A DNA stretch of 64,000 nt from Comamonadaceae bacterium 2PF (lineage in GTDB: Bacteria; Pseudomonadota; Gammaproteobacteria; Burkholderiales; Burkholderiaceae_C): assembly GCA_005502875.1 (NCBI GenBank), contig SCMV01000005.1, positions 62,001 through 126,000 of the forward strand, given 5' to 3'. A model generated the notes under the pieces. The model searched no databases and was not told where the DNA came from. It was given only the letters and a program-made list of their open reading frames with translations. Each line of letters begins with the position of its first letter. Position 1 is the first letter of the stretch. A program made the position numbers and the translations under genes. Shown here piece after piece: positions 1 through 64,000 of this stretch.

Positions 1-1045
1 CGACAGGCAGGCTTTCGCCTGTGATGAGCGATTCATCCACATGGCTGCGCCCCTCAATGATTTCGCCATCAACGGGCACGCGGTCACCCGGGCGTATGCT
101 CACCAGGTCACCGACCCTCACGTCGGCCACGGGCATTTCGACGTCAACGCCATCGCGTCGAACCAGTGCCGTGCTCGGCCGCAAGGCGTTGAGAGAGCGA
201 ATCGCGTCCGTGGTCTGCCGCTTTGCGCGATCTTCCAACCACTTGCCCAGGAGAACGAGCGTGATCACTGCAGCCGAGGCTTCGAAATAGAGGTGCGGCA
301 TGCCGTGCTGTGAATGCCGCATCAGAAGGTAGACGGACAGGCCGAAGGCTGCGGACGTGCCAAGCGCAACCAGCAGGTCCATGTTGCCGGCCTTGGCCTT
401 GACGGCCCGCCATCCTGCCCGGTAGAAGCGCCAGCCCAGCCAGAATTGCACCGGCGTGGCCAGTGCGAGTTGCAGCCAGCCATTGAGCATCCAGTCGATC
501 CCCACCAACTGCAGCACCATGGGCAATACCAGTGGCAAGGTTAAAACAGAAGCGATCGCCACGGGCCCCCATGTCGGCAGGGTGTTGGGCTTTGCGGGCT
601 CGGCTTCCTGCTTCAATTGAGTCACATAGCCTGCCTTGGTGACGGCTGCCACGAGAGATGCGGGTGGGATCGTGGAGAGTGCACGCACGGCGGCCTGTTC
701 GGTTGCCAGGTTGACGGAGGCCAACAAGACGCCGGGAACCTTGAGCAAGGCTTTTTCCACCCGGGTGACGCAAGAGGCGCAGGTCATGCCCTCGACATGG
801 AGGGCCACATCGGTGGTCTTCAGGTCGTAGCCGGCCTCGCGGACGGCTGCGCTGAGTACCTCAAGGTTCACAGATGGGTCCGCTTGGACCGAGGCCACTT
901 CGGTGGCCAAATTGACGTTGGCGCTTTGCACACCAGCCGTTGCCTTGAGCGATTTTTCTACCCTGGACACACAAGAAGCGCAAGTCATCCCCGAGATGGG
1001 GATGTCGATTCGGAATGTGGCCAGCGGCTTTTGCGGGGAGATCAT
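1..1045 (-). CDS. copA: Cu(I)-exporting P1B-type ATPase, N-terminal part (truncated by window edge)
   Basis: Inner-membrane pump that moves Cu(I), perhaps also Ag(I), from cytoplasm to periplasm at the cost of ATP. The 348 codons present start at an ATG (MISPQKPL) and run open off the left edge. Two HMA metal-binding domains carry GMTCASC at residues 19-25 and 86-92. Hydrophobic membrane segments follow from about residue 155, and the last codons reach the actuator motif TGES. The CPC membrane motif, the phosphorylated Asp and the ATP site would lie outside the window. It is divergent from a small HMA chaperone (1223-1477) and is preceded by a MerR-family-type promoter. Two HMA domains followed by TGES make the family call firm; the preference for copper rests on the CASC sites and the neighbouring cus genes. 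Confidence 0.93.
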
Positions 1046-1080
1046 GGTGTGCCCGTATAGGTGGTTGATGTTTGTCGTGG

Positions 1081-1111
1081 ATCCTCAAGCTTCCCATCGT
1101 GGGAATGTAAA
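1081..1111 (-). promoter_or_regulatory. CueR-type promoter/operator of copA
   Basis: On the minus strand a -35-like TTTACA (1111-1106) is followed directly by TTCC-N7-GGAA (1105-1091). A weak -10, GAGGAT (1086-1081), lies 19 bp from the -35. An overlong 19-bp spacer holding a dyad is the layout of promoters activated by CueR/MerR-type regulators. The same TTCC-N7-GGAA arrangement occurs in the opposite direction at 1168-1182. The dyad is seen directly; the identity of the regulator is inferred. Confidence 0.7.
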
Positions 1112-1161
1112 GCCGTGTGGCAATTACATGCGTTAACTGCGGGGTTATTGAAAACAGGTGC

Positions 1162-1192
1162 TTGACCTTCCTGCTGTAGGAAGCTTGAAAGT
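1162..1192 (+). promoter_or_regulatory. CueR-type promoter/operator of the copper chaperone gene
   Basis: TTGACC (1162-1167) is the -35, followed at once by TTCC-N7-GGAA (1168-1182) and, after a 19-bp spacer, a weak -10 (GAAAGT, 1187-1192). It closely resembles the E. coli copA promoter bound by CueR, in which the dyad also abuts TTGACC. It drives the HMA chaperone at 1223. Confidence 0.78.
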
Positions 1193-1222
1193 AAATCCAC
1201 CCCAAACCAATCGGAGTTTCTG

Positions 1223-1477
1223 ATGATCACTTTTGAAGTCAAGGACATGACTTGCGGCCATTGCGTCAGCACCATCACCAAGGCGGTGCGGGCCGTCGAT
1301 AAAGAGGCCACCGTACGGATCGAGTTGCAGTCGCACCAAGTCCAGATCGAACCCACAGAGGCGGATGCAGATGAACTTCGCGACGCAATCCAGGAGGCTG
1401 GCTACACCCCTGTGGTGGTGACAAATGGGCCGCTCAAACCCGAGAAGGCCAATCGAGGTGGCTGTTGTTGTGGGTGA
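1223..1477 (+). CDS. copZ: HMA-domain copper chaperone (CopZ-like)
   Basis: Small 84-residue soluble metallochaperone expected to bind Cu(I) and pass it to the divergent CopA. A single ferredoxin-like HMA fold carries MTCGHC at residues 9-14, and the protein ends in an unusual Cys-rich tail (GGCCCG) that could add a second metal site. The tail is longer than in classical CopZ (about 70 residues). The start is an ATG 31 bp after the predicted -10, with a weak Shine-Dalgarno (CGGAG) upstream. It converges with cusA (stop-to-stop 15 bp) and no terminator is visible between them. Confidence 0.88.
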   Translation: MITFEVKDMTCGHCVSTITKAVRAVDKEATVRIELQSHQVQIEPTEADADELRDAIQEAGYTPVVVTNGPLKPEKANRGGCCCG

Positions 1478-1491
1478 TGGCGTGACAGCCT

Positions 1492-4400
1492 TCAGGCATG
1501 TTTCATGTGAGGCGCTTGCGTGGCGCGCCTTGCCTTTTTGCTGCGGCGAATCAGCAGGTACGCAGCCGGAATCACGAACATCGACAGCAGTGGCGCCGTG
1601 ATCATGCCCCCGACCATGGGTGCAGCAATGCGCTGCATGACCTCGGAGCCCGTGCCTGCACCCCACATGATCGGCAGCAAGCCCGCGAGGATCACTGCCA
1701 CCGTCATGGCCTTGGGGCGCACGCGCAGCACGGCACCGTCACGGATGGCGTCCAGCAGGTCATCGACACTGACCTGGCCCTTGTCGATGCGCTCACCCCA
1801 AGCCTGCTTGAGGTAGAGCAGCATGATCACGCCGAACTCGGCGGACACGCCAGCCAATGCAATGAACCCGACTGCCCCGGCCACCGACAGGTTGTAACCC
1901 AACAGGTAGAGCAACCAGATGCCCCCCACCAGGGCAAAGGGCAGCGTGGCCATGATCAGCAAGGCTTCGTCAAACGCGCCGAATGTCAGGTACAGCAACA
2001 CGAAGATGATCAGCAGCGTGAACGGCACCACCACCTTGAGCTTGGCCGTGGCCCGCTCCAGGAACTCGAACTGGCCTGACCAGGACACCGAGTAGCCAGG
2101 CGGCAGTTTGACCTTGGCCGCGACAGCCTTTTGCATGTCCTGCACCGCTGATCGCAGATCCCGCCCCCGGATGTCCACATACACCCAGCCTGACAGGCGG
2201 GCGTTCTCGCTGCGCAGCATGGGCGGGCCATCGGTCACGCGGATGTCGGCCACATCGGACAAGACCAGGCGCTGTCCACGCTCGTTGACGATAGGCAAAG
2301 TGCGTAATTTCTCCAGCGAATCGCGTGTCTCGCGTGGGTAGCGCAGGTTGATCGGGAAGCGCTGCAAACCTTCCACCGTCTCGCCGATGTTCTCGCCGCC
2401 CACTGCCGAGCTGATGACCGACTGCACATCGGCGATGTTCATGCCAAAGCGCGCGGCGGCATCGCGGCGGATGTTGACGTCCACATACCGGCCACCTGTC
2501 AGGCGTTCGGCCAAGGCGCTGCTGACACCGGGCACATCCTTGAGCGCCCGCTCGATCTCACCCGTGAGTCGGTCGATGGTGGCCAGGTCGGTGCCCGCCA
2601 CCTTCACGCCCACGGGGCTCTTGATGCCGGTGGCCAGCATGTCGATGCGGTTGCGGATGGGGGGCACCCAAATGTTGGCCAGGCCGGGCACTTTGACAAT
2701 GCGGTCCAGCTCTTCAACCAGCCTGTCTTGCGTCATGCCCGGGCGCCATTGGTCTTTGGGTTTGAACTGGATGGTGGTCTCGAACATCTCCATGGGCGCC
2801 GGGTCGGTCGCGGTTTCGGCGCGGCCTGCCTTGCCATAGACACCGGCCACCTCGGGCACGGTTTTGATCAAACGGTCGGTTTGCTGAAGCAGCTCGGCGG
2901 CCTTGCCTGCGGACAAGCCCGGCAGGGCCGTGGGCATGTAGAGCAGGTCGCCCTCGTCCAGTTTGGGCATGAACTCGCCGCCAATGTGCTGCAAGGGCCA
3001 CAAGCTGAGCAACAGCAACACGGTGGCCACCGCCAGCGTGCGCTTGGGGCCTTGCAAGACCGCATTGAGCAGCGGGCGGTAGATGGCAATCAGGAATCGG
3101 TTGAGCGGGTTGCTCTGCTCGCTGGGGATGCGGCCACGGATCAGGTAGCCCATCAGCACGGGGATCAGCGTGACCGACAAGCCCGCTGCCGCCGCCATGG
3201 CGTAGGTTTTGGTGAAGGCCAGCGGCGAGAACAGCCGCCCCTCTTGCGCCTCCAACGTGAACACCGGCACAAAGGACAGCGTGATGATCAACAGCGAGAA
3301 AAACAGCGCGGGCCCGACCTCGGCCGCCGAGTCGCCGATGACCTTCCAGCGCTCGGCACCTTCCAGCGTTTGATCGGGGTGGGCCTGCTCCCAATGTTCC
3401 AGGTGCTTGTGTGCGTTCTCGATCATCACCACGGCTGCGTCCACCATGGCACCAATGGCAATGGCGATGCCGCCCAGCGACATGATGTTGGCGTTCACCC
3501 CTTGGTGGTGCATGACGATGAAAGCCGCCAGGATGCCCAGTGGCAGCGAGATGATGGCCACCAGGGCCGAGCGCAGGTGAAACAAAAAGACAAAGCACAC
3601 CACGGCCACCACGGCGAACTCTTCGAGCAGCTTGTGTGACAGGTTCTCCACCGCGCGCTCGATGAGGGTGGATCGGTCGTACACCGGCACGATCTCCACC
3701 CCTTTGGGCAAGCTGGCTTGCAGGGTCTTGAGCTTGGCCTTCACAGCAGCAATCGTCTCCAATGCGTTTTTGCCTGAGCGCATCACGATCACGCCGCCAG
3801 TGGCCTCCCCCTCACCGTCCAACTCGCCAATGCCCCGACGCATCTCGGGTCCCATCTGGATGCGGGCCACATCCCCCAGGCGCACTGATACGCCTGCGTC
3901 GGTGGTAACCAAGGGCACTTGTCGGAAATCGTCCAGCGATTGCAGGTAGCCAGAGGCGCGCACCATGTACTCGGCTTCGCCCAACTCCAGCACCGAACCG
4001 CCCGCCTCCTGGTTGGCCTTCTGGATGGCCTCGACCACCTGGGTGTGCGGGATGCCGTAGGTGGCCAGTTTGTCGGGGTCCAGCACCACTTGGTACTGGC
4101 GCACCATGCCGCCTACAGAGGCCACTTCCGCCACATTGGGCACGGTCTTGAGTTCGTACTTCAAGAACCAGTCCTGCAAGGCACGCAACTGACCCGCATC
4201 CTGTGTGCCTCCACGGTCCACCAGGGCGTATTGGTAAATCCAGCCCACACCCGTGGCGTCGGGCCCCAGCGACGCCTTGGCGCTGGCAGGCAAACGCGAC
4301 TGAACCTGGTTCAGGTACTCCAGCACACGTGAGCGGGCCCAGTACAGATCGGTGCCGTCCTCGAACAGCACGTAGACATAAGAGTCGCCGAAGAAGGAGT

Positions 4401-4653
4401 ACCCCCGCACCGTCTTGGCGCCAGGCACCGACAGCATGGTCGTGGTCAGCGGGTAGGTGACCTGGTTCTCCACAATGCGCGGCGCCTGGCCTGGGTAGGT
4501 CGTGCGGATGATGACTTGCACATCAGACAGGTCGGGCAAGGCGTCCAGCGGCGTTCTCGCAACCGAATACACCCCCCATGCACTGAGCATCAAGGTGGCC
4601 AGCAGCACCAGGAAGCGGTTGGTGATGGACCAACGGATCAGGCGGGCGATCAT
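1492..4653 (-). CDS. cusA: Cu(I)/Ag(I) efflux RND transporter CusA
   Basis: Inner-membrane proton-driven pump of the heavy-metal-efflux RND family, the engine of a CusCBA tripartite exporter that ejects Cu(I)/Ag(I) across both membranes. It has 1053 residues, the normal length for the family. Landmarks are the N-terminal [10 protein letters not shown] transmembrane start, two periplasmic loops, and the HME-RND signature [21 protein letters not shown] around residues 394-414 in a transmembrane helix that carries the proton relay. The C-terminal half repeats the 6-helix bundle. The start ATG overlaps the cusB stop by 4 bp (ATGA), showing translational coupling. The methionine relay could not be checked without an alignment. 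Confidence 0.95.
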
Positions 4654-6320
4654 GGCTTGCTCCCTTGCTTGGCTGTCCCATGGGCTTGATGGGGCGCCTC
4701 GGACGCAGGCTGGGGCTCAGGTGCCAGGTGCGACAGTCGGGTCAACTGCGGCATGCCATCGGCATCCATGTAGAACTCAAAGCTCACCGGGTCCCCCACT
4801 TCCAGATGGCGGGGCAGTCCGCCCTTGAGCGGCACCTTGAAATCCATCGTCATGGCGCCCCACTTGAGTGAGGCAATCGGCCCGTGCGACAAGGTGATGG
4901 CCTCGCCTGTCAGGGCTTCTACCTTGGCCTGACCTTCGTGTCTGGGTGCAGCCTTGTCCACCGTCGTCGCAGGCGTGCCATTCAAGCGGGCTTCGACACC
5001 CTTGAGGCTGGCTTCCGAATCGATCAGGAACTGCGAAGACACCACCACACGCTGGCCCACATCCAGGCCGCGCTTGACCTCGGTTTGCCCATCGCTCTCG
5101 ATGCCCGTCTCGATCTCGACCGGGCGGAACCGCCCTTTGTCTTCTGCCAGCATCACCACGGTGCGTTTGCCCGTCTGGATGACGGCCTCGGTGGGGATCA
5201 ACAAGGCCTTCTCGGCACGCATGTCCATGAACTGCATGGCCACGCTCATGCCTGGCACTAGGCGCATGCCGGGGTTGTTCAACTGCACGCGGGCCTTGAG
5301 GGTGCGGGTGCCAGGGCTGACCTCCGGCACCAGGGCCTGAACCGTGCCTTCAAAGGTGGTGCCAGGCACAGCCGGGCTGCGGGCCTGCACCTTGGTGCCT
5401 GGGCGCAGTTGCGCGACTTGACTCTCCGGCACTTCGGCGTTGGCCCAAACCGTGGACACGCCGTTGATGCGCAACAAAGTGGCTCCAGGCATCACGGACA
5501 TGCCTTCACGCACCATCAACTCGCTGAGCACGCCGCCGATGGGCGCCACCAGGGTGATGCGCGGCTGGGTCTTGCCGGTTTGCTCGACGCGCTTGATCTG
5601 ATCCTCGCTCATGCCCACCTGACGCATGCGCTGGCGAGCGCCATCCACCAAGCTGCCCAGGTCGGCACCCCGCATGCGGCGAACAGACAAGAACTCTTCT
5701 TGCGCGGCCACCCAATCAGGCACATAGAGATCGGCCAGGGGCTGACCTTGTTTGACCGCATCCAGCGTGGCGCGCACATGCAGCCGCTCCACAAACCCGG
5801 CGGCCCGTGCTTGCATGACAACCTGGTCGCGTTCGTTGTAAGCGATGCTGCCCACGGCAGAGACCTGGGGCGACAGCACCCCTTCTGTGACCTCTGCAGT
5901 GCGTACACCCAGGTTCTGCTGGATGCGCGGGCTGACGGTGACCTTGCCCTGGTCACCATCGCTGTCTGCGTAGACGGGCACCAGCATCATGTCCATGAAA
6001 GGCGACTTCGCGGGCTTGTCGAACTTGTTGCCCGGCACCATGGGGTCGTGGTAGTACAAGACCTTCTTGCCGGTGACCGGGTCCATGTCGCCAGCCTTGA
6101 GGCCATCGGCGATGTGTCGCCGGGTGGCGTCTTCACCCTCGGCCACGCTTTGCGGCAGGGCTTGGGTGGCGTTTGCTTCTGTGGCAGGCTGAGCGGGGCG
6201 CAGTTCAGCATCGGCATTCATGCCCATGCCTCTTTGCATGCCCAATGCGTACAGGCCATATGCAGCGGCACTCAGTGCTGTGGCGGCAATCATGGCGATC
6301 ACCAGATTTTTGAGTTTCAT
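4650..6320 (-). CDS. cusB: Periplasmic adaptor CusB with N-terminal metal-binding and C-terminal CusF-like domains
   Basis: Membrane fusion protein that links CusA to the outer-membrane channel and takes part in metal loading. The start is the ATG at 6320, with GGAG 6 bp upstream; an in-frame upstream codon at 6344 has no such site. The product (556 aa) has an N-terminal membrane anchor, a heavy-metal-binding segment beginning YYHDPMVPG near residue 90, and then barrel-sandwich/hairpin and beta-barrel parts of the HlyD type. Near residues 480-540 is a CusF-like domain whose W and two Met ligands are visible ([10 protein letters not shown]). Fusion of CusF to CusB replaces a separate cusF gene. 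It lies 13 bp after cusC and overlaps cusA. Confidence 0.94.
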
Positions 6321-6333
6321 GTGAGGCTCCGTG

Positions 6334-7698
6334 TCAGTGGTCAAGAACGGGTATGGCCGCGTCGTGTTCCACCGGGATCAGGTAGTTGAGCTGCGCCCAG
6401 ATGCGAGCGGTGTCCATGTCGAGTCGCAGCCGGTCCATTTGGGTGTCCAAGGCCATGCGGCGAGCCTCCAGCACGGAGGCCAGCGTGCCGCTGCCGCCTC
6501 GGTAGGCGGTCAAGGCGGCCTGTGTTCGCTCGGCAGCCAGCGGGATCAAGGCGCTGTCGTAGCGGCGCAGGCGATCCCGGCTGCTCTGCCAGGTTTGGAG
6601 CATCACCGTGACCTGGGCAAGGTGCTCCCGTGTGGCCTCTTCGCGCTGGGCGCGCATTTGCTCCACGGTGGCCAACCTGGCAGCCAGGTCCCGGTCCTGA
6701 CGGCTCTTTTGATCCCATTGCAAGGGAACGGAGACATTGACAGAGGCCATCTTGGAATAGCCGGGCCCACGTTGACTGAGCATCAGCTCCACACCCCAGT
6801 CGGCTTGCTTGTTGGCTCGGGCCAGGTCCGCATCGGCCTGAGCCATCTCTTCCTGCCTGACCATGAAGGTGATGTCGGGGTGCGAGGTCAGCGTGCTTTC
6901 CAGATCGCTCAGGTGCAAGGGAACATGGCTGGTGTCGGGTGCATCACCCAGGGGCGTGTCGGCTGCACGACCTGTCCACCGGCGCAGCGCGGTCTGCACG
7001 GTGCTCACTTCACGCGTGGCCAGATCGATGCGGTCATCCACTTGGGCGAGTGCTGAGCGTGCGGCGAGCACATCGGTTTGCGATCCTCGGCCACCTCGGT
7101 AGGCGACCTCAGTCGCCTCAACTTGCAGGCGGATTTCATCGCGCTGTGCCTTGACCAGGGCCAGCATGCGTTCCTGGTAGTAGAGATCCAGCCAGGCGAT
7201 GGCCGTGTCTCGTTGCAGTTGAGCCAGCGCTTGTGCGCGGCTGGCTTCGCTGGCCTGGGCTTCCCGCTCAAAGCGCATGGACCGTGCAAGACGTTTGTCT
7301 TCACGGGTGAACTCCTGCATGAGACCCACTGAGCGCATGGTCATGAAATCGCGGGTGACGCTGAAGCGATCAGGCCCGTTAATGGGCAGGTTGTTGATGC
7401 CCAGTTTGAGGACGGGATCAGGTTGCTGAGCGGCCGAAACTGCCATGTCGCGGGCAGCCGCCGTGGCGTGGTTCTGGGCCACCAGTTGCTGTGAGCGTGC
7501 CTGGGACAGCCCGAGCGCATGTTCAAACGTCAGGACGTCCCCGGCATGGGCGTGGAAGGATGCGAGGCTGAGGGCCACCAGAACGACGACACCTTGGAAG
7601 CGCGTGCGAATGCGCGTGAGCATGCGCATGCAAATGGGATGGCCGAGATCGACCAGTTGCATGCCCCTGCGCGGCAGGAGCGAAGAATGGGTAAACAT
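6334..7698 (-). CDS. cusC: Outer-membrane efflux factor CusC (TolC superfamily)
   Basis: Outer-membrane channel of the CusCBA pump. ATG 7698 (MFTHSSLL) is chosen because GGAGG lies 5 bp upstream; an open extension to 7755 lacks a ribosome site. The product has 454 residues. A long N-terminal extension precedes a signal-peptide-like hydrophobic stretch ending AHA, then the TolC-type region starting LTFEHALGLSQ, with two coiled-coil repeats rich in Ala, Gln and Arg (RSQTDVLAARSALAQVDDRI in the first). No lipobox Cys is seen, unlike E. coli CusC. It is first in the cusC-cusB-cusA operon; a large hairpin lies in the 137-bp gap before it. Confidence 0.9.
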   Translation of the reverse strand: MFTHSSLLPRRGMQLVDLGHPICMRMLTRIRTRFQGVVVLVALSLASFHAHAGDVLTFEHALGLSQARSQQLVAQNHATAAARDMAVSAAQQPDPVLKLGINNLPINGPDRFSVTRDFMTMRSVGLMQEFTREDKRLARSMRFEREAQASEASRAQALAQLQRDTAIAWLDLYYQERMLALVKAQRDEIRLQVEATEVAYRGGRGSQTDVLAARSALAQVDDRIDLATREVSTVQTALRRWTGRAADTPLGDAPDTSHVPLHLSDLESTLTSHPDITFMVRQEEMAQADADLARANKQADWGVELMLSQRGPGYSKMASVNVSVPLQWDQKSRQDRDLAARLATVEQMRAQREEATREHLAQVTVMLQTWQSSRDRLRRYDSALIPLAAERTQAALTAYRGGSGTLASVLEARRMALDTQMDRLRLDMDTARIWAQLNYLIPVEHDAAIPVLDH

Positions 7699-7787
7699 GA
7701 CACCTCCGAATGAAGCCAATGGCGTGGGCGTGTGCAGGACTTGGCAGAACGCCACGCGCCTGCATTGGCCAGCAACCTGCGCGACCA

Positions 7788-7820
7788 GGCGCTGAAGCGG
7801 CCGTCAGGCCTTTCAGCGCC
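7788..7820. other. Strong hairpin between the Cys/His-rich gene and cusC
   Basis: GGCGCTGAA (7788-7796) pairs perfectly with TTCAGCGCC (7812-7820), and GGCC (7799-7802) with GGCC (7807-7810) inside the loop. There is no T-run on either side, so it is not a classical intrinsic terminator. Its place in the intercistronic gap suggests an mRNA-stability or partial-termination element that separates the small-protein gene from cusCBA. Confidence 0.6.
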
Positions 7821-7835
7821 GCGTCACTCGGCGTG

Positions 7836-8252
7836 TCAAATGCGGAAGCAGCAGTGCAGTATGGACAGCGGTGGTGGCGCCGCGTGAAGGCGGCTGTCCG
7901 CAGTCGGCGCCAGGCCATCCGGCCTTGAGGCGTCCACCGTCAGGGCGACGGTGTACAGCGCGATCAACATCGCCGCAGGCACGGTAGGCACCTGGGTGTG
8001 ATCGCTTTGTTGGGTGGGGTGGCAATGCTCGGCGCACAGGCCAGGGTTGGCTTGGTCCAGGTGCCTGCCCATGCCTTCGTCCATCTGCTCGCAATCGATC
8101 ATGGCGCCCATCGCGGTGATGGCGTCGGCGGGGGCATTGCCGGAAACCATGCCGCTGGGGCAGGCGTAGGCCGCCACGCTCATCTGTGCGAACAGGATCA
8201 CGCCGACCATCAGTTGGCAAATCCAATGCTTGAGCGCGCGGAGCATGGTCAT
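7836..8252 (-). CDS. Exported Cys/His-rich protein linked to copper resistance (unknown function)
   Basis: A 138-residue protein beginning MTMLRALKHWIC. A hydrophobic signal segment (LMVGVILFAQMSVAAYA, about residues 14-30) is followed by metal-ligand-rich sequence (CEQMDEGMGRH, LCAEHCHP) and a second hydrophobic stretch. The protein ends HCCFRI, a tail remembered from small proteins next to cus operons in Burkholderiales. The ATG at 8252 overlaps the stop of the upstream MerR-family gene by 4 bp (ATGA), so the two are translationally coupled. A second in-frame ATG is at 8246. A periplasmic or membrane metal-handling role is inferred from the Cys/His/Met content and context only. Confidence 0.75.
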   Translation of the reverse strand: MTMLRALKHWICQLMVGVILFAQMSVAAYACPSGMVSGNAPADAITAMGAMIDCEQMDEGMGRHLDQANPGLCAEHCHPTQQSDHTQVPTVPAAMLIALYTVALTVDASRPDGLAPTADSRLHAAPPPLSILHCCFRI

Positions 8253-8680
8253 GCGGCCAACTGCTCTGCGGGTCGGGGGGCGTGATCCACCAGGGCCGCG
8301 ATGATGGGGCAGTGATCGCCCTTGGCCGACTTCTGGCAACAAGTGACCAAGCCTTCAAGGGCGACGGCCATGGCTTCCAGTTGGGTGGCTCGCTGGCGGA
8401 TGTCCAGCACACGTTGATGGGTGATCTCGCGCACGCGCACCTGATCGGTCTCGGCGCTCAAAGACACCAACGAGGCCACATCGTCCAGGGAGAAGCCCAA
8501 CTCTTGCGCACGTTTGATGAAACGCAGGCGCCGCACGTCACCCTCGTCGTACTGACGAAAGCCATTGCCTTCACGGGCAGGCTCACGCAACAACCCGCGC
8601 CGCTGGTAAAAGCGCACCGCTTCCACGCCGACTCCTGCCGAGTCGGCGAGCTTGCGAACGGTGAAGGCGTGCGTGGGCAT
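8249..8680 (-). CDS. MerR-family metal-responsive regulator (CueR/ZntR-like subgroup uncertain)
   Basis: A dimeric DNA-distorting activator of 143 residues. The N-terminal winged helix (VRKLADSAGVGVEAVRFYQRRGLL) is typical, followed by a long dimerisation helix and a C-terminal metal loop with TCC and GDHCPII; the second Cys of the pair and the loop Cys are 9 apart, as in MerR C117/C126 and ZntR C115/C124. The Cys expected at the start of the dimerisation helix (MerR C82, ZntR C79) is missing; this region reads SAETDQVRVRE. That argues against Hg or Zn and leaves copper or another ion. It overlaps the exported Cys/His-rich protein, so it probably regulates that unit. Confidence 0.82.
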   Translation of the reverse strand: MPTHAFTVRKLADSAGVGVEAVRFYQRRGLLREPAREGNGFRQYDEGDVRRLRFIKRAQELGFSLDDVASLVSLSAETDQVRVREITHQRVLDIRQRATQLEAMAVALEGLVTCCQKSAKGDHCPIIAALVDHAPRPAEQLAA

Positions 8681-8717
8681 GTGGAGCGATTTGGCTAATG
8701 TCTGTTGCGCAGAACGG

Positions 8718-8747
8718 AGTTTAGGCGAAGCGAATGTTGTTTGTCAA
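8718..8747 (-). promoter_or_regulatory. Promoter of the MerR-family/Cys-rich protein unit
   Basis: On the minus strand TTGACA (8747-8742), an 18-bp spacer and TAAACT (8723-8718) make a near-consensus sigma-70 promoter 38 bp before the regulator start at 8680. No clean TTCC-N7-GGAA dyad is present, unlike at the copA and copZ promoters. The spacer contains a tandem GCGAA repeat (plus strand). Confidence 0.65.
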
Positions 8748-8787
8748 ATTGGCTTTTCGGGGTTGGCTTGACAACGACGCGATGACA

Positions 8788-9186
8788 TCAATCACATGCC
8801 AGTACATCGATGATGGGGCAGCTGGCCTCACCGTTGCCATCGTCACACTGCCGGACCAAGTCGCCCAGTGCCTGTCGCATGACCGCCAAGTCAGCCATCT
8901 TCTGCTTGATCAGTCCCATCTTGCGCACAGCAAGAGCCCGAGTCTCACCGCAGGCACACGCGGCATCAAGGGTCAGCAATGCACCGATCTCTTCCAGCGT
9001 GAAACCCAGTGCCTGCGCCCGCTTGATGAATCGCAGGCGTTTGGCTTGCGAGGGAGCATAGCGCCGATGCCCTCCCAGTGGCTTGGGTGGCTCATCCAGC
9101 AGGCCGCGCCGCTGGTAGTAGCGAATCGTCTCGATGCTCACTCCGGCAGCGTCGGCCAGCTTGCCGATGGTCAGTTCTGTTGCCAT
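8788..9186 (-). CDS. merR: Mercury-responsive regulator MerR
   Basis: Hg(II)-sensing activator/repressor of the divergent merTP genes. The 132 residues comprise the N-terminal winged helix (IGKLADAAGVSIETIRYYQRR), the dimerisation helix, and all three Hg-ligand cysteine positions: CACGE near residue 80 (C82-like), RQC, and ASCPII, with the last two 9 apart. The ATG at 9186 has GAGGA 5 bp upstream; a GTG one codon earlier (9189) is an alternative. It is divergent from merT, and the shared promoter-operator lies between them. Confidence 0.92.
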   Translation of the reverse strand: MATELTIGKLADAAGVSIETIRYYQRRGLLDEPPKPLGGHRRYAPSQAKRLRFIKRAQALGFTLEEIGALLTLDAACACGETRALAVRKMGLIKQKMADLAVMRQALGDLVRQCDDGNGEASCPIIDVLACD

Positions 9187-9196
9187 CACATTCCTC

Positions 9197-9228
9197 TTGA
9201 CTCTGTACCTAAGTACGGGATTTAGAGT
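9197..9228 (+). promoter_or_regulatory. mer promoter-operator
   Basis: TTGACT (-35, 9197-9202) is followed by the MerR dyad CTGTAC-CTAA-GTACGG (9203-9218) and a -10 (TAGAGT, 9223-9228, 20-bp spacing; or TTAGAG with 19). This matches the Tn501/Tn21 merT promoter layout, where MerR untwists an overlong spacer on Hg(II) binding. merR should be read from an overlapping promoter on the other strand. Confidence 0.88.
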
Positions 9229-9261
9229 AACACTTGGACAAACAAGTTCTAGAAAAACGAC

Positions 9262-9609
9262 ATGGCACGACTCACTGAAAAAGGTTCGTTGATCGCAGGT
9301 GCGCTGGCCGCCATCGGGGCATCGGTGTGCTGTGTAGGACCCCTTGTTCTGCTGGCACTGGGCATCGGTGGGTCATGGGTTGGCAGCCTGACCGCGATGG
9401 AGCCGTACCGCCCTGTTTTCATCGGCCTGACGCTGCTCTTCCTTGGACTGGCTTTTCGCAAGCTCTACGTGGCGCCCCAGGTCTGCACGCCCGGGACGCC
9501 GTGCGCTGATCCACGCGCACGCCAAAGACAGCGCCTGATGTTTTGGGTCGTCACGCTGCTGCTGCTAGGCCTGCTGGCCGTGCCGTGTTTCGCCTCACTG
9601 TTCTACTGA
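9262..9609 (+). CDS. merT: Mercuric ion transport protein MerT
   Basis: Inner-membrane importer that brings Hg(II) into the cytoplasm. It has 115 residues and three membrane helices. A vicinal Cys pair (SVCCVGP) is in the first helix, and a second pair (CTPGTPC) is in the cytoplasmic loop between helices two and three; both are hallmarks of the family. The length is normal. It is followed after 12 bp by merP in one transcription unit under the mer promoter. Confidence 0.95.
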   Translation: MARLTEKGSLIAGALAAIGASVCCVGPLVLLALGIGGSWVGSLTAMEPYRPVFIGLTLLFLGLAFRKLYVAPQVCTPGTPCADPRARQRQRLMFWVVTLLLLGLLAVPCFASLFY

Positions 9610-9621
9610 AAGGAGACTTCC

Positions 9622-9897
9622 ATGCAAAAACTGATCATTGCTCTGCTGGCTAGCGCGCCACTTGCCGTGTTGGCAACCACCCCGAAAACCGTCACACTGG
9701 CCGTGCAGAACTTGACCTGCGAGCTGTGCCCGATCACGGTCAAGAAGTCGCTGGAAAAGGTGCCGGGCGTGAGTGCGGTCAAAATCGATTTCGACAACAA
9801 GACAGCCATCGTCACCTATGACGCCGACAAGGCCAAGCCGGACGCGTTGACCACAGCCACGACGAACGCTGGCTATCCGTCTGCCTTGCAGAAGTGA
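9622..9897 (+). CDS. merP: Periplasmic mercury-binding protein MerP
   Basis: Periplasmic Hg(II) scavenger that hands the ion to MerT. The 91 residues are a signal peptide (cleavage expected after VLA, near residue 18) and one HMA domain. The metal site reads LTCELC rather than the more usual MTCAAC, a variant known from some MerP-like proteins. AAGGAG is 7 bp before the ATG. Confidence 0.93.
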   Translation: MQKLIIALLASAPLAVLATTPKTVTLAVQNLTCELCPITVKKSLEKVPGVSAVKIDFDNKTAIVTYDADKAKPDALTTATTNAGYPSALQK

Positions 9898-9904
9898 CGC
9901 CACG

Positions 9905-10123
9905 ATGAGCGCCGTCATCCTTGAATCCGTGCTGACCTGTCCACAGTGCGGCCACGCACAACAGGAAACCATGCCCACCGACGCCTGCCAGTTCTACTAC
10001 GAGTGCACGGCCTGCCATACGCTGCTGCACCCAAAGCCGGGGGATTGCTGTGTGTTCTGTTCATTCGGATCGGTGCCATGCCCGCCTATTCAACAACAAC
10101 GTGGTTGTTGCGCAGGCAGATAA
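9905..10123 (+). CDS. GDCCVxC-domain small protein of the mer locus
   Basis: A 72-residue Cys-rich protein with CPQCGH and CTACH near the N-terminus, the signature GDCCVFCSFGSVPCPP at residues 47-62, and a terminal GCC. Such GDCCVxC proteins are common as small genes in mer operons of proteobacteria; their role is unproven but is thought to involve mercury or zinc binding. It starts 7 bp after merP, so it is the third gene of the unit. In most complete operons merA would be expected near here; none follows. Confidence 0.85.
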   Translation: MSAVILESVLTCPQCGHAQQETMPTDACQFYYECTACHTLLHPKPGDCCVFCSFGSVPCPPIQQQRGCCAGR

Positions 10124-10250
10124 GAGCCGCGCTGCATGCCTGTTTCACAGGCTGAACATACTTCACCGTCAGCTTGCGGTTCTCGCTGATTGCATAGAAC
10201 ACCACCTTGTCACCGTGCCGCACTAGATCTAGACGGGACCTCGCCGTAGG
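10086..10250 (-). pseudogene. Possible 3' gene remnant at the island/mer junction
   Basis: On the minus strand an open stretch between a TAA and a TAG at 10088-10086 reads like real protein (LVRHGDKVVFYAISENRK, then LTVKYVQPV) but has no good start or ribosome site. Its 3' end overlaps the GDCCVxC gene on the other strand. It is best read as a decayed or truncated gene end left at a junction. The family is not recognised and the call is tentative. Confidence 0.3.
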
Positions 10251-10284
10251 TTTTTAGGCTTGACGTCGCATGAAGTCGCGAGAG

Positions 10285-10306
10285 CATGAACCATCAAATG
10301 TTCATG
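10285..10306. promoter_or_regulatory. Inverted repeat before the Gp3-like gene
   Basis: CATGAAC (10285-10291) and GTTCATG (10300-10306) form a perfect 7-bp inverted repeat with an 8-nt loop that ends exactly at the ribosome site AAGGAG (10307-10312) of the gene at 10320. It could be an operator or an mRNA hairpin that controls translation. Confidence 0.55.
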
Positions 10307-10319
10307 AAGGAGCGCCACC

Positions 10320-11603
10320 ATGGTCAAAACCACTGTCACCGCCCAGGGCGGTTCTGCGGCCCTGCCGACCCTGCTCGGGCAAGGTCCCGCCCGCATCCCC
10401 ACAGGCGGCAAGATCCGCGCAGGCATCAAGGTGCTCACCCGCAAAGCTGCGGAGCAACCTCAGGCGCAACGCCTCTACGACGAGGGCGTCGAGGCCGGGC
10501 AGTCCTTTGACCAGATCGAGCGCGCCATCGTGGGTGCGCTGCCGCAACTCAAGTCACCGCTGATCCCGCGCAATGTGCCCTGGTTCACCGTGCGGGCACA
10601 AGACTTCCCCAATCCCGAGACGCCGAAGCAAATCCTGGCGGCCTATGGCGAGGACCGTGGCGACGGCCTTCACCTCTATCGCTTCCCCATCGTTTTTCCG
10701 TCCGACCAATGGCAAACCGTGATGCCGCACGAACTCGCAGCCTGGGGCGCGCAGGACAAGCGCTACTGGTCGCAGTATTCGGCCGATGGCCGTGTGCGGC
10801 ACTGCATGTGCCACGCGCCGGTGCCCATGGACCATACGGGGCGGCGCTCCATCCGCATCTTCGGTGGACGCAAGACGGTGCTGCGTGAAGACAACGGCGG
10901 CACTTGCGAGCCCGAGTCCTGCGCCGACTACCAGCAGCGGCGCTGCAATCTGACCGGGCGATTCCTGTTCTTCATCCCGGGCATCCGCTCCATCAGTGCG
11001 TTCGAGTTGCCCACCAACAGCTTCTACGCCATGAACGCGGCCATCCAGAAGTTCGAAACCATCGGCTTTCTGCGTGGCGGTCGTATTTCTGGCTTTCTGG
11101 ATCGCCAGCGCACCCCGTTCTACCTGACCAAGCGTTTGATGGAGGTCGCCCATATCGATGAGACGGGCCTACCCACCCGTGTGCCTCAATGGATCATTGA
11201 ACTGGAAGCGCCTGTGGATGTGACCGCCCTGCTGCGTGACAGGGAGGACGAAGACACGGCCATTGTTCAGGCTCAACTGGCCACCCAGGTCCTGGATGGG
11301 GCGCCAAGGTGGGAGGGTGCTGGTGCAGATGTGGATACCGTTGTGGAGACGGTGATCGCCGATGCACCCAAGGACATCCCGCTCCATGACGGGGATCTCA
11401 CCTTGGAACACCTCCTGGTGCGTGCCCAAGCCTATGGCATTGCCGCCGAGCAGTACCAAGCCTACGCCGACCGACGGTGGGGCCGAGGATGGCGGCTCAA
11501 CCCGCATGGGCGCCGCCGGGCCTGGGATGAACTGGATCGCTATCGCAACGACCCGCAGGGCTACCTCGACAAGATCGAGAGTGAACTGCACAGAGTGTCA
11601 TGA
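10320..11603 (+). CDS. Zinc-binding protein resembling phage Gp3-type recombination directionality factors
   Basis: A 427-residue protein with AAGGAG 8 bp before its ATG. It has a Cys cluster of the type HCMC (near residue 162) and TCEPESCADYQQRRC (near 196-209), followed by a conserved-looking stretch (LFFIPGIRSISAFELPTNS). This order of ligands and hydrophobic segments recalls the phage Gp3-like family named after an excision factor of serine-integrase phages, although many island members are annotated only as hydrolase or metal-binding proteins. Together with the following Mre11- and Rad50-like genes it forms a DNA-processing unit. A role in excision of this tyrosine-integrase element is conjecture. 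Confidence 0.6.
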   Translation: MVKTTVTAQGGSAALPTLLGQGPARIPTGGKIRAGIKVLTRKAAEQPQAQRLYDEGVEAGQSFDQIERAIVGALPQLKSPLIPRNVPWFTVRAQDFPNPETPKQILAAYGEDRGDGLHLYRFPIVFPSDQWQTVMPHELAAWGAQDKRYWSQYSADGRVRHCMCHAPVPMDHTGRRSIRIFGGRKTVLREDNGGTCEPESCADYQQRRCNLTGRFLFFIPGIRSISAFELPTNSFYAMNAAIQKFETIGFLRGGRISGFLDRQRTPFYLTKRLMEVAHIDETGLPTRVPQWIIELEAPVDVTALLRDREDEDTAIVQAQLATQVLDGAPRWEGAGADVDTVVETVIADAPKDIPLHDGDLTLEHLLVRAQAYGIAAEQYQAYADRRWGRGWRLNPHGRRRAWDELDRYRNDPQGYLDKIESELHRVS

Positions 11604-11615
11604 GGGAGAAGCACC

Positions 11616-12893
11616 ATGGTTCGCATCGCGCACTTTTCTGACCTTCACTACGGCCCCAAGAACCTGATCGAGGCCGACCGCTGTTTCGGGACAGCCATCG
11701 ACATGGCCATGGCCTCAGGTGTGCAGGCTGCGGTGCTGTCCGGGGATTCAACCGATCACGCCCTGGACTTGCATTCGCCCGCAGCCGAACGCCTGGTGGC
11801 GCAGGTGCGTCGCCTGGCAGACCACTGCCCGGTGCTGATGCTGCAAGGCACGTTCTCTCACGAGCCTCCTGGCACCCTGTCCATCTTCAAATCTCTGGGC
11901 GGGCGTTACCCTGTTCATGTGGCCGACCAGATTGGACAGGTGGCGCTGATGCCGAATGGCTGTTGGCAGGTTTCGGAAGGCTGGCGCTTCGATGTGCTGC
12001 CGGATGGGCTCATGACCCTTTTCAGCTGCGTGCCCACGGTCAACAAGGCTGCTGTGGCGGCCACGGTGGGGGCGGGGGCTGCTGCCGAGGCAGTGGGCGA
12101 GCATCTGGCCTTACTGCTGGCCGGGTTTGCCGAGAGCCACCGACGCGCTCAGTCCTTAGCCGTGCCGTCCATCGGCGTATCGCATGGCACCGTCTTTGGT
12201 TGCCTGAGCGAGCACGGCGTGCCCATGGCCGGATTCGACCACGAGTTCACCACGGGCGCATTGTTCGCTGCTGAGGCCCAGGCTTTCATGCTGGGCCACA
12301 TCCACCGACATCAGGCGTGGGACTGTGACGGACGGCATGGGCGGCAGCGCATCGCCTATGCGGGCTCCATCGGGCGCTTCCACTATGGGGAGGATGGCGA
12401 CAAAGGCTGGTTGCTTTGGGAGGTGGGTGCTTCGTCAGCGGTCTGCACGCTGCAGCCGACACCTGCTCGGCGGACTGTGGATATTGTGTTTGACGGCAAG
12501 CCTGACATCAATGCCTTACGGGATGCCTTGGCGCAACAGGACGTTGCCGGGGCGTTCGTGCGTGTCAGGTGGACGGTGGCGGACGAGGATCGCCACGAGG
12601 TCAATCACGAGGCCATTCAGCAGGCCTTGGGGGCGGCTGCCGAGGTCAAGCTGGAAGGGCGCATCGTGCCAGTGGTGCGAACCAGGGCCGCAGGCATTTC
12701 GCAGTTGGTCAGCCTAGAGCAGAAGATCACTGCGTGGGCGCAGGTCACGGGTGTGACGGCTGCGCCGATGCTGGCTTGTCTGGCAGACCTCGCAGGCGAA
12801 CAGCCCAGCGTGATTGCGGATCGCGTGCTGAGCACCATGAGCAGTGAGCCATGCACGGAGCAGTACAAAGACGCGGCGTGCGTGGCAGGTTGA
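11616..12893 (+). CDS. Mre11/SbcD-like metallophosphoesterase
   Basis: Calcineurin-like phosphoesterase of 425 residues, probably the nuclease subunit of an SbcCD-type complex. Metal-ligand motifs in order are SDLHY (DxH, near residue 8), LSGDSTDH (GD), QGTFSHE in the place of the usual GNHD, ISHGT-like VSHG, and GHIHRH. The missing Asn of GNHD (GTFSHE) is unusual for an active Mre11 and may alter catalysis. It follows the Gp3-like gene by 12 bp with GGGAG before the ATG. The expected partner, a Rad50-like ATPase, is on the same strand at 15226 but is separated by two opposite-strand genes. Confidence 0.82.
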   Translation: MVRIAHFSDLHYGPKNLIEADRCFGTAIDMAMASGVQAAVLSGDSTDHALDLHSPAAERLVAQVRRLADHCPVLMLQGTFSHEPPGTLSIFKSLGGRYPVHVADQIGQVALMPNGCWQVSEGWRFDVLPDGLMTLFSCVPTVNKAAVAATVGAGAAAEAVGEHLALLLAGFAESHRRAQSLAVPSIGVSHGTVFGCLSEHGVPMAGFDHEFTTGALFAAEAQAFMLGHIHRHQAWDCDGRHGRQRIAYAGSIGRFHYGEDGDKGWLLWEVGASSAVCTLQPTPARRTVDIVFDGKPDINALRDALAQQDVAGAFVRVRWTVADEDRHEVNHEAIQQALGAAAEVKLEGRIVPVVRTRAAGISQLVSLEQKITAWAQVTGVTAAPMLACLADLAGEQPSVIADRVLSTMSSEPCTEQYKDAACVAG

Positions 12894-12920
12894 TTGAATG
12901 CCTAGCTCATGCCGATGACG

Positions 12921-13823
12921 CTAGATGCCGGACCAAAGACAGGTGCTGATGTTGGGTCCATTCACACCAAATCTGGCCAGAAGCGCCGCTTTGGATGGCG
13001 CCTCGCTTTCATCGCGGCAGACCACCAACCATTGGGCCGCCGCGATGGTTGGCACGGCGACAAGTGCTTCGAAGTAAGGTGCGTCCACGGCTGACAGTGA
13101 GTGCCCAAGCACACACACCGTGTCAATATCAAGCTGCTCGGTCCAGAAGGATTGATGCTCTTGGATGAGGCGTGAAGAAGGCTTGAACGTCTTGGAAAAA
13201 TAGCCATCAAGGATGTCGTGCGCTTCCGTCAACCGGACGTCCAAGTCTTCGATGTCATGGCGGTCGTTGAGCGACGGGCGCGTTGAAGGATTCCACGCGT
13301 GCCCCAAGACAAGGTCACTGTCCGGACGGTCGGCGCTGCCGTGAATGTGCAGAACATGCTCGCCAGGGACACCATACAACTGCTGCAGCGTCGGTGTGTA
13401 GTTGAAGCTCAGGAAGCGTGATGTGGGGTCCAGGGTAGACAGGCGCCGCTGTGCCGTCGCAGGGGAGGGGATCGGGAGTTGGTGCACCCATGCTGAAAAC
13501 TGCTGCCTGAGCTCCTTTGACAAGCTCTGCACCACACGATCGACTTCGTACTGAAAGTCGTGATGGCCCGCGTCGCTCCAATCATCGGCTCCGTAAGACG
13601 GCATGAACTGGCTCAAATCGTCGATGATGCTGTCGATGTCAAGATCGGCCAGCGCCGACTCAAGATCGCTCCAGTCGTCTCCTGCGGGCAAATAGTCATC
13701 AACGGTTCGAAGCAATTCCCTGTCGTGTTGGCGAACGTATGCCTTGAAGTCGGCATATTTGGATGGGATGCCATGCCAGAGATCAAACCCGTTGCCGATG
13801 ATGTAGAGCTTGCGGTTACCCAT
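12921..13823 (-). CDS. AbiH-family abortive infection protein
   Basis: A 300-residue protein that opens with LYIIGNGFDLWHGIPSKYADF, the diagnostic nucleotide-binding-like start of the AbiH family first known from lactococcal phage-resistance plasmids. A central segment (FLSFNYTPTLQQLYG, then VLHIHGSA) also matches the family (NYT and HIHG). Full family length. It is believed to kill or arrest phage-infected cells; the mechanism is unsettled. GAGG is 9 bp before the ATG. It lies 58 bp downstream of an HNH gene on the same strand, and the two form a cargo unit between Mre11- and Rad50-like genes. Confidence 0.87.
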   Translation of the reverse strand: MGNRKLYIIGNGFDLWHGIPSKYADFKAYVRQHDRELLRTVDDYLPAGDDWSDLESALADLDIDSIIDDLSQFMPSYGADDWSDAGHHDFQYEVDRVVQSLSKELRQQFSAWVHQLPIPSPATAQRRLSTLDPTSRFLSFNYTPTLQQLYGVPGEHVLHIHGSADRPDSDLVLGHAWNPSTRPSLNDRHDIEDLDVRLTEAHDILDGYFSKTFKPSSRLIQEHQSFWTEQLDIDTVCVLGHSLSAVDAPYFEALVAVPTIAAAQWLVVCRDESEAPSKAALLARFGVNGPNISTCLWSGI

Positions 13824-13881
13824 GTGATCTGTGCCTCTTGATATTGAGCATCTGCGCGATCAGGTGCGTGGTTCTTTGTTG

Positions 13882-15060
13882 CTAGGTGGCCGAGGTCGGA
13901 CGCAAGCCCAAAACGGCGTGCTCAAATTCTCCGTAGTGGTCGCGAACCAGGGGGTTCAGTTCAACTCGTCCTTCAGGGGAGAACCACAGCAATCCACGGT
14001 CATACAAGGCGTGCAGGTCGCGGCGCATCAGCAGGCCGTCATTTGCGGTGTTGTGACCCTGGCGCCAATCGCGGCCAGTGAGGTGGGCGGCTTCAAGGGC
14101 CTCGGGGATCGCGCATCCGCTGATCGCGCAGCGGCCACCGCATGCGCGGAAGACGGCTTCTCTGAATGCCGCTTGCTGTGGCCGCACTTCGACTTGGGCG
14201 AAGCGCTGAACGCGTTGCTCAAAATCGTCTCCATCCGGTGATGCCCCCTTTGAGGTTTCTGCCAGCGCCTGCTTTGGTGTCAAGGCAGCTCCCCAAAGGG
14301 CATAGCAGCGTTCTCGCTCGATGATGTCGTCGTCAACGCCAAACTCGGCTTGCAGGCCCTCTGAGCAGCGTCGGCTGTCCTTGTCCACAATCAGCGCCGT
14401 GATGATGGGCTCACCTGCATCCAGGCAATCGTGGCCCAGGCGACTCATGGCGTTGCGCAAGGGATAGAACGTCAAGCCAAAGCGGTTCATGACGTCGGAG
14501 TAGGTGACCGTTCCACGTGTTTGGCAGATGTCGATCAGCCATGCGCGGATCGCCGGGATTTTTTGCTGGTAACTGTCCGTTGACAGACCGGAGCGGATGG
14601 CCTCATCAACCGGAAATGGGCCTTCTCCGGCCATGGTGCGATGGGTCAAGGCATGCTGCGCCAACTGGGCCAAGGGCACTGGTTCGATCAGAACGGCTGC
14701 GATGCCCCCATCGGGCTTTAATTCCAGTTGCTTGATGGCAAAGACGGCGTCGTCGCGGTATTCCTTGATTTCGCGGGGACGAGCATCCTTGTCCTTTACT
14801 GTGGCGATGACGGTGTATCCGGCCAAGCCGCCTTCCCACAACCCCTTCAGTTGCACGATGCGTTCATCCAAGCCGAAAGAATCCGACAACTGGTGTGCCG
14901 AGGTTTCCCGCAGAACGGTCACCTTTCGTTCCTTGCCCGAATATTCGTCCGCCCAGGTTCTCAGCAGCAGCACCTCGCCATTGCGGGCACCCCATGACCA
15001 CCGGACGTTTCGCAAGGGAAATCCCAGATCTGCGAAGAATTGACTGATTGCTTTGGCCAT
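13882..15060 (-). CDS. HNH endonuclease, island type
   Basis: A 392-residue protein. ATG 15060 (MAKAISQFFADLG) has GGAGG 4 bp before it; the frame stays open up to 15390 across the divergent Rad50-like start but without another ribosome site, so the longer form is not used. The N-terminal half (QFFADLGFPLRNVRWSWGA) is typical of a family of restriction-like HNH proteins. The C-terminal HNH nuclease has GRCAISGC, EAAHLTGR and NGLLMRRDLHALYDRGLL-type residues (here NDGLLMRRDLHALYD), near residues 300-365. The likely role is defence against foreign DNA. It is first in a unit with AbiH. Confidence 0.83.
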   Translation of the reverse strand: MAKAISQFFADLGFPLRNVRWSWGARNGEVLLLRTWADEYSGKERKVTVLRETSAHQLSDSFGLDERIVQLKGLWEGGLAGYTVIATVKDKDARPREIKEYRDDAVFAIKQLELKPDGGIAAVLIEPVPLAQLAQHALTHRTMAGEGPFPVDEAIRSGLSTDSYQQKIPAIRAWLIDICQTRGTVTYSDVMNRFGLTFYPLRNAMSRLGHDCLDAGEPIITALIVDKDSRRCSEGLQAEFGVDDDIIERERCYALWGAALTPKQALAETSKGASPDGDDFEQRVQRFAQVEVRPQQAAFREAVFRACGGRCAISGCAIPEALEAAHLTGRDWRQGHNTANDGLLMRRDLHALYDRGLLWFSPEGRVELNPLVRDHYGEFEHAVLGLRPTSAT

Positions 15061-15225
15061 GTGCCTCCGGTGCATCGCTTGAGGAATATCCGAAGTTGCA
15101 TTTTGCAGGGCTTTGGCGCGCCATCGTGGATGAACCTTGGCGAGCAACGTGCGGTCTGCTGGCGTCAGGGTTGACACCGGGTTTTCACGCCGGAAACTGG
15201 TTTCAGCAAACCGCTGGAGCCAACC

Positions 15226-17712
15226 ATGCAACCACTCAAACTCACCCTCAAAGGCTTTCGTGGCATCCGTGATGGCTTGGGGCAAGACGTGTTGACCCTG
15301 GACTTCGAGCGCCTGGCCGATGGCGCTGAACTCGTCGCTATTGCCGGGGCCAACGGGCGGGGAAAGACCACGCTGATGGACAACATGCACCCCTATCTGA
15401 CAATGCCGTCACGCGCGGCCTTGGGCGGACCCGGCGGCTTTTCCTACTACGACCATGTCTGCCTGCCGGAAAACGAGAAGGATCTGACCTGGTCACATGA
15501 GGGCCGGTGCTATCGATCCCAGGTGGTGATCCGGCTCAACGGGCGCCGCAAGACCGAGGCCTATTTGCATGCGCTCAGTGATGTGGGCCAATGGCGCCCC
15601 GTCTGCCTCGACGATGGTCTGGTGTCCGACGGCAAGGTCGAGACCTACACCCGCTGCGTGGAAGCGATTTGTGGCAGCGCTGATACCTTCTTCACCTCCG
15701 CGTTCTCAGCGCAGGGCAAGCGCCAACTCAGCACCTACCGCAATGCCGAGATCAAGAGCTTGCTGTCCGACTTGCTCGGCCAGGAAGAAATCCGAGCGTT
15801 GGGGCAAAAGGCCAATGACACCGCCAAACTGATCAAGGCCGGGCTGTCGGCCATCAGGCAGGAGTCGGCCGGGCTGGAGGCGGAGCAGGCTCGCCTGGAT
15901 GCGGGCTTGCATCGCTTGCAAGGTGCGTCTGACCGGGTTGCGCAGACCTTGATTGAGCGACAACAAGCGCAGCAGGCATTGGATGGGCGTCGGATTGGCC
16001 ATGCCCGCTTGCAGGCCCAACGGGATCAGTCACAGAGCACCGAGGCGCGTCGAGCTCAGTTGCTTGAGGAGCGCAAGGCGCTGATCGCTGCCGGCACGCA
16101 AGTCATCGAGGGGCTCAAGGCTCAAGAGCAGGAAGCCTTGCAGGGCCTGGAGCGCTTGGCGCAACGCATCAACAGTCGGCGCACGCAAGCGCAGTCTCGG
16201 CAAAGCGCGCTCATGCAATCACGGCGCCAGTGCCTGAACGTGCTGGAAGAAGCTGGCGCGGTCCAGCGTGCGGCACATCGCCTGCCTCTGGCCGAAGCGG
16301 TGCTGAGTGCCAGGCAACAGGGAATCGTTGTGTGCCGACAGCAGGTGCAGGCGATGAGGGATGCACAGGCCACAGAACGACTGCTGGTGCAGAAGCTAGC
16401 CAGCATCGAACTGAAGGCAGGCAGGGCGGCTTTGAAGGCCCAGGAGTTGGCGCACCGCTTTGGCCTGGTCGGTGAGGTGCCTTGTGCAGGCACCGATCTG
16501 CAAGGGCAATGCAAGCTGCTGGGGGATGCGCATGAAGCCCAGACCCTGATGCCCAGCGCACAAGGCCAGATAGGTCGCCTGGCACAGGACAAGGCCCTGG
16601 CAGAACAGGAACTCTCCCTGATCCGCCATCGGTACGAAGAACTGGCCCAGGCGCCTCAAGCGCTGGCTCGGGCCGAACGCTTGGGTGACATGGCTCGAAC
16701 ACGGGTGTCCCGCTTGTCGCTGCTGGCGACCAGGGCGGGTCAGATCACCCAAGCCCGCGCCGCCTTGCAGACCCTTGAGCTTGAACTGTCCTCATTGATG
16801 GCAGAACTTGGCCGGACCCAAGGCAACGAGACGACCGAAGAGCAGGCCGAGCGCCAACAGATCGAGGCAACACGCCAGCGGATCGCGCAGGCGCTGGTGC
16901 AACAGGCGCAGCATTTCCGGGAGGCGCTCAATCGCCTGGATGCGGTGCTTCACGGGTTGCCAACGCCCTTTGACCATCAGATGCTGGCCGCTGCCGCCCA
17001 GGCTGAGGCCCAAGCGCGCCTGGCCTTGTCCACCGCAGAGCAAGCCCACTTGGCCGCCGAGCGCGATGCCCAGTCCAGGATCGAATTGATGGCTCAGGCG
17101 CGGGCCCTGGCTGAGCGGCGTGTGCAGGTGCAATCTCGCATGGCCCGAGCGGAGGACAGCTTGGGAAGTTGGAAGCTGTTTGCCCGATGCATGAGCAACG
17201 ATGGTCTGATCGCCCTGGCCATTGACGATGCAGGCCCGGCTTTGTCTGGTTTGGCCAATGACTTGCTGCGGGCTTGTTATGGCCCGCGCTTCACCGTGTC
17301 CATCCTCACGCTGGTGGAGACAGGCAAGGGCGAGCAACGCGAGGGTTTTGACATCGTCGTGCATGACGGCGAGTCGGGGGACAGCAAAAGCCTGGGCCTG
17401 ATGAGCGGAGGGGAGCGCGTGTGGGTCAACGAGTGCCTGACGCGGGCGGTGGCGCTGTACCTGGCGCAGCATGCAGGTCGGCGCTACGACGCCTTGTTTT
17501 CTGACGAGGCCGATGGGGCGCTGGACCCGGAGCGCAAACGCATGTTCATGGCCATGAAGCGCGAGGTGTTGCGCGTGGGCGGCTACCAGCGGGAGTTTTT
17601 TGTGTCGCAAACGCCGGAGTTGACCGCCATGGCCGACGCCGTGATCGACCTGGATGCGATGCGCGATCGCGGGGTGACTGTAGATGGCGCAAAAAAATGG
17701 GCGTCGGCCTGA
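15226..17712 (+). CDS. Rad50/SbcC-like SMC-family ATPase
   Basis: An 828-residue ATPase that should pair with the Mre11-like protein at 11616 to process DNA ends. Walker A GANGRGKTT is near residues 41-49, long coiled coils rich in Gln/Ala/Leu/Arg span about 190-690, and an apex Cys pair (CAGTDLQGQC) near 421-430 replaces the CxxC zinc hook. The ABC signature LMSGGERVW is near 725-733 and Walker B with DEADGALD is near 760-768. It is shorter than E. coli SbcC (about 1050). The apex spacing C-x8-C is unlike the canonical hook. GGAG lies 8 bp before the ATG. Confidence 0.87.
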   Translation: MQPLKLTLKGFRGIRDGLGQDVLTLDFERLADGAELVAIAGANGRGKTTLMDNMHPYLTMPSRAALGGPGGFSYYDHVCLPENEKDLTWSHEGRCYRSQVVIRLNGRRKTEAYLHALSDVGQWRPVCLDDGLVSDGKVETYTRCVEAICGSADTFFTSAFSAQGKRQLSTYRNAEIKSLLSDLLGQEEIRALGQKANDTAKLIKAGLSAIRQESAGLEAEQARLDAGLHRLQGASDRVAQTLIERQQAQQALDGRRIGHARLQAQRDQSQSTEARRAQLLEERKALIAAGTQVIEGLKAQEQEALQGLERLAQRINSRRTQAQSRQSALMQSRRQCLNVLEEAGAVQRAAHRLPLAEAVLSARQQGIVVCRQQVQAMRDAQATERLLVQKLASIELKAGRAALKAQELAHRFGLVGEVPCAGTDLQGQCKLLGDAHEAQTLMPSAQGQIGRLAQDKALAEQELSLIRHRYEELAQAPQALARAERLGDMARTRVSRLSLLATRAGQITQARAALQTLELELSSLMAELGRTQGNETTEEQAERQQIEATRQRIAQALVQQAQHFREALNRLDAVLHGLPTPFDHQMLAAAAQAEAQARLALSTAEQAHLAAERDAQSRIELMAQARALAERRVQVQSRMARAEDSLGSWKLFARCMSNDGLIALAIDDAGPALSGLANDLLRACYGPRFTVSILTLVETGKGEQREGFDIVVHDGESGDSKSLGLMSGGERVWVNECLTRAVALYLAQHAGRRYDALFSDEADGALDPERKRMFMAMKREVLRVGGYQREFFVSQTPELTAMADAVIDLDAMRDRGVTVDGAKKWASA

Positions 17713-17725
17713 GGGCGCGACGCCC
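17691..17725 (-). terminator. Intrinsic terminator of the radC-ZnR-DUF5983 operon
   Basis: On the minus strand GGGCGTC (17725-17719) pairs with GACGCCC (17705-17699) and is followed by A and seven T (17698-17691). It lies directly after the DUF5983 stop and inside the 3' end of the convergent Rad50-like gene, so the last codons of that gene double as a terminator. Confidence 0.85.
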
Positions 17726-17733
17726 GGTGGGGG

Positions 17734-18039
17734 TCAAAGGGGATCGGTCTCTTCGAAAATCGGCAGCCCGTCCACGATGGCTGCATCGCTGTCGAACTTG
17801 AGCCAGACGATGCCAGCCAATCTGGCTGCTTCGAAGATCGTGGCCATATCGCTCTCAGCGGGCACCGTGTAGGGTGGGTCGCCCACGTAGACGAAGCCAC
17901 CATAGTCGTTCGGGTACACGTTGACCGACAAGTCGTCATTGGCAAGCTTCTGGCGTGTGGTCGCCGTCAAGTGGCTAATCGACAGGGCGACGAGAGGCTC
18001 AACCAGTTCCAACAGCCTGGTCACGATGAGTTTATCCAA
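17734..18039 (-). CDS. DUF5983-like island protein
   Basis: A 101-residue protein. The start is a TTG (18039; LDKLIVTRLL) with AAGGAG 6 bp upstream, overlapping the end of the zinc-ribbon gene by 8 bp. The sequence (LSISHLTATT, VYPNDYGGFVYV, AGIVWLKFDSDA, VDGLPIFEE) fits the small DUF5983 family that accompanies radC genes in islands of proteobacteria. Function unknown. It is third in a radC operon and ends at an intrinsic terminator. The rare TTG start and overlap suggest low, coupled expression. Confidence 0.72.
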   Translation of the reverse strand: MDKLIVTRLLELVEPLVALSISHLTATTRQKLANDDLSVNVYPNDYGGFVYVGDPPYTVPAESDMATIFEAARLAGIVWLKFDSDAAIVDGLPIFEETDPL

Positions 18040-18229
18040 GGCGAACTCCTTCTTGGCGAGAGCGGGGACTCGGTTCACGCACAGTCTTGCGGGGCGGGCG
18101 TTGGAAGTCCATCCCACAATTCCGACAGCGGAACCAGCGCAAGCGGCCCAGTGAGCCCAACAAGACACCTTGTCCATCACATGCATGACAAGGTGGTGGC
18201 TGTTGGGAGGATGTGGCTGCCCTATTCAC
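18032..18229 (-). CDS. Small zinc-ribbon protein between radC and DUF5983
   Basis: A 65-residue protein starting at a GTG (18229) that overlaps the radC stop by 4 bp (GTGA). Two CxxC knuckles, CHAC at about residues 14-17 and CRNC near 35-38, form a rubredoxin-like zinc ribbon, followed by a basic tail (RPPRKTVREPSPRSRQE) suited to nucleic-acid binding. The overlaps with radC and the TTG-started DUF5983 gene support that it is real. Confidence 0.7.
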   Translation of the reverse strand: MNRAATSSQQPPPCHACDGQGVLLGSLGRLRWFRCRNCGMDFQRPPRKTVREPSPRSRQEGVRLG

Positions 18230-18807
18230 AGCAAGCCCTGTTCCGCAAAAGACAGGACGCGGTCGCCTCCTACGACGAAATGGTCGAGCACGCGCACGTC
18301 CACCATCATCAAAGAGGATTTCAGCGTCTGGGTCAAGAGTTCGTCTGCACTGCTTGGCGACAATTGACCGCTCGGGTGGTTATGGGCCAACAAAACGGAT
18401 GCCGCGTTGTGGGCCAGCGCGCTTTTGACGACCTCACGAGGGTAAACAGACGTTTGGGTCAATGTGCCCCGGAACATCTCTTCGGCCTCGATCAGAACAT
18501 GCTGGGCGTCAAGGTACAGCACCAGGAACACCTCGTGCTCCAAACCGGCGCAGTACATGCACAACCAGTCCTTGACAACCTTGGGTGACGCCATGACCGG
18601 TCCATCCAGCATTTTGGCGCGCATGTCTCGCAGCAGCAGCTCACGTGCGATGCTGAGTTTGTGGGCCAGCTCAGGGGGAGCGTGCTCAACGGCCTGGTAT
18701 GTGGCTGCTGCATCGCAGGCGCGGGGCAAAGGGAGGGGAGCTTGGCGAACAGGTGCGGCGAGTAACTCGCTGACCAGTTCGGCACTGGACAAGTGGGTGA
18801 CATTCAC
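18226..18807 (-). CDS. radC: RadC/JAB-domain protein
   Basis: A 193-residue protein of the RadC (MPN/JAB-like) family, common on ICEs, plasmids and anti-restriction loci; its biochemical role is unsettled. Metal-site residues HNHPSG, with later SxxD, are clear (AHNHPSGQLSPSSAD, near residues 140-154), as is EVFLVLYLDAQ. The helix-hairpin-helix part of chromosomal RadC is absent and replaced by a short helical N-terminus. GTG 18807 is chosen for the AAGGAGA 5 bp upstream; the frame is open much further (to 19188) but that part is leader RNA. It is first gene of the radC-ZnR-DUF5983 operon. Confidence 0.85.
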   Translation of the reverse strand: MNVTHLSSAELVSELLAAPVRQAPLPLPRACDAAATYQAVEHAPPELAHKLSIARELLLRDMRAKMLDGPVMASPKVVKDWLCMYCAGLEHEVFLVLYLDAQHVLIEAEEMFRGTLTQTSVYPREVVKSALAHNAASVLLAHNHPSGQLSPSSADELLTQTLKSSLMMVDVRVLDHFVVGGDRVLSFAEQGLL

Positions 18808-18967
18808 GGATTTCTCCTTCACAAAAAAGGAAAAGCGGGAACGTCCTGTCCCGAGGGGATGGAGGTTCCCGCTCGGGATGTGCTGACGCGAGGCCAGCAC
18901 GGTCAATGAGGCAGGTGACGACTGCGACGCCGACGCAAGGTCGGGAGCGCATTCCGCGATGGAATGC
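18808..18967 (-). ncRNA. Structured leader of radC, resembling the radC RNA motif, with attenuator-like hairpin
   Basis: Read on the minus strand: hairpin GCATTCC/GGAATGC (18967-18949); the conserved 22-nt element (18931-18910); hairpin GTGCTG/CAGCAC (18900-18880); and a 9-bp stem AGCGGGAAC/GTTCCCGCT (18873-18865 with 18842-18834). The last stem is followed by TTTTCC and TTTTTT just before the radC ribosome site, as in an intrinsic terminator. TCCCGAG just 5' of that stem can also pair with CTCGGGA inside its loop, an interlocked a-b-a'-b' (pseudoknot or switch) order. The 22-nt element recurs in two other leaders of the island. The radC RNA motif is known from 5' regions of radC, integrase and anti-restriction genes; identity with it needs a covariance search. 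Confidence 0.7.
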
Positions 18968-19166
18968 AGGTAGCAGTGGGCAGTGTGTCGTGATGGTCGG
19001 AAGCGCTCAAGCCTTGACCTCTGCATGCCATGGACAAGGGCCCACAGAACCGGGGAGTTGTGGAATGCACGCCCGGGTGACAGCTGAATATCACTTGAAG
19101 TTAAGTACAGAAATCTTGTTTCAGTGGGTAGCCAAAGCCGTGACACGGGCCTGAAATTTCGCCAAG

Positions 19167-19415
19167 ATGGCGACTCGAACCCATGCAACGAGCACGACCA
19201 TGATCCGTTCTGGCCTCCATATCCGGCTCACTCGGCGAGAGATTGAGCGCTTCAAGCTGATCACCGATTTGGAGCCTGCCGGCATCCGCACGCTGGCTGA
19301 CCTGGATGCCTACATCGCGCAATGCAAGGCGCACTATTGGGGCGTCTCCAGGGACACCCAGTTTCTGCATTGGCTGATCGACCGGGAGTACCAGCAATGC
19401 CGTTCAGCGGCGTAG
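19167..19415 (+). CDS. Small hypothetical protein
   Basis: An 82-residue protein (second possible start, MIRSGLHI, at 19200). No ribosome site is convincing at either ATG. It reads like a real soluble protein (GIRTLADLDAYIAQCKAHYW, FLHWLIDREYQQC) with helical, amphipathic C-terminus and no known motif. It is divergent from the radC leader. Function unknown; it resembles small island proteins. Confidence 0.5.
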   Translation: MATRTHATSTTMIRSGLHIRLTRREIERFKLITDLEPAGIRTLADLDAYIAQCKAHYWGVSRDTQFLHWLIDREYQQCRSAA

Positions 19416-19441
19416 CATGGAGCACGCCGCCTGGCGGTTCA

Positions 19442-20113
19442 TCAAGCAAAGACACGTGGCTCGATGGTGGCGCCGCGCATGAAGGCCAGGTAGGCAGCGG
19501 CCTTGCCGATGTCCGCGAAACAAGCGATGGCATCGCTGCCTCGCCTCACGGCCCATGGCAGGTCAGGGCATTCATTGGGCGACAGGCTCAAGTTGGCCTC
19601 GCGATAGGCTGGATGCCGATACGGCGTGTTGCCGGTCTGCCAGTCCACCAGGCACAGGATGCAGTCGGTCAAAATGGCGCCGCCACCTGACTCGCCAGGC
19701 TCGACCAGCAAGGGGATTTTGAGCATGCCGCCAGATCGGCCAATGCGGCCGACCACGCCATGCTCATCAAGCCACGGTTCACCCGTGGCCAGGTCGCCAA
19801 GTATCAGGCGGATCTTCTCGCCAGTTCGGCGATAGGACTCCAGCACCTTGGCCGCTTTGGGATCGGTCCCGGGCGCAAAGTAGGTGCGGTGGTTCAGTGG
19901 GGATCGGCCCCATGCGGCTGTGGCCGTCAGGTATTTCTGATAGCCCGCCAGCGTGGCGTAGTCGCCTGGCGCAAAGGCCAGGTGGCTTTGGTCGAGTTGC
20001 TGTGCGATCTGATTGGCATGATCGCGAGCATTGTCAAAGCCAAAGCAACTGTGGCCTGATCGCTCCGTGATGACATAGAGCTTTTGCTCCAGGTTGAGTG
20101 TGACGGTGGTCAT
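19442..20113 (-). CDS. Hypothetical island protein
   Basis: A 223-residue protein starting at the ATG 20113 (MTTVTLNLEQKLYVI) with AAGGAA 6 bp upstream. The N-terminal part looks alpha/beta (EQKLYVITERSGHSCFGFDN) and a central stretch (GEKIRLILGDLATGEPWLDE) and a later one (GNTPYRHPAYREANLSLSPN) appear conserved in style, but no catalytic motif is recognised. Its leader carries a compact hairpin (20133-20173). It lies in a run of minus-strand small genes (20602, 20199, 19442) that may be co-transcribed. Confidence 0.65.
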   Translation of the reverse strand: MTTVTLNLEQKLYVITERSGHSCFGFDNARDHANQIAQQLDQSHLAFAPGDYATLAGYQKYLTATAAWGRSPLNHRTYFAPGTDPKAAKVLESYRRTGEKIRLILGDLATGEPWLDEHGVVGRIGRSGGMLKIPLLVEPGESGGGAILTDCILCLVDWQTGNTPYRHPAYREANLSLSPNECPDLPWAVRRGSDAIACFADIGKAAAYLAFMRGATIEPRVFA

Positions 20114-20132
20114 GAGGATTCCTTGTGTGGAA

Positions 20133-20173
20133 GCCTGGGGACGCACCACCGCTCGGGCCGTGGCCCCGCAGGC
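20133..20173 (-). promoter_or_regulatory. Compact leader hairpin before the 223-aa gene
   Basis: Nested perfect stems GCCT/AGGC (20133-20136 with 20170-20173), GGGG/CCCC (20137-20140 with 20164-20167) and CCAC/GTGG (20146-20149 with 20160-20163), in the gap 20 nt before the gene start. It resembles in position the hairpins before the genes at 20602, 21412 and radC. Confidence 0.55.
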
Positions 20174-20198
20174 GTGTTGTGTCGCTATCAGGTCGGTA

Positions 20199-20429
20199 TC
20201 AGCCTTGCGCGGCCAACCGGATGGGGGGCTGATCGCAGACGCTGTCCACCACTTGGCTTTGTCGGAGGTGCTCCAGCTTCAGCAGCAGTGCATGGGCATG
20301 TGCGCTGTCATCACCTGCCAGGCCAGGCTGAAGGGCCTGCACTTCCTTGATCAGCAAGCGCAGTTCCTGCACGATGGCCCGGTGGGAACGCTTCTCGATG
20401 GCGCACAAGGCGTCGGTTGCAGTGGTCAT
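20199..20429 (-). CDS. Small hypothetical helical protein
   Basis: A 76-residue protein with AAGGAA 7 bp before the ATG at 20429. It is predicted to be mostly helical (IVQELRLLIKEVQALQ, HALLLKLEHLRQSQ), like a two-helix hairpin. No motif recognised. A short hairpin CTGCC/GGCAG (20458-20472) precedes it in the leader. Confidence 0.55.
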   Translation of the reverse strand: MTTATDALCAIEKRSHRAIVQELRLLIKEVQALQPGLAGDDSAHAHALLLKLEHLRQSQVVDSVCDQPPIRLAAQG

Positions 20430-20601
20430 GGGAAATTCCTTCCGTGGGTGTGCCGCACTGCCACTCGGGCAGATGCAGGCGAAATGGGGGGGAACGCGGC
20501 ATGCACCACCAGCAGATGGGCAGGCGCGTGGGTCGATCTGGGCAGGGCCAGGGCGCTGGCCCCGGCACGGTCAAGACGCGGTGGTCTTGACGTGCGGGGA
20601 A

Positions 20602-21108
20602 TCAGGCTGTTTGAGACACAGCATTGGGCTTTGACGGCTCTCCCGACGTGGCGGATGGCGCGTCCTTGGGCACAGGAGCTTGAGCTTCAAAAGACGATTG
20701 AGCCTGGGCAAACTCCGGCGCTTTCTTCAGGCGCTTGACTTGGGTTGCTGCCGGTTCGTTGGCAGTAGGTGGCAGGCATTCAACGGCGATGTCGCCGCCT
20801 TGGCGCAGCATGTGGCGAAGTGCCAAAGCTGGCGCAATAAAAACGCCATGGAACAGCCGACGCACGAACTGACCGATGCGCCTGTTGCGTGCGGCTGTGG
20901 CTTTGTGTGTCCGCAAGGATTGCTTGCAGCACAGGTACAGGGCCAGGTGGTTACGCTTCATCATCGGGTCAGCTTCCAACTGGGCCATGACTTCGGCGGC
21001 CATGACGGGGTCCTGACCCACTCGGCGGTAAAAGCCCATCCAGGCACGAGACTCCTCAATTTCGACACAGCTGCGTTTGGGGCGAGCGCGAGACGCTTCA
21101 TGATTCAT
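20602..21108 (-). CDS. Hypothetical island protein with basic N-terminal half
   Basis: A 168-residue protein; ATG 21108 (MNHEASRARPK) has GGAG 8 bp upstream. The N-terminal part is basic and helical (RSCVEIEESRAWMGFYRRVG, then HLALYLCCKQSLRTHKATAA); the C-terminal third is low-complexity Ala/Pro/Ser/Lys and likely disordered. The function is not recognised. Its leader carries a hairpin GGGGAG/CTCCCC of the same style as those before radC and the 58-aa gene. Confidence 0.55.
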   Translation of the reverse strand: MNHEASRARPKRSCVEIEESRAWMGFYRRVGQDPVMAAEVMAQLEADPMMKRNHLALYLCCKQSLRTHKATAARNRRIGQFVRRLFHGVFIAPALALRHMLRQGGDIAVECLPPTANEPAATQVKRLKKAPEFAQAQSSFEAQAPVPKDAPSATSGEPSKPNAVSQTA

Positions 21109-21149
21109 GGTGTGAACTCCAGAAAGGAGGAGGGCACACCTATCCCGGC

Positions 21150-21169
21150 GGGGAGACGGTGGACTCCCC
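21150..21169 (-). promoter_or_regulatory. Leader hairpin before the 168-aa gene
   Basis: GGGGAG (21150-21155) pairs with CTCCCC (21164-21169), loop 8 nt. On the minus strand it is followed by CGGGATAGG and a short GC-rich tract before the ribosome site. Sequence and order parallel the second hairpins of the 58-aa and radC leaders (stem, CGGGA, GG, GTxCCC). Confidence 0.5.
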
Positions 21170-21411
21170 CAAAGGGTTGCGTGGAAGTGCAGCACAGCCG
21201 AATGGCCGAGGCACATGAAAGACGGTTCACATCCCATGAAGTCGAGGGCTCCCGATCAATCGGGCTTGACTTCAATGGGATGCGAACGCGGGTGAACACA
21301 AGTTGGGCGAGACCGGGGAGGTCTGCGCGTCATTTCGTGTTCGACCCGAACTGCAGGCGAGGTCAATCGCCACGGTGTCAATGTGCTGATGCTGGACCAC
21401 AGTCAAGTGGT

Positions 21412-21588
21412 TCAGGCGGCAGCACGGTAAGCCATGACCTGTTCGACCTGTCGCGAGACAGGCAGCGCAGGCTTCAGCAATGCGGGTAGCACTGCAGGAC
21501 GGATCACAGGCTCGCGGGCAAGCCCGGAGCCACCCAACAGCACGCAGATGGCGCGCGTTTCCCTTATCGCATGAGGGCATGCGTTCAT
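21412..21588 (-). CDS. Small 58-aa protein behind a structured leader
   Basis: Starts ATG AAC GCA TGC with AAGGAG 6 bp upstream and reads 58 residues (MNACPHAIRETRAICVLLGG ... VEQVMAYRAAA). No family recognised; the middle is hydrophobic (VIRPAVLPALLKPALP). The perfect ribosome site and the elaborate leader (21589-21819) that contains the 22-nt element argue that it is expressed. Confidence 0.5.
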   Translation of the reverse strand: MNACPHAIRETRAICVLLGGSGLAREPVIRPAVLPALLKPALPVSRQVEQVMAYRAAA

Positions 21589-21819
21589 GACGTTCTCCTT
21601 CAGGGTGTGAAGGGGAACGCCTCGTCCCGATGGGGAACATGGTGGTTCCCCAACTTGGAATGCTTCAGCCTTGGCGGTTGAAGCGGCTCGGCGGCGGCAC
21701 GGTGAGGTGCGCCGATGACACGGTGTTCAGCATGAGGGCTGAACGAGGCACAAGGCCATTGACATGGCCTAGCTGAACCGAGGTTCAGCTTCTACAAGGC
21801 AGGTCACGACTGCGACGCC
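21589..21819 (-). ncRNA. Highly structured leader of the 58-aa gene with the shared 22-nt element
   Basis: No other gene is credible between 21589 and 22078. Read on the minus strand: the 22-nt element (21819-21798); then perfect hairpins AGCTGAAC/GTTCAGCT (21790-21771), AGGCCAT/ATGGCCT (21770-21753) and GTTCAGC/GCTGAAC (21744-21725); then GCTTCA/TGAAGC (21684-21662). Last comes a region where TGGGGAAC can pair with GTTCCCCA at close range (21652-21631) or with a second GTTCCCC (21651-21645 with 21618-21612), which are mutually exclusive. This looks like a regulatory RNA related to the radC leader. From 21820 to 22078 I see nothing convincing. Confidence 0.65.
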
Positions 21820-22078
21820 AGCATGGCTGGACTTCAGGGAGACCGAAATCTCCATTGAAGGCTTCGTGAACGCGATGTCCACAGTTAGCCGTTGCAGTAT
21901 CGATTCCCTCTGCATTTTTCTCAATCCATGAAGCCAAGGTGACAGGAAGCACCATCAACAAGGCTTGGCAAATGGCATCGCTTTTCCGTGGCCGATTGGC
22001 GCTCAAATTGGTCTGAGCAAGCAACAGCGCCCTAGGTGGCGATGACGCATGGGCGACAGATTTTTGCCGAAGCGAAGC

Positions 22079-23176
22079 TCAGTCAAAGCGTTTCAAATAC
22101 CGAGAAAAGACCCAGCCTTGCACGCTGGATGCATGGTCAGGGCTGGTCCATGAAACGAGCGTGAAATCCTTGGTTTTCTGTAGAACATGCACGGCTTGGC
22201 CAAAGTGAAGCTGACCTATGGCTGGGGACCGGGCCGATGCGCTTGAGCGAACCATCAGGGACTTGGCGGCAACGTAGCGGTGGTCGCTCAAGAGCCGCAG
22301 ATCACCCACGGTATCCGAGGCAGCTTGCTTGACCGCTTTGTGCGCATCTTGGCGAGGCTTTTCTTCCAGCAACTTCTTGACGTAGAAGTCGCCGATAGGC
22401 GCCAAGAACGCGTTGAGCAGCAGAAACACCATGGGAACAACGATGAGCCACAGCACCTTCTGCAGCTTGGGCTCGCTTGTCTGGGCGATGGCCGCCAGGA
22501 TTTGTTGAAGTGCAGCTTCTGGGGTGGCTTGTTCAGCAGCCTCGTGTGCAATGGTCTGCATCGCCAAGGATGCTTGTGCCTTGAGTTTGGCGTCCAACTC
22601 CTGCCAAACGGCGCTGAAATCGGTGCTCTTGAGGCTGTCGTGAAAGCCTGACCTGGCGATGGAATCGACGAGCGCCTTTTCAGTCAGTCCTTGAAACGGT
22701 GCTTGATGTGCCAGCAGGCTCTTTCGGATGTCTTCGAATGGGTCCTTCCATGCCTTGGCCATGTCCATCGCCGCCCGTAATGCGGTGCCTTTAGACATCT
22801 CGTCAACCATCCGCATCAACTCAACCGAAACGCCGCTCGACGCGGCGTCAATTTGTCGTTGAAGGTCGCCAAACAGCGCCGTGTTACCTGCAATTGAGCG
22901 GGCCGAGGCAAGGATGTCGGCGTATGGTTTGCCCAACATCTGCGCGTGACTCAATTGCGCCTCGCGGATCGCCGCAGCATGCGCGCCAAGTCTCGCGTGC
23001 TGGCCCAAGATGCGTTGAAGGTCACCCACGGGCCCAAGGGCTTCGATGTGCTTGCGCCAGCCTGAGGTGAGGTCTGAGGCCTTCATCAAGGATTGCACCA
23101 ATGTGTCGGGCAGCTGCCGATGCCAATCCAAGACGCCAAGTTTGCCGATGTCCGCCATGTTTTTTGCCTGGTTCAT
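22079..23176 (-). CDS. Membrane protein with C-terminal SH3-like domain
   Basis: A 365-residue protein with a long helical N-terminal region, one strong membrane span (VLWLIVVPMVFLLLNAFL, about residues 242-259), then a C-terminal bacterial SH3-type domain of about 75 residues (YVAAKSLMVRSSASARS, FGQAVHVLQKTKDFTLVSWT, ending VQGWVFSRYLKRFD). No ribosome site is clear before ATG 23176; MADIGKLG at 23158 is an alternative. It is divergent from a TIR-domain gene, so the two may share regulation. A partner or sensor role in defence is only inferred from that position. Confidence 0.65.
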   Translation of the reverse strand: MNQAKNMADIGKLGVLDWHRQLPDTLVQSLMKASDLTSGWRKHIEALGPVGDLQRILGQHARLGAHAAAIREAQLSHAQMLGKPYADILASARSIAGNTALFGDLQRQIDAASSGVSVELMRMVDEMSKGTALRAAMDMAKAWKDPFEDIRKSLLAHQAPFQGLTEKALVDSIARSGFHDSLKSTDFSAVWQELDAKLKAQASLAMQTIAHEAAEQATPEAALQQILAAIAQTSEPKLQKVLWLIVVPMVFLLLNAFLAPIGDFYVKKLLEEKPRQDAHKAVKQAASDTVGDLRLLSDHRYVAAKSLMVRSSASARSPAIGQLHFGQAVHVLQKTKDFTLVSWTSPDHASSVQGWVFSRYLKRFD

Positions 23177-23363
23177 GGACGCGTATTTTCACTGATCAAG
23201 CTCTGCGTTGTTCGCTCTGGGCTTAAGGGTTGCTTTTGCGGGAGACGCTACCCGTAGTGCTTGAGAACGTTCTGATAACTAGATATAGTGTTTCGGGATC
23301 ATTCTGGTGCCAATGTGGGAGCCAGCCCCTGATTTCCCAACTTCAACGAATTCACAGACACGC

Positions 23364-24329
23364 ATGGCCAAGGTTTTCTTTTCCTACTCGCACGACGATG
23401 AGGCATACCGGGACCAACTGGAGAAGCACCTGGCTTTGCTCCGGCATGAAGGGCTGATTGAATCCTGGCATGACCGTCGCATCCTGGCGGGCGCCGATCT
23501 CAACCAGGTCATTGACGACCAGTTGAACCAGGCGGATGTGATCTTGCTGTTGGTGAGCGCGAGTTTCCTGTCATCACGCTACTGCTACTCCATTGAAATG
23601 GCGCGGGCGCTGGAGCGCCAGAGCAGGGGGGGAGCGCAGGTCGTTCCCGTGATCGTTCGGCCTTGCGATTGGCAGCAACCGCCGCTCAATGGCCTGATGG
23701 CTGTCCCAAGAGACGGCAAGGCCATCACCATGTGGGCCAACCACGATGAGGCCTACACCGACGTGGCGCGCAGCATCCGGTCGTTGGTGACGCAACTGGG
23801 CGGGCGTACGCACGTCGCGGGTGCGCCCAGCAGGGCTCAGCCGCTTGCAGCGGCCAGCGCTCTGCCATCAGAACAGGTGTCTTTGCCTCGATCCAGCAAC
23901 CTGCGCCTGCGCAAGGAGTTCACCGAGCGTGACCAGGATGCATTCCAACATGCCGCCTTCGACTACCTGGCCAGGTTCTTTGAGGGCTCCCTGGCCGAGC
24001 TGCAAGCCAGAACGCCTGGTGTGGAGGGCGTGTTCCGGCGCATTGATGGCAACGCCTTCAGCGGCGTCGTTTACAAGGACGGCAAGAAACTCAGCCAGTG
24101 CGGGATACGGCTTGGCGGAGGGGGATTCAGGCAGGGTGGCATCACCTATTCTTCTGATCCATCGGCACCCAGCGGCAGCTACAACGAGATGGTGATGGTT
24201 GAAAAAGACGACCAGGCCATGTACTTCAAACCCCTGGGGATGGCGATGCACCGAGGGCGCTCCGACAAGTTGACTCAAGAGGGGCTGGCTGAGTTTTTCT
24301 GGGAACTGTTGATCAAACAACTCCAGTGA
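23364..24329 (+). CDS. TIR-domain protein
   Basis: A 321-residue protein. ATG 23364 (MAKVFFSYSHDDEAY) starts exactly at the first TIR strand; an upstream GTG at 23307 adds unlikely sequence. The TIR domain covers about residues 1-135 with the strands FFSYSHDD, ADVILLLVSASF and QVVPVIVRPCDW, and the catalytic-type Glu in SSRYCYSIEMARAL. Bacterial TIR domains often cleave NAD+ or make cyclic ADP-ribose variants upon phage sensing. The C-terminal 150 residues form a separate unrecognised domain (FDYLARFFEGSLAELQ, GIRLGGGGFRQGGITYSS). It sits just before a type I restriction operon and divergent from a membrane SH3 protein. Confidence 0.83.
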   Translation: MAKVFFSYSHDDEAYRDQLEKHLALLRHEGLIESWHDRRILAGADLNQVIDDQLNQADVILLLVSASFLSSRYCYSIEMARALERQSRGGAQVVPVIVRPCDWQQPPLNGLMAVPRDGKAITMWANHDEAYTDVARSIRSLVTQLGGRTHVAGAPSRAQPLAAASALPSEQVSLPRSSNLRLRKEFTERDQDAFQHAAFDYLARFFEGSLAELQARTPGVEGVFRRIDGNAFSGVVYKDGKKLSQCGIRLGGGGFRQGGITYSSDPSAPSGSYNEMVMVEKDDQAMYFKPLGMAMHRGRSDKLTQEGLAEFFWELLIKQLQ

Positions 24330-24440
24330 TGTTGCGCGGGCTCCGCACTGAACGCGCAGCCCACATTCGGTGATCCAATCAGGCCTTGGTTGGGTGGAAA
24401 ATCATGCCCATCGCGATTTCCCCCGATTTGCTAGGTATTC

Positions 24441-26846
24441 ATGGATCACGCAGCACATAACAAGATCGTCTCGTTCATCTGGTCCATTGCAGATGACTGC
24501 TTGCGCGACGTTTTTGTACGGGGCAAATACCGTGACGTGATCCTGCCCATGTTCGTTCTGCGCCGCCTGGACTGCTTGCTTGAGTCGAGCAAGGCTGGTG
24601 TGCTCGAAGAAGTGCGGTTCCAGCAAGAAGACGCGGCGATGGCTGATCTGGACCCGCATGGCCTGCGCGATGCGTCTGGCTACGTCTTCTACAACACGTC
24701 CAAGTTCACGCTCAAGAGCCTGCTGGGCAACCCCACACAACTGGAAGCCAACCTCAAGAACTATCTCGACGGGTTTTCGGACAACGTGAAGGAAATCGTC
24801 GACAAGTTCGACCTGCGCAACCAGATCCGCAAGATGGCGCAGTCTGACGTGCTCCACGACGTCATCGAAAAATTCGTCTCCGAAGAAATCAACCTCAGCC
24901 CGGATGATCGCAAGGGCCCGGATGGCCGCACACAGCCTGGCTTGTCCAACCTGGGCATGGGCTACGTGTTCGAGGAGTTGATCCGCAAGTTCAACGAAGA
25001 GAACAACGAAGAGGCCGGTGAACACTTCACGCCGCGTGAGGTCATCAAGCTGATGACGAACCTGGTGTTCATCCCCGTCAAGGATCAGCTTCCCAACCCG
25101 CTGACCATTTACGACCCCGCTTGCGGTAGCGGTGGCATGTTGACCGAGTCCCAGGACTTTGTGACCGACCCTGAAGGCGAGATCAAGGCCAAGGTGGGCG
25201 TCTTCTTGTACGGCAAGGAGGTCAACCCCGAGACCTATGCCATCTGCAAGTCCGACATGATGATCAAGGGCAACGACCCCGAGAACATCCGCTTTGGCTC
25301 CACGCTGGCCACCAACGATTTCTCTGGCAAGCGCTTCGACTTCATGTTGACGAACCCGCCCTACGGCAAGTCATGGAAGAGCGACCAGAAGAGCATTGTT
25401 GAAGGCAAGGAAGTCATTGATCACCGCTTCCAGGTCAACCTGTCCGACTACACGGGCGAGCGCTTTGATTTTTACCCGGCCATCCCTCGCTCCTCAGATG
25501 GCCAGTTGCTGTTTCTGATGGAGATGGTGGACAAGATGAAGCGCCGTGCCGACAGCCCTGTGCGGTTTGCCGGCTCGCGCATTGCATCGGTCCACAACGG
25601 TTCGGCCCTGTTCACCGGTGATGCAGGCAGCGGCGAGAGCAACATCCGCCGCCACCTGATCGAGCACGATTACCTCGAAGCCATCATCCAGCTGCCCAAC
25701 AACCTGTTCTACAACACCGGCATCACCACCTACGTGTGGCTGCTCACGAACAACAAGCCTGCCAAGCGCCAGGGCAAGGTGCAGTTGATCGACGCCTCCA
25801 ACCTGTTCCAGAAACTGCGCAAGAACCTGGGAGAGAAGAACTGCGAGTTCACCGACGAGCACATTGAGCAGATCACCCAGCTGTACTTGACCATGCCGGC
25901 GGATGGCATCTCGAAGGTCTTCCACAACCGCGACTTCGGCTATTACAAAGTCACGGTGGAGCGCCCATTGCGATTGGCCGCCCAGTTCACACCCGAGCGC
26001 ATGGCCACCTTGCGCTACACGCCTGGCATGCAGGAGATCATGGAATGGGTGCACGGCAAGTATGGCGAAGAGGTCTATACCGGCCTGAAGGCCCATGCCG
26101 AGGCCATTGAGAACCACCTTGAGCGCGAAGAAATCACCCTTTCGCCCAAGAGCCGCAAAGAGCTGTTGTCTGAGCCCACCTGGCTGGCGCAGCGATCCAT
26201 CATGCAGGCCGCTCAGCAATTGGCTGGGGTGATCGGCAGTGCGGAGCACCTCGATTTCAATGTGTTCGAAGCCCTGGTGGACGATGGCATCAAAGCTTTG
26301 GGCCTCAAGCTTGCCGCGAATGAGCGCAAGCAGATCCTGAACGCCGTGAGCTGGCGAGACCCGTGCGCAGCCAAGGTGATCAAGAAGCGACACCAGCTCA
26401 CCGCAGCCAAGCTCAAGGAATTGTTGGCCGAACTCAAGACAACGGCCGACAAGCTGGCCGACCATGGCTATTGGCCTGCAGAGGTGCCAGCCGCCGCTGA
26501 AGCCAAGGGCGGCAAGAAAGCGGCCAAGGTGGGCGAGTACATCGAGTACGAACCTGACAGCGAATTGCGCGACACCGAAAACGTGCCGCTCTCACTGGAC
26601 GCCAGCCTGCCCGCCTCTGGCGTCATCCACGATTACTTCATCAAGGAAGTGCGCCCCCATGTGGACGAGGCCTGGATCGCGCTGGACAAAACGGTCATCG
26701 GCTATGAAATCAGCTTCAACAAATACTTCTATCAGCACAAGCCATTGCGCAGCCTGGAAGAGGTGACCCAGGAAATCCTGGCCCTGGAGGCCGAGACGGA
26801 TGGCCTGCTCAAGGCCTTGGTGGCTTTTGTGGGGGCAGGGGCATGA
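24441..26846 (+). CDS. hsdM: Type I restriction-modification N6-adenine methyltransferase HsdM
   Basis: Modification subunit that methylates adenine in the site chosen by HsdS and, with HsdR, makes the full restriction complex. It has 801 residues, longer than a typical HsdM (about 500-550) owing to a C-terminal extension. The N-terminal helical domain is followed by SAM motif I (DPACGSGGM, near residues 225-233) and catalytic motif IV NPPYG (near 304-308). It begins MDHAAHNKIVSFIWSIADDC. The stop overlaps the DUF1016 gene start by 4 bp (ATGA), first in the order hsdM-DUF1016-hsdS-hsdR. Confidence 0.95.
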   Translation: MDHAAHNKIVSFIWSIADDCLRDVFVRGKYRDVILPMFVLRRLDCLLESSKAGVLEEVRFQQEDAAMADLDPHGLRDASGYVFYNTSKFTLKSLLGNPTQLEANLKNYLDGFSDNVKEIVDKFDLRNQIRKMAQSDVLHDVIEKFVSEEINLSPDDRKGPDGRTQPGLSNLGMGYVFEELIRKFNEENNEEAGEHFTPREVIKLMTNLVFIPVKDQLPNPLTIYDPACGSGGMLTESQDFVTDPEGEIKAKVGVFLYGKEVNPETYAICKSDMMIKGNDPENIRFGSTLATNDFSGKRFDFMLTNPPYGKSWKSDQKSIVEGKEVIDHRFQVNLSDYTGERFDFYPAIPRSSDGQLLFLMEMVDKMKRRADSPVRFAGSRIASVHNGSALFTGDAGSGESNIRRHLIEHDYLEAIIQLPNNLFYNTGITTYVWLLTNNKPAKRQGKVQLIDASNLFQKLRKNLGEKNCEFTDEHIEQITQLYLTMPADGISKVFHNRDFGYYKVTVERPLRLAAQFTPERMATLRYTPGMQEIMEWVHGKYGEEVYTGLKAHAEAIENHLEREEITLSPKSRKELLSEPTWLAQRSIMQAAQQLAGVIGSAEHLDFNVFEALVDDGIKALGLKLAANERKQILNAVSWRDPCAAKVIKKRHQLTAAKLKELLAELKTTADKLADHGYWPAEVPAAAEAKGGKKAAKVGEYIEYEPDSELRDTENVPLSLDASLPASGVIHDYFIKEVRPHVDEAWIALDKTVIGYEISFNKYFYQHKPLRSLEEVTQEILALEAETDGLLKALVAFVGAGA

Positions 26847-27964
26847 GCCCGCGCAAGGTTGTGGCGCCCCAGGCAACGGCCTTGCCAGACGAATTGCTGG
26901 GCCGTGTCGTCACCATCCTGGAAGATGCGCGCCAGCGCGTCGCGCGCACGGTCAACAGCGAGATGGTGCTGGCCTACTGGCTCATCGGGCGCGAGATTGT
27001 GCAGGCGCTGCAGGGCGGGCAAGATCGGGCGGGTTATGGCCAGAGCCTGCTGGACGGACTGGCCTCTGAGTTGACTAACCGCTTTGGGCGCGGCTTCTCG
27101 GCCACCAACCTCAAGAACTGCCGTTTGTTCTACCAGGCCTACGCGGAGCGCCAGCCCGAAATTCGTCAGACGGCGTCTGACGAATCGAACCCCTCGGGGT
27201 TTCTGGCTGAACTGTCGTGGTCGCACTATGTGTTCCTGACGGGTTTGCGCAATGCCGACGAGCGCCGCTTCTATGAGATCGAGGCGGCCCGTGGCACCTG
27301 GTCGCTGGCGCAGATGCGCCGCCAGTTCGACAGCGGCTTGTTTGAACGCCTGGCACTGAGCCGCGATCCGCAGACCATCGGGCAACTGGCCGCAGAAGGC
27401 GATCTCATCCAGGCGCCCAAGGACCTCATCAAGACCCCCTATGTGCTGGAGTTCCTGGGCCTGGAAGAGCGCAGCAGCTATTCAGAATCCGACCTGGAAG
27501 CGGCCATCATCAACAAGATCGAGCACTTCTTGCTGGAACTGGGCAAAGGCTTCTTGTTCGAGGCCCGGCAAAAGCGCTTCACCTTTGAAGAAGAACACTT
27601 CTTCGTGGACCTGGTGTTCTACAACCGCCTGCTGCGTTGCTATGTGCTGATCGACCTCAAGCTCGGCAAGCTGACCCACCAGAACCTGGGGCAGATGCAG
27701 ATGTATGTGAACTACTTTGACCGCTTCGTGAAGCGCGACGACGAGCACAAGACCGTCGGCATCATCCTGTGCAAGAAGAAGAACGACGCGCTGGTGGAGA
27801 TCACGCTGCCCCAGGACGCCAATGTGCACGCCTCGGAATACCAGTTGTACCTGCCCAGCAAAGACGAGCTGCAGCAGCGCTTGCAGGAGTGGGCGGCCGA
27901 GAGCGCCGTGGCGGGTGGTCAAGATGGCAGCCAGCCTGCGGCCAGCAAGAAGGCGGGCAAGTGA
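26843..27964 (+). CDS. DUF1016 (YhcG-like) PD-(D/E)XK nuclease
   Basis: A 373-residue protein of the YhcG/DUF1016 family. The N-terminal region (VLAYWLIGREIVQALQGG, FGRGFSATNLKNCRLFYQAY) is the family's helical DNA-binding-like domain. The C-terminal part has the PD-(D/E)XK nuclease core: FFVDLVFYNR (Asp), VLIDLKLGKL (DxK) and the following QMQMYVNYFD helix. It overlaps hsdM upstream (ATGA) and hsdS downstream (TGATG), so it is built into the restriction operon, where such genes are fairly often seen. Whether it is part of the complex or an independent nuclease is unknown. Confidence 0.9.
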   Translation: MSPRKVVAPQATALPDELLGRVVTILEDARQRVARTVNSEMVLAYWLIGREIVQALQGGQDRAGYGQSLLDGLASELTNRFGRGFSATNLKNCRLFYQAYAERQPEIRQTASDESNPSGFLAELSWSHYVFLTGLRNADERRFYEIEAARGTWSLAQMRRQFDSGLFERLALSRDPQTIGQLAAEGDLIQAPKDLIKTPYVLEFLGLEERSSYSESDLEAAIINKIEHFLLELGKGFLFEARQKRFTFEEEHFFVDLVFYNRLLRCYVLIDLKLGKLTHQNLGQMQMYVNYFDRFVKRDDEHKTVGIILCKKKNDALVEITLPQDANVHASEYQLYLPSKDELQQRLQEWAAESAVAGGQDGSQPAASKKAGK

Positions 27965-29268
27965 TGCGGCGGTACGAACAGTACAAGCCAAGCGGCCTGG
28001 ATTGGTTGGCGGATGTGCCATCTCACTGGCAGGTCGTGGCCAATCGTGCCCTGTTCAGGGCGCGCCAAGAAGCTGGCGAGGATGGCCTGCCGGTGCTGTC
28101 GGTTTCCTTGCACACGGGTGTTTCAGACGACGAGCAGAACGAAGAAGAGAACGCCCGCACCAGAACGCGCATGGCCGATCGCACCAGCTACAAACGCGTT
28201 CGCCCTGGTGACGTGGCGTACAACATGATGCGGGCCTGGCAAGGTGCCATTGGTGCGGTTCGCACGGATGGCTTGGTCAGCCCGGCCTATGTGGTTGCGG
28301 CGCCGACTGCTGCGTTGAACCCTGCCTATTTTGAGTACCTGTACCGGACTGGATGGCTCATCGGCGAAATGAATCGGGCCTCCAAAGGCATCACGGACTT
28401 TCGCAAACGTTTGTACTGGCAAGAGTTCAAGCAGTTGTCGACGGTGGTGCCACCACGCGAGGACCAGGACCGCATCGTTGCCTTTCTCGATCAGAAGATC
28501 TCTGAAATTGATGCTGCTATTGCCAAGAAGGAGCGGTTGACTGAGTTGCTGTTTGAGCAGCAGTTCAACACGATAAATCATGTCGTAACCCAAGGGTTGG
28601 ATATTAACGCTCCCCGGCAACCAAGCAAAGAGCAGTGGCTCGATTCCTACCCAGCTCACTGGCAGCTGATGCGCATCAAACACGTCCTCTCGGCCATCGT
28701 TGATACCGAACACAAGACCCCCCCAATGTACGAAGAGGGCCCAGTCCTTGTCGTTCGGACGAGTAACGTCAAGGGTGGTGAGTTGACCTATGCGAACGCG
28801 AAATTCACTGATGAGAAAACCTTCTCAAGGTGGACGCGTCGAGCAACACCTGAAGCCGGCGACATTCTCTTTACGCGGGAGGCTCCCGCTGGCGAGGCTT
28901 GTGTATTGCCTGCGGGCGTCAAGGCGATCATCGGTCAACGCATGGTTCTCTTCAAGGTCAATGCTGAGCGGCTGGATCCTCATTTCGCAGTTCATTCGAT
29001 TTATTCTGGTGCGGCAAAAGTCTTCGTGGAGTTGTTAAGCGTCGGCTCAACGGTTGCGCACTTCAATATGTCTGACATTGGCAACATTCCTTTGCTGCTC
29101 CCCCCGCTCGAAGAGCAACGTGCCATCAGTCAGAAAATTCGAGAAATACAAAATCAGTTCAAGCCAGTGATTGCCTCAACAACGTCAAGCCTTGAGCAGC
29201 TCCGGGAACTCAAGCATGTGTTGATTGAATCCGTTGTGAGTGGTCAAGTGGCGGTCCCCAGGGAGTAA
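27964..29268 (+). CDS. hsdS: Type I restriction specificity subunit HsdS
   Basis: DNA-recognition subunit with two target-recognition domains that set the split recognition site of the restriction-modification complex. Its 434 residues begin MRRYEQYKPSGLDWLADVPS (27964, TGATG overlap with the nuclease gene). The end of the first half has VVPPREDQDRIVAFLDQKI, and the second half ends PLLLPPLEEQRAISQKI, the repeated helix pair that spaces the two domains. It reads as intact, so the recognition site could be predicted only by database comparison. Confidence 0.93.
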   Translation: MRRYEQYKPSGLDWLADVPSHWQVVANRALFRARQEAGEDGLPVLSVSLHTGVSDDEQNEEENARTRTRMADRTSYKRVRPGDVAYNMMRAWQGAIGAVRTDGLVSPAYVVAAPTAALNPAYFEYLYRTGWLIGEMNRASKGITDFRKRLYWQEFKQLSTVVPPREDQDRIVAFLDQKISEIDAAIAKKERLTELLFEQQFNTINHVVTQGLDINAPRQPSKEQWLDSYPAHWQLMRIKHVLSAIVDTEHKTPPMYEEGPVLVVRTSNVKGGELTYANAKFTDEKTFSRWTRRATPEAGDILFTREAPAGEACVLPAGVKAIIGQRMVLFKVNAERLDPHFAVHSIYSGAAKVFVELLSVGSTVAHFNMSDIGNIPLLLPPLEEQRAISQKIREIQNQFKPVIASTTSSLEQLRELKHVLIESVVSGQVAVPRE

Positions 29269-29270
29269 AA

Positions 29271-32228
29271 ATGGTCAGTCAAACCAACGAAGCCGCGCTT
29301 GAAACGCACATCGAAACAGCCTTGGTCAAGGACGGCTATCGCGTTGGCAACCCGGCTGATTTTGACCGGACCTTTGCGGTCGATCGCCAGCTGTTCTGGG
29401 AGTTTCTGGAATCCACCCAACCCCAGGAGGTGGCCAAGCTCAAGGATCGCCCCAACTGGCAGCGCCTGGTGCTGGAGCGGCTCAGCAAGAAGATCAAAAA
29501 AGACAGCGTGCTGGCCGTGCTCAAGAAGGGGCTCGATGTGGACGACGCCCACTTCGATCTGCTCTACCGCCAGCCCTACAACCAGCTCAACCCCGAGGTG
29601 CTGGCCCGCTACGAGGCCAATGTGTTCAGCGTCACCCGGCAGGTGCACTACAGCGAGACCGACAGCCTCAAGTCCATCGACATGGTGCTGTTCGTCAATG
29701 GCCTGGCCATCGCCACCATTGAGCTCAAGAACCATTGGACCGGGCAAACGGTCTGGAACGCCATCTACAAGCAGTACAACCTGCGCGATCCCAATGAGCC
29801 GATTTTCGAGTTCGGCCGCTGCCTGGTGCACTTGGCCGCAGACCCGGACGAGGTCTACTTGTGCACCCGCCTGGCTGGCAAGGACAGCAACTTCCTGCCA
29901 TTCAACAAGGGCGTAGACCACGGCAAGGGCAACCCGGTCAACCCGAACGGCTATAAAACAGCCTACCTGTGGGAAGAGATCCTGGCGCGCCGCAGCCTGA
30001 GCAACATCATCGAGCAGTTCGCCAAGTTCACGGTTGAGAAGGACAAGAAGACCGGCAAGGAGCGCAAGGCGCTGTACTTCCCCCGTTACCAGCAGCTGGA
30101 CGTGGTGCGCCGCATCTTGGCCGACGCCCAGCAGAACGGCGTGGGCCTGAGCTACCTGATCCAGCATTCGGCGGGCTCGGGCAAGTCCAACTCCATCACC
30201 TGGCTGGCGTACCAGTTGGTGGAGCTGTACAACCAGGCAGGCACGGCCAATGTGTTTGATTCTGTGGTCGTGGTGACAGACCGGCGCGTGCTCGACACCC
30301 AGCTCAAGGACAACATCAAACTGTTCTCCGAGACCAAGAACATCGTGGCCCACTGCGAGAGCGGGCAGGAGCTGAAGTACAACCTGGAGGCGGGCAAGAA
30401 GGTCATCATCACCACGGTGCAGAAGTTCCCGCGCATCGTTGAAGGCATGGACGCCCTGACGGACCGACGCTTTGCGGTGATCATTGACGAGGCCCACTCA
30501 TCTCAATCGGGCACCAGCGCCGACAGTCTGAACGAGGCCATTGGCGGCGAAGACGCCGAAGCGCCCGAGGACATCCAGGACAAGATCCTGGCTGCCATGG
30601 CGGGCCGCAAGATGAGCAAGAACGCCAGTTACTTCGCGTTCACGGCCACGCCCAAGCCTGCCACGCTGGAAAAATTTGGCCGCCAAGGCGCCGATGGCAA
30701 GTTCTACCCCTTCCACCTTTATTCGATGAAGCAGGCCATCGAGGAGAAGTTCATCCTCGATGTGCTGGAGAAGTACACCACGTACAAGAGCTACTACGAG
30801 GTGCAGAAGTCAGTCGAAGGCAACCCGCTGTTCGACACCGCCAAGGCCCACAAGAAACTCAAGGCTTTTGTGGAGGCCAGCCCCAAGACCATCGAAGTGA
30901 AGGCCCGCATCATGGTCGATCACTTCATGAGCAGTGTGTGGCAAGCCAAGAAGCTCAAGGGCAAGGCCAAAGCCATGGTGGTCACCCGCAACATCGAGTG
31001 CGCCATCCGCTATTTCTTCGCCATCCGCACCGCCTTGCAGGAAGCCAACGCGCCGTTCAAGGCGCTGGTGGCGTTCTCTGGCGAGAAGACGGTGGACGGC
31101 ATCAAGTACACCGAAGACAGCATCAACGGCATCGCTGTGCGTGACCTGCCGGACGAGTTCGAAAAGGATGACTTCAAGATCCTGGTGGTGGCCAACAAGT
31201 ACCTGACCGGCTTTGACGAGCCCATGCTGCACACCATGTACGTGGACAAGAAGCTGCAGGGCGTGCTGGCGGTGCAGGCGCTGTCTCGCCTTAACCGCTG
31301 CAACTGGAGGCTCGACAAGCGCGACACCTTTGTGCTGGACTTCTATAACTCGGTGGACGACATCAAGGCCGCCTTCGATCCGTTCTACACCGCCACGTCG
31401 CTGAGCGAGCCCACCGACGTGAACGTGCTGCATGACCTGAAGGATGCGCTCGACGCTTTTGGCATCTACGACTGGAGCGAGGTGACGAGCTTCAACGAGA
31501 AGTTCTTTGCCAGCGCCCAGGCGGAGGAGCTGGCGCCGATCATCGACGCAGTGGTGGCACGGTTTGATGCCGATCTTGACGATGAAAAGCGCATCGACTT
31601 CAAGATCAAGGCCAAGCAGTTCGTGAAGATCTACGCACAGGTGGCGGCCATCTTGCCGTTCAACAACGTGAACTGGGAGATGCTGCACTGGTTCTTGAAG
31701 TTCCTCATCCCCAAGCTGAAGGTCAAAGACCCAGATCAGGACAAGTTGGACGAGCTGCTCAACAGCGTGGACCTGTCGACCTACGGCCTGGAGCGCTCGC
31801 GTCTGGAGGTCAAGATCGGCCTGGATGAATCCGAGGCTGAACAAGAGCCAGCCAACCCCAATCTGCGCGGTGCGCACATGGGGGAGGGCGATAAGGATCC
31901 GTTGGAAGACATTGTGCGCACCTTCAACGAGCGCCACTTTGCAGGCTGGGAAGCAACGCCTGAAGAGCAGCGGGTGAAGTTCATCAACATCGCCAAGCAT
32001 GTGGTGGCGCACGTTGATTACCGTGCCCAGGTTGAAGACAACCCCGATGCACAGAACAGGCAGTTGGCCCTGGAGAAGATCATCCAGCAGGCCATCAGCA
32101 TGGAGCGCAGGCGGGAACTGGACTTGTACAAACAGTACGCCTCTGACCCGGATTTCAAGCGCGCATTTGACGCCAGCATCTCCCGGCTGATTTCCAGTGG
32201 AGGCTGGATGGACCGGCCTTCTGTCTAA
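29271..32228 (+). CDS. hsdR: Type I restriction endonuclease/translocase HsdR
   Basis: Motor and nuclease subunit. It has 985 residues. N-terminal nuclease motifs are near residues 136-152 (DMVLFVNG, then IELKNH). Superfamily 2 helicase motifs follow: AGSGKS (Walker A, near 300-305), DEAH (near 405-408), FTATP (near 458). A C-terminal helical domain binds HsdM. It starts 2 bp after the hsdS stop, completing hsdM-DUF1016-hsdS-hsdR in order. No disruption is seen, so the system looks functional. Confidence 0.95.
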   Translation: MVSQTNEAALETHIETALVKDGYRVGNPADFDRTFAVDRQLFWEFLESTQPQEVAKLKDRPNWQRLVLERLSKKIKKDSVLAVLKKGLDVDDAHFDLLYRQPYNQLNPEVLARYEANVFSVTRQVHYSETDSLKSIDMVLFVNGLAIATIELKNHWTGQTVWNAIYKQYNLRDPNEPIFEFGRCLVHLAADPDEVYLCTRLAGKDSNFLPFNKGVDHGKGNPVNPNGYKTAYLWEEILARRSLSNIIEQFAKFTVEKDKKTGKERKALYFPRYQQLDVVRRILADAQQNGVGLSYLIQHSAGSGKSNSITWLAYQLVELYNQAGTANVFDSVVVVTDRRVLDTQLKDNIKLFSETKNIVAHCESGQELKYNLEAGKKVIITTVQKFPRIVEGMDALTDRRFAVIIDEAHSSQSGTSADSLNEAIGGEDAEAPEDIQDKILAAMAGRKMSKNASYFAFTATPKPATLEKFGRQGADGKFYPFHLYSMKQAIEEKFILDVLEKYTTYKSYYEVQKSVEGNPLFDTAKAHKKLKAFVEASPKTIEVKARIMVDHFMSSVWQAKKLKGKAKAMVVTRNIECAIRYFFAIRTALQEANAPFKALVAFSGEKTVDGIKYTEDSINGIAVRDLPDEFEKDDFKILVVANKYLTGFDEPMLHTMYVDKKLQGVLAVQALSRLNRCNWRLDKRDTFVLDFYNSVDDIKAAFDPFYTATSLSEPTDVNVLHDLKDALDAFGIYDWSEVTSFNEKFFASAQAEELAPIIDAVVARFDADLDDEKRIDFKIKAKQFVKIYAQVAAILPFNNVNWEMLHWFLKFLIPKLKVKDPDQDKLDELLNSVDLSTYGLERSRLEVKIGLDESEAEQEPANPNLRGAHMGEGDKDPLEDIVRTFNERHFAGWEATPEEQRVKFINIAKHVVAHVDYRAQVEDNPDAQNRQLALEKIIQQAISMERRRELDLYKQYASDPDFKRAFDASISRLISSGGWMDRPSV

Positions 32229-32244
32229 GCGGCATTGTCATCAC

Positions 32245-33138
32245 ATGATTGCTTTCGATCCCAACACCTGGCTGATGTATGAAGGCCTTTCCAACTACGG
32301 GCATGGCGTCTCGCCTGCACCTGTGGTGTCTGTCGCCACGTTTGTCCAGGCCGAAGCGGATTGGCATCGCGTGCCTGCCAGTGGTGCCTTGAGCGCTGCG
32401 CCATGCGTGTTCCGTGAAGACTACTTTGACCCTGTCAGCCGGATTCGGCGGGGCAGGTTCTACGAGGTGGCGGGGCGTTCTCAGCCTGACGACTGGCGCG
32501 TTCACAAACACCCTGTTGTTGCTGAAGACATTGGTCGTCAGGAGCCAGATGGTCGGTTCAAAAAATCCTTGATTTCATTCAGCCCGATGGGCAATGTGAG
32601 CCAACGCTTGGTGACCTCGCCCCGCACGCTGGTGGTGCTGGGGGCAGGCTCGGCCGTCACCGTCTGGAACATCGTGTCGGTGGAGCGTGCTGGCAATAAC
32701 GAAGACTTGGTCACGATGCGTGCGCGCTCGAACCTTGGTTTCTTGCCGGATCTGGTTCTGGATGCCATTCCGTCGGCAGCGAGAGCGCGCGTTAGCGCCG
32801 CCGTCAACAAGGTGGTGGACGGGGCTCACCGATCCAGCGGCATCACGGTGGTTGATCTCTGCCGCGATGCGATGGGCGTGATCTTGTCCGCACACCTTCA
32901 TCTGGATGCCGGTGAGGATGCCAAGGTCATTGAAAAAGACCTCGGCGCGCTGATTGCGAAGCTGCCACCGGAATCGAAGCTGTTTCGTGCGGCGGCAGAT
33001 GTGGTCTGCAAGCTCCACCCCAGGGGCAAGTCCAATGAGCAGCAGCGCCTGGGCACACGCGACGTCACGGACGCTGATGGTGCCTTTGCCATCGAGGCCC
33101 TCGGTTTTGTGCTTCGTGATCTGGGTTGGGCACGTTGA
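32245..33138 (+). CDS. Unknown protein at the end of the type I restriction operon
   Basis: A 297-residue protein; ATG 32245 (MIAFDPNTWLMYEG) lies 17 bp after hsdR, so it is probably read with the restriction genes. Segments of note are SLISFSPMGNVSQRLVTSP, LVVLGAGSAVTVWNIV and SGITVVDLCRDAMGVILSAH. No catalytic motif is recognised. A defence accessory or immunity role is possible from position alone. What follows (33139-33321) holds a pair of DnaA-box-like sites, not a gene. Confidence 0.6.
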   Translation: MIAFDPNTWLMYEGLSNYGHGVSPAPVVSVATFVQAEADWHRVPASGALSAAPCVFREDYFDPVSRIRRGRFYEVAGRSQPDDWRVHKHPVVAEDIGRQEPDGRFKKSLISFSPMGNVSQRLVTSPRTLVVLGAGSAVTVWNIVSVERAGNNEDLVTMRARSNLGFLPDLVLDAIPSAARARVSAAVNKVVDGAHRSSGITVVDLCRDAMGVILSAHLHLDAGEDAKVIEKDLGALIAKLPPESKLFRAAADVVCKLHPRGKSNEQQRLGTRDVTDADGAFAIEALGFVLRDLGWAR

Positions 33139-33221
33139 GCCATTGGCAATGGTTGCCCAAAAATAGAGCAGCCCGAGGTTTCGGCTACGGGCAGGCAGGC
33201 ATTGCCCTTCAATGCGGCAAG

Positions 33222-33244
33222 TTATCCCCAGTTTCTGTGGATAA
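33222..33244. promoter_or_regulatory. Inverted pair of DnaA-box-like sites
   Basis: TGTGGATAA (33236-33244) is a perfect reverse-complement DnaA box (TTATCCACA), and TTATCCCCA (33222-33230) is a one-mismatch copy in the opposite orientation, 5 nt apart, together a near-perfect 10-3-10 inverted repeat. The pair lies upstream of a three-gene unit starting at 33322. Confidence 0.6.
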
Positions 33245-33321
33245 AGTTGCCCGCCAGGGTGGATCACATCTGTACCACACCGCGGGCACAATCAATACAA
33301 ACATGTGTGTAGGAGCCAAAC

Positions 33322-33558
33322 ATGAGCGGTATCGAAATTTACGTTCGCCATCGATCCGATGGCGCGATGCTCAACTTCCACCTGTCTTCCCGTGATCGCC
33401 AGGCGCTGATCCATGCCCTGACAACGGGAGGAGGTATGGAAGATACCTCCATCCCTATCCATCTTGAGCTGTCCTTGTTGCCGCAGTGGCTGACAGATCC
33501 AGAAAACATGCATGCTCGGATCCCGATCAGCGCCATCAACATCAGCGTCAGCGATTGA
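33322..33558 (+). CDS. Small hypothetical protein
   Basis: A 78-residue protein with TAGGAG 6 bp before the ATG. It begins MSGIEIYVRHRSDGAMLNFH, with an acidic, beta-rich profile and no motif known to me. First gene of a plus-strand unit with the following two genes (33574, 34324). Confidence 0.55.
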   Translation: MSGIEIYVRHRSDGAMLNFHLSSRDRQALIHALTTGGGMEDTSIPIHLELSLLPQWLTDPENMHARIPISAINISVSD

Positions 33559-33573
33559 ATCGGACGGTGGGCT

Positions 33574-34293
33574 ATGCATCTAACGCCTGAGGAAGAGCGG
33601 TACAAGCAGAAGGTCTGGACTGAGATCAATGGGCTTGTCGGCGCGTATCTGACCCTGACCGAGCCAGATTACAAACGGCTGATGGACAAGGTAGAGGCGG
33701 AGACGCTGGCTCAAATCGTCCAGGCGCGTCAGGCAGGACGGTCCCCTTTCCAGATGGAGCAGGACCGGGTCGATGCTGCCAACCGCATGATCGCGCAAGA
33801 ACGGGACATCGAGCTCAATGGATATCACATGAGCGCGCCCGATTTCAACCGCTTTTTGCCAACCCTCAGTGCAGTGAGCTTCATGCCCGATTTGGCTGGT
33901 CTTACCTTGGGCGGCATGCCCACCAATGACGCATTGTTCATGGCGTCATCGCCTGACTATCGGTTCGCCAACGAGGGATCGAACGCACTCATTGGTGTTT
34001 GCGACAACGTGGCTGTCGGCGGCTTCGTTCGGACCCTCAGGCGCAACTATGAGGTGTTGCGGCGATCCAGGATGTTGAAGAACCATGACGTGCATGCCGT
34101 CAGCTCACGCCATGCCTGCCCAACATGCTCGAAGCTGGATGGCAGTTACATACCCATTGAAGGCATGCTGCGCCTCTACGAACTCAACATGGTGCCGTTT
34201 CCGCATGAGCTGCCGTCGGAGGATGAGGCAGCATGGTGTCCGGGACCGACATTGCTGTTCGCTCCCAATGATGTGTTTGGATTGCGCAGCTGA
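33574..34293 (+). CDS. Protein with CxxC-type metal site (MuF-like C-terminus?)
   Basis: A 239-residue protein, 15 bp after the previous gene. The N-terminal two thirds are helical and charged (RYKQKVWTEINGLVGAY). The C-terminal third has HACPTCSKLDGSYIPI and later CPGP, like the Cys-rich end of phage head-morphogenesis (MuF) proteins, in which CxxC is followed by G and a beta strand. The match is by eye and the rest of a head protein is missing. Function unknown. Confidence 0.5.
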   Translation: MHLTPEEERYKQKVWTEINGLVGAYLTLTEPDYKRLMDKVEAETLAQIVQARQAGRSPFQMEQDRVDAANRMIAQERDIELNGYHMSAPDFNRFLPTLSAVSFMPDLAGLTLGGMPTNDALFMASSPDYRFANEGSNALIGVCDNVAVGGFVRTLRRNYEVLRRSRMLKNHDVHAVSSRHACPTCSKLDGSYIPIEGMLRLYELNMVPFPHELPSEDEAAWCPGPTLLFAPNDVFGLRS

Positions 34294-34323
34294 CGCAAAA
34301 AGTGTCATCACGAAAGGTGCAGA

Positions 34324-34776
34324 GTGGGCAGAAAGAAAACACTGACTTGTAGACGATGGGACTGCGAAGAGGCTCCGTTCTTAGGTGGTTTATGCGAAGC
34401 TCATCATGAGGAAGACAGGCTGAAGCAACTCGCTCGTCGAGCCGCCATTGATGCCCTCAGCACATCTTGCATAGCCGGAAAACTTCCCGAAAAGCCTGGT
34501 CTGAAGGACGAGCTGCTCAGGGTGATTCGTTGGTGGGACAAGGCCTGCTTGGCGGTGAACGCCGGGCGCCAAGACAACGTTCTTCTAGATGAAACCCAGT
34601 ACGCGCCTGAGTGGTGCATCGCCATTGCCGATGCGATCATTCAGGAGGAAATGAATTTTCGCCAAGGGCTGGACGACGATGCGACTGTGGCCTTCCTCAA
34701 GAAAGACACATGGACACGCTTTGAACATCTAGAGGCGGGCTTCATGAGCAATGGTGTCAAACGACCGGGGCGTTGA
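34324..34776 (+). CDS. Small protein with N-terminal Cys/His zinc-finger-like site
   Basis: A 150-residue protein starting at a GTG (34324) with AAAGGTG 4 bp upstream. The N-terminal residues 9-30 hold CRRWDCEEAPFLGGLCEAHH, a compact C-x4-C-x9-C-x2-HH cluster able to bind zinc, then a helical domain (LKDELLRVIRWWDKACLAVN). The 3' end overlaps the convergent helicase gene by 48 bp. Function unknown. Confidence 0.55.
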   Translation: MGRKKTLTCRRWDCEEAPFLGGLCEAHHEEDRLKQLARRAAIDALSTSCIAGKLPEKPGLKDELLRVIRWWDKACLAVNAGRQDNVLLDETQYAPEWCIAIADAIIQEEMNFRQGLDDDATVAFLKKDTWTRFEHLEAGFMSNGVKRPGR

Positions 34777-37700
34777 TGGGGTTGGTCGGGCAGGCAGGTC
34801 TTCGGCCAATTGATCAAAATGGTTGAGTCCACCCCACTGCGAGGCATCCCCGATCACATACAGCCGATGCTTGGCGCGCGTGATGGCCACATTCAGCAGG
34901 TTGGGCTTGCCCGAAGCCCAGACACGCGCGCCTGACCCGGCTTGCCCAGGGGCCGTGCCCAGCACCAGGAACACGATTTCTGCTTCCTTGCCCTGGAAGG
35001 TGTGCACGGTTCCGCACTCGATCTGGCCCAACCCTGCATCCTTGATCCGCTTGATGCAGGCGTTCTTGATTTTGCGAAACGGCGAGATCACGAACACCTT
35101 GGCGGCCTTGTCCTTGCCCCCGGCCTTTCTGGCAGGTGTGAATGCTGGTTGCTGTTGAAGCTGGCGCAGGCAGTTCACCAGGACATGGAGTTCGTCTTCG
35201 ATGACCGGATGGGTGGCGCGGGTGGCGCGCACGTCCAGCCAGGCGCTGTCACCAAGCGCGCAGGTGAACTTCGTTTTCTCAGGCTGGCCCAGATCGTCCA
35301 CACGGCCATGCACCATCTGTTCGGCGTAGGCAATGCGGTTGGCCACGTTGAACATGGGATCGTCGCAGCGGCGGTGCGTGCGCAAGGGCATGCCCGTCCA
35401 GATGGGCTGAGCCTTCTCCGCATCGACGGCGCCGCTGGTGACTTGGGATGCGACCCAGGAGCCATGACGGGTGACACGGTCGGCCAGGGTCTGAACCGAT
35501 TCGTCATTGGGTGACCACATGGGGTCCACGGCGTGGCGGCGGCGGAACTCTTCGACCAGCATCAAGGGCACGGTGAACACGGGTTCGATCTGCAAGGGGT
35601 CGCCCACAAGCACCGCCCGCTGACTGCGCCAGATGGCACCGGCTGCTGATTGCGGGGTGGCTTGCCCCGCCTCATCGACCAGCAACCAACCCAGGCTGTC
35701 CTGGCCCATGCCAGCGAACAGGCGATCGAAGGACGCGAGGGTGGTCGAAACCACTGGCACGATGAAGAAGAAGGCGTCCCACAACAGGGGACGCTGCTCC
35801 AGGGGCAGCTTGTCTTTCAGCGAACCGGTGAGCATGCCGTTGACGGCGCGCAGGTTGCCGATGAACTTGCCTGCGTTGGCCAGCACCGTCAGTCGGTGCA
35901 GTTCCATGGCTTGCAGGAAGATGCGGGCCCGCAGTGCATCCAGCGCGGGGCTGACCGCCACCGACGCGCGATGGCGCTGATCGGCGGGCAGTTGCCAGAA
36001 ACTGGCATCGGGGAAGTGCCGGGCACCGGTGTCGTGTCCGGCTTTCAGCGCACGTTGGTGGCCTTGCAGTTCGCGTTCGGAACCCTGTAGTGTCAAGACC
36101 TGGGTGCGGTGCGCCTCGCGCTGTTGCTCAAGCCGTGCCTCGGCCATGGCGCCATCCTGGGCCAGTTGGGCCAGCGCTTCGGCGGCGTGGGCCAAGGCCA
36201 GTGTGGGCTCGACCAGCGTGGCGCGCAGCGCCTTCATGCGTTCGGTGTCCTGCCCAAACAAAGCGCACAGCTTGTCCCACAGTTTGGGCAGGCATTGCGA
36301 ACGCGCCTGGTCGAGCGTGGCCCGGCGGGAATCGACCAAGGCATGCTGGATGGCCTTCTTGTCCTGAAGCTGTGTGAGGTGGCGGCTGGCTTGGTCGATG
36401 GCTTCGGCCATGGCCTGCACGGCATCACGCTGGGCATTGACCCGCTGTTGGCAGGCATCGATCCGCTGAGCCGCCTTTTCAGCCTGAAGCAAGACGCCAC
36501 GGCAGGCATCGAAGTCACCCAGCAGCGCCAGGAAGGACTTCTTGGCCGCATGCCATTCGCCCTGATAGCGTGTGTAGTCGTTGCTGGCCGCTTCCAGCAG
36601 TTGTTTGATCGACGGTGGCAATGGATCGGCGGGCGCAGGCGTGGTGGTTTGATCGGTCGCGCTTGGGGCATCGCCTTCTTGCGCGTGGCCGGGCGATGGC
36701 GTTTCGGTGTTGGGTGCCTGACGCGCTTCGTCCCGAAAAAATCCCCGGGCGAACGAGCGGCGGTTGCCTGCATTGCCCAACGCGGCAGCCACCAGGCCCC
36801 AGCAGTCGATGGGTTGCTTGTCGTCGTCCACCACCTTCTGGGCCGCGAACACCTCTCGGATCACCTCGTCAAAGTAGGTGGCCGAGGCAAAGTCGCGGTG
36901 CACCTTCTCGCGTGCAGGCAGCTCCTGCGTGATGTTCTTGACCGCGTTGTTGTTGGTGCTGGTCACAACGATGGACGAGCCGCCCACCACCTTGGCCTTG
37001 AGGGGGAAGAAATTCCTGCCCGCCACGCTCACGCTGTCTTCGAACAGCTCGATGGGGCGGCTGAGCGCGGCGATCTTGCGTGCGCGCTCGGTGATCACCT
37101 CGGCGATCACGTCGCACAGCAAGGTGGTCTTGCCCGTGCCTGGTGGGCCGTTGATGCCCAGCGTGCCGCCATCGCGTCCCAAGGTGCTGAGCACCTGGGC
37201 CACCGCGGCCTGCTGAGCCAGCACCAGCGGGGCCTCTGGTGAGGCTGGCCAACGAGCGCTGGGCAAGCGGGCCACGCTCACCAGTTCACCCATGGCCGCG
37301 TGGTCGTTCAGGATGTCGATGCGTTGTTCGGGTGCTACGGGCGCGCCCAGAAAAGTGCTCAGGGCTTTGCCAAAAGGCTTGTTCTTGCCCCCCTGAGTGA
37401 TCAGGCGGTTGAGGTCATCCAGGTAGAAGGAGTTCAGGTAGTCGATGGCGGCGTTGAGGCTGTCGTCGAGGAAACGGCGCTTGACCCGTGACACCCGAAC
37501 CACCACACGCCAGTCCAGACCAGCCGCATCGGCCCCTGGGCCCAGCAGCTTGCACACGGCGCGCAACTCTTCGTCCAGATCGCCCCAGGTCAAGGGGTTT
37601 GGCGCTGGTGGGGTGTCCGGCTGGCCGGTGGGCGGCGTTTGCTGCGCGTCGGTGGCGACGGGCCGAAGGTGGTGGCGTCGTTGACCGAACTCGTCCGTGG

Positions 37701-38142
37701 CACGTGCCAGTCGGGCGTTGATGTTCTCCAGCGGCTCCGAGTGCCACAGGGCATCGACCCCGTGGGCAAAGCTGGCAGGCAGGTAGCTGTCGAGCTTGGG
37801 GTGGCCATCTTCGTTGGCGACGAAGGCAGCAAGCCAGCCGTTTCCGGTTGCGCGCTGGCGTTCGCGCTCACTGAGGTCTTCCTCGGGGAACACCGATTGC
37901 AGCATCAACCGGGAGAGGTCCTCCGTGTCGGCCACGCCCACATAGACGATATGGACGTAGCCATGCTCTTGTGTTGGCTGAAAGTGAGGGTGTTGCCAAG
38001 GCAGGACATCGCCGCGTCTGAGCGTGACGATCTTGACTTGGTCGCTGCTGTCCTTGGCCGATGGTGCGGTCGGGATGTTGAAGACTTCCAGGTCACGCCA
38101 GAAGCGCAGGACAGAAAGCGGAGCGGTAGCCGATGCGTTCAA
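34729..38142 (-). CDS. Superfamily 1 (UPF1/DNA2-type) helicase
   Basis: A 1137-residue helicase. The start is a TTG (38142) with GAGG 7 bp upstream. Walker A GPPGTGKTT is near residues 331-339, split by a long coiled-coil insertion (about 560-720), with Walker B LLVDEAGQA near 816-824, GDPLQIEPV (motif III) near 842-850, VHTFQGKEAEIV (motif V) near 1045 and NVAITRAKHRLYVIGD (motif VI) near 1075-1090. The N-terminal 300 residues are unrecognised. Such helicases recur in defence loci. It follows on the same strand a 1099-residue protein after 198 bp; the pair is treated below as a candidate system. Confidence 0.86.
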   Translation of the reverse strand: MNASATAPLSVLRFWRDLEVFNIPTAPSAKDSSDQVKIVTLRRGDVLPWQHPHFQPTQEHGYVHIVYVGVADTEDLSRLMLQSVFPEEDLSERERQRATGNGWLAAFVANEDGHPKLDSYLPASFAHGVDALWHSEPLENINARLARATDEFGQRRHHLRPVATDAQQTPPTGQPDTPPAPNPLTWGDLDEELRAVCKLLGPGADAAGLDWRVVVRVSRVKRRFLDDSLNAAIDYLNSFYLDDLNRLITQGGKNKPFGKALSTFLGAPVAPEQRIDILNDHAAMGELVSVARLPSARWPASPEAPLVLAQQAAVAQVLSTLGRDGGTLGINGPPGTGKTTLLCDVIAEVITERARKIAALSRPIELFEDSVSVAGRNFFPLKAKVVGGSSIVVTSTNNNAVKNITQELPAREKVHRDFASATYFDEVIREVFAAQKVVDDDKQPIDCWGLVAAALGNAGNRRSFARGFFRDEARQAPNTETPSPGHAQEGDAPSATDQTTTPAPADPLPPSIKQLLEAASNDYTRYQGEWHAAKKSFLALLGDFDACRGVLLQAEKAAQRIDACQQRVNAQRDAVQAMAEAIDQASRHLTQLQDKKAIQHALVDSRRATLDQARSQCLPKLWDKLCALFGQDTERMKALRATLVEPTLALAHAAEALAQLAQDGAMAEARLEQQREAHRTQVLTLQGSERELQGHQRALKAGHDTGARHFPDASFWQLPADQRHRASVAVSPALDALRARIFLQAMELHRLTVLANAGKFIGNLRAVNGMLTGSLKDKLPLEQRPLLWDAFFFIVPVVSTTLASFDRLFAGMGQDSLGWLLVDEAGQATPQSAAGAIWRSQRAVLVGDPLQIEPVFTVPLMLVEEFRRRHAVDPMWSPNDESVQTLADRVTRHGSWVASQVTSGAVDAEKAQPIWTGMPLRTHRRCDDPMFNVANRIAYAEQMVHGRVDDLGQPEKTKFTCALGDSAWLDVRATRATHPVIEDELHVLVNCLRQLQQQPAFTPARKAGGKDKAAKVFVISPFRKIKNACIKRIKDAGLGQIECGTVHTFQGKEAEIVFLVLGTAPGQAGSGARVWASGKPNLLNVAITRAKHRLYVIGDASQWGGLNHFDQLAEDLPARPTPSTPRSFDTIAHEARL

Positions 38143-38340
38143 CGAAGGACCTCGTCGGTGAATATCGGCGCGTACTTACAGCGTGTCCTGACCGATCAAG
38201 GGTGGGTGATCTGCCCGCGTGGCAACCAGACCGAAACAATGGAAATGGTACAGCGCTTCGACTTGGGCCTGCAGTCTCATGTCACTGGTTGGTCAATCCG
38301 TGCGTGAGGCCAAATCGGTGGCTGAACAGGTTTAAGAGCG

Positions 38341-41300
38341 CTACTGATGGCGCTTTCGTGCTTCAAGCGCTCTGACGATGGGCGGGTCCGAGATGCCATC
38401 GGGAATGAATGGATCGTCAATGCCGCCGAGCGCCACCATGAGCGGGGAGCCCGCTTCGATCTGCCACGCTGGCATCACAGCCATATGTTGCAGCTCAATG
38501 CCCAAGGCGACATCTGTCTCGCTGGGGAGAAGTTTCCCATCTGGCCCCAGGGTGCCTGGCTGCAAAACAAATTTGGCTGTTCTGGCATAGATGGACATGA
38601 AGGTCTGCAGGTTCGCGTCGGAGGATGGCGTCATGTCCTGCATGCGATTGACCATCGCAAACCTCTGTCCTGATCCGACGTGAGCTTTGACGTAGGACTC
38701 ATTCACGCCGATGACCATGCGGTAGCGCGCTGGATGGGCACGGCTGATGCCGGTGACGATCGTCACACTGATCCAGTTCTGGCTATCGACAGGTCCCGTC
38801 CGCTTGTGCCATCCCCGGAAAATCTTGCGGCCTTGTTCCAGGTCTTCATAGATGAGAAGCAGCCTGGGCAGATGCGACAGGGTGGGCATCATCGCAAACG
38901 CCACACCATTCCAACGAGCCTTGTCCCATACAGGGATGTTGATTGGTGACATCACCAGGAGATCACGGTGCTTCAAACCGTCAACGCCAAATGCTGGCGC
39001 GTTGGAGAGGACTGGCGATGGCTGATTCGGTGCGGAGGCACTTGGCGCGGTCGTCAAATCTAGATCGGTGGGGCACCAAGGTGAGGGCCTGGTGTATGGG
39101 AAATGCTCAGCCCCTGCCTCAGCGTTCCAGTGCAAGGCTCTGCCCTTGGGCTCATCGCCGAGTATGTTGCTCGTGGCCACAATCGCCTGTGCACAAAGCA
39201 TGGCACGGTCTTGCGCACGATGCTTGGCAAACAACTCTTCGATGTGCGACATGTGCGCCCCGAGTTGCAACTCGGCCGCCACATGGGCAAAGAAGAGGTT
39301 GACGGCATCCCTGAATTCATCGCCATGGATCAGGTCAGAGGCTTTGCCGACAGGATGCGAGACGATGATCTTGGTTTCCCCGCAATCATCTTCGGGGAAC
39401 CGCAGACTGAAGGGGGCCTTGGCCTGTTCAGCCTGTCGCACCTCAATGATCAGTTCTGCACGCGGCGAGATCCAGTTTTCGATTTGCAAAGCCGTGGAGA
39501 AAAATGACTCCAAAAATGCAATCAGACCTTCCGTAAGAAGGGCCGTACTCATGGGGCCACGTGCAATGAATGTGACCTTGCAGCCCAGCACGACAGTCAC
39601 AAACTCTTTGGCCGCGTCCGCATGCCACTGCGCGGTGGTTGGAAGATCCTCAGCAGCTGGTTGTTGAATCCAGCGCGAGAACATGTCCTGCAGGTCATCG
39701 TCCTGCGTTTCGTACTCCTGCCTGACTCTGTCCTCATGCCCCAGCATGAAAAGCGCGGCACACCTGGACATCACCAATCCAAGCCGCTCCAGTTCATCCG
39801 GGATCCGCTCCAAGTGCGGCCAGTCCGATGCCTGGGTCCGCAGGATCAAGATGCCCAGGACGCGATCCATGGCCTCCAGTTCTTCGTCCAGTTCGGCTGC
39901 GGCTTCGGGCGCCTGGTTCACAACCTGTTTCAGCCTGTGGAGCCATTCGATCCAGCACAAGGCATATGGAACCCGTCCCAACTGAAGCTCCAGCCAGATC
40001 AGGCGACGCATCAGCGGGAGTGCGCGGTCATCGACTTCTCCCACTTTCACAAACGCGTACATGCGACGGTCCAGCGCCGCAACCAGGTTGGCCCGTGCAG
40101 CCCAGAGCAGGCCAGCCGCCTCATAGGCCAGGCCTGTGCCAGCGAGCGCTGCCACGAATTTGTCCTTGAGCTCATCTTGTGCCAGCAGGATCTGTGCTTT
40201 GGCAAATTGGTCGATGGCGTCGTAGGTTTTACCTGCGGCCAACTTTTGTTGTCCGCGTTCGAGCCGTAATTCGCCTTCTGATCCTTGCCCATGTCGTAGG
40301 CTTTGCAGGCTAATCACGGCTTCCGAGAGGGCGTCATACGCCGGGTCATCGCCAAACAGCATGGCCATTTCTCGGACCAACCTGATCACCGGAGCGGTGG
40401 GAAACTCTACGTGATTTTTGGCTTCGTCCAGCAGAGACTGCATCGCAGGAAGGATCACTGACAACTGCTCGCGGTGCTGCGCAGCCGAGGTCAAATCCAT
40501 CAACAGGGCCTGAGTACGTGCCCAGAGCGAGTTGGTTGCTCGTGTGTGATCATCAATGTGCCGTTGCAAGGCTACGCGCAGTGCGGATGTGCGTTGTCCC
40601 CATCCGTTGTCAGCATGTTCGCCTCGGGCGATACGACCCGCAAATGCCGCGAGCCATAAATTCACCAGATCTTCCAACTCCCAGATCCACTCTGCGCCCA
40701 GAGCTGGATGGGCGAGCTGGTCATAGATCCTCACCGCCTCATCCAGATCATCGAACCACCAGATAGCGGTCCAGGCTCGCTGGTACCAGATTTGCTGAAG
40801 CTGCCGCGCGGCATTGACCTTTCTCGCCACGCGTTCAGCACGATCAAAACGGCCATCAATTTCGGTTCGTGCGCGCTCTAGGCCGCGTGCAAGCAGCGCA
40901 GACCTCAGACAATCGTCGATGAGTTGAAGTTGCGCAGGCAGATCAGGTGCGGCCCCTTCGATTCTGGCATCCAGCACGTCCAGGTCACGAAGTCGTTCTG
41001 AATCGTGCGGGCCATGCGCGCGCTTTGTCTCGCGCCGCAGGTCAAGGTGCAGGGTCTCGGCAACCAAGTCCCATCTCCTGCCGGAACTGACCCGCTCGAT
41101 GATCCATGATCGATCAAGCAGCCTCACATCGCGGCCGTACTTTTGGCTCAGATCATCTTCAATCGAAGCGCGATCCTTGTCGCGAATTGCTTGGTTCGAG
41201 ATGAAGTAGATGACAGTGTAGGGACGTCCCGTGTCGATGATTTTCTGGACGTCGCTTTGGACCTTGGGCTTCCATGCCTTTTTTGCGCTGATGGCAAATG

Positions 41301-41640
41301 CCCATCGCTCGGTGCCAGCCCGTTGTGCTTCCGCCTCGTACCAACGCTCCGATATGGCCTCGGATACTGGGTAAGTCTCTGTGTCCACTTTGCTGTCGCC
41401 ACCACCAGTGGGTCCCGTTTGGGGCAGCAGGTTTGGGCACAGCTCCTTTTCTGCCAGCGCTCGCGCGAAGGTTTCGAATGCAGCCTCTTGCTTGCGTTGG
41501 GTCAATGAGTCCAGGTGGTACTCAAACTGTTGACGGTCCATCGAGCCTTCTTCCGTGACCAATGTGTCCGAAAAAAGCTCAGGGCGCCTTGCCCTCATGA
41601 AATCGCTATAGCTGACCTGTTTCTGCTCGCTTCTCGTCAT
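38341..41640 (-). CDS. Large protein with N-terminal nuclease-like domain and helical-repeat body
   Basis: A 1099-residue protein; ATG 41640 (MTRSEQKQVSYSDFMRAR) has GGA before it, while an upstream in-frame start at 41709 gives a poor extension. Residues 60-170 look like a restriction-endonuclease fold: GGGDSKVD (79-86), a hydrophobic strand ending SAKKAW (118-123, K in the ExK place, S in the acidic place) and YTVIYFISNQ. The middle (about 180-700) is all-helical and repeat-like (TPR-type). The C-terminus is mixed alpha/beta and unknown. It is first in a unit with the SF1 helicase. No family recognised. Confidence 0.65.
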   Translation of the reverse strand: MTRSEQKQVSYSDFMRARRPELFSDTLVTEEGSMDRQQFEYHLDSLTQRKQEAAFETFARALAEKELCPNLLPQTGPTGGGDSKVDTETYPVSEAISERWYEAEAQRAGTERWAFAISAKKAWKPKVQSDVQKIIDTGRPYTVIYFISNQAIRDKDRASIEDDLSQKYGRDVRLLDRSWIIERVSSGRRWDLVAETLHLDLRRETKRAHGPHDSERLRDLDVLDARIEGAAPDLPAQLQLIDDCLRSALLARGLERARTEIDGRFDRAERVARKVNAARQLQQIWYQRAWTAIWWFDDLDEAVRIYDQLAHPALGAEWIWELEDLVNLWLAAFAGRIARGEHADNGWGQRTSALRVALQRHIDDHTRATNSLWARTQALLMDLTSAAQHREQLSVILPAMQSLLDEAKNHVEFPTAPVIRLVREMAMLFGDDPAYDALSEAVISLQSLRHGQGSEGELRLERGQQKLAAGKTYDAIDQFAKAQILLAQDELKDKFVAALAGTGLAYEAAGLLWAARANLVAALDRRMYAFVKVGEVDDRALPLMRRLIWLELQLGRVPYALCWIEWLHRLKQVVNQAPEAAAELDEELEAMDRVLGILILRTQASDWPHLERIPDELERLGLVMSRCAALFMLGHEDRVRQEYETQDDDLQDMFSRWIQQPAAEDLPTTAQWHADAAKEFVTVVLGCKVTFIARGPMSTALLTEGLIAFLESFFSTALQIENWISPRAELIIEVRQAEQAKAPFSLRFPEDDCGETKIIVSHPVGKASDLIHGDEFRDAVNLFFAHVAAELQLGAHMSHIEELFAKHRAQDRAMLCAQAIVATSNILGDEPKGRALHWNAEAGAEHFPYTRPSPWCPTDLDLTTAPSASAPNQPSPVLSNAPAFGVDGLKHRDLLVMSPINIPVWDKARWNGVAFAMMPTLSHLPRLLLIYEDLEQGRKIFRGWHKRTGPVDSQNWISVTIVTGISRAHPARYRMVIGVNESYVKAHVGSGQRFAMVNRMQDMTPSSDANLQTFMSIYARTAKFVLQPGTLGPDGKLLPSETDVALGIELQHMAVMPAWQIEAGSPLMVALGGIDDPFIPDGISDPPIVRALEARKRHQ

Positions 41641-41844
41641 GCCATTTCCATTCGACCGCCTGAGTACGCCTTGTTTATAACGCTCATTTTGGGGTTGATC
41701 GCGACGCACGGTCGGTTTGAGTATTCAACTTGGCTTGCCAATGAAATGGCTGGCAGTGCGCGGCCTTGATTTCAAGTGACCGGATGAGATTCTGAATGCA
41801 TGGACACGCACAAGGCATGTCCCTCAACCGTGCAGGAGCCCCCC

Positions 41845-43896
41845 ATGAAATTCACCAAGGCAGAAATCGATGCCCTGATTGCGGCATCCCCTCGTACCAC
41901 AGCCCCGCTTAACAAACTGGTGCTGTCGGCAGACCATCAGGTGCGCTCAGGCGGCAGCACCAGCAAGATGAGCATCGCCGAGTTGGCCGCGTCCATCCTG
42001 GACTGCGGTGTGTTGCAGAATCTGATCGTCGTCAAGGGCCCGCGTGGCCTGTTTGAAGTGTGCGCCGGTGGCCGTCGCCTGGAGTCGCTGAACCTGCTCA
42101 TGGGCAACGGCGACATCCCCGACAACTACCCCGTGCCCATCCTCATCGTGCCCGCCGACAAGGCGCTGATGGCCAGCCTGTCCGAGAACATCTTCCATGT
42201 ACCCATGCATGCCGCCGACGAGTACCTGGCTTTCTCGCGCCTGTTGGGCGAGGGCAAATCCGTCGAGACGGTGGCTGCGGCCTTTGGTGTCACGCCCCTG
42301 GTGGTCAAGCGCCGCATGAAGCTGGCAAGCGTGTCGCCCAAGCTGATGGACGAGTTCAGGGCGGATGACATCAGCCTGGAATGCCTGATGGTGCTGGCGT
42401 CGGTCGATGACCACGAGAAGCAGGAACAAGCCTGGGCTGGCTTGCCCCAATGGAACCGCCGCCCCGACTACTTGCGTCAGTTGCTGACGCAGGGCGACAT
42501 CGAGTCCGACCGTGACCCGGTGGCGAAGTACGTGACGCTCAAGGCATACGAGAAGGCCGGTGGGGCCACGCGCCGTGACCTGTTCAGCGACGACGACAAG
42601 AAGGCTTACTTGCTGGACGCGCCATTGCTGGAACGTCTGGCCATGGAGAAGCTCAACAAGAAGGCCAAGCAGGTGCGTGCCGAGGGCTGGAAATGGGTGG
42701 ATGTGCGGGTGCGCTATGAACGTGACGAGTACACCGGCCACGTCGAGTTGCGCAAAGTGCGGCGCGAACCCACCGAGCACGAGGCCACTGCGCTGGCGGA
42801 ACTGGAGGCCGCGATGCAGGCCGTTCAACAGCGTCTGGATGCGCTGGAAGACATGGACGACGATGACGCCGATCAGGGTGATGGCGCGGTGTACCAGGAG
42901 CTTGAAAGCGAGCAAGCAGCCTTGCAATTGCGGCTCAAGGCCATCGACGATGAACTGAGCGTGTGGCCCGCCGACCTGATGGCGCAGGCCGGGTGCGTGG
43001 TCCACGTAGGGCACAACGGCACGGCCACGGTGAAATGTGGCCTGATCCGCCCGGAGGACCGCAGTGCCGTGGCCCATGTCCTGACACAGGGCGCAGGGCA
43101 GGCAGGCGAGGGCGGTGCGCAAGGGGACATGCTGTCCGGCCCACTGGCCAAGGTTCGCCCGGTTCACTCCGACAAGCTGATGCGCCGCCTGACGGCACAC
43201 CGGGTCGCCGCCGTGCAGGCCGAATTGATTGCGCGCCCGGACGTGGCCTTGGTCGCGCTCACGGCTCAGTTAGCCCAGAAGCTGTTCCTGAGCCGCGACT
43301 ACCGCTACCACCAGCACCCACAGGTGCTGGATGTCTCGGTCACGGACAGCCAGTCTGCACTGCAGTCCGCAGCCGATGACATCGAGGCCAGCCCGGCATG
43401 GCTGCGCATGGAGGCTGAGCGCAGTGCCTGGGCGCAGAAGCTGCCGCAAGATCTGGATACCGTGTTCCCCTGGTTGCTGGCACAAGATCAAGCTACGGTG
43501 CTCCAACTGCTGACCGTGGTGGTTGCCTGTTCAGTCACTGGCATTCAGGGCGTGGAGTCACCCACCCAACGCACTGACACGCTGGCACAGGCTTTGGGTC
43601 TGGATATGCGCCGCTGGTGGACAGCCAATGGTCCTTCCTACCTGAACCATGTGTCCAAGAGCCGCGTGGTGGACGTGGTCACCGAGGCGGTGGACATCAA
43701 CGCGGCAGCGCCGCTGGCCGGTATGAAGAAGGATGCCGCCGTGGTGGCCGCTGAGTTGGCCTTGGCGGGCTCCGGTTGGTTGCCTCCATGCTTGAGGGGC
43801 CAAGCTGCCTCGGTTGCGACAACAGGCGAAGTTGGGACGGCCAGCCTGGACGATTCCCAGTCTGAGGCCGATGAACTCGCGGAGTCAGCGGCCTGA
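41845..43896 (+). CDS. parB: ParB-family partition protein, large form
   Basis: A 683-residue protein starting MKFTKAEIDALIAASPRTTA with CAGGAG 6 bp before the ATG. The N-terminal ParB domain (about 25-125) includes AGGRRLESL and SLSENIFH, followed by a helix-turn-helix (SVETVAAAFGVTPLVVKRRM). The C-terminal 450 residues are the extended part seen in ParB proteins of ICEs and large plasmids; acidic run MDDDDADQGDG near 350. Its role would be binding a centromere or DNA of the element. There is no ParA in the window. It converges with a tyrosine recombinase. Confidence 0.85.
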   Translation: MKFTKAEIDALIAASPRTTAPLNKLVLSADHQVRSGGSTSKMSIAELAASILDCGVLQNLIVVKGPRGLFEVCAGGRRLESLNLLMGNGDIPDNYPVPILIVPADKALMASLSENIFHVPMHAADEYLAFSRLLGEGKSVETVAAAFGVTPLVVKRRMKLASVSPKLMDEFRADDISLECLMVLASVDDHEKQEQAWAGLPQWNRRPDYLRQLLTQGDIESDRDPVAKYVTLKAYEKAGGATRRDLFSDDDKKAYLLDAPLLERLAMEKLNKKAKQVRAEGWKWVDVRVRYERDEYTGHVELRKVRREPTEHEATALAELEAAMQAVQQRLDALEDMDDDDADQGDGAVYQELESEQAALQLRLKAIDDELSVWPADLMAQAGCVVHVGHNGTATVKCGLIRPEDRSAVAHVLTQGAGQAGEGGAQGDMLSGPLAKVRPVHSDKLMRRLTAHRVAAVQAELIARPDVALVALTAQLAQKLFLSRDYRYHQHPQVLDVSVTDSQSALQSAADDIEASPAWLRMEAERSAWAQKLPQDLDTVFPWLLAQDQATVLQLLTVVVACSVTGIQGVESPTQRTDTLAQALGLDMRRWWTANGPSYLNHVSKSRVVDVVTEAVDINAAAPLAGMKKDAAVVAAELALAGSGWLPPCLRGQAASVATTGEVGTASLDDSQSEADELAESAA

Positions 43897-43922
43897 GGCT
43901 CACAGAGCTTTTCCAACCAACC

Positions 43923-43947
43923 CGGCGCAGGCAAGGGCACTGCGCCG
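43923..43947. terminator. Hairpin between convergent parB and recombinase genes
   Basis: CGGCGCAG (43923-43930) and CTGCGCCG (43940-43947) make a perfect 8-bp stem with a 9-nt loop in the 61-bp gap between two convergent genes. There is no T-run on either side (GTTTGT at best), so it may be a weak bidirectional terminator. Confidence 0.5.
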
Positions 43948-43957
43948 TTGGCGTTTG

Positions 43958-45154
43958 TCACGACGCCCGCTCTGGCGGTGCGTCGCCCATGCCATCCACA
44001 TCACGTGATCTTGTACGGCGCTGCACACGTACCGCGCCAAGGTAGGCCCCTGACGCCCGTATGCGCGCATGCCCGGCCAACCTTGACACGGATTGCCTGG
44101 CCTGACGGTCCAACTCCGGTGGCACCATCTGCCCTCCACGCACCGGGGGTGGGGTTCCTACAAGGGCCTCATAGTGACCGATCAACACCTCATGGCGCAG
44201 GCCATGGGCGGTCACCCCCCGTTCGCGCACGGTGATGCCGAACTTGGTCAACACGTAGTCAAAGTGCCTGAGGTTCTGGCGCAGGTCATGGGCAGGGTTG
44301 CCCATGTGCGCATCCTGGCTGCTGACCACGCCCTGCGCGAATGCCACGGCGGCAAGGCGCTCCGGGCTGTCCAGAGGGATGTGGCGCACCCGGCCTCCCT
44401 TGCCCTTGATCCTCGCGTACCGATCTGCCGACTTGTCCTCGGGCGGCAGGCCCGTGGACTCGAAGGGCACGATGCTCTCAAATGGCCGAAACAGCACCGA
44501 TTCCTTGCGCCGCAGGCCCATGGTGCGGATCAGCCGCAACGAGGCCCCCACAAAGCGGTCGTGTTCACAGACCTGGGCAATCACGGTGTCGATGTCCACC
44601 CCATGTGCCGACCAACCTTTGTCCCGGCTGGCGTACTCATGGCGCTGGTATTCGTCAACGCTCAAGCCGTAATGGTCTGGTGATCGCACGAAGCCATGTT
44701 TGCCCATCCACATGGCCAGCCCGCGCAGAAAGCTCAGGTAGGTCTGGATCGTCGCCGGGGCCAGGTGCTCCTGCTGCCAGACCTGCACCATGGCCCGGAT
44801 GTGCTTTTGCCCCAGGTTGCGCGGGTCAGGCACCGTCTTGAACCCGGCCTTCGCCTTCAAGTCCCGAAAGAAGCGACGCAGGAACTGGGCGCGCTCCTGC
44901 CTTGTCTTGTGTGAGACGGTTTTGGCCATCGAGGTGTGCAGGGTGTTGAACAGTTCGATCAACACCTCCAGCACCTTGAGCGGTGGCGTCTGGCCCGTGG
45001 GGTAGTGGGCCAGGATGTCCTGGGGCGACTTGCCCGCCCAGCTTTGACGGCGTGCGGGTTGGTGCTGGCTTGAGCGCCCAGGGCTGGATGCTTCCTGAAC
45101 CCGGCGCCGTGATGATCTGGGCGTTGTGGATCGAGGGGTGGATGAGTCAGACAT
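43958..45154 (-). CDS. Tyrosine recombinase (island integrase-like, second in the window)
   Basis: A 398-residue site-specific recombinase. A basic Ser/Arg-rich N-terminus (residues 1-40), a core-binding domain near 60-160 (ERAQFLRRFFRDLKAKAGF), then the catalytic domain: Arg in MGLRRKES (near 214), HGLRHE (near 320), GHARIRASGAYLG with H/R and a possible Tyr nucleophile near 370. The expected terminal arrangement is normal but should be checked. No ribosome site at 45154. It has a very long upstream leader with the 22-nt element. It is distinct from the P4-type integrase at 50656 and may serve dimer resolution or DNA mobility of the island. Confidence 0.82.
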   Translation of the reverse strand: MSDSSTPRSTTPRSSRRRVQEASSPGRSSQHQPARRQSWAGKSPQDILAHYPTGQTPPLKVLEVLIELFNTLHTSMAKTVSHKTRQERAQFLRRFFRDLKAKAGFKTVPDPRNLGQKHIRAMVQVWQQEHLAPATIQTYLSFLRGLAMWMGKHGFVRSPDHYGLSVDEYQRHEYASRDKGWSAHGVDIDTVIAQVCEHDRFVGASLRLIRTMGLRRKESVLFRPFESIVPFESTGLPPEDKSADRYARIKGKGGRVRHIPLDSPERLAAVAFAQGVVSSQDAHMGNPAHDLRQNLRHFDYVLTKFGITVRERGVTAHGLRHEVLIGHYEALVGTPPPVRGGQMVPPELDRQARQSVSRLAGHARIRASGAYLGAVRVQRRTRSRDVDGMGDAPPERAS

Positions 45155-45865
45155 GATGTGTGCCCATGGTCAAGGGCCCGCCGCCCGAACAGCGGGTTGA
45201 TGTTGTGTGAAGTGGTGAGTGAAGGTGGAATCCCATGGAGATCGCCGATGGCGCGGATTCCGTCGCCCCATCGACTCGTGGTCAAGCATCCTGCGCCGCA
45301 CGCGACCACGACAGGTGCGGCGCCTACCCAAAGGTTTGTCGGTCGGTGTGCCTGCGTTGATGCATCGACACCGGCCAACTCGGTCTTTCTTAAAAACGAA
45401 ACGGGTGATCCGTCCCAGTCGTGCATTTCTGCAGCCGTGGGGTTGGTGATGCCGGTTTGCCTCTGGGCATGGGCGGCATCGGCGCGGAGGTCTGGCCTCA
45501 CGCGTCTGTGGTGGATCAGTTCTGGATTCGGAGCGCCATCCACTCGCATGGGTCCACCCCTGACCGAAAGTCCAGGGCGGTGCCGAGTTCATGAGCGTGG
45601 TCGCACGGGGAGCCTAAAGAGGCAAACACAGCCGTGCGGTGCGCCGAGGCGCGTGCTCAAGGGATGGCGGGAACAGCGGTTCGGCATCGGGTGCCGACTG
45701 CGTGCTCGAAGACCGTGGCGCGTTTCAGGAACGCCCAACTCAGGGAGTTGGCAGGGCCATCGGTGCATGCACTGCGAAGAAAACCTCAGGACCATCACCT
45801 CTGGGGCGATGGCGAATTCCGGTTCAAGGACCGGAGCTTGGAGGGCAGGTAACGACTGCGACGCC
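45155..45865 (-). ncRNA. Long leader of the tyrosine recombinase with the 22-nt radC-type element
   Basis: No credible gene lies in these 711 nt. On the minus strand the 22-nt element (45865-45844) is followed by hairpin TCCGGT/ACCGGA (45835-45818), as in the other two leaders, and close to the recombinase start by CCCGC/GCGGG (about 45192-45175). Long open frames exist on both strands but none has a ribosome site or plausible composition. Confidence 0.55.
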
Positions 45866-46379
45866 TTTTGCTCCATCAGGAGCAGAGCCAGGACGGCTCT
45901 CGGGAATCTGTAGTGGACTCGCCGGGGGCCCTTAGGTCAAGGACCACAGCCGCAATGGCCCACATAGCCGGGCGTTTGAGCGTGGCGAACTAGGGGCGCG
46001 CAACATGCCCTTGAGTCGTGCTTATTTACTGATAGGGCTCAAGCGCCAGGCAGCCCGTGGGCTTGACATCAAAAAATCCTGCCTCTGGTTCCCAACAAAG
46101 GTTCTCGATGGGCTGAGATGGACCTCGATGGCGCCTGCCTCGGGCGTGGCGAAAGGGGTTGACGAGTGTCATTCGAATGAGAACGTGGTGACACACGCGA
46201 CCCCAGAACCCAGAGCGCGAAGGTTTGGCAATAGGCCAATGTCATTGCGACGCATGCAGGCTGACAGTGAATCTGCACCGATGCCGAAATCATGTGTTCT
46301 GAGTCGGGGTTTGCCGTGGCGGGATCGTGTCAGCTTGCTGATGCTGATCGCTCATGAACCCACGCCTTGGAGGCTCATC
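45866..46379. other. Intergenic region upstream of parM with a 12-bp palindrome
   Basis: Between the recombinase leader and parM. It holds a perfect palindrome TCATTCGAATGA (46169-46180) just after a -35-like TTGACG (46159-46164), within a longer GTGTCA (46166-46171) ... TGACAC (46189-46194) inverted pair. No direct-repeat array of a type II centromere is visible by eye. The GGAGG before parM ends this region. Nothing else is recognised. Confidence 0.5.
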
Positions 46380-47423
46380 ATGGATTTGATCGTCAGAGCG
46401 GTGGATGTCGGATCAGGCAACACCAAATACGTCGTTGGCACGGAGGGCACCGAGATCCGCTGCGCCAGTTTTCCTTCCATTGCCTACCCGAGCGCCAGCG
46501 AGACTCAGGCCTGGTCGGCATCCGAGCGGCGCAAAACCGTGTCCATCCCCATCGGACACCTGTTCTACGAGGTCGGGCCCGATGTCCACCTGGTGGCCGA
46601 TTCCGTGCGTGCAACCCAATTGCACGACGAGTACACCGACACGCCCGAGTACATGGCCTTGCTTCGAGGCGCCTTGCATTTGATGAAGCAAAGTCGCATC
46701 GACCTCCTGGTGGTGGGCCTGCCAGTGGCCTTGTTGCACCTCAAGAAGGCGGCGCTGGAGAAAGCGATGACGGGAACGCATGACGTTGGGGGTGGCAAGA
46801 CGGTGACAGTCGTCAAGGCACTCGCTGTGGCGCAGCCTCAAGGGGCGTTGGCTCATTACGCATCGGTGCACAAGAAGATGGCCACCATCGGCAATGAGCA
46901 GAGCTTGATCATCGATCCAGGCTCACGAACCTTCGATTGGTTGGTGGCCAGGGGCATGAGGCAGGTGCAGAAGCAAAGCCACTCGTTCAACCGTGGCATG
47001 TCGGATGTGCTGCGGCTGATCGCCGCCGAAATCAGCAAGGACATCGGCAGCCCCTATCGCGACCTCGACGCCATCGATCTGGCCTTGCGAACGGGCAAGC
47101 AGCCGGTGATTTTCCAGAAGTCCTACGACATCACCAGATTCATGCCCATGGCTGAGGCGGTGGCGCAGCAGGCCGTGTCGGCTATGAAGCAGTACATCGA
47201 GTCGCCACACAGCTTGCAGAACATCATCCTTGTTGGCGGCGGTGCCTTCTTGTTCAAGAAGGCGGTGAAGGCGGCGTTCCCGAATCACAAGATCCATGAG
47301 GTCAAGGAACCCATGTTCGCCAATGTGCGGGGCTTTCAACTGGCAGGGCAGAACTATGCGCGGACGGTGATGGCCGCATCACGGGCCGATCAAGGTGCGA
47401 CGCTATTGGGGAGCAAGCAATGA
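46380..47423 (+). CDS. parM: ParM/StbA-type actin-like ATPase
   Basis: A 347-residue actin-like plasmid-segregation protein. ATG 46380 has GGAGG 7 bp upstream. Phosphate motifs are DVGSGNTKYVVG (near residues 9-20), IIDPGSRTFDW (about 178-188) and an adenosine motif IILVGGGAFLFK (near 281-292). It would form filaments that push element copies apart when linked by an adaptor to a centromere. The next gene overlaps by 4 bp and is the likely adaptor. An active segregation system on an integrated island suggests that its circular form is maintained for a time. Confidence 0.87.
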   Translation: MDLIVRAVDVGSGNTKYVVGTEGTEIRCASFPSIAYPSASETQAWSASERRKTVSIPIGHLFYEVGPDVHLVADSVRATQLHDEYTDTPEYMALLRGALHLMKQSRIDLLVVGLPVALLHLKKAALEKAMTGTHDVGGGKTVTVVKALAVAQPQGALAHYASVHKKMATIGNEQSLIIDPGSRTFDWLVARGMRQVQKQSHSFNRGMSDVLRLIAAEISKDIGSPYRDLDAIDLALRTGKQPVIFQKSYDITRFMPMAEAVAQQAVSAMKQYIESPHSLQNIILVGGGAFLFKKAVKAAFPNHKIHEVKEPMFANVRGFQLAGQNYARTVMAASRADQGATLLGSKQ

Positions 47424-47698
47424 ACGGCAACGCCAAGGTCAGTGGGGAACCGATCCGACTGGTGTTTGAATTGGCGCGTGCCGATCACCCCAGGCTGTAC
47501 GACGATCTGATCCAGTTCCCCAAGGGCACCAAGAGGATCAATCGACTGCGGGTGCTTGCTTACGATGGCTTGCTAATTCAGAGCGGGCACATCGTTTCCA
47601 TCGTGGCGTCTCGCCCAGGTGGTGATCAGCAAGGGGAGGAGGTAGGTCGCGGGGAACAGATCACCAACGATTTGTTTGGGCCGTCCATCGCGGACTGA
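47420..47698 (+). CDS. ParR/StbB-like adaptor of the ParM system
   Basis: A 92-residue protein whose ATG overlaps the parM stop (ATGA). A central segment (RLYDDLIQFPKGTKRINRLRVLAYDGLL) fits the helical DNA-binding/dimer part of ParR/StbB adaptors, which bind the centromere and the ParM filament end. Assignment rests on position, length and this pattern, not on a motif search. Confidence 0.6.
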   Translation: MNGNAKVSGEPIRLVFELARADHPRLYDDLIQFPKGTKRINRLRVLAYDGLLIQSGHIVSIVASRPGGDQQGEEVGRGEQITNDLFGPSIAD

Positions 47699-47745
47699 TC
47701 AGAAAGCTGTCGAAGAGGTCCCTCCGGTGGGTGGCACGCAGCGCG

Positions 47746-48525
47746 TCAGGCGTTCTTCCTGAGGTGGTCGGCGTAGCTTGAAAATGAGGGTCTGCCTTTG
47801 CTGGTGTTCAGCTTGGCCAGACTTGTCTTGCTGATCCGCTGCTGAAGGTAGCTACATACCTCGTCGAAACTATCAACAGATAGGAGCCGCCAGGGTGCGC
47901 CGAATTTGTGTTCAATGTTCTTGGAAATCACGCTGGGATTGAATGCTGTGGCGCGCCTTGGATCTGAGCCCGCGAACTCGTTGTAGCGGGAGATCAGGTA
48001 CTGAACGTAGCGGGTGAGTTGCGCATCGGCACCAACAGTGTTTGGCGGTGGCGTGACCGTGACTGATTTGCGTGTGGTCTTGAGAACGACGGTGCCCGCT
48101 TGAATCGCTCCAGGGCTGTTGATCGCAACGTTGCCAGAGTTGTTGACCACCTCAATGCGATCCATATGGTTCAGAAGGATCTTGGCATAGACGCCATCAG
48201 TCGGTTGCTCGGGCCGACCCGCTGCAGCTTCGTGAACCGACTTCATCTCCCTGAGGACGTCGGCAGAGTAAATGTCTGGCTGGGAATCAATGACTTTGTG
48301 GTGAGGGCCACACATCAAAATCAGGTTGTTGAAAGCCTGCCGTTCTTTCTCTGTCTGATCTGGGGCGAACCTCGGCCCGCCGCTTCGCCTTGCGTGGATG
48401 TGGCATATCTCGCCGGTGACGACGCCAGTGCCCTCGACCATGGGTAGCGAGCAACCGGGGAAGGCGCACAGGTTGCCAGACAGGGCGAATAAGCGCTTGA
48501 CGGTTTGTTCGGTGGGCTTGCTCAT
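47746..48525 (-). CDS. HNH-type endonuclease-like protein
   Basis: A 259-residue protein (an ATG at 48534 adds three residues; neither start has a ribosome site). N-terminal HNH-like zinc site: LCAFPGCSLP, GEICHIHARRSGGPRF, and LILMCGPHHKVID, near residues 15-85. The rest (DRIEVVNNSGNVAINSPGAI onwards) resembles beta-rich and helical segments of defence proteins. It is divergent from a CoiA-like gene at 48671. It may be a stand-alone restriction-like nuclease. Confidence 0.72.
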   Translation of the reverse strand: MSKPTEQTVKRLFALSGNLCAFPGCSLPMVEGTGVVTGEICHIHARRSGGPRFAPDQTEKERQAFNNLILMCGPHHKVIDSQPDIYSADVLREMKSVHEAAAGRPEQPTDGVYAKILLNHMDRIEVVNNSGNVAINSPGAIQAGTVVLKTTRKSVTVTPPPNTVGADAQLTRYVQYLISRYNEFAGSDPRRATAFNPSVISKNIEHKFGAPWRLLSVDSFDEVCSYLQQRISKTSLAKLNTSKGRPSFSSYADHLRKNA

Positions 48526-48670
48526 CGGACACATTGGATCATGCGAGTCTTGGAGCGCTCACTCGCGTCGGGATAATGACTGCCAAGTGGCCGAAGTATC
48601 TCTGAAAATTCACTTTGACCGGGCATCAGCACATTCACGCTCAATCCAATATGGAAGAGGATCGCAATCA

Positions 48671-50650
48671 ATGAGCACATGGCAGATTGACCTTAGCGGC
48701 TCGGCAAGTAAGGATGCTGGTGCGGATGCGTCTGCTGTGCCGTTGAAGTGGGCGCACGACGCAAAAACTGGTCAGCCGCGCTACATACATGACTCGGACG
48801 TCGTCAGTCGGACCGCTGCCTGCATCTGCCCAGCTTGTGATTTGCCTCTCACTCCGGTGATGGCGGGTCAGCCCTTGCGGGTGAGGCCAACGGCTCATTT
48901 CCGGCATCCTGATGGTGCGCACAAAGACGACTGTTCAATAGTTGCAGCCCGCGTAGCGGCTACGCGGCACTTGTTGGAGTTGGGGGTGCTGGTGTTGCCT
49001 CGGAGACGGATGAGTCGAACGGCACTTGGTTTTCTCGGGCATGGGTATGAGGTCTGGGTGGAACAACCCACCGAGCACATTTCAATCGTTAACGCGACGA
49101 TGCACGACCACGCCACGGCGCTGCTGACCTTGGATGACGGGCGGCAGTTGCTGGTTGATCTGACGGGGGTGCGCGAGCCTGGGTCTGATGGGCTGGGGCA
49201 TGCCGTCGCGACTCTTTCGCTCTCAGATCCATCCCTTGCGATGATGGACCCGGAGGAGATCCGCGCGAGACTGCGAATCCTTCCTGATATGCACTGGTGT
49301 TCACACTGGAATGACGCCAGTCTGGCTGTTGAAGGTGATGCAGTCGCGGCCAAAGCTGCAAAGGATGCACTCGACAGTTGGGATGCGGCAGACGAAGCTG
49401 AATTTCTGGCACGGTTGCCGAAAGACGTGGAGCCAAGCCTCATTCCTGGTTTGAGGCGCGAGACGGTGCTGCACCGCGAGGTGAAAGCCATCCTTGAAAG
49501 TGCATCGTCCATTGCAACCCCGGGCCTGGAGGTTGTGGTGGAGCGGGATCCGCCAGATGAGTTCGCCGGAGAGTGGGAGACGGCCAGCATCCGCAAGATG
49601 TGGATGACAGGGCCTCGTCAACTCGACTTTGGCGATGTTCGGCTTGAAAAGAAGGTGGCGAGCATCGTTCCCGATGTCATTGCAGATCTGAATCCAGGCA
49701 AGGTTCATGGTTGGGGCGGGACCATGACTTGGGTTGCCGGGGACTTCGACGAAGACGAAGAAGACACGTACCCCTTCACTTGGCCTGCAGCCATCCTGGT
49801 CGAGGTGACTGTGACGCATGGCATCGACGACGAGAAGTTGCGGCGCATTCGGGATCTGGACATGCCGACACTGGAGATTGACCTCGGAGCGTTGGGCGGA
49901 ACGGTGACACGCGAGAATTTGCGTGACTTGGTGGTCAACCAGTTGGTCGGGAAGCGGTGGGTGCACCACCCCGTCCTGCGAGCCAAGCAACGGGTGCTTG
50001 AATCAGCGGTTGATGAACACCCGGTGACCTTGCGCTACCGCGAGCGACTCTTGGAGTTGCGCCGCCCCGCCTACCTTGCTCAACCCGCAGCGTACTGGGT
50101 CGCCAGGTACATCTCTGCGATGACGTCGTTTCACGACGCCAACGTCGCTATCAAGAGGGCAGGGCGAAAGCACGTGGGCAATGGTCCCAAGCCCCAATTC
50201 TTGGGCAGCGACAGCGAACTTTGGCAGCAAGTGGAGGAAGCTTCTGAGGCGCTTGCTGCGCATGGATTGCCAGGCGCTCTTGACCGGATGATGGTGGACG
50301 AATCCGGGATGGTTGCCCGCATCCTGTCGATCCAGCAGAACCGAGGCGTGGGGTATGACATGAACACTGGTTACCAGGTGCTCAACGCCATCATGCAGAG
50401 CGGGCCTGACAACAAGCGTTGGCACACCATCTACACGATGGCTGTGAAGGCATATCGCCTAGAGGCGCATTTCACAAAGGCACAGGCTGATAGCTATGCC
50501 AGATGGAGGCAATCCATCATTGATGGGGTTGATCTTCAAGACGTGACTTACCTGCGTCCGAGCACCTACGACAAGGTGCTCGGCGTTTTGTTTCCTGAGA
50601 TGGCGCGGGGCATTGCGAAGAAATATGGTTTGCAACCGGAGCCTTTGTAA
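48671..50650 (+). CDS. CoiA-like zinc/nuclease-domain protein
   Basis: A 659-residue protein starting MSTWQIDLSGSASKDA. The N-terminal part has CICPACDLPL and then TAHFRHPDG and a further Cys (near residues 51-90), the Cys/HFRH pattern of CoiA-like proteins. The middle has features of a PD-(D/E)XK nuclease: LHREVKAILES, VPDVIADLNPG, ILVEVTVTHG, ending in the ExT-type strand. The C-terminal third is helical. CoiA proteins promote recombination in competence; distant relatives lie in defence islands. Function here is inferred. Confidence 0.6.
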   Translation: MSTWQIDLSGSASKDAGADASAVPLKWAHDAKTGQPRYIHDSDVVSRTAACICPACDLPLTPVMAGQPLRVRPTAHFRHPDGAHKDDCSIVAARVAATRHLLELGVLVLPRRRMSRTALGFLGHGYEVWVEQPTEHISIVNATMHDHATALLTLDDGRQLLVDLTGVREPGSDGLGHAVATLSLSDPSLAMMDPEEIRARLRILPDMHWCSHWNDASLAVEGDAVAAKAAKDALDSWDAADEAEFLARLPKDVEPSLIPGLRRETVLHREVKAILESASSIATPGLEVVVERDPPDEFAGEWETASIRKMWMTGPRQLDFGDVRLEKKVASIVPDVIADLNPGKVHGWGGTMTWVAGDFDEDEEDTYPFTWPAAILVEVTVTHGIDDEKLRRIRDLDMPTLEIDLGALGGTVTRENLRDLVVNQLVGKRWVHHPVLRAKQRVLESAVDEHPVTLRYRERLLELRRPAYLAQPAAYWVARYISAMTSFHDANVAIKRAGRKHVGNGPKPQFLGSDSELWQQVEEASEALAAHGLPGALDRMMVDESGMVARILSIQQNRGVGYDMNTGYQVLNAIMQSGPDNKRWHTIYTMAVKAYRLEAHFTKAQADSYARWRQSIIDGVDLQDVTYLRPSTYDKVLGVLFPEMARGIAKKYGLQPEPL

Positions 50651-50655
50651 GTGCA

Positions 50656-51915
50656 TCAAGCCACGCGCCGTATAGGTTGCACATTCCAGGGGCGGCCAGT
50701 TTCGCAAGCCTCGATGAAGGCCGCCCATTTTTCCAAGGCTTGACGGCGCTCGGGGATCTCCTCGCGCACATCGTAGACAGCCTCCATGCCTTTGAGCGCG
50801 TGATTGAGTGCAATCTCGGTGATGTCGTTGGGGATCCCCATGTTTCGCATATGCCCCTTTGCCGTGCTACGGGTGTCGTGAGGGGTAAAGCGCCGCACGT
50901 CGATGTCGCCGCGATCAAAGGCCCGGGTGATTGCCGCCCAAAGCGTCGTTTTGCCCACATGAGTGTCACCCACACGTTTGCGGCGTCGATCCGTTCTGGC
51001 AGGCAAAACCCAAGGGGAGTCACCGGAGAGGCACTGGAGACTTTTGAACCACTCTGCAACTGTTGGTGTGATGGGGACCAAAAAGCCTGTGCGCGTCTTG
51101 ACCGATTCGGCTGGCACCCACCAAGTACCAAGTTCGAAGTCGATGTGCTCCCATCTGGCTTTGGCCAGTTCGATAGACCGAACACAGGTGGCCAGCAAGA
51201 TGCGGAAGGCCAGGCCGTTTTCAACGCCAATGTCGCTGATGTCCTTCAGGAGTGCACGCAGTTCGTCCTCGGTCAGCATCACGCGCTTGCGAATGGGTGG
51301 GCGTGCGCCCATCAAAGCAGTGAGGTCAATGCCCACGCATGGGTTCACATTGATCAGGCGCTTGCCACACGCGTGTGCGAAAAGCAATTTCGCTGAGGTG
51401 AGCAAGCGTTTGCAGATCGTCCAGGAACGTTTGCTGGACTCAATCACGTGCACGATGTCAGCAGGGGTGACGTGGCGTACTTCCATGGAGCCCAACTTGG
51501 GCCCGATGATCTTGTCCAGATCCCACTTTCGGTAGTAGACAGTTCCCTCCGCCAATGGCGGTGTGGTCAGCTTCTTTTCCTTGTAGTCCGAGATCAACTC
51601 CCGCACTGTCCAAGCCATCTGGGTCCTCATTTTCAGGACCTTTTTGTCCGCGGCAGGATCTTTGCCTTGGTCTACATCAACGCGTCGCTCACGAGCAAGC
51701 TTTCGGGCTGCAGCGAGGGTCAGGTCCGGATAGTTTCCAAGCGTGATTTCTTTGCGGCGCACACCAGAGACTCGGTAGCGCAGAACCCACGTGGCGGTTC
51801 CTGCACTCGACAAGGTGAAAGTCAAGCCATCGCCATCAGATCGCGCGATGGCGGCGCCTTTTGCGATCCAGCGTCGAATCTGTACATCGTCCAGCAAATT
51901 TCCCCGGCGTGCCAT
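50656..51915 (-). CDS. P4-type tyrosine integrase at the island edge
   Basis: A 419-residue integrase with an N-terminal arm-binding DUF4102-type domain (WIAKGAAIARSDGDGLTFTL ... TWVLRYRVSGVRRK, then LGNYPDLTLAAARKLA) and a catalytic domain: Arg in CVRSIELAKARWEHIDF (near 240), HDTRSTAKGH (near 345), and NHALKGMEAVYD with His and the likely Tyr nucleophile near 373-383. GGAGG is 7 bp before the ATG. Its position at the end of the island, 385 bp from a normal chromosomal gene, marks the right boundary. No tRNA adjoins it. Confidence 0.9.
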   Translation of the reverse strand: MARRGNLLDDVQIRRWIAKGAAIARSDGDGLTFTLSSAGTATWVLRYRVSGVRRKEITLGNYPDLTLAAARKLARERRVDVDQGKDPAADKKVLKMRTQMAWTVRELISDYKEKKLTTPPLAEGTVYYRKWDLDKIIGPKLGSMEVRHVTPADIVHVIESSKRSWTICKRLLTSAKLLFAHACGKRLINVNPCVGIDLTALMGARPPIRKRVMLTEDELRALLKDISDIGVENGLAFRILLATCVRSIELAKARWEHIDFELGTWWVPAESVKTRTGFLVPITPTVAEWFKSLQCLSGDSPWVLPARTDRRRKRVGDTHVGKTTLWAAITRAFDRGDIDVRRFTPHDTRSTAKGHMRNMGIPNDITEIALNHALKGMEAVYDVREEIPERRQALEKWAAFIEACETGRPWNVQPIRRVA

Positions 51916-51929
51916 GGCTCGTCCTCCAA

Positions 51930-51979
51930 TGGGTAGCTAGGCGCAATTTTAGTACGCTAGCTACCCAGCTAGCTACCCA
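51930..51979 (-). promoter_or_regulatory. Integrase promoter flanked by three copies of an 11-bp repeat
   Basis: CTAGCTACCCA occurs twice in tandem (51957-51967 and 51969-51979) and once inverted (51930-51940). Between them, on the minus strand, a -10-like TAAAAT (51950-51945) leads into the integrase. These are likely binding sites of a repressor or arm-type sites of the integrase itself. Confidence 0.6.
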
Positions 51980-52299
51980 TTTTTGTTGTGCTTCAGTGAG
52001 ACGTGATGGGACGCTGTTGGAGGAAAACGCTTTGATGACAATGACTTATGGCCATTGCCTGGGATGTGTTGAACTCCCCTGAAACGCCATTTGAACTCGC
52101 AGGTGGCGAGTTTCACGGGGCGGGCAGGTCGAAATGGGGTGGGCGGATCCTAACCCGATGCACTCACTTGCCGCCAACGCATGAGAAAACGCTCAAGCTT
52201 TTCACCTCGTGGACGATGACAGCAGTTGGGCTGGTGCGCAGGCCACGTGACACAATGGGCCGCTGCGACCAGGTTTGAAGTTTTCCTGCTGTTGATCCC
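51980..52299. other. Island right junction, non-coding
   Basis: About 320 bp between the integrase promoter and the first chromosomal gene. The attachment site should lie here but no tRNA or clear gene 3' end is visible. A hairpin AACTCGC/GCGAGTT (52094-52112) is present. No convincing duplicate of this sequence was found elsewhere in the window. Confidence 0.4.
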
Positions 52300-53475
52300 T
52301 TGCACAGTCCCACCCTGCTGATCCTGATGACCATCCTGATGGGCCTGATGTCGCTCGTCATGGCTGCGGTCTGGCGCATCAACCGATTCGTGCCCGGTCT
52401 GACCTGGTGGATCCTTGCGCATGGCCTGGGCTTCCTGGCTTGCCTGGAGTTGCTCACCCGAGGGCGTTTGCCCGATGTGGTGTCGGTGGCCTCGGCGCAG
52501 GGGTTGTTGCTGGGCATGGGGTACTTCATCTACGTGGGTGCCAGGCGGCACGTGGGTGATCCTCATCCGCCCCACTGGATCGGTGCGCTGATGATCGGCG
52601 TCGTCATCTCGGTGGCGGTGTTCCTCACCACGGTGCACCCCGATTTCTCTTCCCGCTTCCTCATCCACAGCTTGGCGCTGGGGGTGCTGTTCGTGTTGAC
52701 CGCGCAGGCCGTGGCCAAGGGCGGAGCCCGCGAGCACCCGGCGCGTTACCTGCTGGCCACGGTCAGCCTGATGCATGGCCTGTTCATGTTGGGGCGGCCT
52801 TGGCTTTTCACCTTTGACCTGGACGGGCCGATGAGCCTGGCGCGGATGACGGCCATCTCGCCATTCATCCTGCTGGAGTCGGCGGTGGCGTTCAATGTGA
52901 TGGCTTTTTGCGTGCTGCTGCTGGTGGCAGAGCACTCACATGGCGAGTTGCGCAGGTTGGTGGACCGCGACGAGCTGACGGGCGTGCACAGTCGCCGAGC
53001 TTTCCTGCATCGCTTGCAGCAACTCAGTGAGGGGGGCGGTCAGCGACCTGCTTTGCCCATCCTGGTGATCGACCTCGATCACTTCAAGCGCATCAACGAC
53101 ACCTGGGGCCACAGCGCAGGCGATGAGGCCTTGCGGCATTTCGTGGAGGTCGCGCAGCGCTGCATGCGTGTTCAAGACACGATGGGGCGCTTGGGCGGCG
53201 AGGAGTTCGCCGTGTTGTTGCCTCGCGCCTCGGTGGAGCAGGCGCAGGGGGTGGCCGAACGCCTGCGCGGGCTGCTGGTGGAGCATCCGCTCAGGCTCAC
53301 CGAAGACAACGTGCGGCTGACGGCCAGCATCGGCGTGACCGTGCTGTTGCCGGGCGAGTCGCCCGAGTTGGCGCTTGGCCGCGCCGATCAGGCCATGTAC
53401 CAGGCCAAGAGCGAGGGCCGCAACCGCGTGGTGTCGATGCTGGCCCCGCTCGTCACCGAGGTGCGTGTGGCGTGA
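52300..53475 (+). CDS. Membrane-bound GGDEF diguanylate cyclase
   Basis: Makes the second messenger cyclic di-GMP from two GTP. A TTG at 52300 (or ATG at 52327) starts a 391-residue protein with about six membrane spans in the N-terminal 205 residues and a C-terminal GGDEF domain: RDELTGVHSRRAF (near 225), VIDLDHFKRINDTWGH, and the active-site LGGEEFAVLLPR (near 304). The GGEEF form is catalytically competent. No RxxD inhibitory site is evident four residues before it. It is the first chromosomal gene right of the island. Confidence 0.9.
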   Translation: MHSPTLLILMTILMGLMSLVMAAVWRINRFVPGLTWWILAHGLGFLACLELLTRGRLPDVVSVASAQGLLLGMGYFIYVGARRHVGDPHPPHWIGALMIGVVISVAVFLTTVHPDFSSRFLIHSLALGVLFVLTAQAVAKGGAREHPARYLLATVSLMHGLFMLGRPWLFTFDLDGPMSLARMTAISPFILLESAVAFNVMAFCVLLLVAEHSHGELRRLVDRDELTGVHSRRAFLHRLQQLSEGGGQRPALPILVIDLDHFKRINDTWGHSAGDEALRHFVEVAQRCMRVQDTMGRLGGEEFAVLLPRASVEQAQGVAERLRGLLVEHPLRLTEDNVRLTASIGVTVLLPGESPELALGRADQAMYQAKSEGRNRVVSMLAPLVTEVRVA

Positions 53476-53498
53476 GGCGCCACACTTGCTCGGCGCGC

Positions 53499-54248
<750 letters not shown>

Positions 54249-54432
54249 GGCTGGGTGTGCGTGGGTTTGAGTGGGGGAGGCGGCCCGAATGTTGGGCAAA
54301 ACCCAGCATTCTCTGATCAAACGAGGCTCATTGCGCTCGCTGGTTATTTCGAATTTGAGGTGATCAAGATTCGAAAAAACCGAATGATTGGGCGGCGATC
54401 GAGTCGGCTGCTGCCTCCGGGCAAGCGCGACT

Positions 54433-54924
54433 TCAGCGGCGTTGTCGGACCACGAAGTGATAGGCCCAGCCGGCTTCGGCCGTGTGGCTTTCGCGGCTGA
54501 CCTCATGGAAGGCGTTGCGGTCCCATTGCGGGAAAAAGGTGTCGCCGTCGAAGTCGGCATCGACCTCGGTCAGCACGAGCTCGTCGGCCAGGGGCAGGGC
54601 CTGGGCGTAGAGCTCGCCGCCACCGATGACGAAGACCTTGGGCACGTTGGCCGTGGCGGCCAGGGCGCTGGCCAGGTCATGGAAAACCTCGGCACCTTCG
54701 GCCTGCCACGCGGTGTTGCGCGTGATGACGATGTTGCGCCGACCCGGCAGCGGTCGGCCGATGGAGTCCCAGGTCTTGCGACCCATGATGACCGGGCAGC
54801 CCAGCGTGGTGCGCTTGAAGAACTTCAGGTCTTCGGGCAGGCGCCACAGCAGGGCGTTGTCTTTGCCGATGGCTCCGTTGCGGGCCACGGCGGCGATCAG
54901 CGAGAGCGTGCGGTTGTTCAACAT
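54433..54924 (-). CDS. folA: Dihydrofolate reductase
   Basis: Reduces dihydrofolate to tetrahydrofolate with NADPH and restores the cofactor used by ThyA. 163 residues, normal length. Conserved segments: AVARNGAIGKDNALLWRLPEDL (catalytic acid Glu in PEDLKFF), VIMGRKTWDSIGRPLPGR, and GGGELYAQAL. The ATG at 54924 lies 13 bp after the thyA stop, so it is co-transcribed with thyA. A target of trimethoprim, as elsewhere. Confidence 0.96.
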   Translation of the reverse strand: MLNNRTLSLIAAVARNGAIGKDNALLWRLPEDLKFFKRTTLGCPVIMGRKTWDSIGRPLPGRRNIVITRNTAWQAEGAEVFHDLASALAATANVPKVFVIGGGELYAQALPLADELVLTEVDADFDGDTFFPQWDRNAFHEVSRESHTAEAGWAYHFVVRQRR

Positions 54925-54936
54925 CGAAAGCCGTCC

Positions 54937-55779
54937 TCAGACCGCCACCGGTGCCTTGATGGCCGGGTGGTGTTCGTACTCGAGCACTTCGAAGTCTTCG
55001 TACTCGTAGTCGAAGATCGAAGCGGGCTTGCGCTTGATGTTGAGCAGGGGGTAGGGGTGCGGTGTGCGGCTGAGCTGCAGCTCGACCTGCTCGGTGTGGT
55101 TCGAGTAGATGTGGCAGTCGCCGCCTGTCCAGACGAAGTCGCCGACGTCGAGGTCGCATTGCTGGGCCAGCATGTGGGTCAGCAGCGCGTAGGACGCGAT
55201 GTTGAAGGGCACGCCCAGGAAGATGTCGGCGCTGCGCTGGTAGAGCTGGCAGCTGAGCTTGGGGCGGCCGCCATCTTGCGCGGGGGCCACGTAGAACTGG
55301 AAGAAGGCGTGGCAAGGCGGCAGCGCCATCTGGTCGATCAGGCCGGGGTTCCAGGCGCTGACGATGATGCGGCGCGAGTCGGGCGAGGTTTTGAGCTGCT
55401 TGACGACCTCGGCGATCTGGTCGACATGGGTGCCGTCAGGCTTGGGCCAGTTGCGCCACTGCACGCCATAGACCGGGCCGAGCGAGCCGTCCGCGCGGGC
55501 CCATTCGTCCCAGATGGTGACGCCACGCTCTTGCAGCCACTTGACGTTGTCGTCACCACGCAGGAACCACAGCAGCTCGATGATGATGGATTTGAGGTGC
55601 ACCTTCTTGGTCGTGACCAGCGGGAAGCCTTCGGACAGGTCGAAGCGCATCTGGTGGCCGAAGACGCTGCGCGTGCCGGTGCCGGTGCGGTCGGTCTTGA
55701 GCACGCCATGGGTGTGCACGTGGCGCATGAAGTCTTCGTACTGGCTGCGCACGGGGCGCTGAGCGGGGAGGGTGGTCAC
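54937..55779 (-). CDS. thyA: Thymidylate synthase
   Basis: Methylates dUMP to dTMP with methylene-tetrahydrofolate. 280 residues; a GTG start is used at 55779, with [18 protein letters not shown] right after. Landmarks are [20 protein letters not shown], the catalytic Cys in [11 protein letters not shown] (near residue 160), and [19 protein letters not shown] with the C-terminal [20 protein letters not shown]. Upstream neighbour and operon partner of folA. Confidence 0.96.
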
Positions 55780-55893
55780 GTCGAGGTTCTCGAAGGTGGG
55801 CGCCGCAAAGGCAACAGCCGGGATTATCCCGGCTGCGGAGGTCGTTGGCTCGGGCCCGGGCCTTCGTTGGATGAAAGCCCGGGGTGTGTGGCC

Positions 55894-56598
55894 TCAGTTG
55901 GCCTGTGCCGGGTCTCGCATGAAGATTTCGACGCGGCGATTCTTGGCGCGGCCTTCGGCCGTGTCGTTGCTGGCCAGGGGCTCGCGCGAACCACGGCCCA
56001 CCACCTCGATGCGGTTGGCAGCGATGCCACGGTCTTCGAGGAAGTCACGCACGCTCTCGGCGCGTTCGCGCGACAGCGGGTTGTTGATGGCGTCGCTGCC
56101 CGTGCTGTCGGTGTGGCCGACCACGCGCACCAGCGTGCCCTGACCACCCGACTTCAGGCCGCTGGCGAAGGCGTCGAGCACGCTGCGCAACTCAGGCTTG
56201 AGGGCCGCGCTGCCGGTGGCGAACGAGATGTCGTTGGGGATGTCGAGTTTGAGCTGGTTGTCGTCGGTGCGGCTGACTTCAACGGGGGTGCCTTGCGTGG
56301 CGGCTTCCATGGCGCGGCGCTGGTCTTCCATGCGCTTGGACCAAAGGTTGCCAGCCAGGGCCCCGGCTGCGGCGCCAATGGCCGCGCCGCGCACGGTGTT
56401 CTTGCCCCCGGTCATGGAGCCGATGGCCGCACCCGCCACGGCACCGATGCCTGCGCCGACGGCCGTGCCCTTTTCTTGTGGGCCCATGGTTTCGCAGCCG
56501 GAGGTCAGCAGGGCCACGGCGATGGCGCTGCCAACGATCAGGGTGCGATGCAAGGTGGTTTGCGGGCGGAACATGGTGAGCGAGGTCTGGTGGATCAT
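55894..56598 (-). CDS. OmpA-family lipoprotein
   Basis: A 234-residue envelope lipoprotein; ATG 56598 has GGAG 8 bp upstream. Signal peptide with lipobox LLTSGC (Cys near 31), a Gly/Ala-rich glycine-zipper segment (GAGIGAVAGAAIGSM, AAIGAAAGALAGN), and a C-terminal OmpA domain (NDISFATGSAALKPELR, VVGHTDSTGS, NRRVEIFM) that binds peptidoglycan. It anchors the outer membrane to the cell wall. Confidence 0.92.
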   Translation of the reverse strand: MIHQTSLTMFRPQTTLHRTLIVGSAIAVALLTSGCETMGPQEKGTAVGAGIGAVAGAAIGSMTGGKNTVRGAAIGAAAGALAGNLWSKRMEDQRRAMEAATQGTPVEVSRTDDNQLKLDIPNDISFATGSAALKPELRSVLDAFASGLKSGGQGTLVRVVGHTDSTGSDAINNPLSRERAESVRDFLEDRGIAANRIEVVGRGSREPLASNDTAEGRAKNRRVEIFMRDPAQAN

Positions 56599-56696
56599 CT
56601 TGTCAACTCCTGTGGGTGCCGGGGTCGGCACAGTTTGCTCAACGCAGCAGGCCGTGCGTCGGATGACCTGCGCAACCTGCGGTGGGCAACGTGTGC

Positions 56697-58514
56697 TCAG
56701 GCGGCTGCCTGGTCGAACTGCATGGCCGCCAGCCGGGCGTACAGGCCGTTTCGCGCCATGAGCTCGGTGTGGGTGCCCGCGTCGATGATGCGGCCGTTGT
56801 CCATCACGACGATGCGGTCGGCGTTGACCACGGTGCTCAGCCGGTGGGCGATGACCAGGGTCGTGCGGCCCTTCATGGCCTCTTCGAGCGCGGCCTGCAC
56901 GGCGCGCTCGCTGTCCGAGTCGAGGGCGCTGGTGGCTTCGTCGAGCAGCAACAACGGGGCGTTTTTCAAGATGGCCCGGGCGATGCTGATGCGTTGTCGC
57001 TGGCCACCAGACAGGCGCACGCCTCGCTCGCCCAGGAAGGTGTGGTACCCCTCGGGCAGGCGCTGCAGGAAGTCGTGGGCGTGGGCGGCGCGGGCTGCGG
57101 CAAAGACCTCCTCGTCCGAGGCCGATGGGCGCCCGTAGCGGATGTTCTCCATCGCGCTGGTCGAGAAGATGGTGCTGTCCTGGGGGACGATGCCGATGCG
57201 CTCGCGCAGCGCGTCCAGCTTGGCTTCGGGCAGCTTGACGCCGTCGATTTCGACGTGCCCGCCTTGTGGGTCGTAGTAGCGCAGCAGCAGCTGGAACACG
57301 GTGCTTTTGCCCGCGCCGCTGGGGCCGACCAGGGCCACGGTTTCGCCGGCGGCAACTTGAAGGCTGAAGTCCTCCAGTGCGGGCTGGGCAGGCCTGGAGG
57401 GGTAGTGGAACTGCACGCCCGTCAGCTTCACGGTGGAGCCGGCCGTGGTCATCGGCAGCGAGCGAGCTTGCGTGGGCGACTCGATGCGCGAGCGCGCCTG
57501 CAGCAGCTCCATCATGCGCTCGGTGGCCCCAGCGGCACGCAGGATGTCACCGTACACCTCGGAGAGCGCAGCAACCGAGCTCAGCAGCAGGATCACGTAG
57601 ACCACGGTCTGACCCATGTGGCCGGCCGTGATGCGGCCGTCGAGCACGGCTTGGGTGCCCTGATACAGGCCCCACAGCAGGGCCCCGGTGGTGGCGGTGA
57701 TGATGAAGCCCACCAGCAGGGCGCGTGCGCGGATGCGGCGCTCGCCGGTGCGAAAGGCGTTCTCGTTGGCTTCGCTGAAACGCTGGGCTTCGCGCGACTC
57801 GGCGGTGTAGCTTTGCACCACGGGCACGGCGTTGAGCACCTCGGCGGCGATGGCCGAGGAGTCGGCGATGCGGTCCTGGCTGGCGCGCGACAGGCGCCTG
57901 ACGCGCCGGCCGTAGGCGATGGCGGGCAGCACGATCAGCACGAGGCCGCCCAGAACCTGGGCCATCACCACGGGGTTGGTCACCACCAGCATCGTCAGGG
58001 CGCCGATGGCCATGATCACGTTGCGCAGGCCCATGGACACGCTGGTGCCCACCACGGTCTGGATCAAGGTGGTGTCGGCGGTCAGGCGCGAGAGCACCTC
58101 GCCGGTTTGTGTGGTCTCGAAGAACTCGGGGCTTTGACGCAGGACGTGGGCGTAAACGGCGCCTTTGATGTCGGACGTGATGCGCTCGCCAAGCCAGGTC
58201 ACCATGAAGTAGCGAGACGCTGAAAAAACGCCCAGCGCAGCGCCCACCGCGAACAGGGCCAGGAAATGCTGGCGCATCTGCATGACGCGCTCGCCGGGGT
58301 CGGGCGAGACGAAGCCTTGGTCGATCAAGGTTCGAAGGGCCAGCGGCAGCACCAGCGTCGTCACGGCCGCCAGCACCAGGAACAGCCCTGCGAGCGCGAT
58401 GCGGCCTCGGTACGGCATGAGGAAGGGGCGCAGTGAGCCCAGTGGGCGGATGGACTTGCCTGCGGCGGCGGGGCTGGTCGTGGACATGTTGGGTCTGGGC
58501 TCGGCGGTGGCCAT
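56697..58514 (-). CDS. ABC exporter (MsbA/LmrA-like half-transporter with fused ATPase)
   Basis: A 605-residue homodimeric exporter. N-terminal membrane domain of six helices (about 30-320; RYFMVTWLGERITSDIKGAV) and C-terminal nucleotide-binding domain: Walker A GPSGAGKST (near 396-404), signature LSGGQRQR (near 500-507), Walker B LLLLDEATSALD (near 520). The substrate could be lipid or drug; unclear from sequence. It is divergent from a MarR gene and may share its operator region. Confidence 0.9.
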   Translation of the reverse strand: MATAEPRPNMSTTSPAAAGKSIRPLGSLRPFLMPYRGRIALAGLFLVLAAVTTLVLPLALRTLIDQGFVSPDPGERVMQMRQHFLALFAVGAALGVFSASRYFMVTWLGERITSDIKGAVYAHVLRQSPEFFETTQTGEVLSRLTADTTLIQTVVGTSVSMGLRNVIMAIGALTMLVVTNPVVMAQVLGGLVLIVLPAIAYGRRVRRLSRASQDRIADSSAIAAEVLNAVPVVQSYTAESREAQRFSEANENAFRTGERRIRARALLVGFIITATTGALLWGLYQGTQAVLDGRITAGHMGQTVVYVILLLSSVAALSEVYGDILRAAGATERMMELLQARSRIESPTQARSLPMTTAGSTVKLTGVQFHYPSRPAQPALEDFSLQVAAGETVALVGPSGAGKSTVFQLLLRYYDPQGGHVEIDGVKLPEAKLDALRERIGIVPQDSTIFSTSAMENIRYGRPSASDEEVFAAARAAHAHDFLQRLPEGYHTFLGERGVRLSGGQRQRISIARAILKNAPLLLLDEATSALDSDSERAVQAALEEAMKGRTTLVIAHRLSTVVNADRIVVMDNGRIIDAGTHTELMARNGLYARLAAMQFDQAAA

Positions 58515-58557
58515 GCCTGGCGGCGTGCGAAGTTCGCGTGGCCTTGATTATGATGCC

Positions 58558-58586
58558 TTGACAATATTTGCGTAGGCAAATAAATT
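58558..58586 (+). promoter_or_regulatory. Promoter and MarR operator of the emr operon
   Basis: TTGACA (58558-58563), a 17-bp spacer and TAAATT (58581-58586) make a strong promoter. Within it lies a perfect inverted repeat ATTTGC-GTAG-GCAAAT (58566-58581), the likely binding site of the encoded MarR protein. Transcription should start within a few bases of the ATG at 58594, and no ribosome site is present. Confidence 0.8.
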
Positions 58587-58593
58587 TGCCCCC

Positions 58594-59121
58594 ATGAACG
58601 CTCAGCGCACCCCTGGTCCGATCTACGACCGGGCCACCTACACCCGCGAGAACAGCATGGGCTACCTCATGCGTCGCATCACTCAGCTGATGGTGGGGCA
58701 GGTGGACCGGAGGCTGGGGTGCACGGGGTTGACCCACGCCCAGTGGGCGCCCTTGTTCCTGATCCACCGTGGCGAGGCCAACACCCTTGCTGCGCTCGCG
58801 CGTGAGCTGCAGGTGGATGCCGGGGCCTTGACCCGCACGCTCGACCGGCTCGAAGCCAAGGGGCTGTGCCGGCGCGAGCGCTCTGCCGAGGACCGCCGCG
58901 TGGTGCACCTGATGCTCACGTCCGAAGGCGAGAAGGCCGCCGAGCCCGTGCCTGGCATCTTGTGCGATGTCTCCAACGCGATGCTGCAGGGCTTTTCGCA
59001 AGCCGAGTGGGAGACCTTGATGGGTTTCCTGCAGCGGATCGTGGGCAACGCCGAGGCGCTCAAAGACTGCCCGCAGGGCGAGTGCTCGGGCGAAGGCGCC
59101 CCTCCAATCGACGCGAGCTGA
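58594..59121 (+). CDS. MarR-family repressor (EmrR-like)
   Basis: A 175-residue winged-helix regulator, probably repressing its own operon with the outer-membrane factor and EmrAB genes. Its N-terminal helices start SMGYLMRRITQLMVGQVDRRLG, and the wing helix-turn-helix lies in TLAALARELQVDAGALTRTLDRLEAKGLCRRERSAEDRR-type sequence near residues 66-104. The last third (NAEALKDCPQGECSG) has two Cys. The ATG is almost at the predicted transcription start, suggesting a leaderless message. Confidence 0.88.
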   Translation: MNAQRTPGPIYDRATYTRENSMGYLMRRITQLMVGQVDRRLGCTGLTHAQWAPLFLIHRGEANTLAALARELQVDAGALTRTLDRLEAKGLCRRERSAEDRRVVHLMLTSEGEKAAEPVPGILCDVSNAMLQGFSQAEWETLMGFLQRIVGNAEALKDCPQGECSGEGAPPIDAS

Positions 59122-59177
59122 CGCGCGCCCAGATCGAAAGTCAGCGGGCTGCTGCAGCCCGCAAGAAGGTGTTTCCG

Positions 59178-60728
59178 ATGACGCAGTCCAATCGTTTGCC
59201 GCAGGCAGGACCCGTGACCCGAGCGAGTCGACCGATGACCTGGTTCGCAGCCGTGGGGCTGGGGGCCCTGCTTGCTGGTTGTTCGCACCAGGCCATTCAG
59301 CCGAAGCTGACCGCGGTGGAGGCCAGCGCCCTGGGCGTGAACCCGAGCGGGCCGCAGCCGGTTTCTGCGCAGTTGCCCGAGTGGTGGAAGGCGTGCGGCG
59401 ACGCTCAACTCGATGCCCTGATCGATCAGGCGCTGGCGGACAGCCCGACCATCCAGGTGGCTCAGACCCGCCTGCAGCGTGCCCAGGCCCAGGAAATGCT
59501 CAGCGGGGGGGCGGACCGGCCGCAATTGCAGCTCACGGGCAAGACCGATCGCCAGCGCTTCACCGAACATGGCTTGTACCCGCCACCCGTGGCCGGCTCG
59601 ACGCTGACCACGGGCACCTTGCAATTCGAGGGCACCTGGGAGCTGGACCTGTTCGGCAGGCAGCGCGCTGAAATCGAGGCCAGCATCGGTCAGCGCCGCG
59701 CCTCCGAGGCCGACCTGCAGGCAGCGCGCCTGCTGCTGTCCTCGCAAGTGGCCCGTCAGTATGTGCAAGTCGGCCGGTTGCAGGCGCAGCGCGAGGTGGC
59801 GGTGCGCACGCTGGCTCAGCGAGAGGAGGTCCTGGCGCTGATCCGTCAGCGGGTCGAGGCGGGCCTGGACACCAACGTGGAGCTGCGGCAAGGGCAGGGC
59901 GCGGTGCCCGACACGCGCCAGCAGATCGCCGCGCTCGACGAGCAGATCAGCCTGGCTCGACATGCGCTGGCCGTGCTGACCGGGCGCGCACCCAAGTCCC
60001 TGGACGATTTGCGCGTTTCGCTTGAGCGCTTGCGCCCGCCCGATGTGCCTCAGAGCCTGCCGCTGGACCTGCTGGCTCGCCGCGCCGACGTGATGGCTGC
60101 GCGCTGGCGCGTTGAGTCGGCGCGCGGCATGAGCGACGCAGCGCGCGCGACCTTCTACCCCAACATCGACCTGACGAGCTACGCAGGCTACAACGCCATC
60201 GGGCTGAGCCAGGTGCTCCAGGCCAGCAGCCTGCAATGGGGTTTGCTGCCCGCCATCCACCTGCCGATCTTCGACGGTGACAGGCGCCTGGGCAACCTCA
60301 GTGCGCGCGTGGCCGACCAGGATGCGGCGGTGGCGACTTACAACCAGACCGTTTTGCAGGCTGTGCAGGAAACGCTCGACCAGGTCGACAGCGTGCGATC
60401 GGTGGCCCGCCAGCAAGGCGAGCAGCAGGCTGCGCAAGGCCACATCGAATCGGCCCACGACCTGGCCACGCAACGCTATCGCGCGGGACTGGGTGCCTAC
60501 CTCACGGTGCTGTCTGCCGAATCTGCCGTGCTGGCTCAGCGCCGGCAGGCCGTTGACCTCCAGGCCCGCGCGCTCGACACCCGCTTTGCCCTGATCCGCG
60601 CCGTGGGTGGCGGCTGGCCCTTGGCCTCAGCCACAGCTGCATCGCCCTCTGCTGAATCACCGGTGGTGACGCCTGCTGCGTCGCCCCTCACCCAGAACTC
60701 CCCCTCGCAGTCCGGAGACCGTTCATGA
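59178..60728 (+). CDS. Outer-membrane efflux lipoprotein (NodT/OprM type)
   Basis: A 516-residue outer-membrane factor for the following EmrAB pump. ATG 59178 has AAGGTG upstream. Lipobox LLAGC near residue 35, then two TolC-like repeats (VAQTRLQRAQAQEMLSGGAD, RSVARQQGEQQAAQGH) and a beta-barrel motif WELDLFGRQRAEIEAS. It overlaps emrA by 4 bp (ATGA). The C-terminal tail is Ser/Pro/Ala-rich. Confidence 0.9.
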   Translation: MTQSNRLPQAGPVTRASRPMTWFAAVGLGALLAGCSHQAIQPKLTAVEASALGVNPSGPQPVSAQLPEWWKACGDAQLDALIDQALADSPTIQVAQTRLQRAQAQEMLSGGADRPQLQLTGKTDRQRFTEHGLYPPPVAGSTLTTGTLQFEGTWELDLFGRQRAEIEASIGQRRASEADLQAARLLLSSQVARQYVQVGRLQAQREVAVRTLAQREEVLALIRQRVEAGLDTNVELRQGQGAVPDTRQQIAALDEQISLARHALAVLTGRAPKSLDDLRVSLERLRPPDVPQSLPLDLLARRADVMAARWRVESARGMSDAARATFYPNIDLTSYAGYNAIGLSQVLQASSLQWGLLPAIHLPIFDGDRRLGNLSARVADQDAAVATYNQTVLQAVQETLDQVDSVRSVARQQGEQQAAQGHIESAHDLATQRYRAGLGAYLTVLSAESAVLAQRRQAVDLQARALDTRFALIRAVGGGWPLASATAASPSAESPVVTPAASPLTQNSPSQSGDRS

Positions 60729-61975
60729 CCTCGCCCTCGACGACCCCCATGCCAGCGATCCAGCCAGCCGGTGCGCGACGCAAGAAGGCGCTGAGCATCG
60801 TGGCGGCCCTGGTGCTGCTCGGCGGCGGCGCCTATGCCGCTTACTACACGCTGGTGGCCAGCCATTACGAGCACACCGACAACGCCTACGTCCAGGCCAA
60901 CGTCGTGCAGGTCACGCCCCAGGTGGGCGGCACGGTGGTGGCCATTGGTGCCGACGACACCGACCGCGTCAAGGCTGGCCAGGTGCTGGTCAAGCTCGAT
61001 CAGGCCGACGCCCGCGTGGCGCTGGACCAGGCCGAGGCCCAGCTGGCGCAGACCGTGCGCGAGGTGCGCACCCTGTTCGCCAACAACGGCACGCTGTCGG
61101 CACAGGTGCAACTGCGTCAGGCCGATCTCACGCGGGTGCGCAGCGACTTGGCACGTGCCCAGGATGACGTGCAGCGCCGCAGCCCGCTGGTCGCCACCGG
61201 TGCCGTCGGCAAAGAAGAGTTTCAGCATGCGCAGGCACAACAGCAGTCTGCGCTCAGTGCGGTGGCCGCAGCCGAGTCGGCGCTCGCCGCTGCCCGCGAG
61301 CAACTGGCGTCGAACCAGTCGCTGACCGATGGCACCTCGGTGGCCGAGCACCCGAATGTGGCGCGTGCTGCGGCGCGCGTGCGCGAGGCTTACCTGGCGC
61401 TCAAGCGCTCGGCCCTGATCGCACCGGTCGATGGCTTCGTGGCCAAGCGAAGTGTGCAGGTCGGCCAGCGCCTGCAACCTGGCGCGCCGGTGATGTCGCT
61501 GGTGACGCTGGAGCAGGCCTGGGTGGACGCCAACTTCAAGGAAAGCCAGCTCAAGCGCATCCGCATCGGCCAGCCGGCCACGCTGACGGCCGACGTCTAC
61601 GGTCAGAAGGTGGTCTTCCATGGCACGGTGGCGGGCCTGGGAGCGGGCACGGGCGCGGCCTTCGCGCTGCTGCCTGCGCAGAACGCCACGGGCAACTGGA
61701 TCAAGGTGGTGCAGCGCGTGCCGGTGCGCATCGCGCTCGATGCCAAGGAGGTGGCGACCAACCCCTTGCGCGTGGGCCTGTCGATGCTGGTCGAAGTGGA
61801 CGTGAGCAAGCAGGACGGCGGCGTGCTGGCGGCCGAGCCGCGTCCGCATGACGTCGCGCACACGGATGTGTTCGATGCCGTGAACAAGGACGCCGATGCC
61901 CTGGTCAACCGCATCGTTGATCGCAACCTGGGGCGGGGTGCTCGCGTGAGCGCTGGCACCAACGCGGGCGCCTGA
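60725..61975 (+). CDS. emrA: EmrA-type membrane fusion protein
   Basis: A 416-residue HlyD-family adaptor that bridges EmrB and the outer-membrane factor. An N-terminal anchor helix (ALSIVAALVLLGGGAYAAYY) is followed by a split lipoyl motif (HTDNAYVQANVVQVTPQVGG; and LIAPVDGFVAKRSVQVGQRL) and coiled-coil hairpin, as usual. It starts in a 4-bp overlap with the outer-membrane gene. Drug/organic-compound efflux is expected. Confidence 0.93.
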   Translation: MTSPSTTPMPAIQPAGARRKKALSIVAALVLLGGGAYAAYYTLVASHYEHTDNAYVQANVVQVTPQVGGTVVAIGADDTDRVKAGQVLVKLDQADARVALDQAEAQLAQTVREVRTLFANNGTLSAQVQLRQADLTRVRSDLARAQDDVQRRSPLVATGAVGKEEFQHAQAQQQSALSAVAAAESALAAAREQLASNQSLTDGTSVAEHPNVARAAARVREAYLALKRSALIAPVDGFVAKRSVQVGQRLQPGAPVMSLVTLEQAWVDANFKESQLKRIRIGQPATLTADVYGQKVVFHGTVAGLGAGTGAAFALLPAQNATGNWIKVVQRVPVRIALDAKEVATNPLRVGLSMLVEVDVSKQDGGVLAAEPRPHDVAHTDVFDAVNKDADALVNRIVDRNLGRGARVSAGTNAGA

Positions 61976-61978
61976 CCG

Positions 61979-63586
61979 ATGTCGACCGCCAACCCGGGCG
62001 CCGAGGCGGTGCCGTCCGAGGCGCAGCCTGCGTCCGCACCCGCTGCGCAGCCAGTGCCGCATGCGCCGCTGCAAGGCGGCTCGCTGGCGCTGGGCACGCT
62101 GGCGTTGTCCCTTGCCACGTTCATGAACGTGCTGGACTCCTCGATCGCCAACGTGTCGCTGCCGGCCATCGCGGGTGACCTGGGCGTGAGCCCGACGCAG
62201 GGCACCTGGGTGATCACCAGCTTCGGGGTGGCCAACGCCATCTCGGTGCCGTTGACGGGCTGGCTCACGCAGCGCTTCGGTGCGGTGAGGCTGTTCACCG
62301 CCAGCGTGCTGCTGTTCGTGCTGGCGTCGTGGTTGTGCGGCCTGGCCGGCTCATTGGAGGCCTTGATCGGCTACCGCGTGCTGCAGGGCCTGGTGGCCGG
62401 GCCGATGATCCCGCTGTCGCAGACCTTGCTGCTGTCGAGCTACCCGCCGGCCAAGGCGGGGACGGCCTTGGCGATGTGGGCCATCACGACGCTGGTCGCG
62501 CCTGTGACCGGGCCTTTGCTGGGGGGCTGGATCACCGACAACGTCAGCTGGCCCTGGATCTTCTACATCAACGTGCCGGTGGGGCTGGCGGCCGCCGCCG
62601 TGACCTGGCGCATCTATGCCAAACGCGAGACGCCCATCAAGGTGCTGCCCATCGACAAGGTGGGGCTGGCGCTGCTGGTGCTGTGGGTGGGCGCGCTGCA
62701 GATCATGCTCGACAAGGGCAAGGAGCTGGACTGGTTCGAGAGCGGCGAGATCGTGGCGCTGGGCGTGGTGGCGCTGGTGGGCTTCGTCGTCTTCCTGATC
62801 TGGGAGCTCAACGAAGAGCACCCGGTGGTGGAGCTGCGCCTGTTCGCCTCGCGCAACTTCCTGTTCGGGGTGCTGACGCTGTCCATTGGCTACGGGCTGT
62901 TCTTTGGCAACGTGGTGCTGCTGCCTTTGTGGCTGCAGCAGCACATGGGCTACACCGCTTCGGTGGCGGGCATGGCGGTGGCGCCGGTGGGCCTGCTGGC
63001 CATCTTGCTGTCGCCCATCGTGGGCAAGAACGTGACCAGGGTGGACCCGCGCCTGCTGGCCACCGTGGCCTTCCTGTTTTTCGCGCTGGTGTTGTGGATG
63101 CGCTCGAGCTTCACGGTGCAGGCCGACTTCACGACCATCATGATCCCCACCATCTTGCAGGGTGGCGCGATCGCGTTCTTCTTCATCCCCTTGAGCGCCA
63201 TCACGCTGGCGGGGCTGACGCCGGATCGCATCCCGTCGGCATCGGGCTTGAGCAATTTCGTGCGCATCACGGCGGGGGCGATGGGCACGTCGGTGGTCAC
63301 CACGCTGTGGGATAGCCGCGCGACGATGCACCATGCGCACATGGTCGAGCACATCAGCGCCACCGACCCGGGCGCGGTCGAGGCGTTCTCGGTCTTGCAG
63401 TCGGCGGGGCTGTCCATGCAGCAGGCCGCTGCACAGGTCAACCGGTTGATCGATCAGCAGGCGTTCACGCGGGCGGCCGACGATGTCTTCCTGGCCTCGG
63501 CCGTTTTGTTCCTGCTGCTGATCCCGCTGATCTGGCTGGCCAAGGTCAAGAAGGGCGCCACGGCCGTGGATGGCGGGGCGCACTGA
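61979..63586 (+). CDS. emrB: EmrB-type MFS drug efflux transporter (DHA2, 14 TM)
   Basis: A 535-residue proton-driven exporter of hydrophobic compounds. MFS motifs: LDSSIANVSLPAIAGDLGVS in the first helix, GWLTQRFGAVRLF (motif A), and YRVLQGLVAGPMIPLSQ (motif C-like). It has about 14 membrane helices. Three bases separate it from emrA. Last gene of the MarR-controlled unit. Confidence 0.93.
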   Translation: MSTANPGAEAVPSEAQPASAPAAQPVPHAPLQGGSLALGTLALSLATFMNVLDSSIANVSLPAIAGDLGVSPTQGTWVITSFGVANAISVPLTGWLTQRFGAVRLFTASVLLFVLASWLCGLAGSLEALIGYRVLQGLVAGPMIPLSQTLLLSSYPPAKAGTALAMWAITTLVAPVTGPLLGGWITDNVSWPWIFYINVPVGLAAAAVTWRIYAKRETPIKVLPIDKVGLALLVLWVGALQIMLDKGKELDWFESGEIVALGVVALVGFVVFLIWELNEEHPVVELRLFASRNFLFGVLTLSIGYGLFFGNVVLLPLWLQQHMGYTASVAGMAVAPVGLLAILLSPIVGKNVTRVDPRLLATVAFLFFALVLWMRSSFTVQADFTTIMIPTILQGGAIAFFFIPLSAITLAGLTPDRIPSASGLSNFVRITAGAMGTSVVTTLWDSRATMHHAHMVEHISATDPGAVEAFSVLQSAGLSMQQAAAQVNRLIDQQAFTRAADDVFLASAVLFLLLIPLIWLAKVKKGATAVDGGAH

Positions 63587-63616
63587 GCCCCACATCAAGG
63601 CAGCCCGGGGCCTGCT

Positions 63617-64000
63617 TCAAGCCGGCACGCGGTAGTGCGCCTCGCTCATGAGGTCGATGCCGCACACCAGGTTTTCAGCCCAGGCGATGAACTGCGGCAC
63701 GGCATCGCCCACCAGCGGCGAGCCGTGTTGCGGCACGATCATGTCGATCTTGAGTTCGCGCACCATGCGCGCCCAGCAGCGCAGCACCTTGTTGGAGACC
63801 ATGTAGCGCCGGTGAAAGCCCTCCATGCCGCGCGGCAGTGGGTTCAGCGTCGCGATGGGCTTGAGCGCTTCTTCGCCCGGCACCAGTGACACGCCCAAGT
63901 CGCCCGAGAACAGGATGCGCGCCGTCGGGTCGTAGAACTGGAAGTTGCCCTCGGCGTGCATGAAGTGCGCGGGCAGGGCGATGAGCTCGCGCCGGCCCAC
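63617..64000 (-). CDS. Metallo-beta-lactamase-fold protein, C-terminal part
   Basis: The C-terminal 127 residues of a gene that continues past the right edge. The sequence (ALPAHFMHAEGNFQFYDPTA, ILFSGDLGVS, MIVPQHGSPLVGD) shows the His/Asp metal ligands of the oxygen-binding di-iron MBL family (FprA/ODP type): HAEGN, SGDLG and QHG. The first half with HxHxDH is not in the window, so function is not settled. Confidence 0.8.
   Translation of the reverse strand: MGRRELIALPAHFMHAEGNFQFYDPTARILFSGDLGVSLVPGEEALKPIATLNPLPRGMEGFHRRYMVSNKVLRCWARMVRELKIDMIVPQHGSPLVGDAVPQFIAWAENLVCGIDLMSEAHYRVPA

Follow-up and report, generated by a model that had tools for sequence, protein, structure and literature searches.

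What is the 22-nt element that recurs in three leader regions of a 64,000-nucleotide stretch of DNA from Comamonadaceae bacterium 2PF (the window, part of contig C55 of 142,675 bases), and what might it do there? We propose, with a probability of about one half, that it belongs to a structured module which stands at the 5′ ends of several transcripts of an SXT-type conjugative element and would act on RNA polymerase as a put/nut-type antitermination signal; the structure is read from covariation and hairpin counts, and we infer the antitermination step from the position of the module and from the leaders that follow it.

The core and its copies

On the plus strand the core reads GGCAGGT-N-ACGACTGCGACGCC; on the minus strand, the same strand as the downstream genes, it reads GGCGTCGCAGTCGTNACCTGCC. 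A pattern search of the window finds three exact copies:

18910..18931, minus strand: core copy 1, in the radC leader; exact match, N = G; covariance model match of 91.7 bits at 18872-18982, this copy being a member of the model's own training set
21798..21819, minus strand: core copy 2; exact match, N = C; model match at 21770-21830
45844..45865, minus strand: core copy 3; exact match, N = A; model match at 45811-45916

Three copies with one variable base had been predicted at just these positions, and that prediction was exact; allowing up to 3 mismatches adds no further copy in the window, and 100 shuffled windows gave a mean of 0.02 and a maximum of 1. A fourth copy lies outside the window on the same contig, 53 kb away on the plus strand and about 210 nt 5′ of alpA (AlpA PF05930, E = 6e-11); it has two mismatches relative to the degenerate consensus, differs in the first two bases, and is without a clean upstream hairpin P2 (see below). 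Searching the genome itself with 3 mismatches added two places, the alpA copy and one on another contig which, lying within coding-like sequence, is probably a chance match. Mismatches to the degenerate consensus at the four sites on the contig are 0, 0, 0, and 2, and the next best places have 5; a covariance model run over 141,175 bases of the contig likewise found the four sites and no other at E≤0.001. The alpA copy, a hairpin 5′ of each copy, and promoter-like sequence 5′ of each window copy all go beyond the original prediction.

Distribution of the core

The degenerate pattern occurs in at least 118 stretches of species genome contigs. Among the 80 matches listed, about 66 are betaproteobacterial by title, 10 are given only as Proteobacteria or Pseudomonadota, and 4 are others (Mycobacterium, and Planctomycetales, Phaeospirillum, and Gammaproteobacteria MAGs); no Pseudomonas title appears among these 80, whereas environmental Aquabacterium and Thauera strains do. 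One contig of the viral collection carries the pattern. A 3-mismatch search of 399 genomes of the order gave a match in 82, mostly as single 3-mismatch places, and since a reversed-pattern control matched in many genomes too, only G327, G078, and G387 were taken further; two-mismatch places in G314, G277, and G030 were left out of the site set. Pooling the non-redundant pattern matches with the own, G327, G078, and G387 sites gives at least 125 distinct sites, a count that (like that of the 20 58-aa-type leaders below) omits the duplicate L043+3401. Sites with too little flank were dropped, so that 121 were kept for hairpin counts, 112 for the promoter scan, and 116 in one other analysis. In a phylum sample of 299 genomes the module was found only in the own genome, where the strict filters reported one of the four copies. 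The plasmid collection yielded no convincing leader copy, its 7 matches being weak (E 1-4). Seven plasmids carry RadC homologues of 50-60% identity, and for none of the 7 does a core at up to 4 mismatches lie within 1.5 kb on either side, which argues that the core travels with the element rather than with radC itself.

A structured module around the core

The core is flanked by short hairpins, which we call P1 and P2 (upstream) and P4 (downstream), and can itself form a helix, P3:

18949..18967, minus strand: P1 upstream hairpin, copy 1; found by hairpin search; 55.5% of cells paired (helix 1, 22-sequence alignment)
18930..18944, minus strand: P2 upstream hairpin, copy 1, its 3′ strand ending in the core's first two G; 80.2% of cells paired (helix 2, 22-sequence alignment); also in the class test and the minimum-energy fold
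18911..18925, minus strand: P3 core helix, copy 1, GCAG-7 nt-CTGC; A-U/G-C covariation in relatives; absent from this copy's minimum-energy fold
18880..18900, minus strand: P4 downstream hairpin, copy 1, starting 9 nt after the core; one G-T pair; 59.5% of cells paired (helix 4)
21866..21882, minus strand: promoter-proximal hairpin, copy 2; helix 1, 100% of cells paired, both-side changes in 4/6 pairs (20-sequence alignment)
21818..21830, minus strand: P2, copy 2; 99% of cells paired (helix 3, 20-sequence alignment)
21771..21790, minus strand: P4, copy 2, starting 7 nt after the core; all Watson-Crick; helix 5, 71.1% of cells paired, both-side changes in 8/9 pairs
45884..45900, minus strand: P1, copy 3; helix 1, 36-sequence alignment; fold
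45870..45883, minus strand: P2, copy 3, 4 nt 5′ of the core; helix 2, 36-sequence alignment; fold
45818..45835, minus strand: P4, copy 3, starting 8 nt after the core; all Watson-Crick; helix 4, both-side changes in 7/7 pairs

A perfect hairpin within about 10 nt of each copy on the minus strand had been anticipated; the distances hold at 9, 7, and 8 nt, and perfection fails for the radC copy with its single G-T pair. The further claim that structure is kept while sequence varies is upheld by strong covariation in three alignments: scores are.297 versus.144 (36 sequences),.325 versus.193 (20 sequences), and.275 versus.150 (22 sequences), each exceeding all 500 shuffles, and slid-structure controls (≤.151) fall below the real scores in all three. 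The count of further pair types is weaker, being reached in 28/500 shuffles of the 20-sequence and 111/500 of the 22-sequence alignment.

Within the core, where the search pattern permits all four combinations at positions 8 and 18, the 125 distinct sites have A-T in 86, G-C in 38, and G-T in 1, and both A-T and G-C occur within single genomes. Hairpins scoring ≥16 are found directly 3′ of the core at 55% of sites (12% in shuffles), in the following 50 nt at 38% (9%), directly 5′ at 46% (8%), and farther 5′ at 13% (12%), these percentages being based on 121 entries including the one duplicate. In five gene families, 57/64 entries (a duplicate among them) have a hairpin with a 3′ strand finishing at the first bases of the core, compared with 20-30% in shuffles, and so do 15/23 sites without an assigned downstream gene; in the recombinase family that hairpin sits 4 nt 5′ of the core instead, and only 4/37 pass the core-abutting test. 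Unconstrained folding recovers P1, P2, P3, and P4 together in the recombinase leader and in one large-gene leader; the minimum-energy folds of copies 1 and 2 place the core in a different pairing from the module model.

The covariance model was trained on 22 leaders of the radC and large-gene families; at E≤0.01 it gave 95 matches from 81 sources, training sequences included. It did not match three loci judged to be chance (L097, L152, L158), did match L170, and missed two loci with assigned sites (L072, L162). Of ten matches inspected as possibly new, eight are new because they differ by 1-2 letters from the search pattern; the remaining two were already covered, one being an existing site and the other repeating the surroundings of a site. 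On visual inspection, three of the eight stand before radC-like ORFs, two before large-gene-like ORFs, and one before an ORF resembling the one at the G387 site; the last two are unclear cases. In the model-made alignment of all 95, which leans towards the model, pair 8/18 is A-U in 62, G-C in 33, and mispaired in none. As judged from these comparisons, a structured leader module with the 22-nt core as its fixed part is well supported.

Position relative to promoters

We scanned 700 nt around each of the 112 sites with sufficient flank, and the best sigma70-like pair had its -10 at -95 to -45 of the core in 68/112, against 8.2 expected from length alone. In the window these predicted promoters are:

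18982..19010, minus strand: copy 1, TTGAGC-N17-CACACT
21896..21924, minus strand: copy 2, TTGAGA-N17-GATACT
45912..45940, minus strand: copy 3, TTGACC-N17-TCCACT

Stricter scans of two window leaders (copies 1 and 3) reported no promoter. By family, a promoter lies in range for recombinase in 32/35, 58-aa type 15/20, alpA 8/17, radC 6/11, large gene 3/11, one further family 0/3, and unassigned sites 4/15; the match is weak or displaced at many alpA and large-gene sites, and the best match for the own alpA copy is at -29. Hexamers are alike within a family, with TTGANN-N16/17-NATACT in most 58-aa-type leaders and TTGACC-like-N17-TCMACT in most recombinase-type leaders. No conserved -10 was found 3′ of the core. 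Given promoter-like sequence 45-95 nt upstream, the element is probably transcribed, and its assignment to leader regions was borne out.

Estimated start codons, by comparison, lie 95-850 nt 3′ of the core (radC 95-199 nt, recombinase 581-850 nt). A narrow distance to the promoter together with a wide distance to the start codon suggests that the position of the module is set by the promoter rather than by the ribosome-binding site, and this in turn argues that the module acts either on RNA polymerase or on the transcript's 5′ end.

A search for an upstream activator box returned enriched k-mers mostly from single gene families. About 100-112 nt 5′ of the core, a number of recombinase leaders carry a ACCCGCAA/GCCACCCG segment 5′ of the -35, a possible activator box.

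Downstream genes and their leaders

18226..18807, minus strand: radC, RadC-like JAB domain protein (PF04002, E = 8.6e-42)
21412..21588, minus strand: 58-aa ORF (VLLGGSG family), starting at +231 from the core, with homologues in relatives
43958..45154, minus strand: tyrosine recombinase 3′ of copy 3 (Integrase_1 PF12835, PF12834)
18823..18872, minus strand: terminator-like hairpin (GCGGGAAC...GTTCCCGC) and T-rich tract just 5′ of the radC ribosome-binding site, seen in 11/11 radC leaders
45397..45417, minus strand: terminator-like hairpin with T tract within the long recombinase leader, with similar sequence in 9/39 recombinase leaders

All three genes are those named in the original prediction, though the recombinase starts as far as some 700 nt downstream. 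Across the 125 sites the genes that follow in the same orientation are recombinase (39), 58-aa type (20), alpA (18), radC (11), a large gene of ~1,700 aa with the working label helicase/methylase (11), and one further family (3), leaving 23 unassigned, 11 of them with less than 800 nt of sequence left. One of these six families therefore follows at 102/125 distinct sites, the families having first been chosen from these same downstream regions. Repeated tagging of the same gene families in related elements fits the proposed co-regulation.

Between module and start codon, terminator-like hairpins are present in 11/11 radC leaders (shuffles 4%) and 9/20 58-aa-type leaders (shuffles 8%), and in 0/18 alpA, 1/11 large-gene, and 8/39 recombinase leaders (shuffles 13% for the last), shuffle rates across the families being 4-13%. 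Skew of C over G is slightly higher in leaders than in genes in five of five families (0.05-0.18 versus 0.00-0.12), and the best 78-nt stretches show no consistent excess of leaders over genes; any Rho-type signal suggested by these figures is weak.

The radC and 58-aa-type leaders have in common the repeats GGGAAC ... GTTCCC ... GTTCCC near the ribosome-binding site (window 18835-18872 and 21613-21651), found by a strict pattern in 17/20 58-aa-type and 4/11 radC leaders; these segments could form mutually exclusive, attenuator-like hairpins. Separately, about 600 nt between module and recombinase (window 45155-45843) are similar in various genomes, one cluster comprising 20 sites, and mostly lack a convincing ORF; a longer RNA, structured or noncoding, may be encoded there.

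The conjugative element and its activator

The coupling protein encoded on the contig belongs to the SXT TraD subfamily (3.2e-202, above cut-off) and adjoins a DUF4400 protein, and an integrase gene lies at window 50656-51915. The contig also carries an FlhC-like gene (PF05280, E = 1.2e-8, above cut-off), adjoined by an FlhD-like ORF (E = 0.047, below cut-off); for a profile of 17 such ORFs the three best solved-structure matches are FlhD chains (E 0.0025-0.025). This gene content is consistent with a conjugative element of the SXT/R391 type that has a SetCD-like activator.

An FlhC-like gene is present at E≤1e-5 in 33/39 motif-bearing genomes (32 below 1e-30), these 39 having been reached through 40 loci hand-picked from 119, with two of the six misses at loci judged to be chance. 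It is present in 3/399 genomes of the order (own, G327, and one weak 26% match) and, at E≤1e-15, in 1/369 genomes of the class (own only); FlhC-like matches in the plasmid collection are weak only (4 records). An FlhD-like ORF accompanies it in 31/31 loci, one place being counted twice. The core and the FlhDC-like pair are thus shown, at the level of genome comparison, to be associated through membership in the same element. Reading frames of ~380-456 aa with tandem double matches to the FlhC-like protein were seen in G764:C6, G773:C19, and G801:C199.

Relation to known RNA families and known systems

The Rfam radC motif had been suggested as a match, and this was not supported. RF01754 matched nothing in the own genome, a result weak alone since the control matched nowhere either; Rfam 15 at gathering score gave 0 matches in the window and 10 related loci; and scans of the window and of 18700-19100 at E≤10 had no radC motif among the matches listed. 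At gathering score, the window and those loci give no support for the radC motif or another Rfam 15 family as the identity of the module. Literature listings showed no description of such an RNA, and the letters of the core appeared only in papers that, by titles and abstract starts, are on other subjects.

Short conserved leader elements upstream of several operons are known in lambda nut, which lies a few nt from a hairpin, and in ops/JUMPstart; the core resembles both in placement and differs from them in sequence. RfaH-like factors are NusG paralogues, and the only NusG-family match in this genome is on another contig, so that an RfaH-like factor encoded with the element was not seen.

RNA antiterminators are described for phage HK022 and for Tn916 (excerpts of PMC9378689 and PMC11658703). 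The HK022 putL and putR RNAs are stem-loops 3′ of a promoter that act on terminators ≥10 kb away (PMC9378689, in part); the module would resemble them if transcribed, with predicted stem-loops 3′ of a predicted promoter, but put comprises two long adjacent stem-loops of ~70 nt, whereas here short hairpins (P1, P2, P3, and P4, four at most), joined by linkers no longer than ~12 nt, are grouped around a 22-nt core and do not form two long neighbouring stem-loops. Antiterminators of the put type bind the zinc-binding domain of RNA polymerase β′ and suppress termination. Antitermination near a promoter of a conjugative element is represented by canT of Tn916 and conAn of pLS20 (PMC11658703, PMC8955417, both in excerpt); these are Gram-positive, with one site before a long operon, whereas the module is found on four or more separate transcription units. 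For Gram-negative conjugative elements, the part of PMC8955417 available to us mentions only an ops/RfaH site.

In ICEclc, an element with a BisDC activator, a 27-bp motif is common to 8/9 bimodal promoters including that of alpA (PMC9286271, in excerpt). This transfer-competence motif is like the core in standing before several genes, alpA among them, in an element with an activator of the FlhDC class; if the two were the same, the novelty of the module would be lower.

Antitermination and its alternatives

The mechanism we favor would run as follows. Several transcripts of the SXT-type element carry, near their 5′ ends, a structured RNA module whose invariant core is the 22-nt element, the order being promoter, module (~40-75 nt past the predicted start), variable-length leader, and gene; the module itself comprises one or two hairpins (P1/P2), the core with P3 (GCRG-UCGWNAC-CYGC), ~8 nt, and P4. 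Once transcribed, it would modify the elongating RNA polymerase, either alone (put-like) or with host factors (nut-like), and the modified polymerase would pass terminators in the long leaders. RNAs started at promoters of the element itself would in this way be marked for full expression on induction of transfer, the element-encoded FlhDC-like activator being a candidate driver of those promoters. Antitermination is our best guess in view of the promoter-tied position and the terminator-like hairpins of the radC and 58-aa-type leaders; against a general role, such structures are missing in all 18 alpA leaders and in most large-gene and recombinase leaders.

The same position would suit a 5′ stabiliser or a protein-binding site, and a second reading is that a trans-acting protein or small RNA binds the module as a leader RNA and alters stability or translation, not elongation. 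The host does have a ProQ-family protein. However, the estimated start codon can be ~850 nt away, a search of the contig with one version of the core gave no antisense match of ≥11 nt, and neither ProQ on the contig nor CsrA anywhere in the genome was found. We regard a trans-acting binder as possible but doubtful.

We initially favored a DNA operator for an FlhDC-like activator of the SetCD/AcaCD/BisDC type, with the hairpins incidental. The activator genes accompany the motif (33/39 picked genomes versus 3/399; FlhD-like ORF at the same locus in 31/31), and the core contains an inverted repeat whose arm centres are separated by 11 bp, the AcaCD core being likewise an inverted repeat in the available text of PMC5058578; the family resemblance extends to the SXT-type TraD and FlhDC-like pair on this contig. 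Co-occurrence would nevertheless be expected for any genes of one element. What set the operator back is promoter position and pairwise covariation: SetCD and AcaCD boxes, as described in part for AcaCD (PMC5058578), are DNA sites just 5′ of or at the -35, whereas the core lies 3′ of the predicted promoter in those 68/112 sites and is followed by no conserved -10; positions 8 and 18 vary as complementary pairs in all but 1/125, both types occurring within a single genome, and covariation extends to the flanking hairpins. We now consider an operator unlikely.

Variable hairpins beside a conserved core in a conjugative element also recall Frpo-like single-strand promoters or ssDNA origins, active during transfer, and radC-type genes are often expressed early after transfer. 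This is very unlikely here: the sites occur on both strands (the own alpA copy on plus, three on minus, and several relatives similarly), yet only one strand is transferred, and double-stranded promoter sequences are predicted 5′ of the core. Least probable of all is a dispersed repeat or coding motif without regulatory role, since, although ~22-nt repeats can spread by copying, the core alone is common to the gene families, the hairpins vary in sequence and keep their pairing, and one of six gene families follows in the same orientation at 102/125 sites, allowing for the choice of families from the same regions.

Antitermination thus remains our preferred reading. A bolder version, which we offer tentatively, is a regulon-wide RNA tag, in which one module after each of several separate promoters would let only polymerases started there read through the terminators ahead of genes for recombination, repair, and DNA processing, perhaps without any element protein. 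Whichever way it acts, a structured leader RNA without an Rfam match now has a clear boundary, a covariance model, and a gene set, and many betaproteobacterial genomes contain members of the family of conjugative elements that carries it. As far as the excerpted sources go, antitermination by RNA has been described for conjugative elements of Gram-positive bacteria (conAn, canT), and the module raises the question of whether elements of the SXT type regulate their excision and DNA-processing genes at a step after initiation, through RNA acting on RNA polymerase.

Other features of the element

A divergent actin-like (ALP/ParM) gene on the plus strand (window 46005-47423) adjoins the recombinase leader. 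The window also carries defence-like cargo (12921-13823, 23307-24329, and 24441-32228: AbiH, a TIR-domain protein, and a type I restriction system), and efflux cargo is found both at window 1492-7755 and in loci L006-L008 (heavy-metal/multidrug CusA/CzcA-type and other RND pumps, and P-type ATPases).
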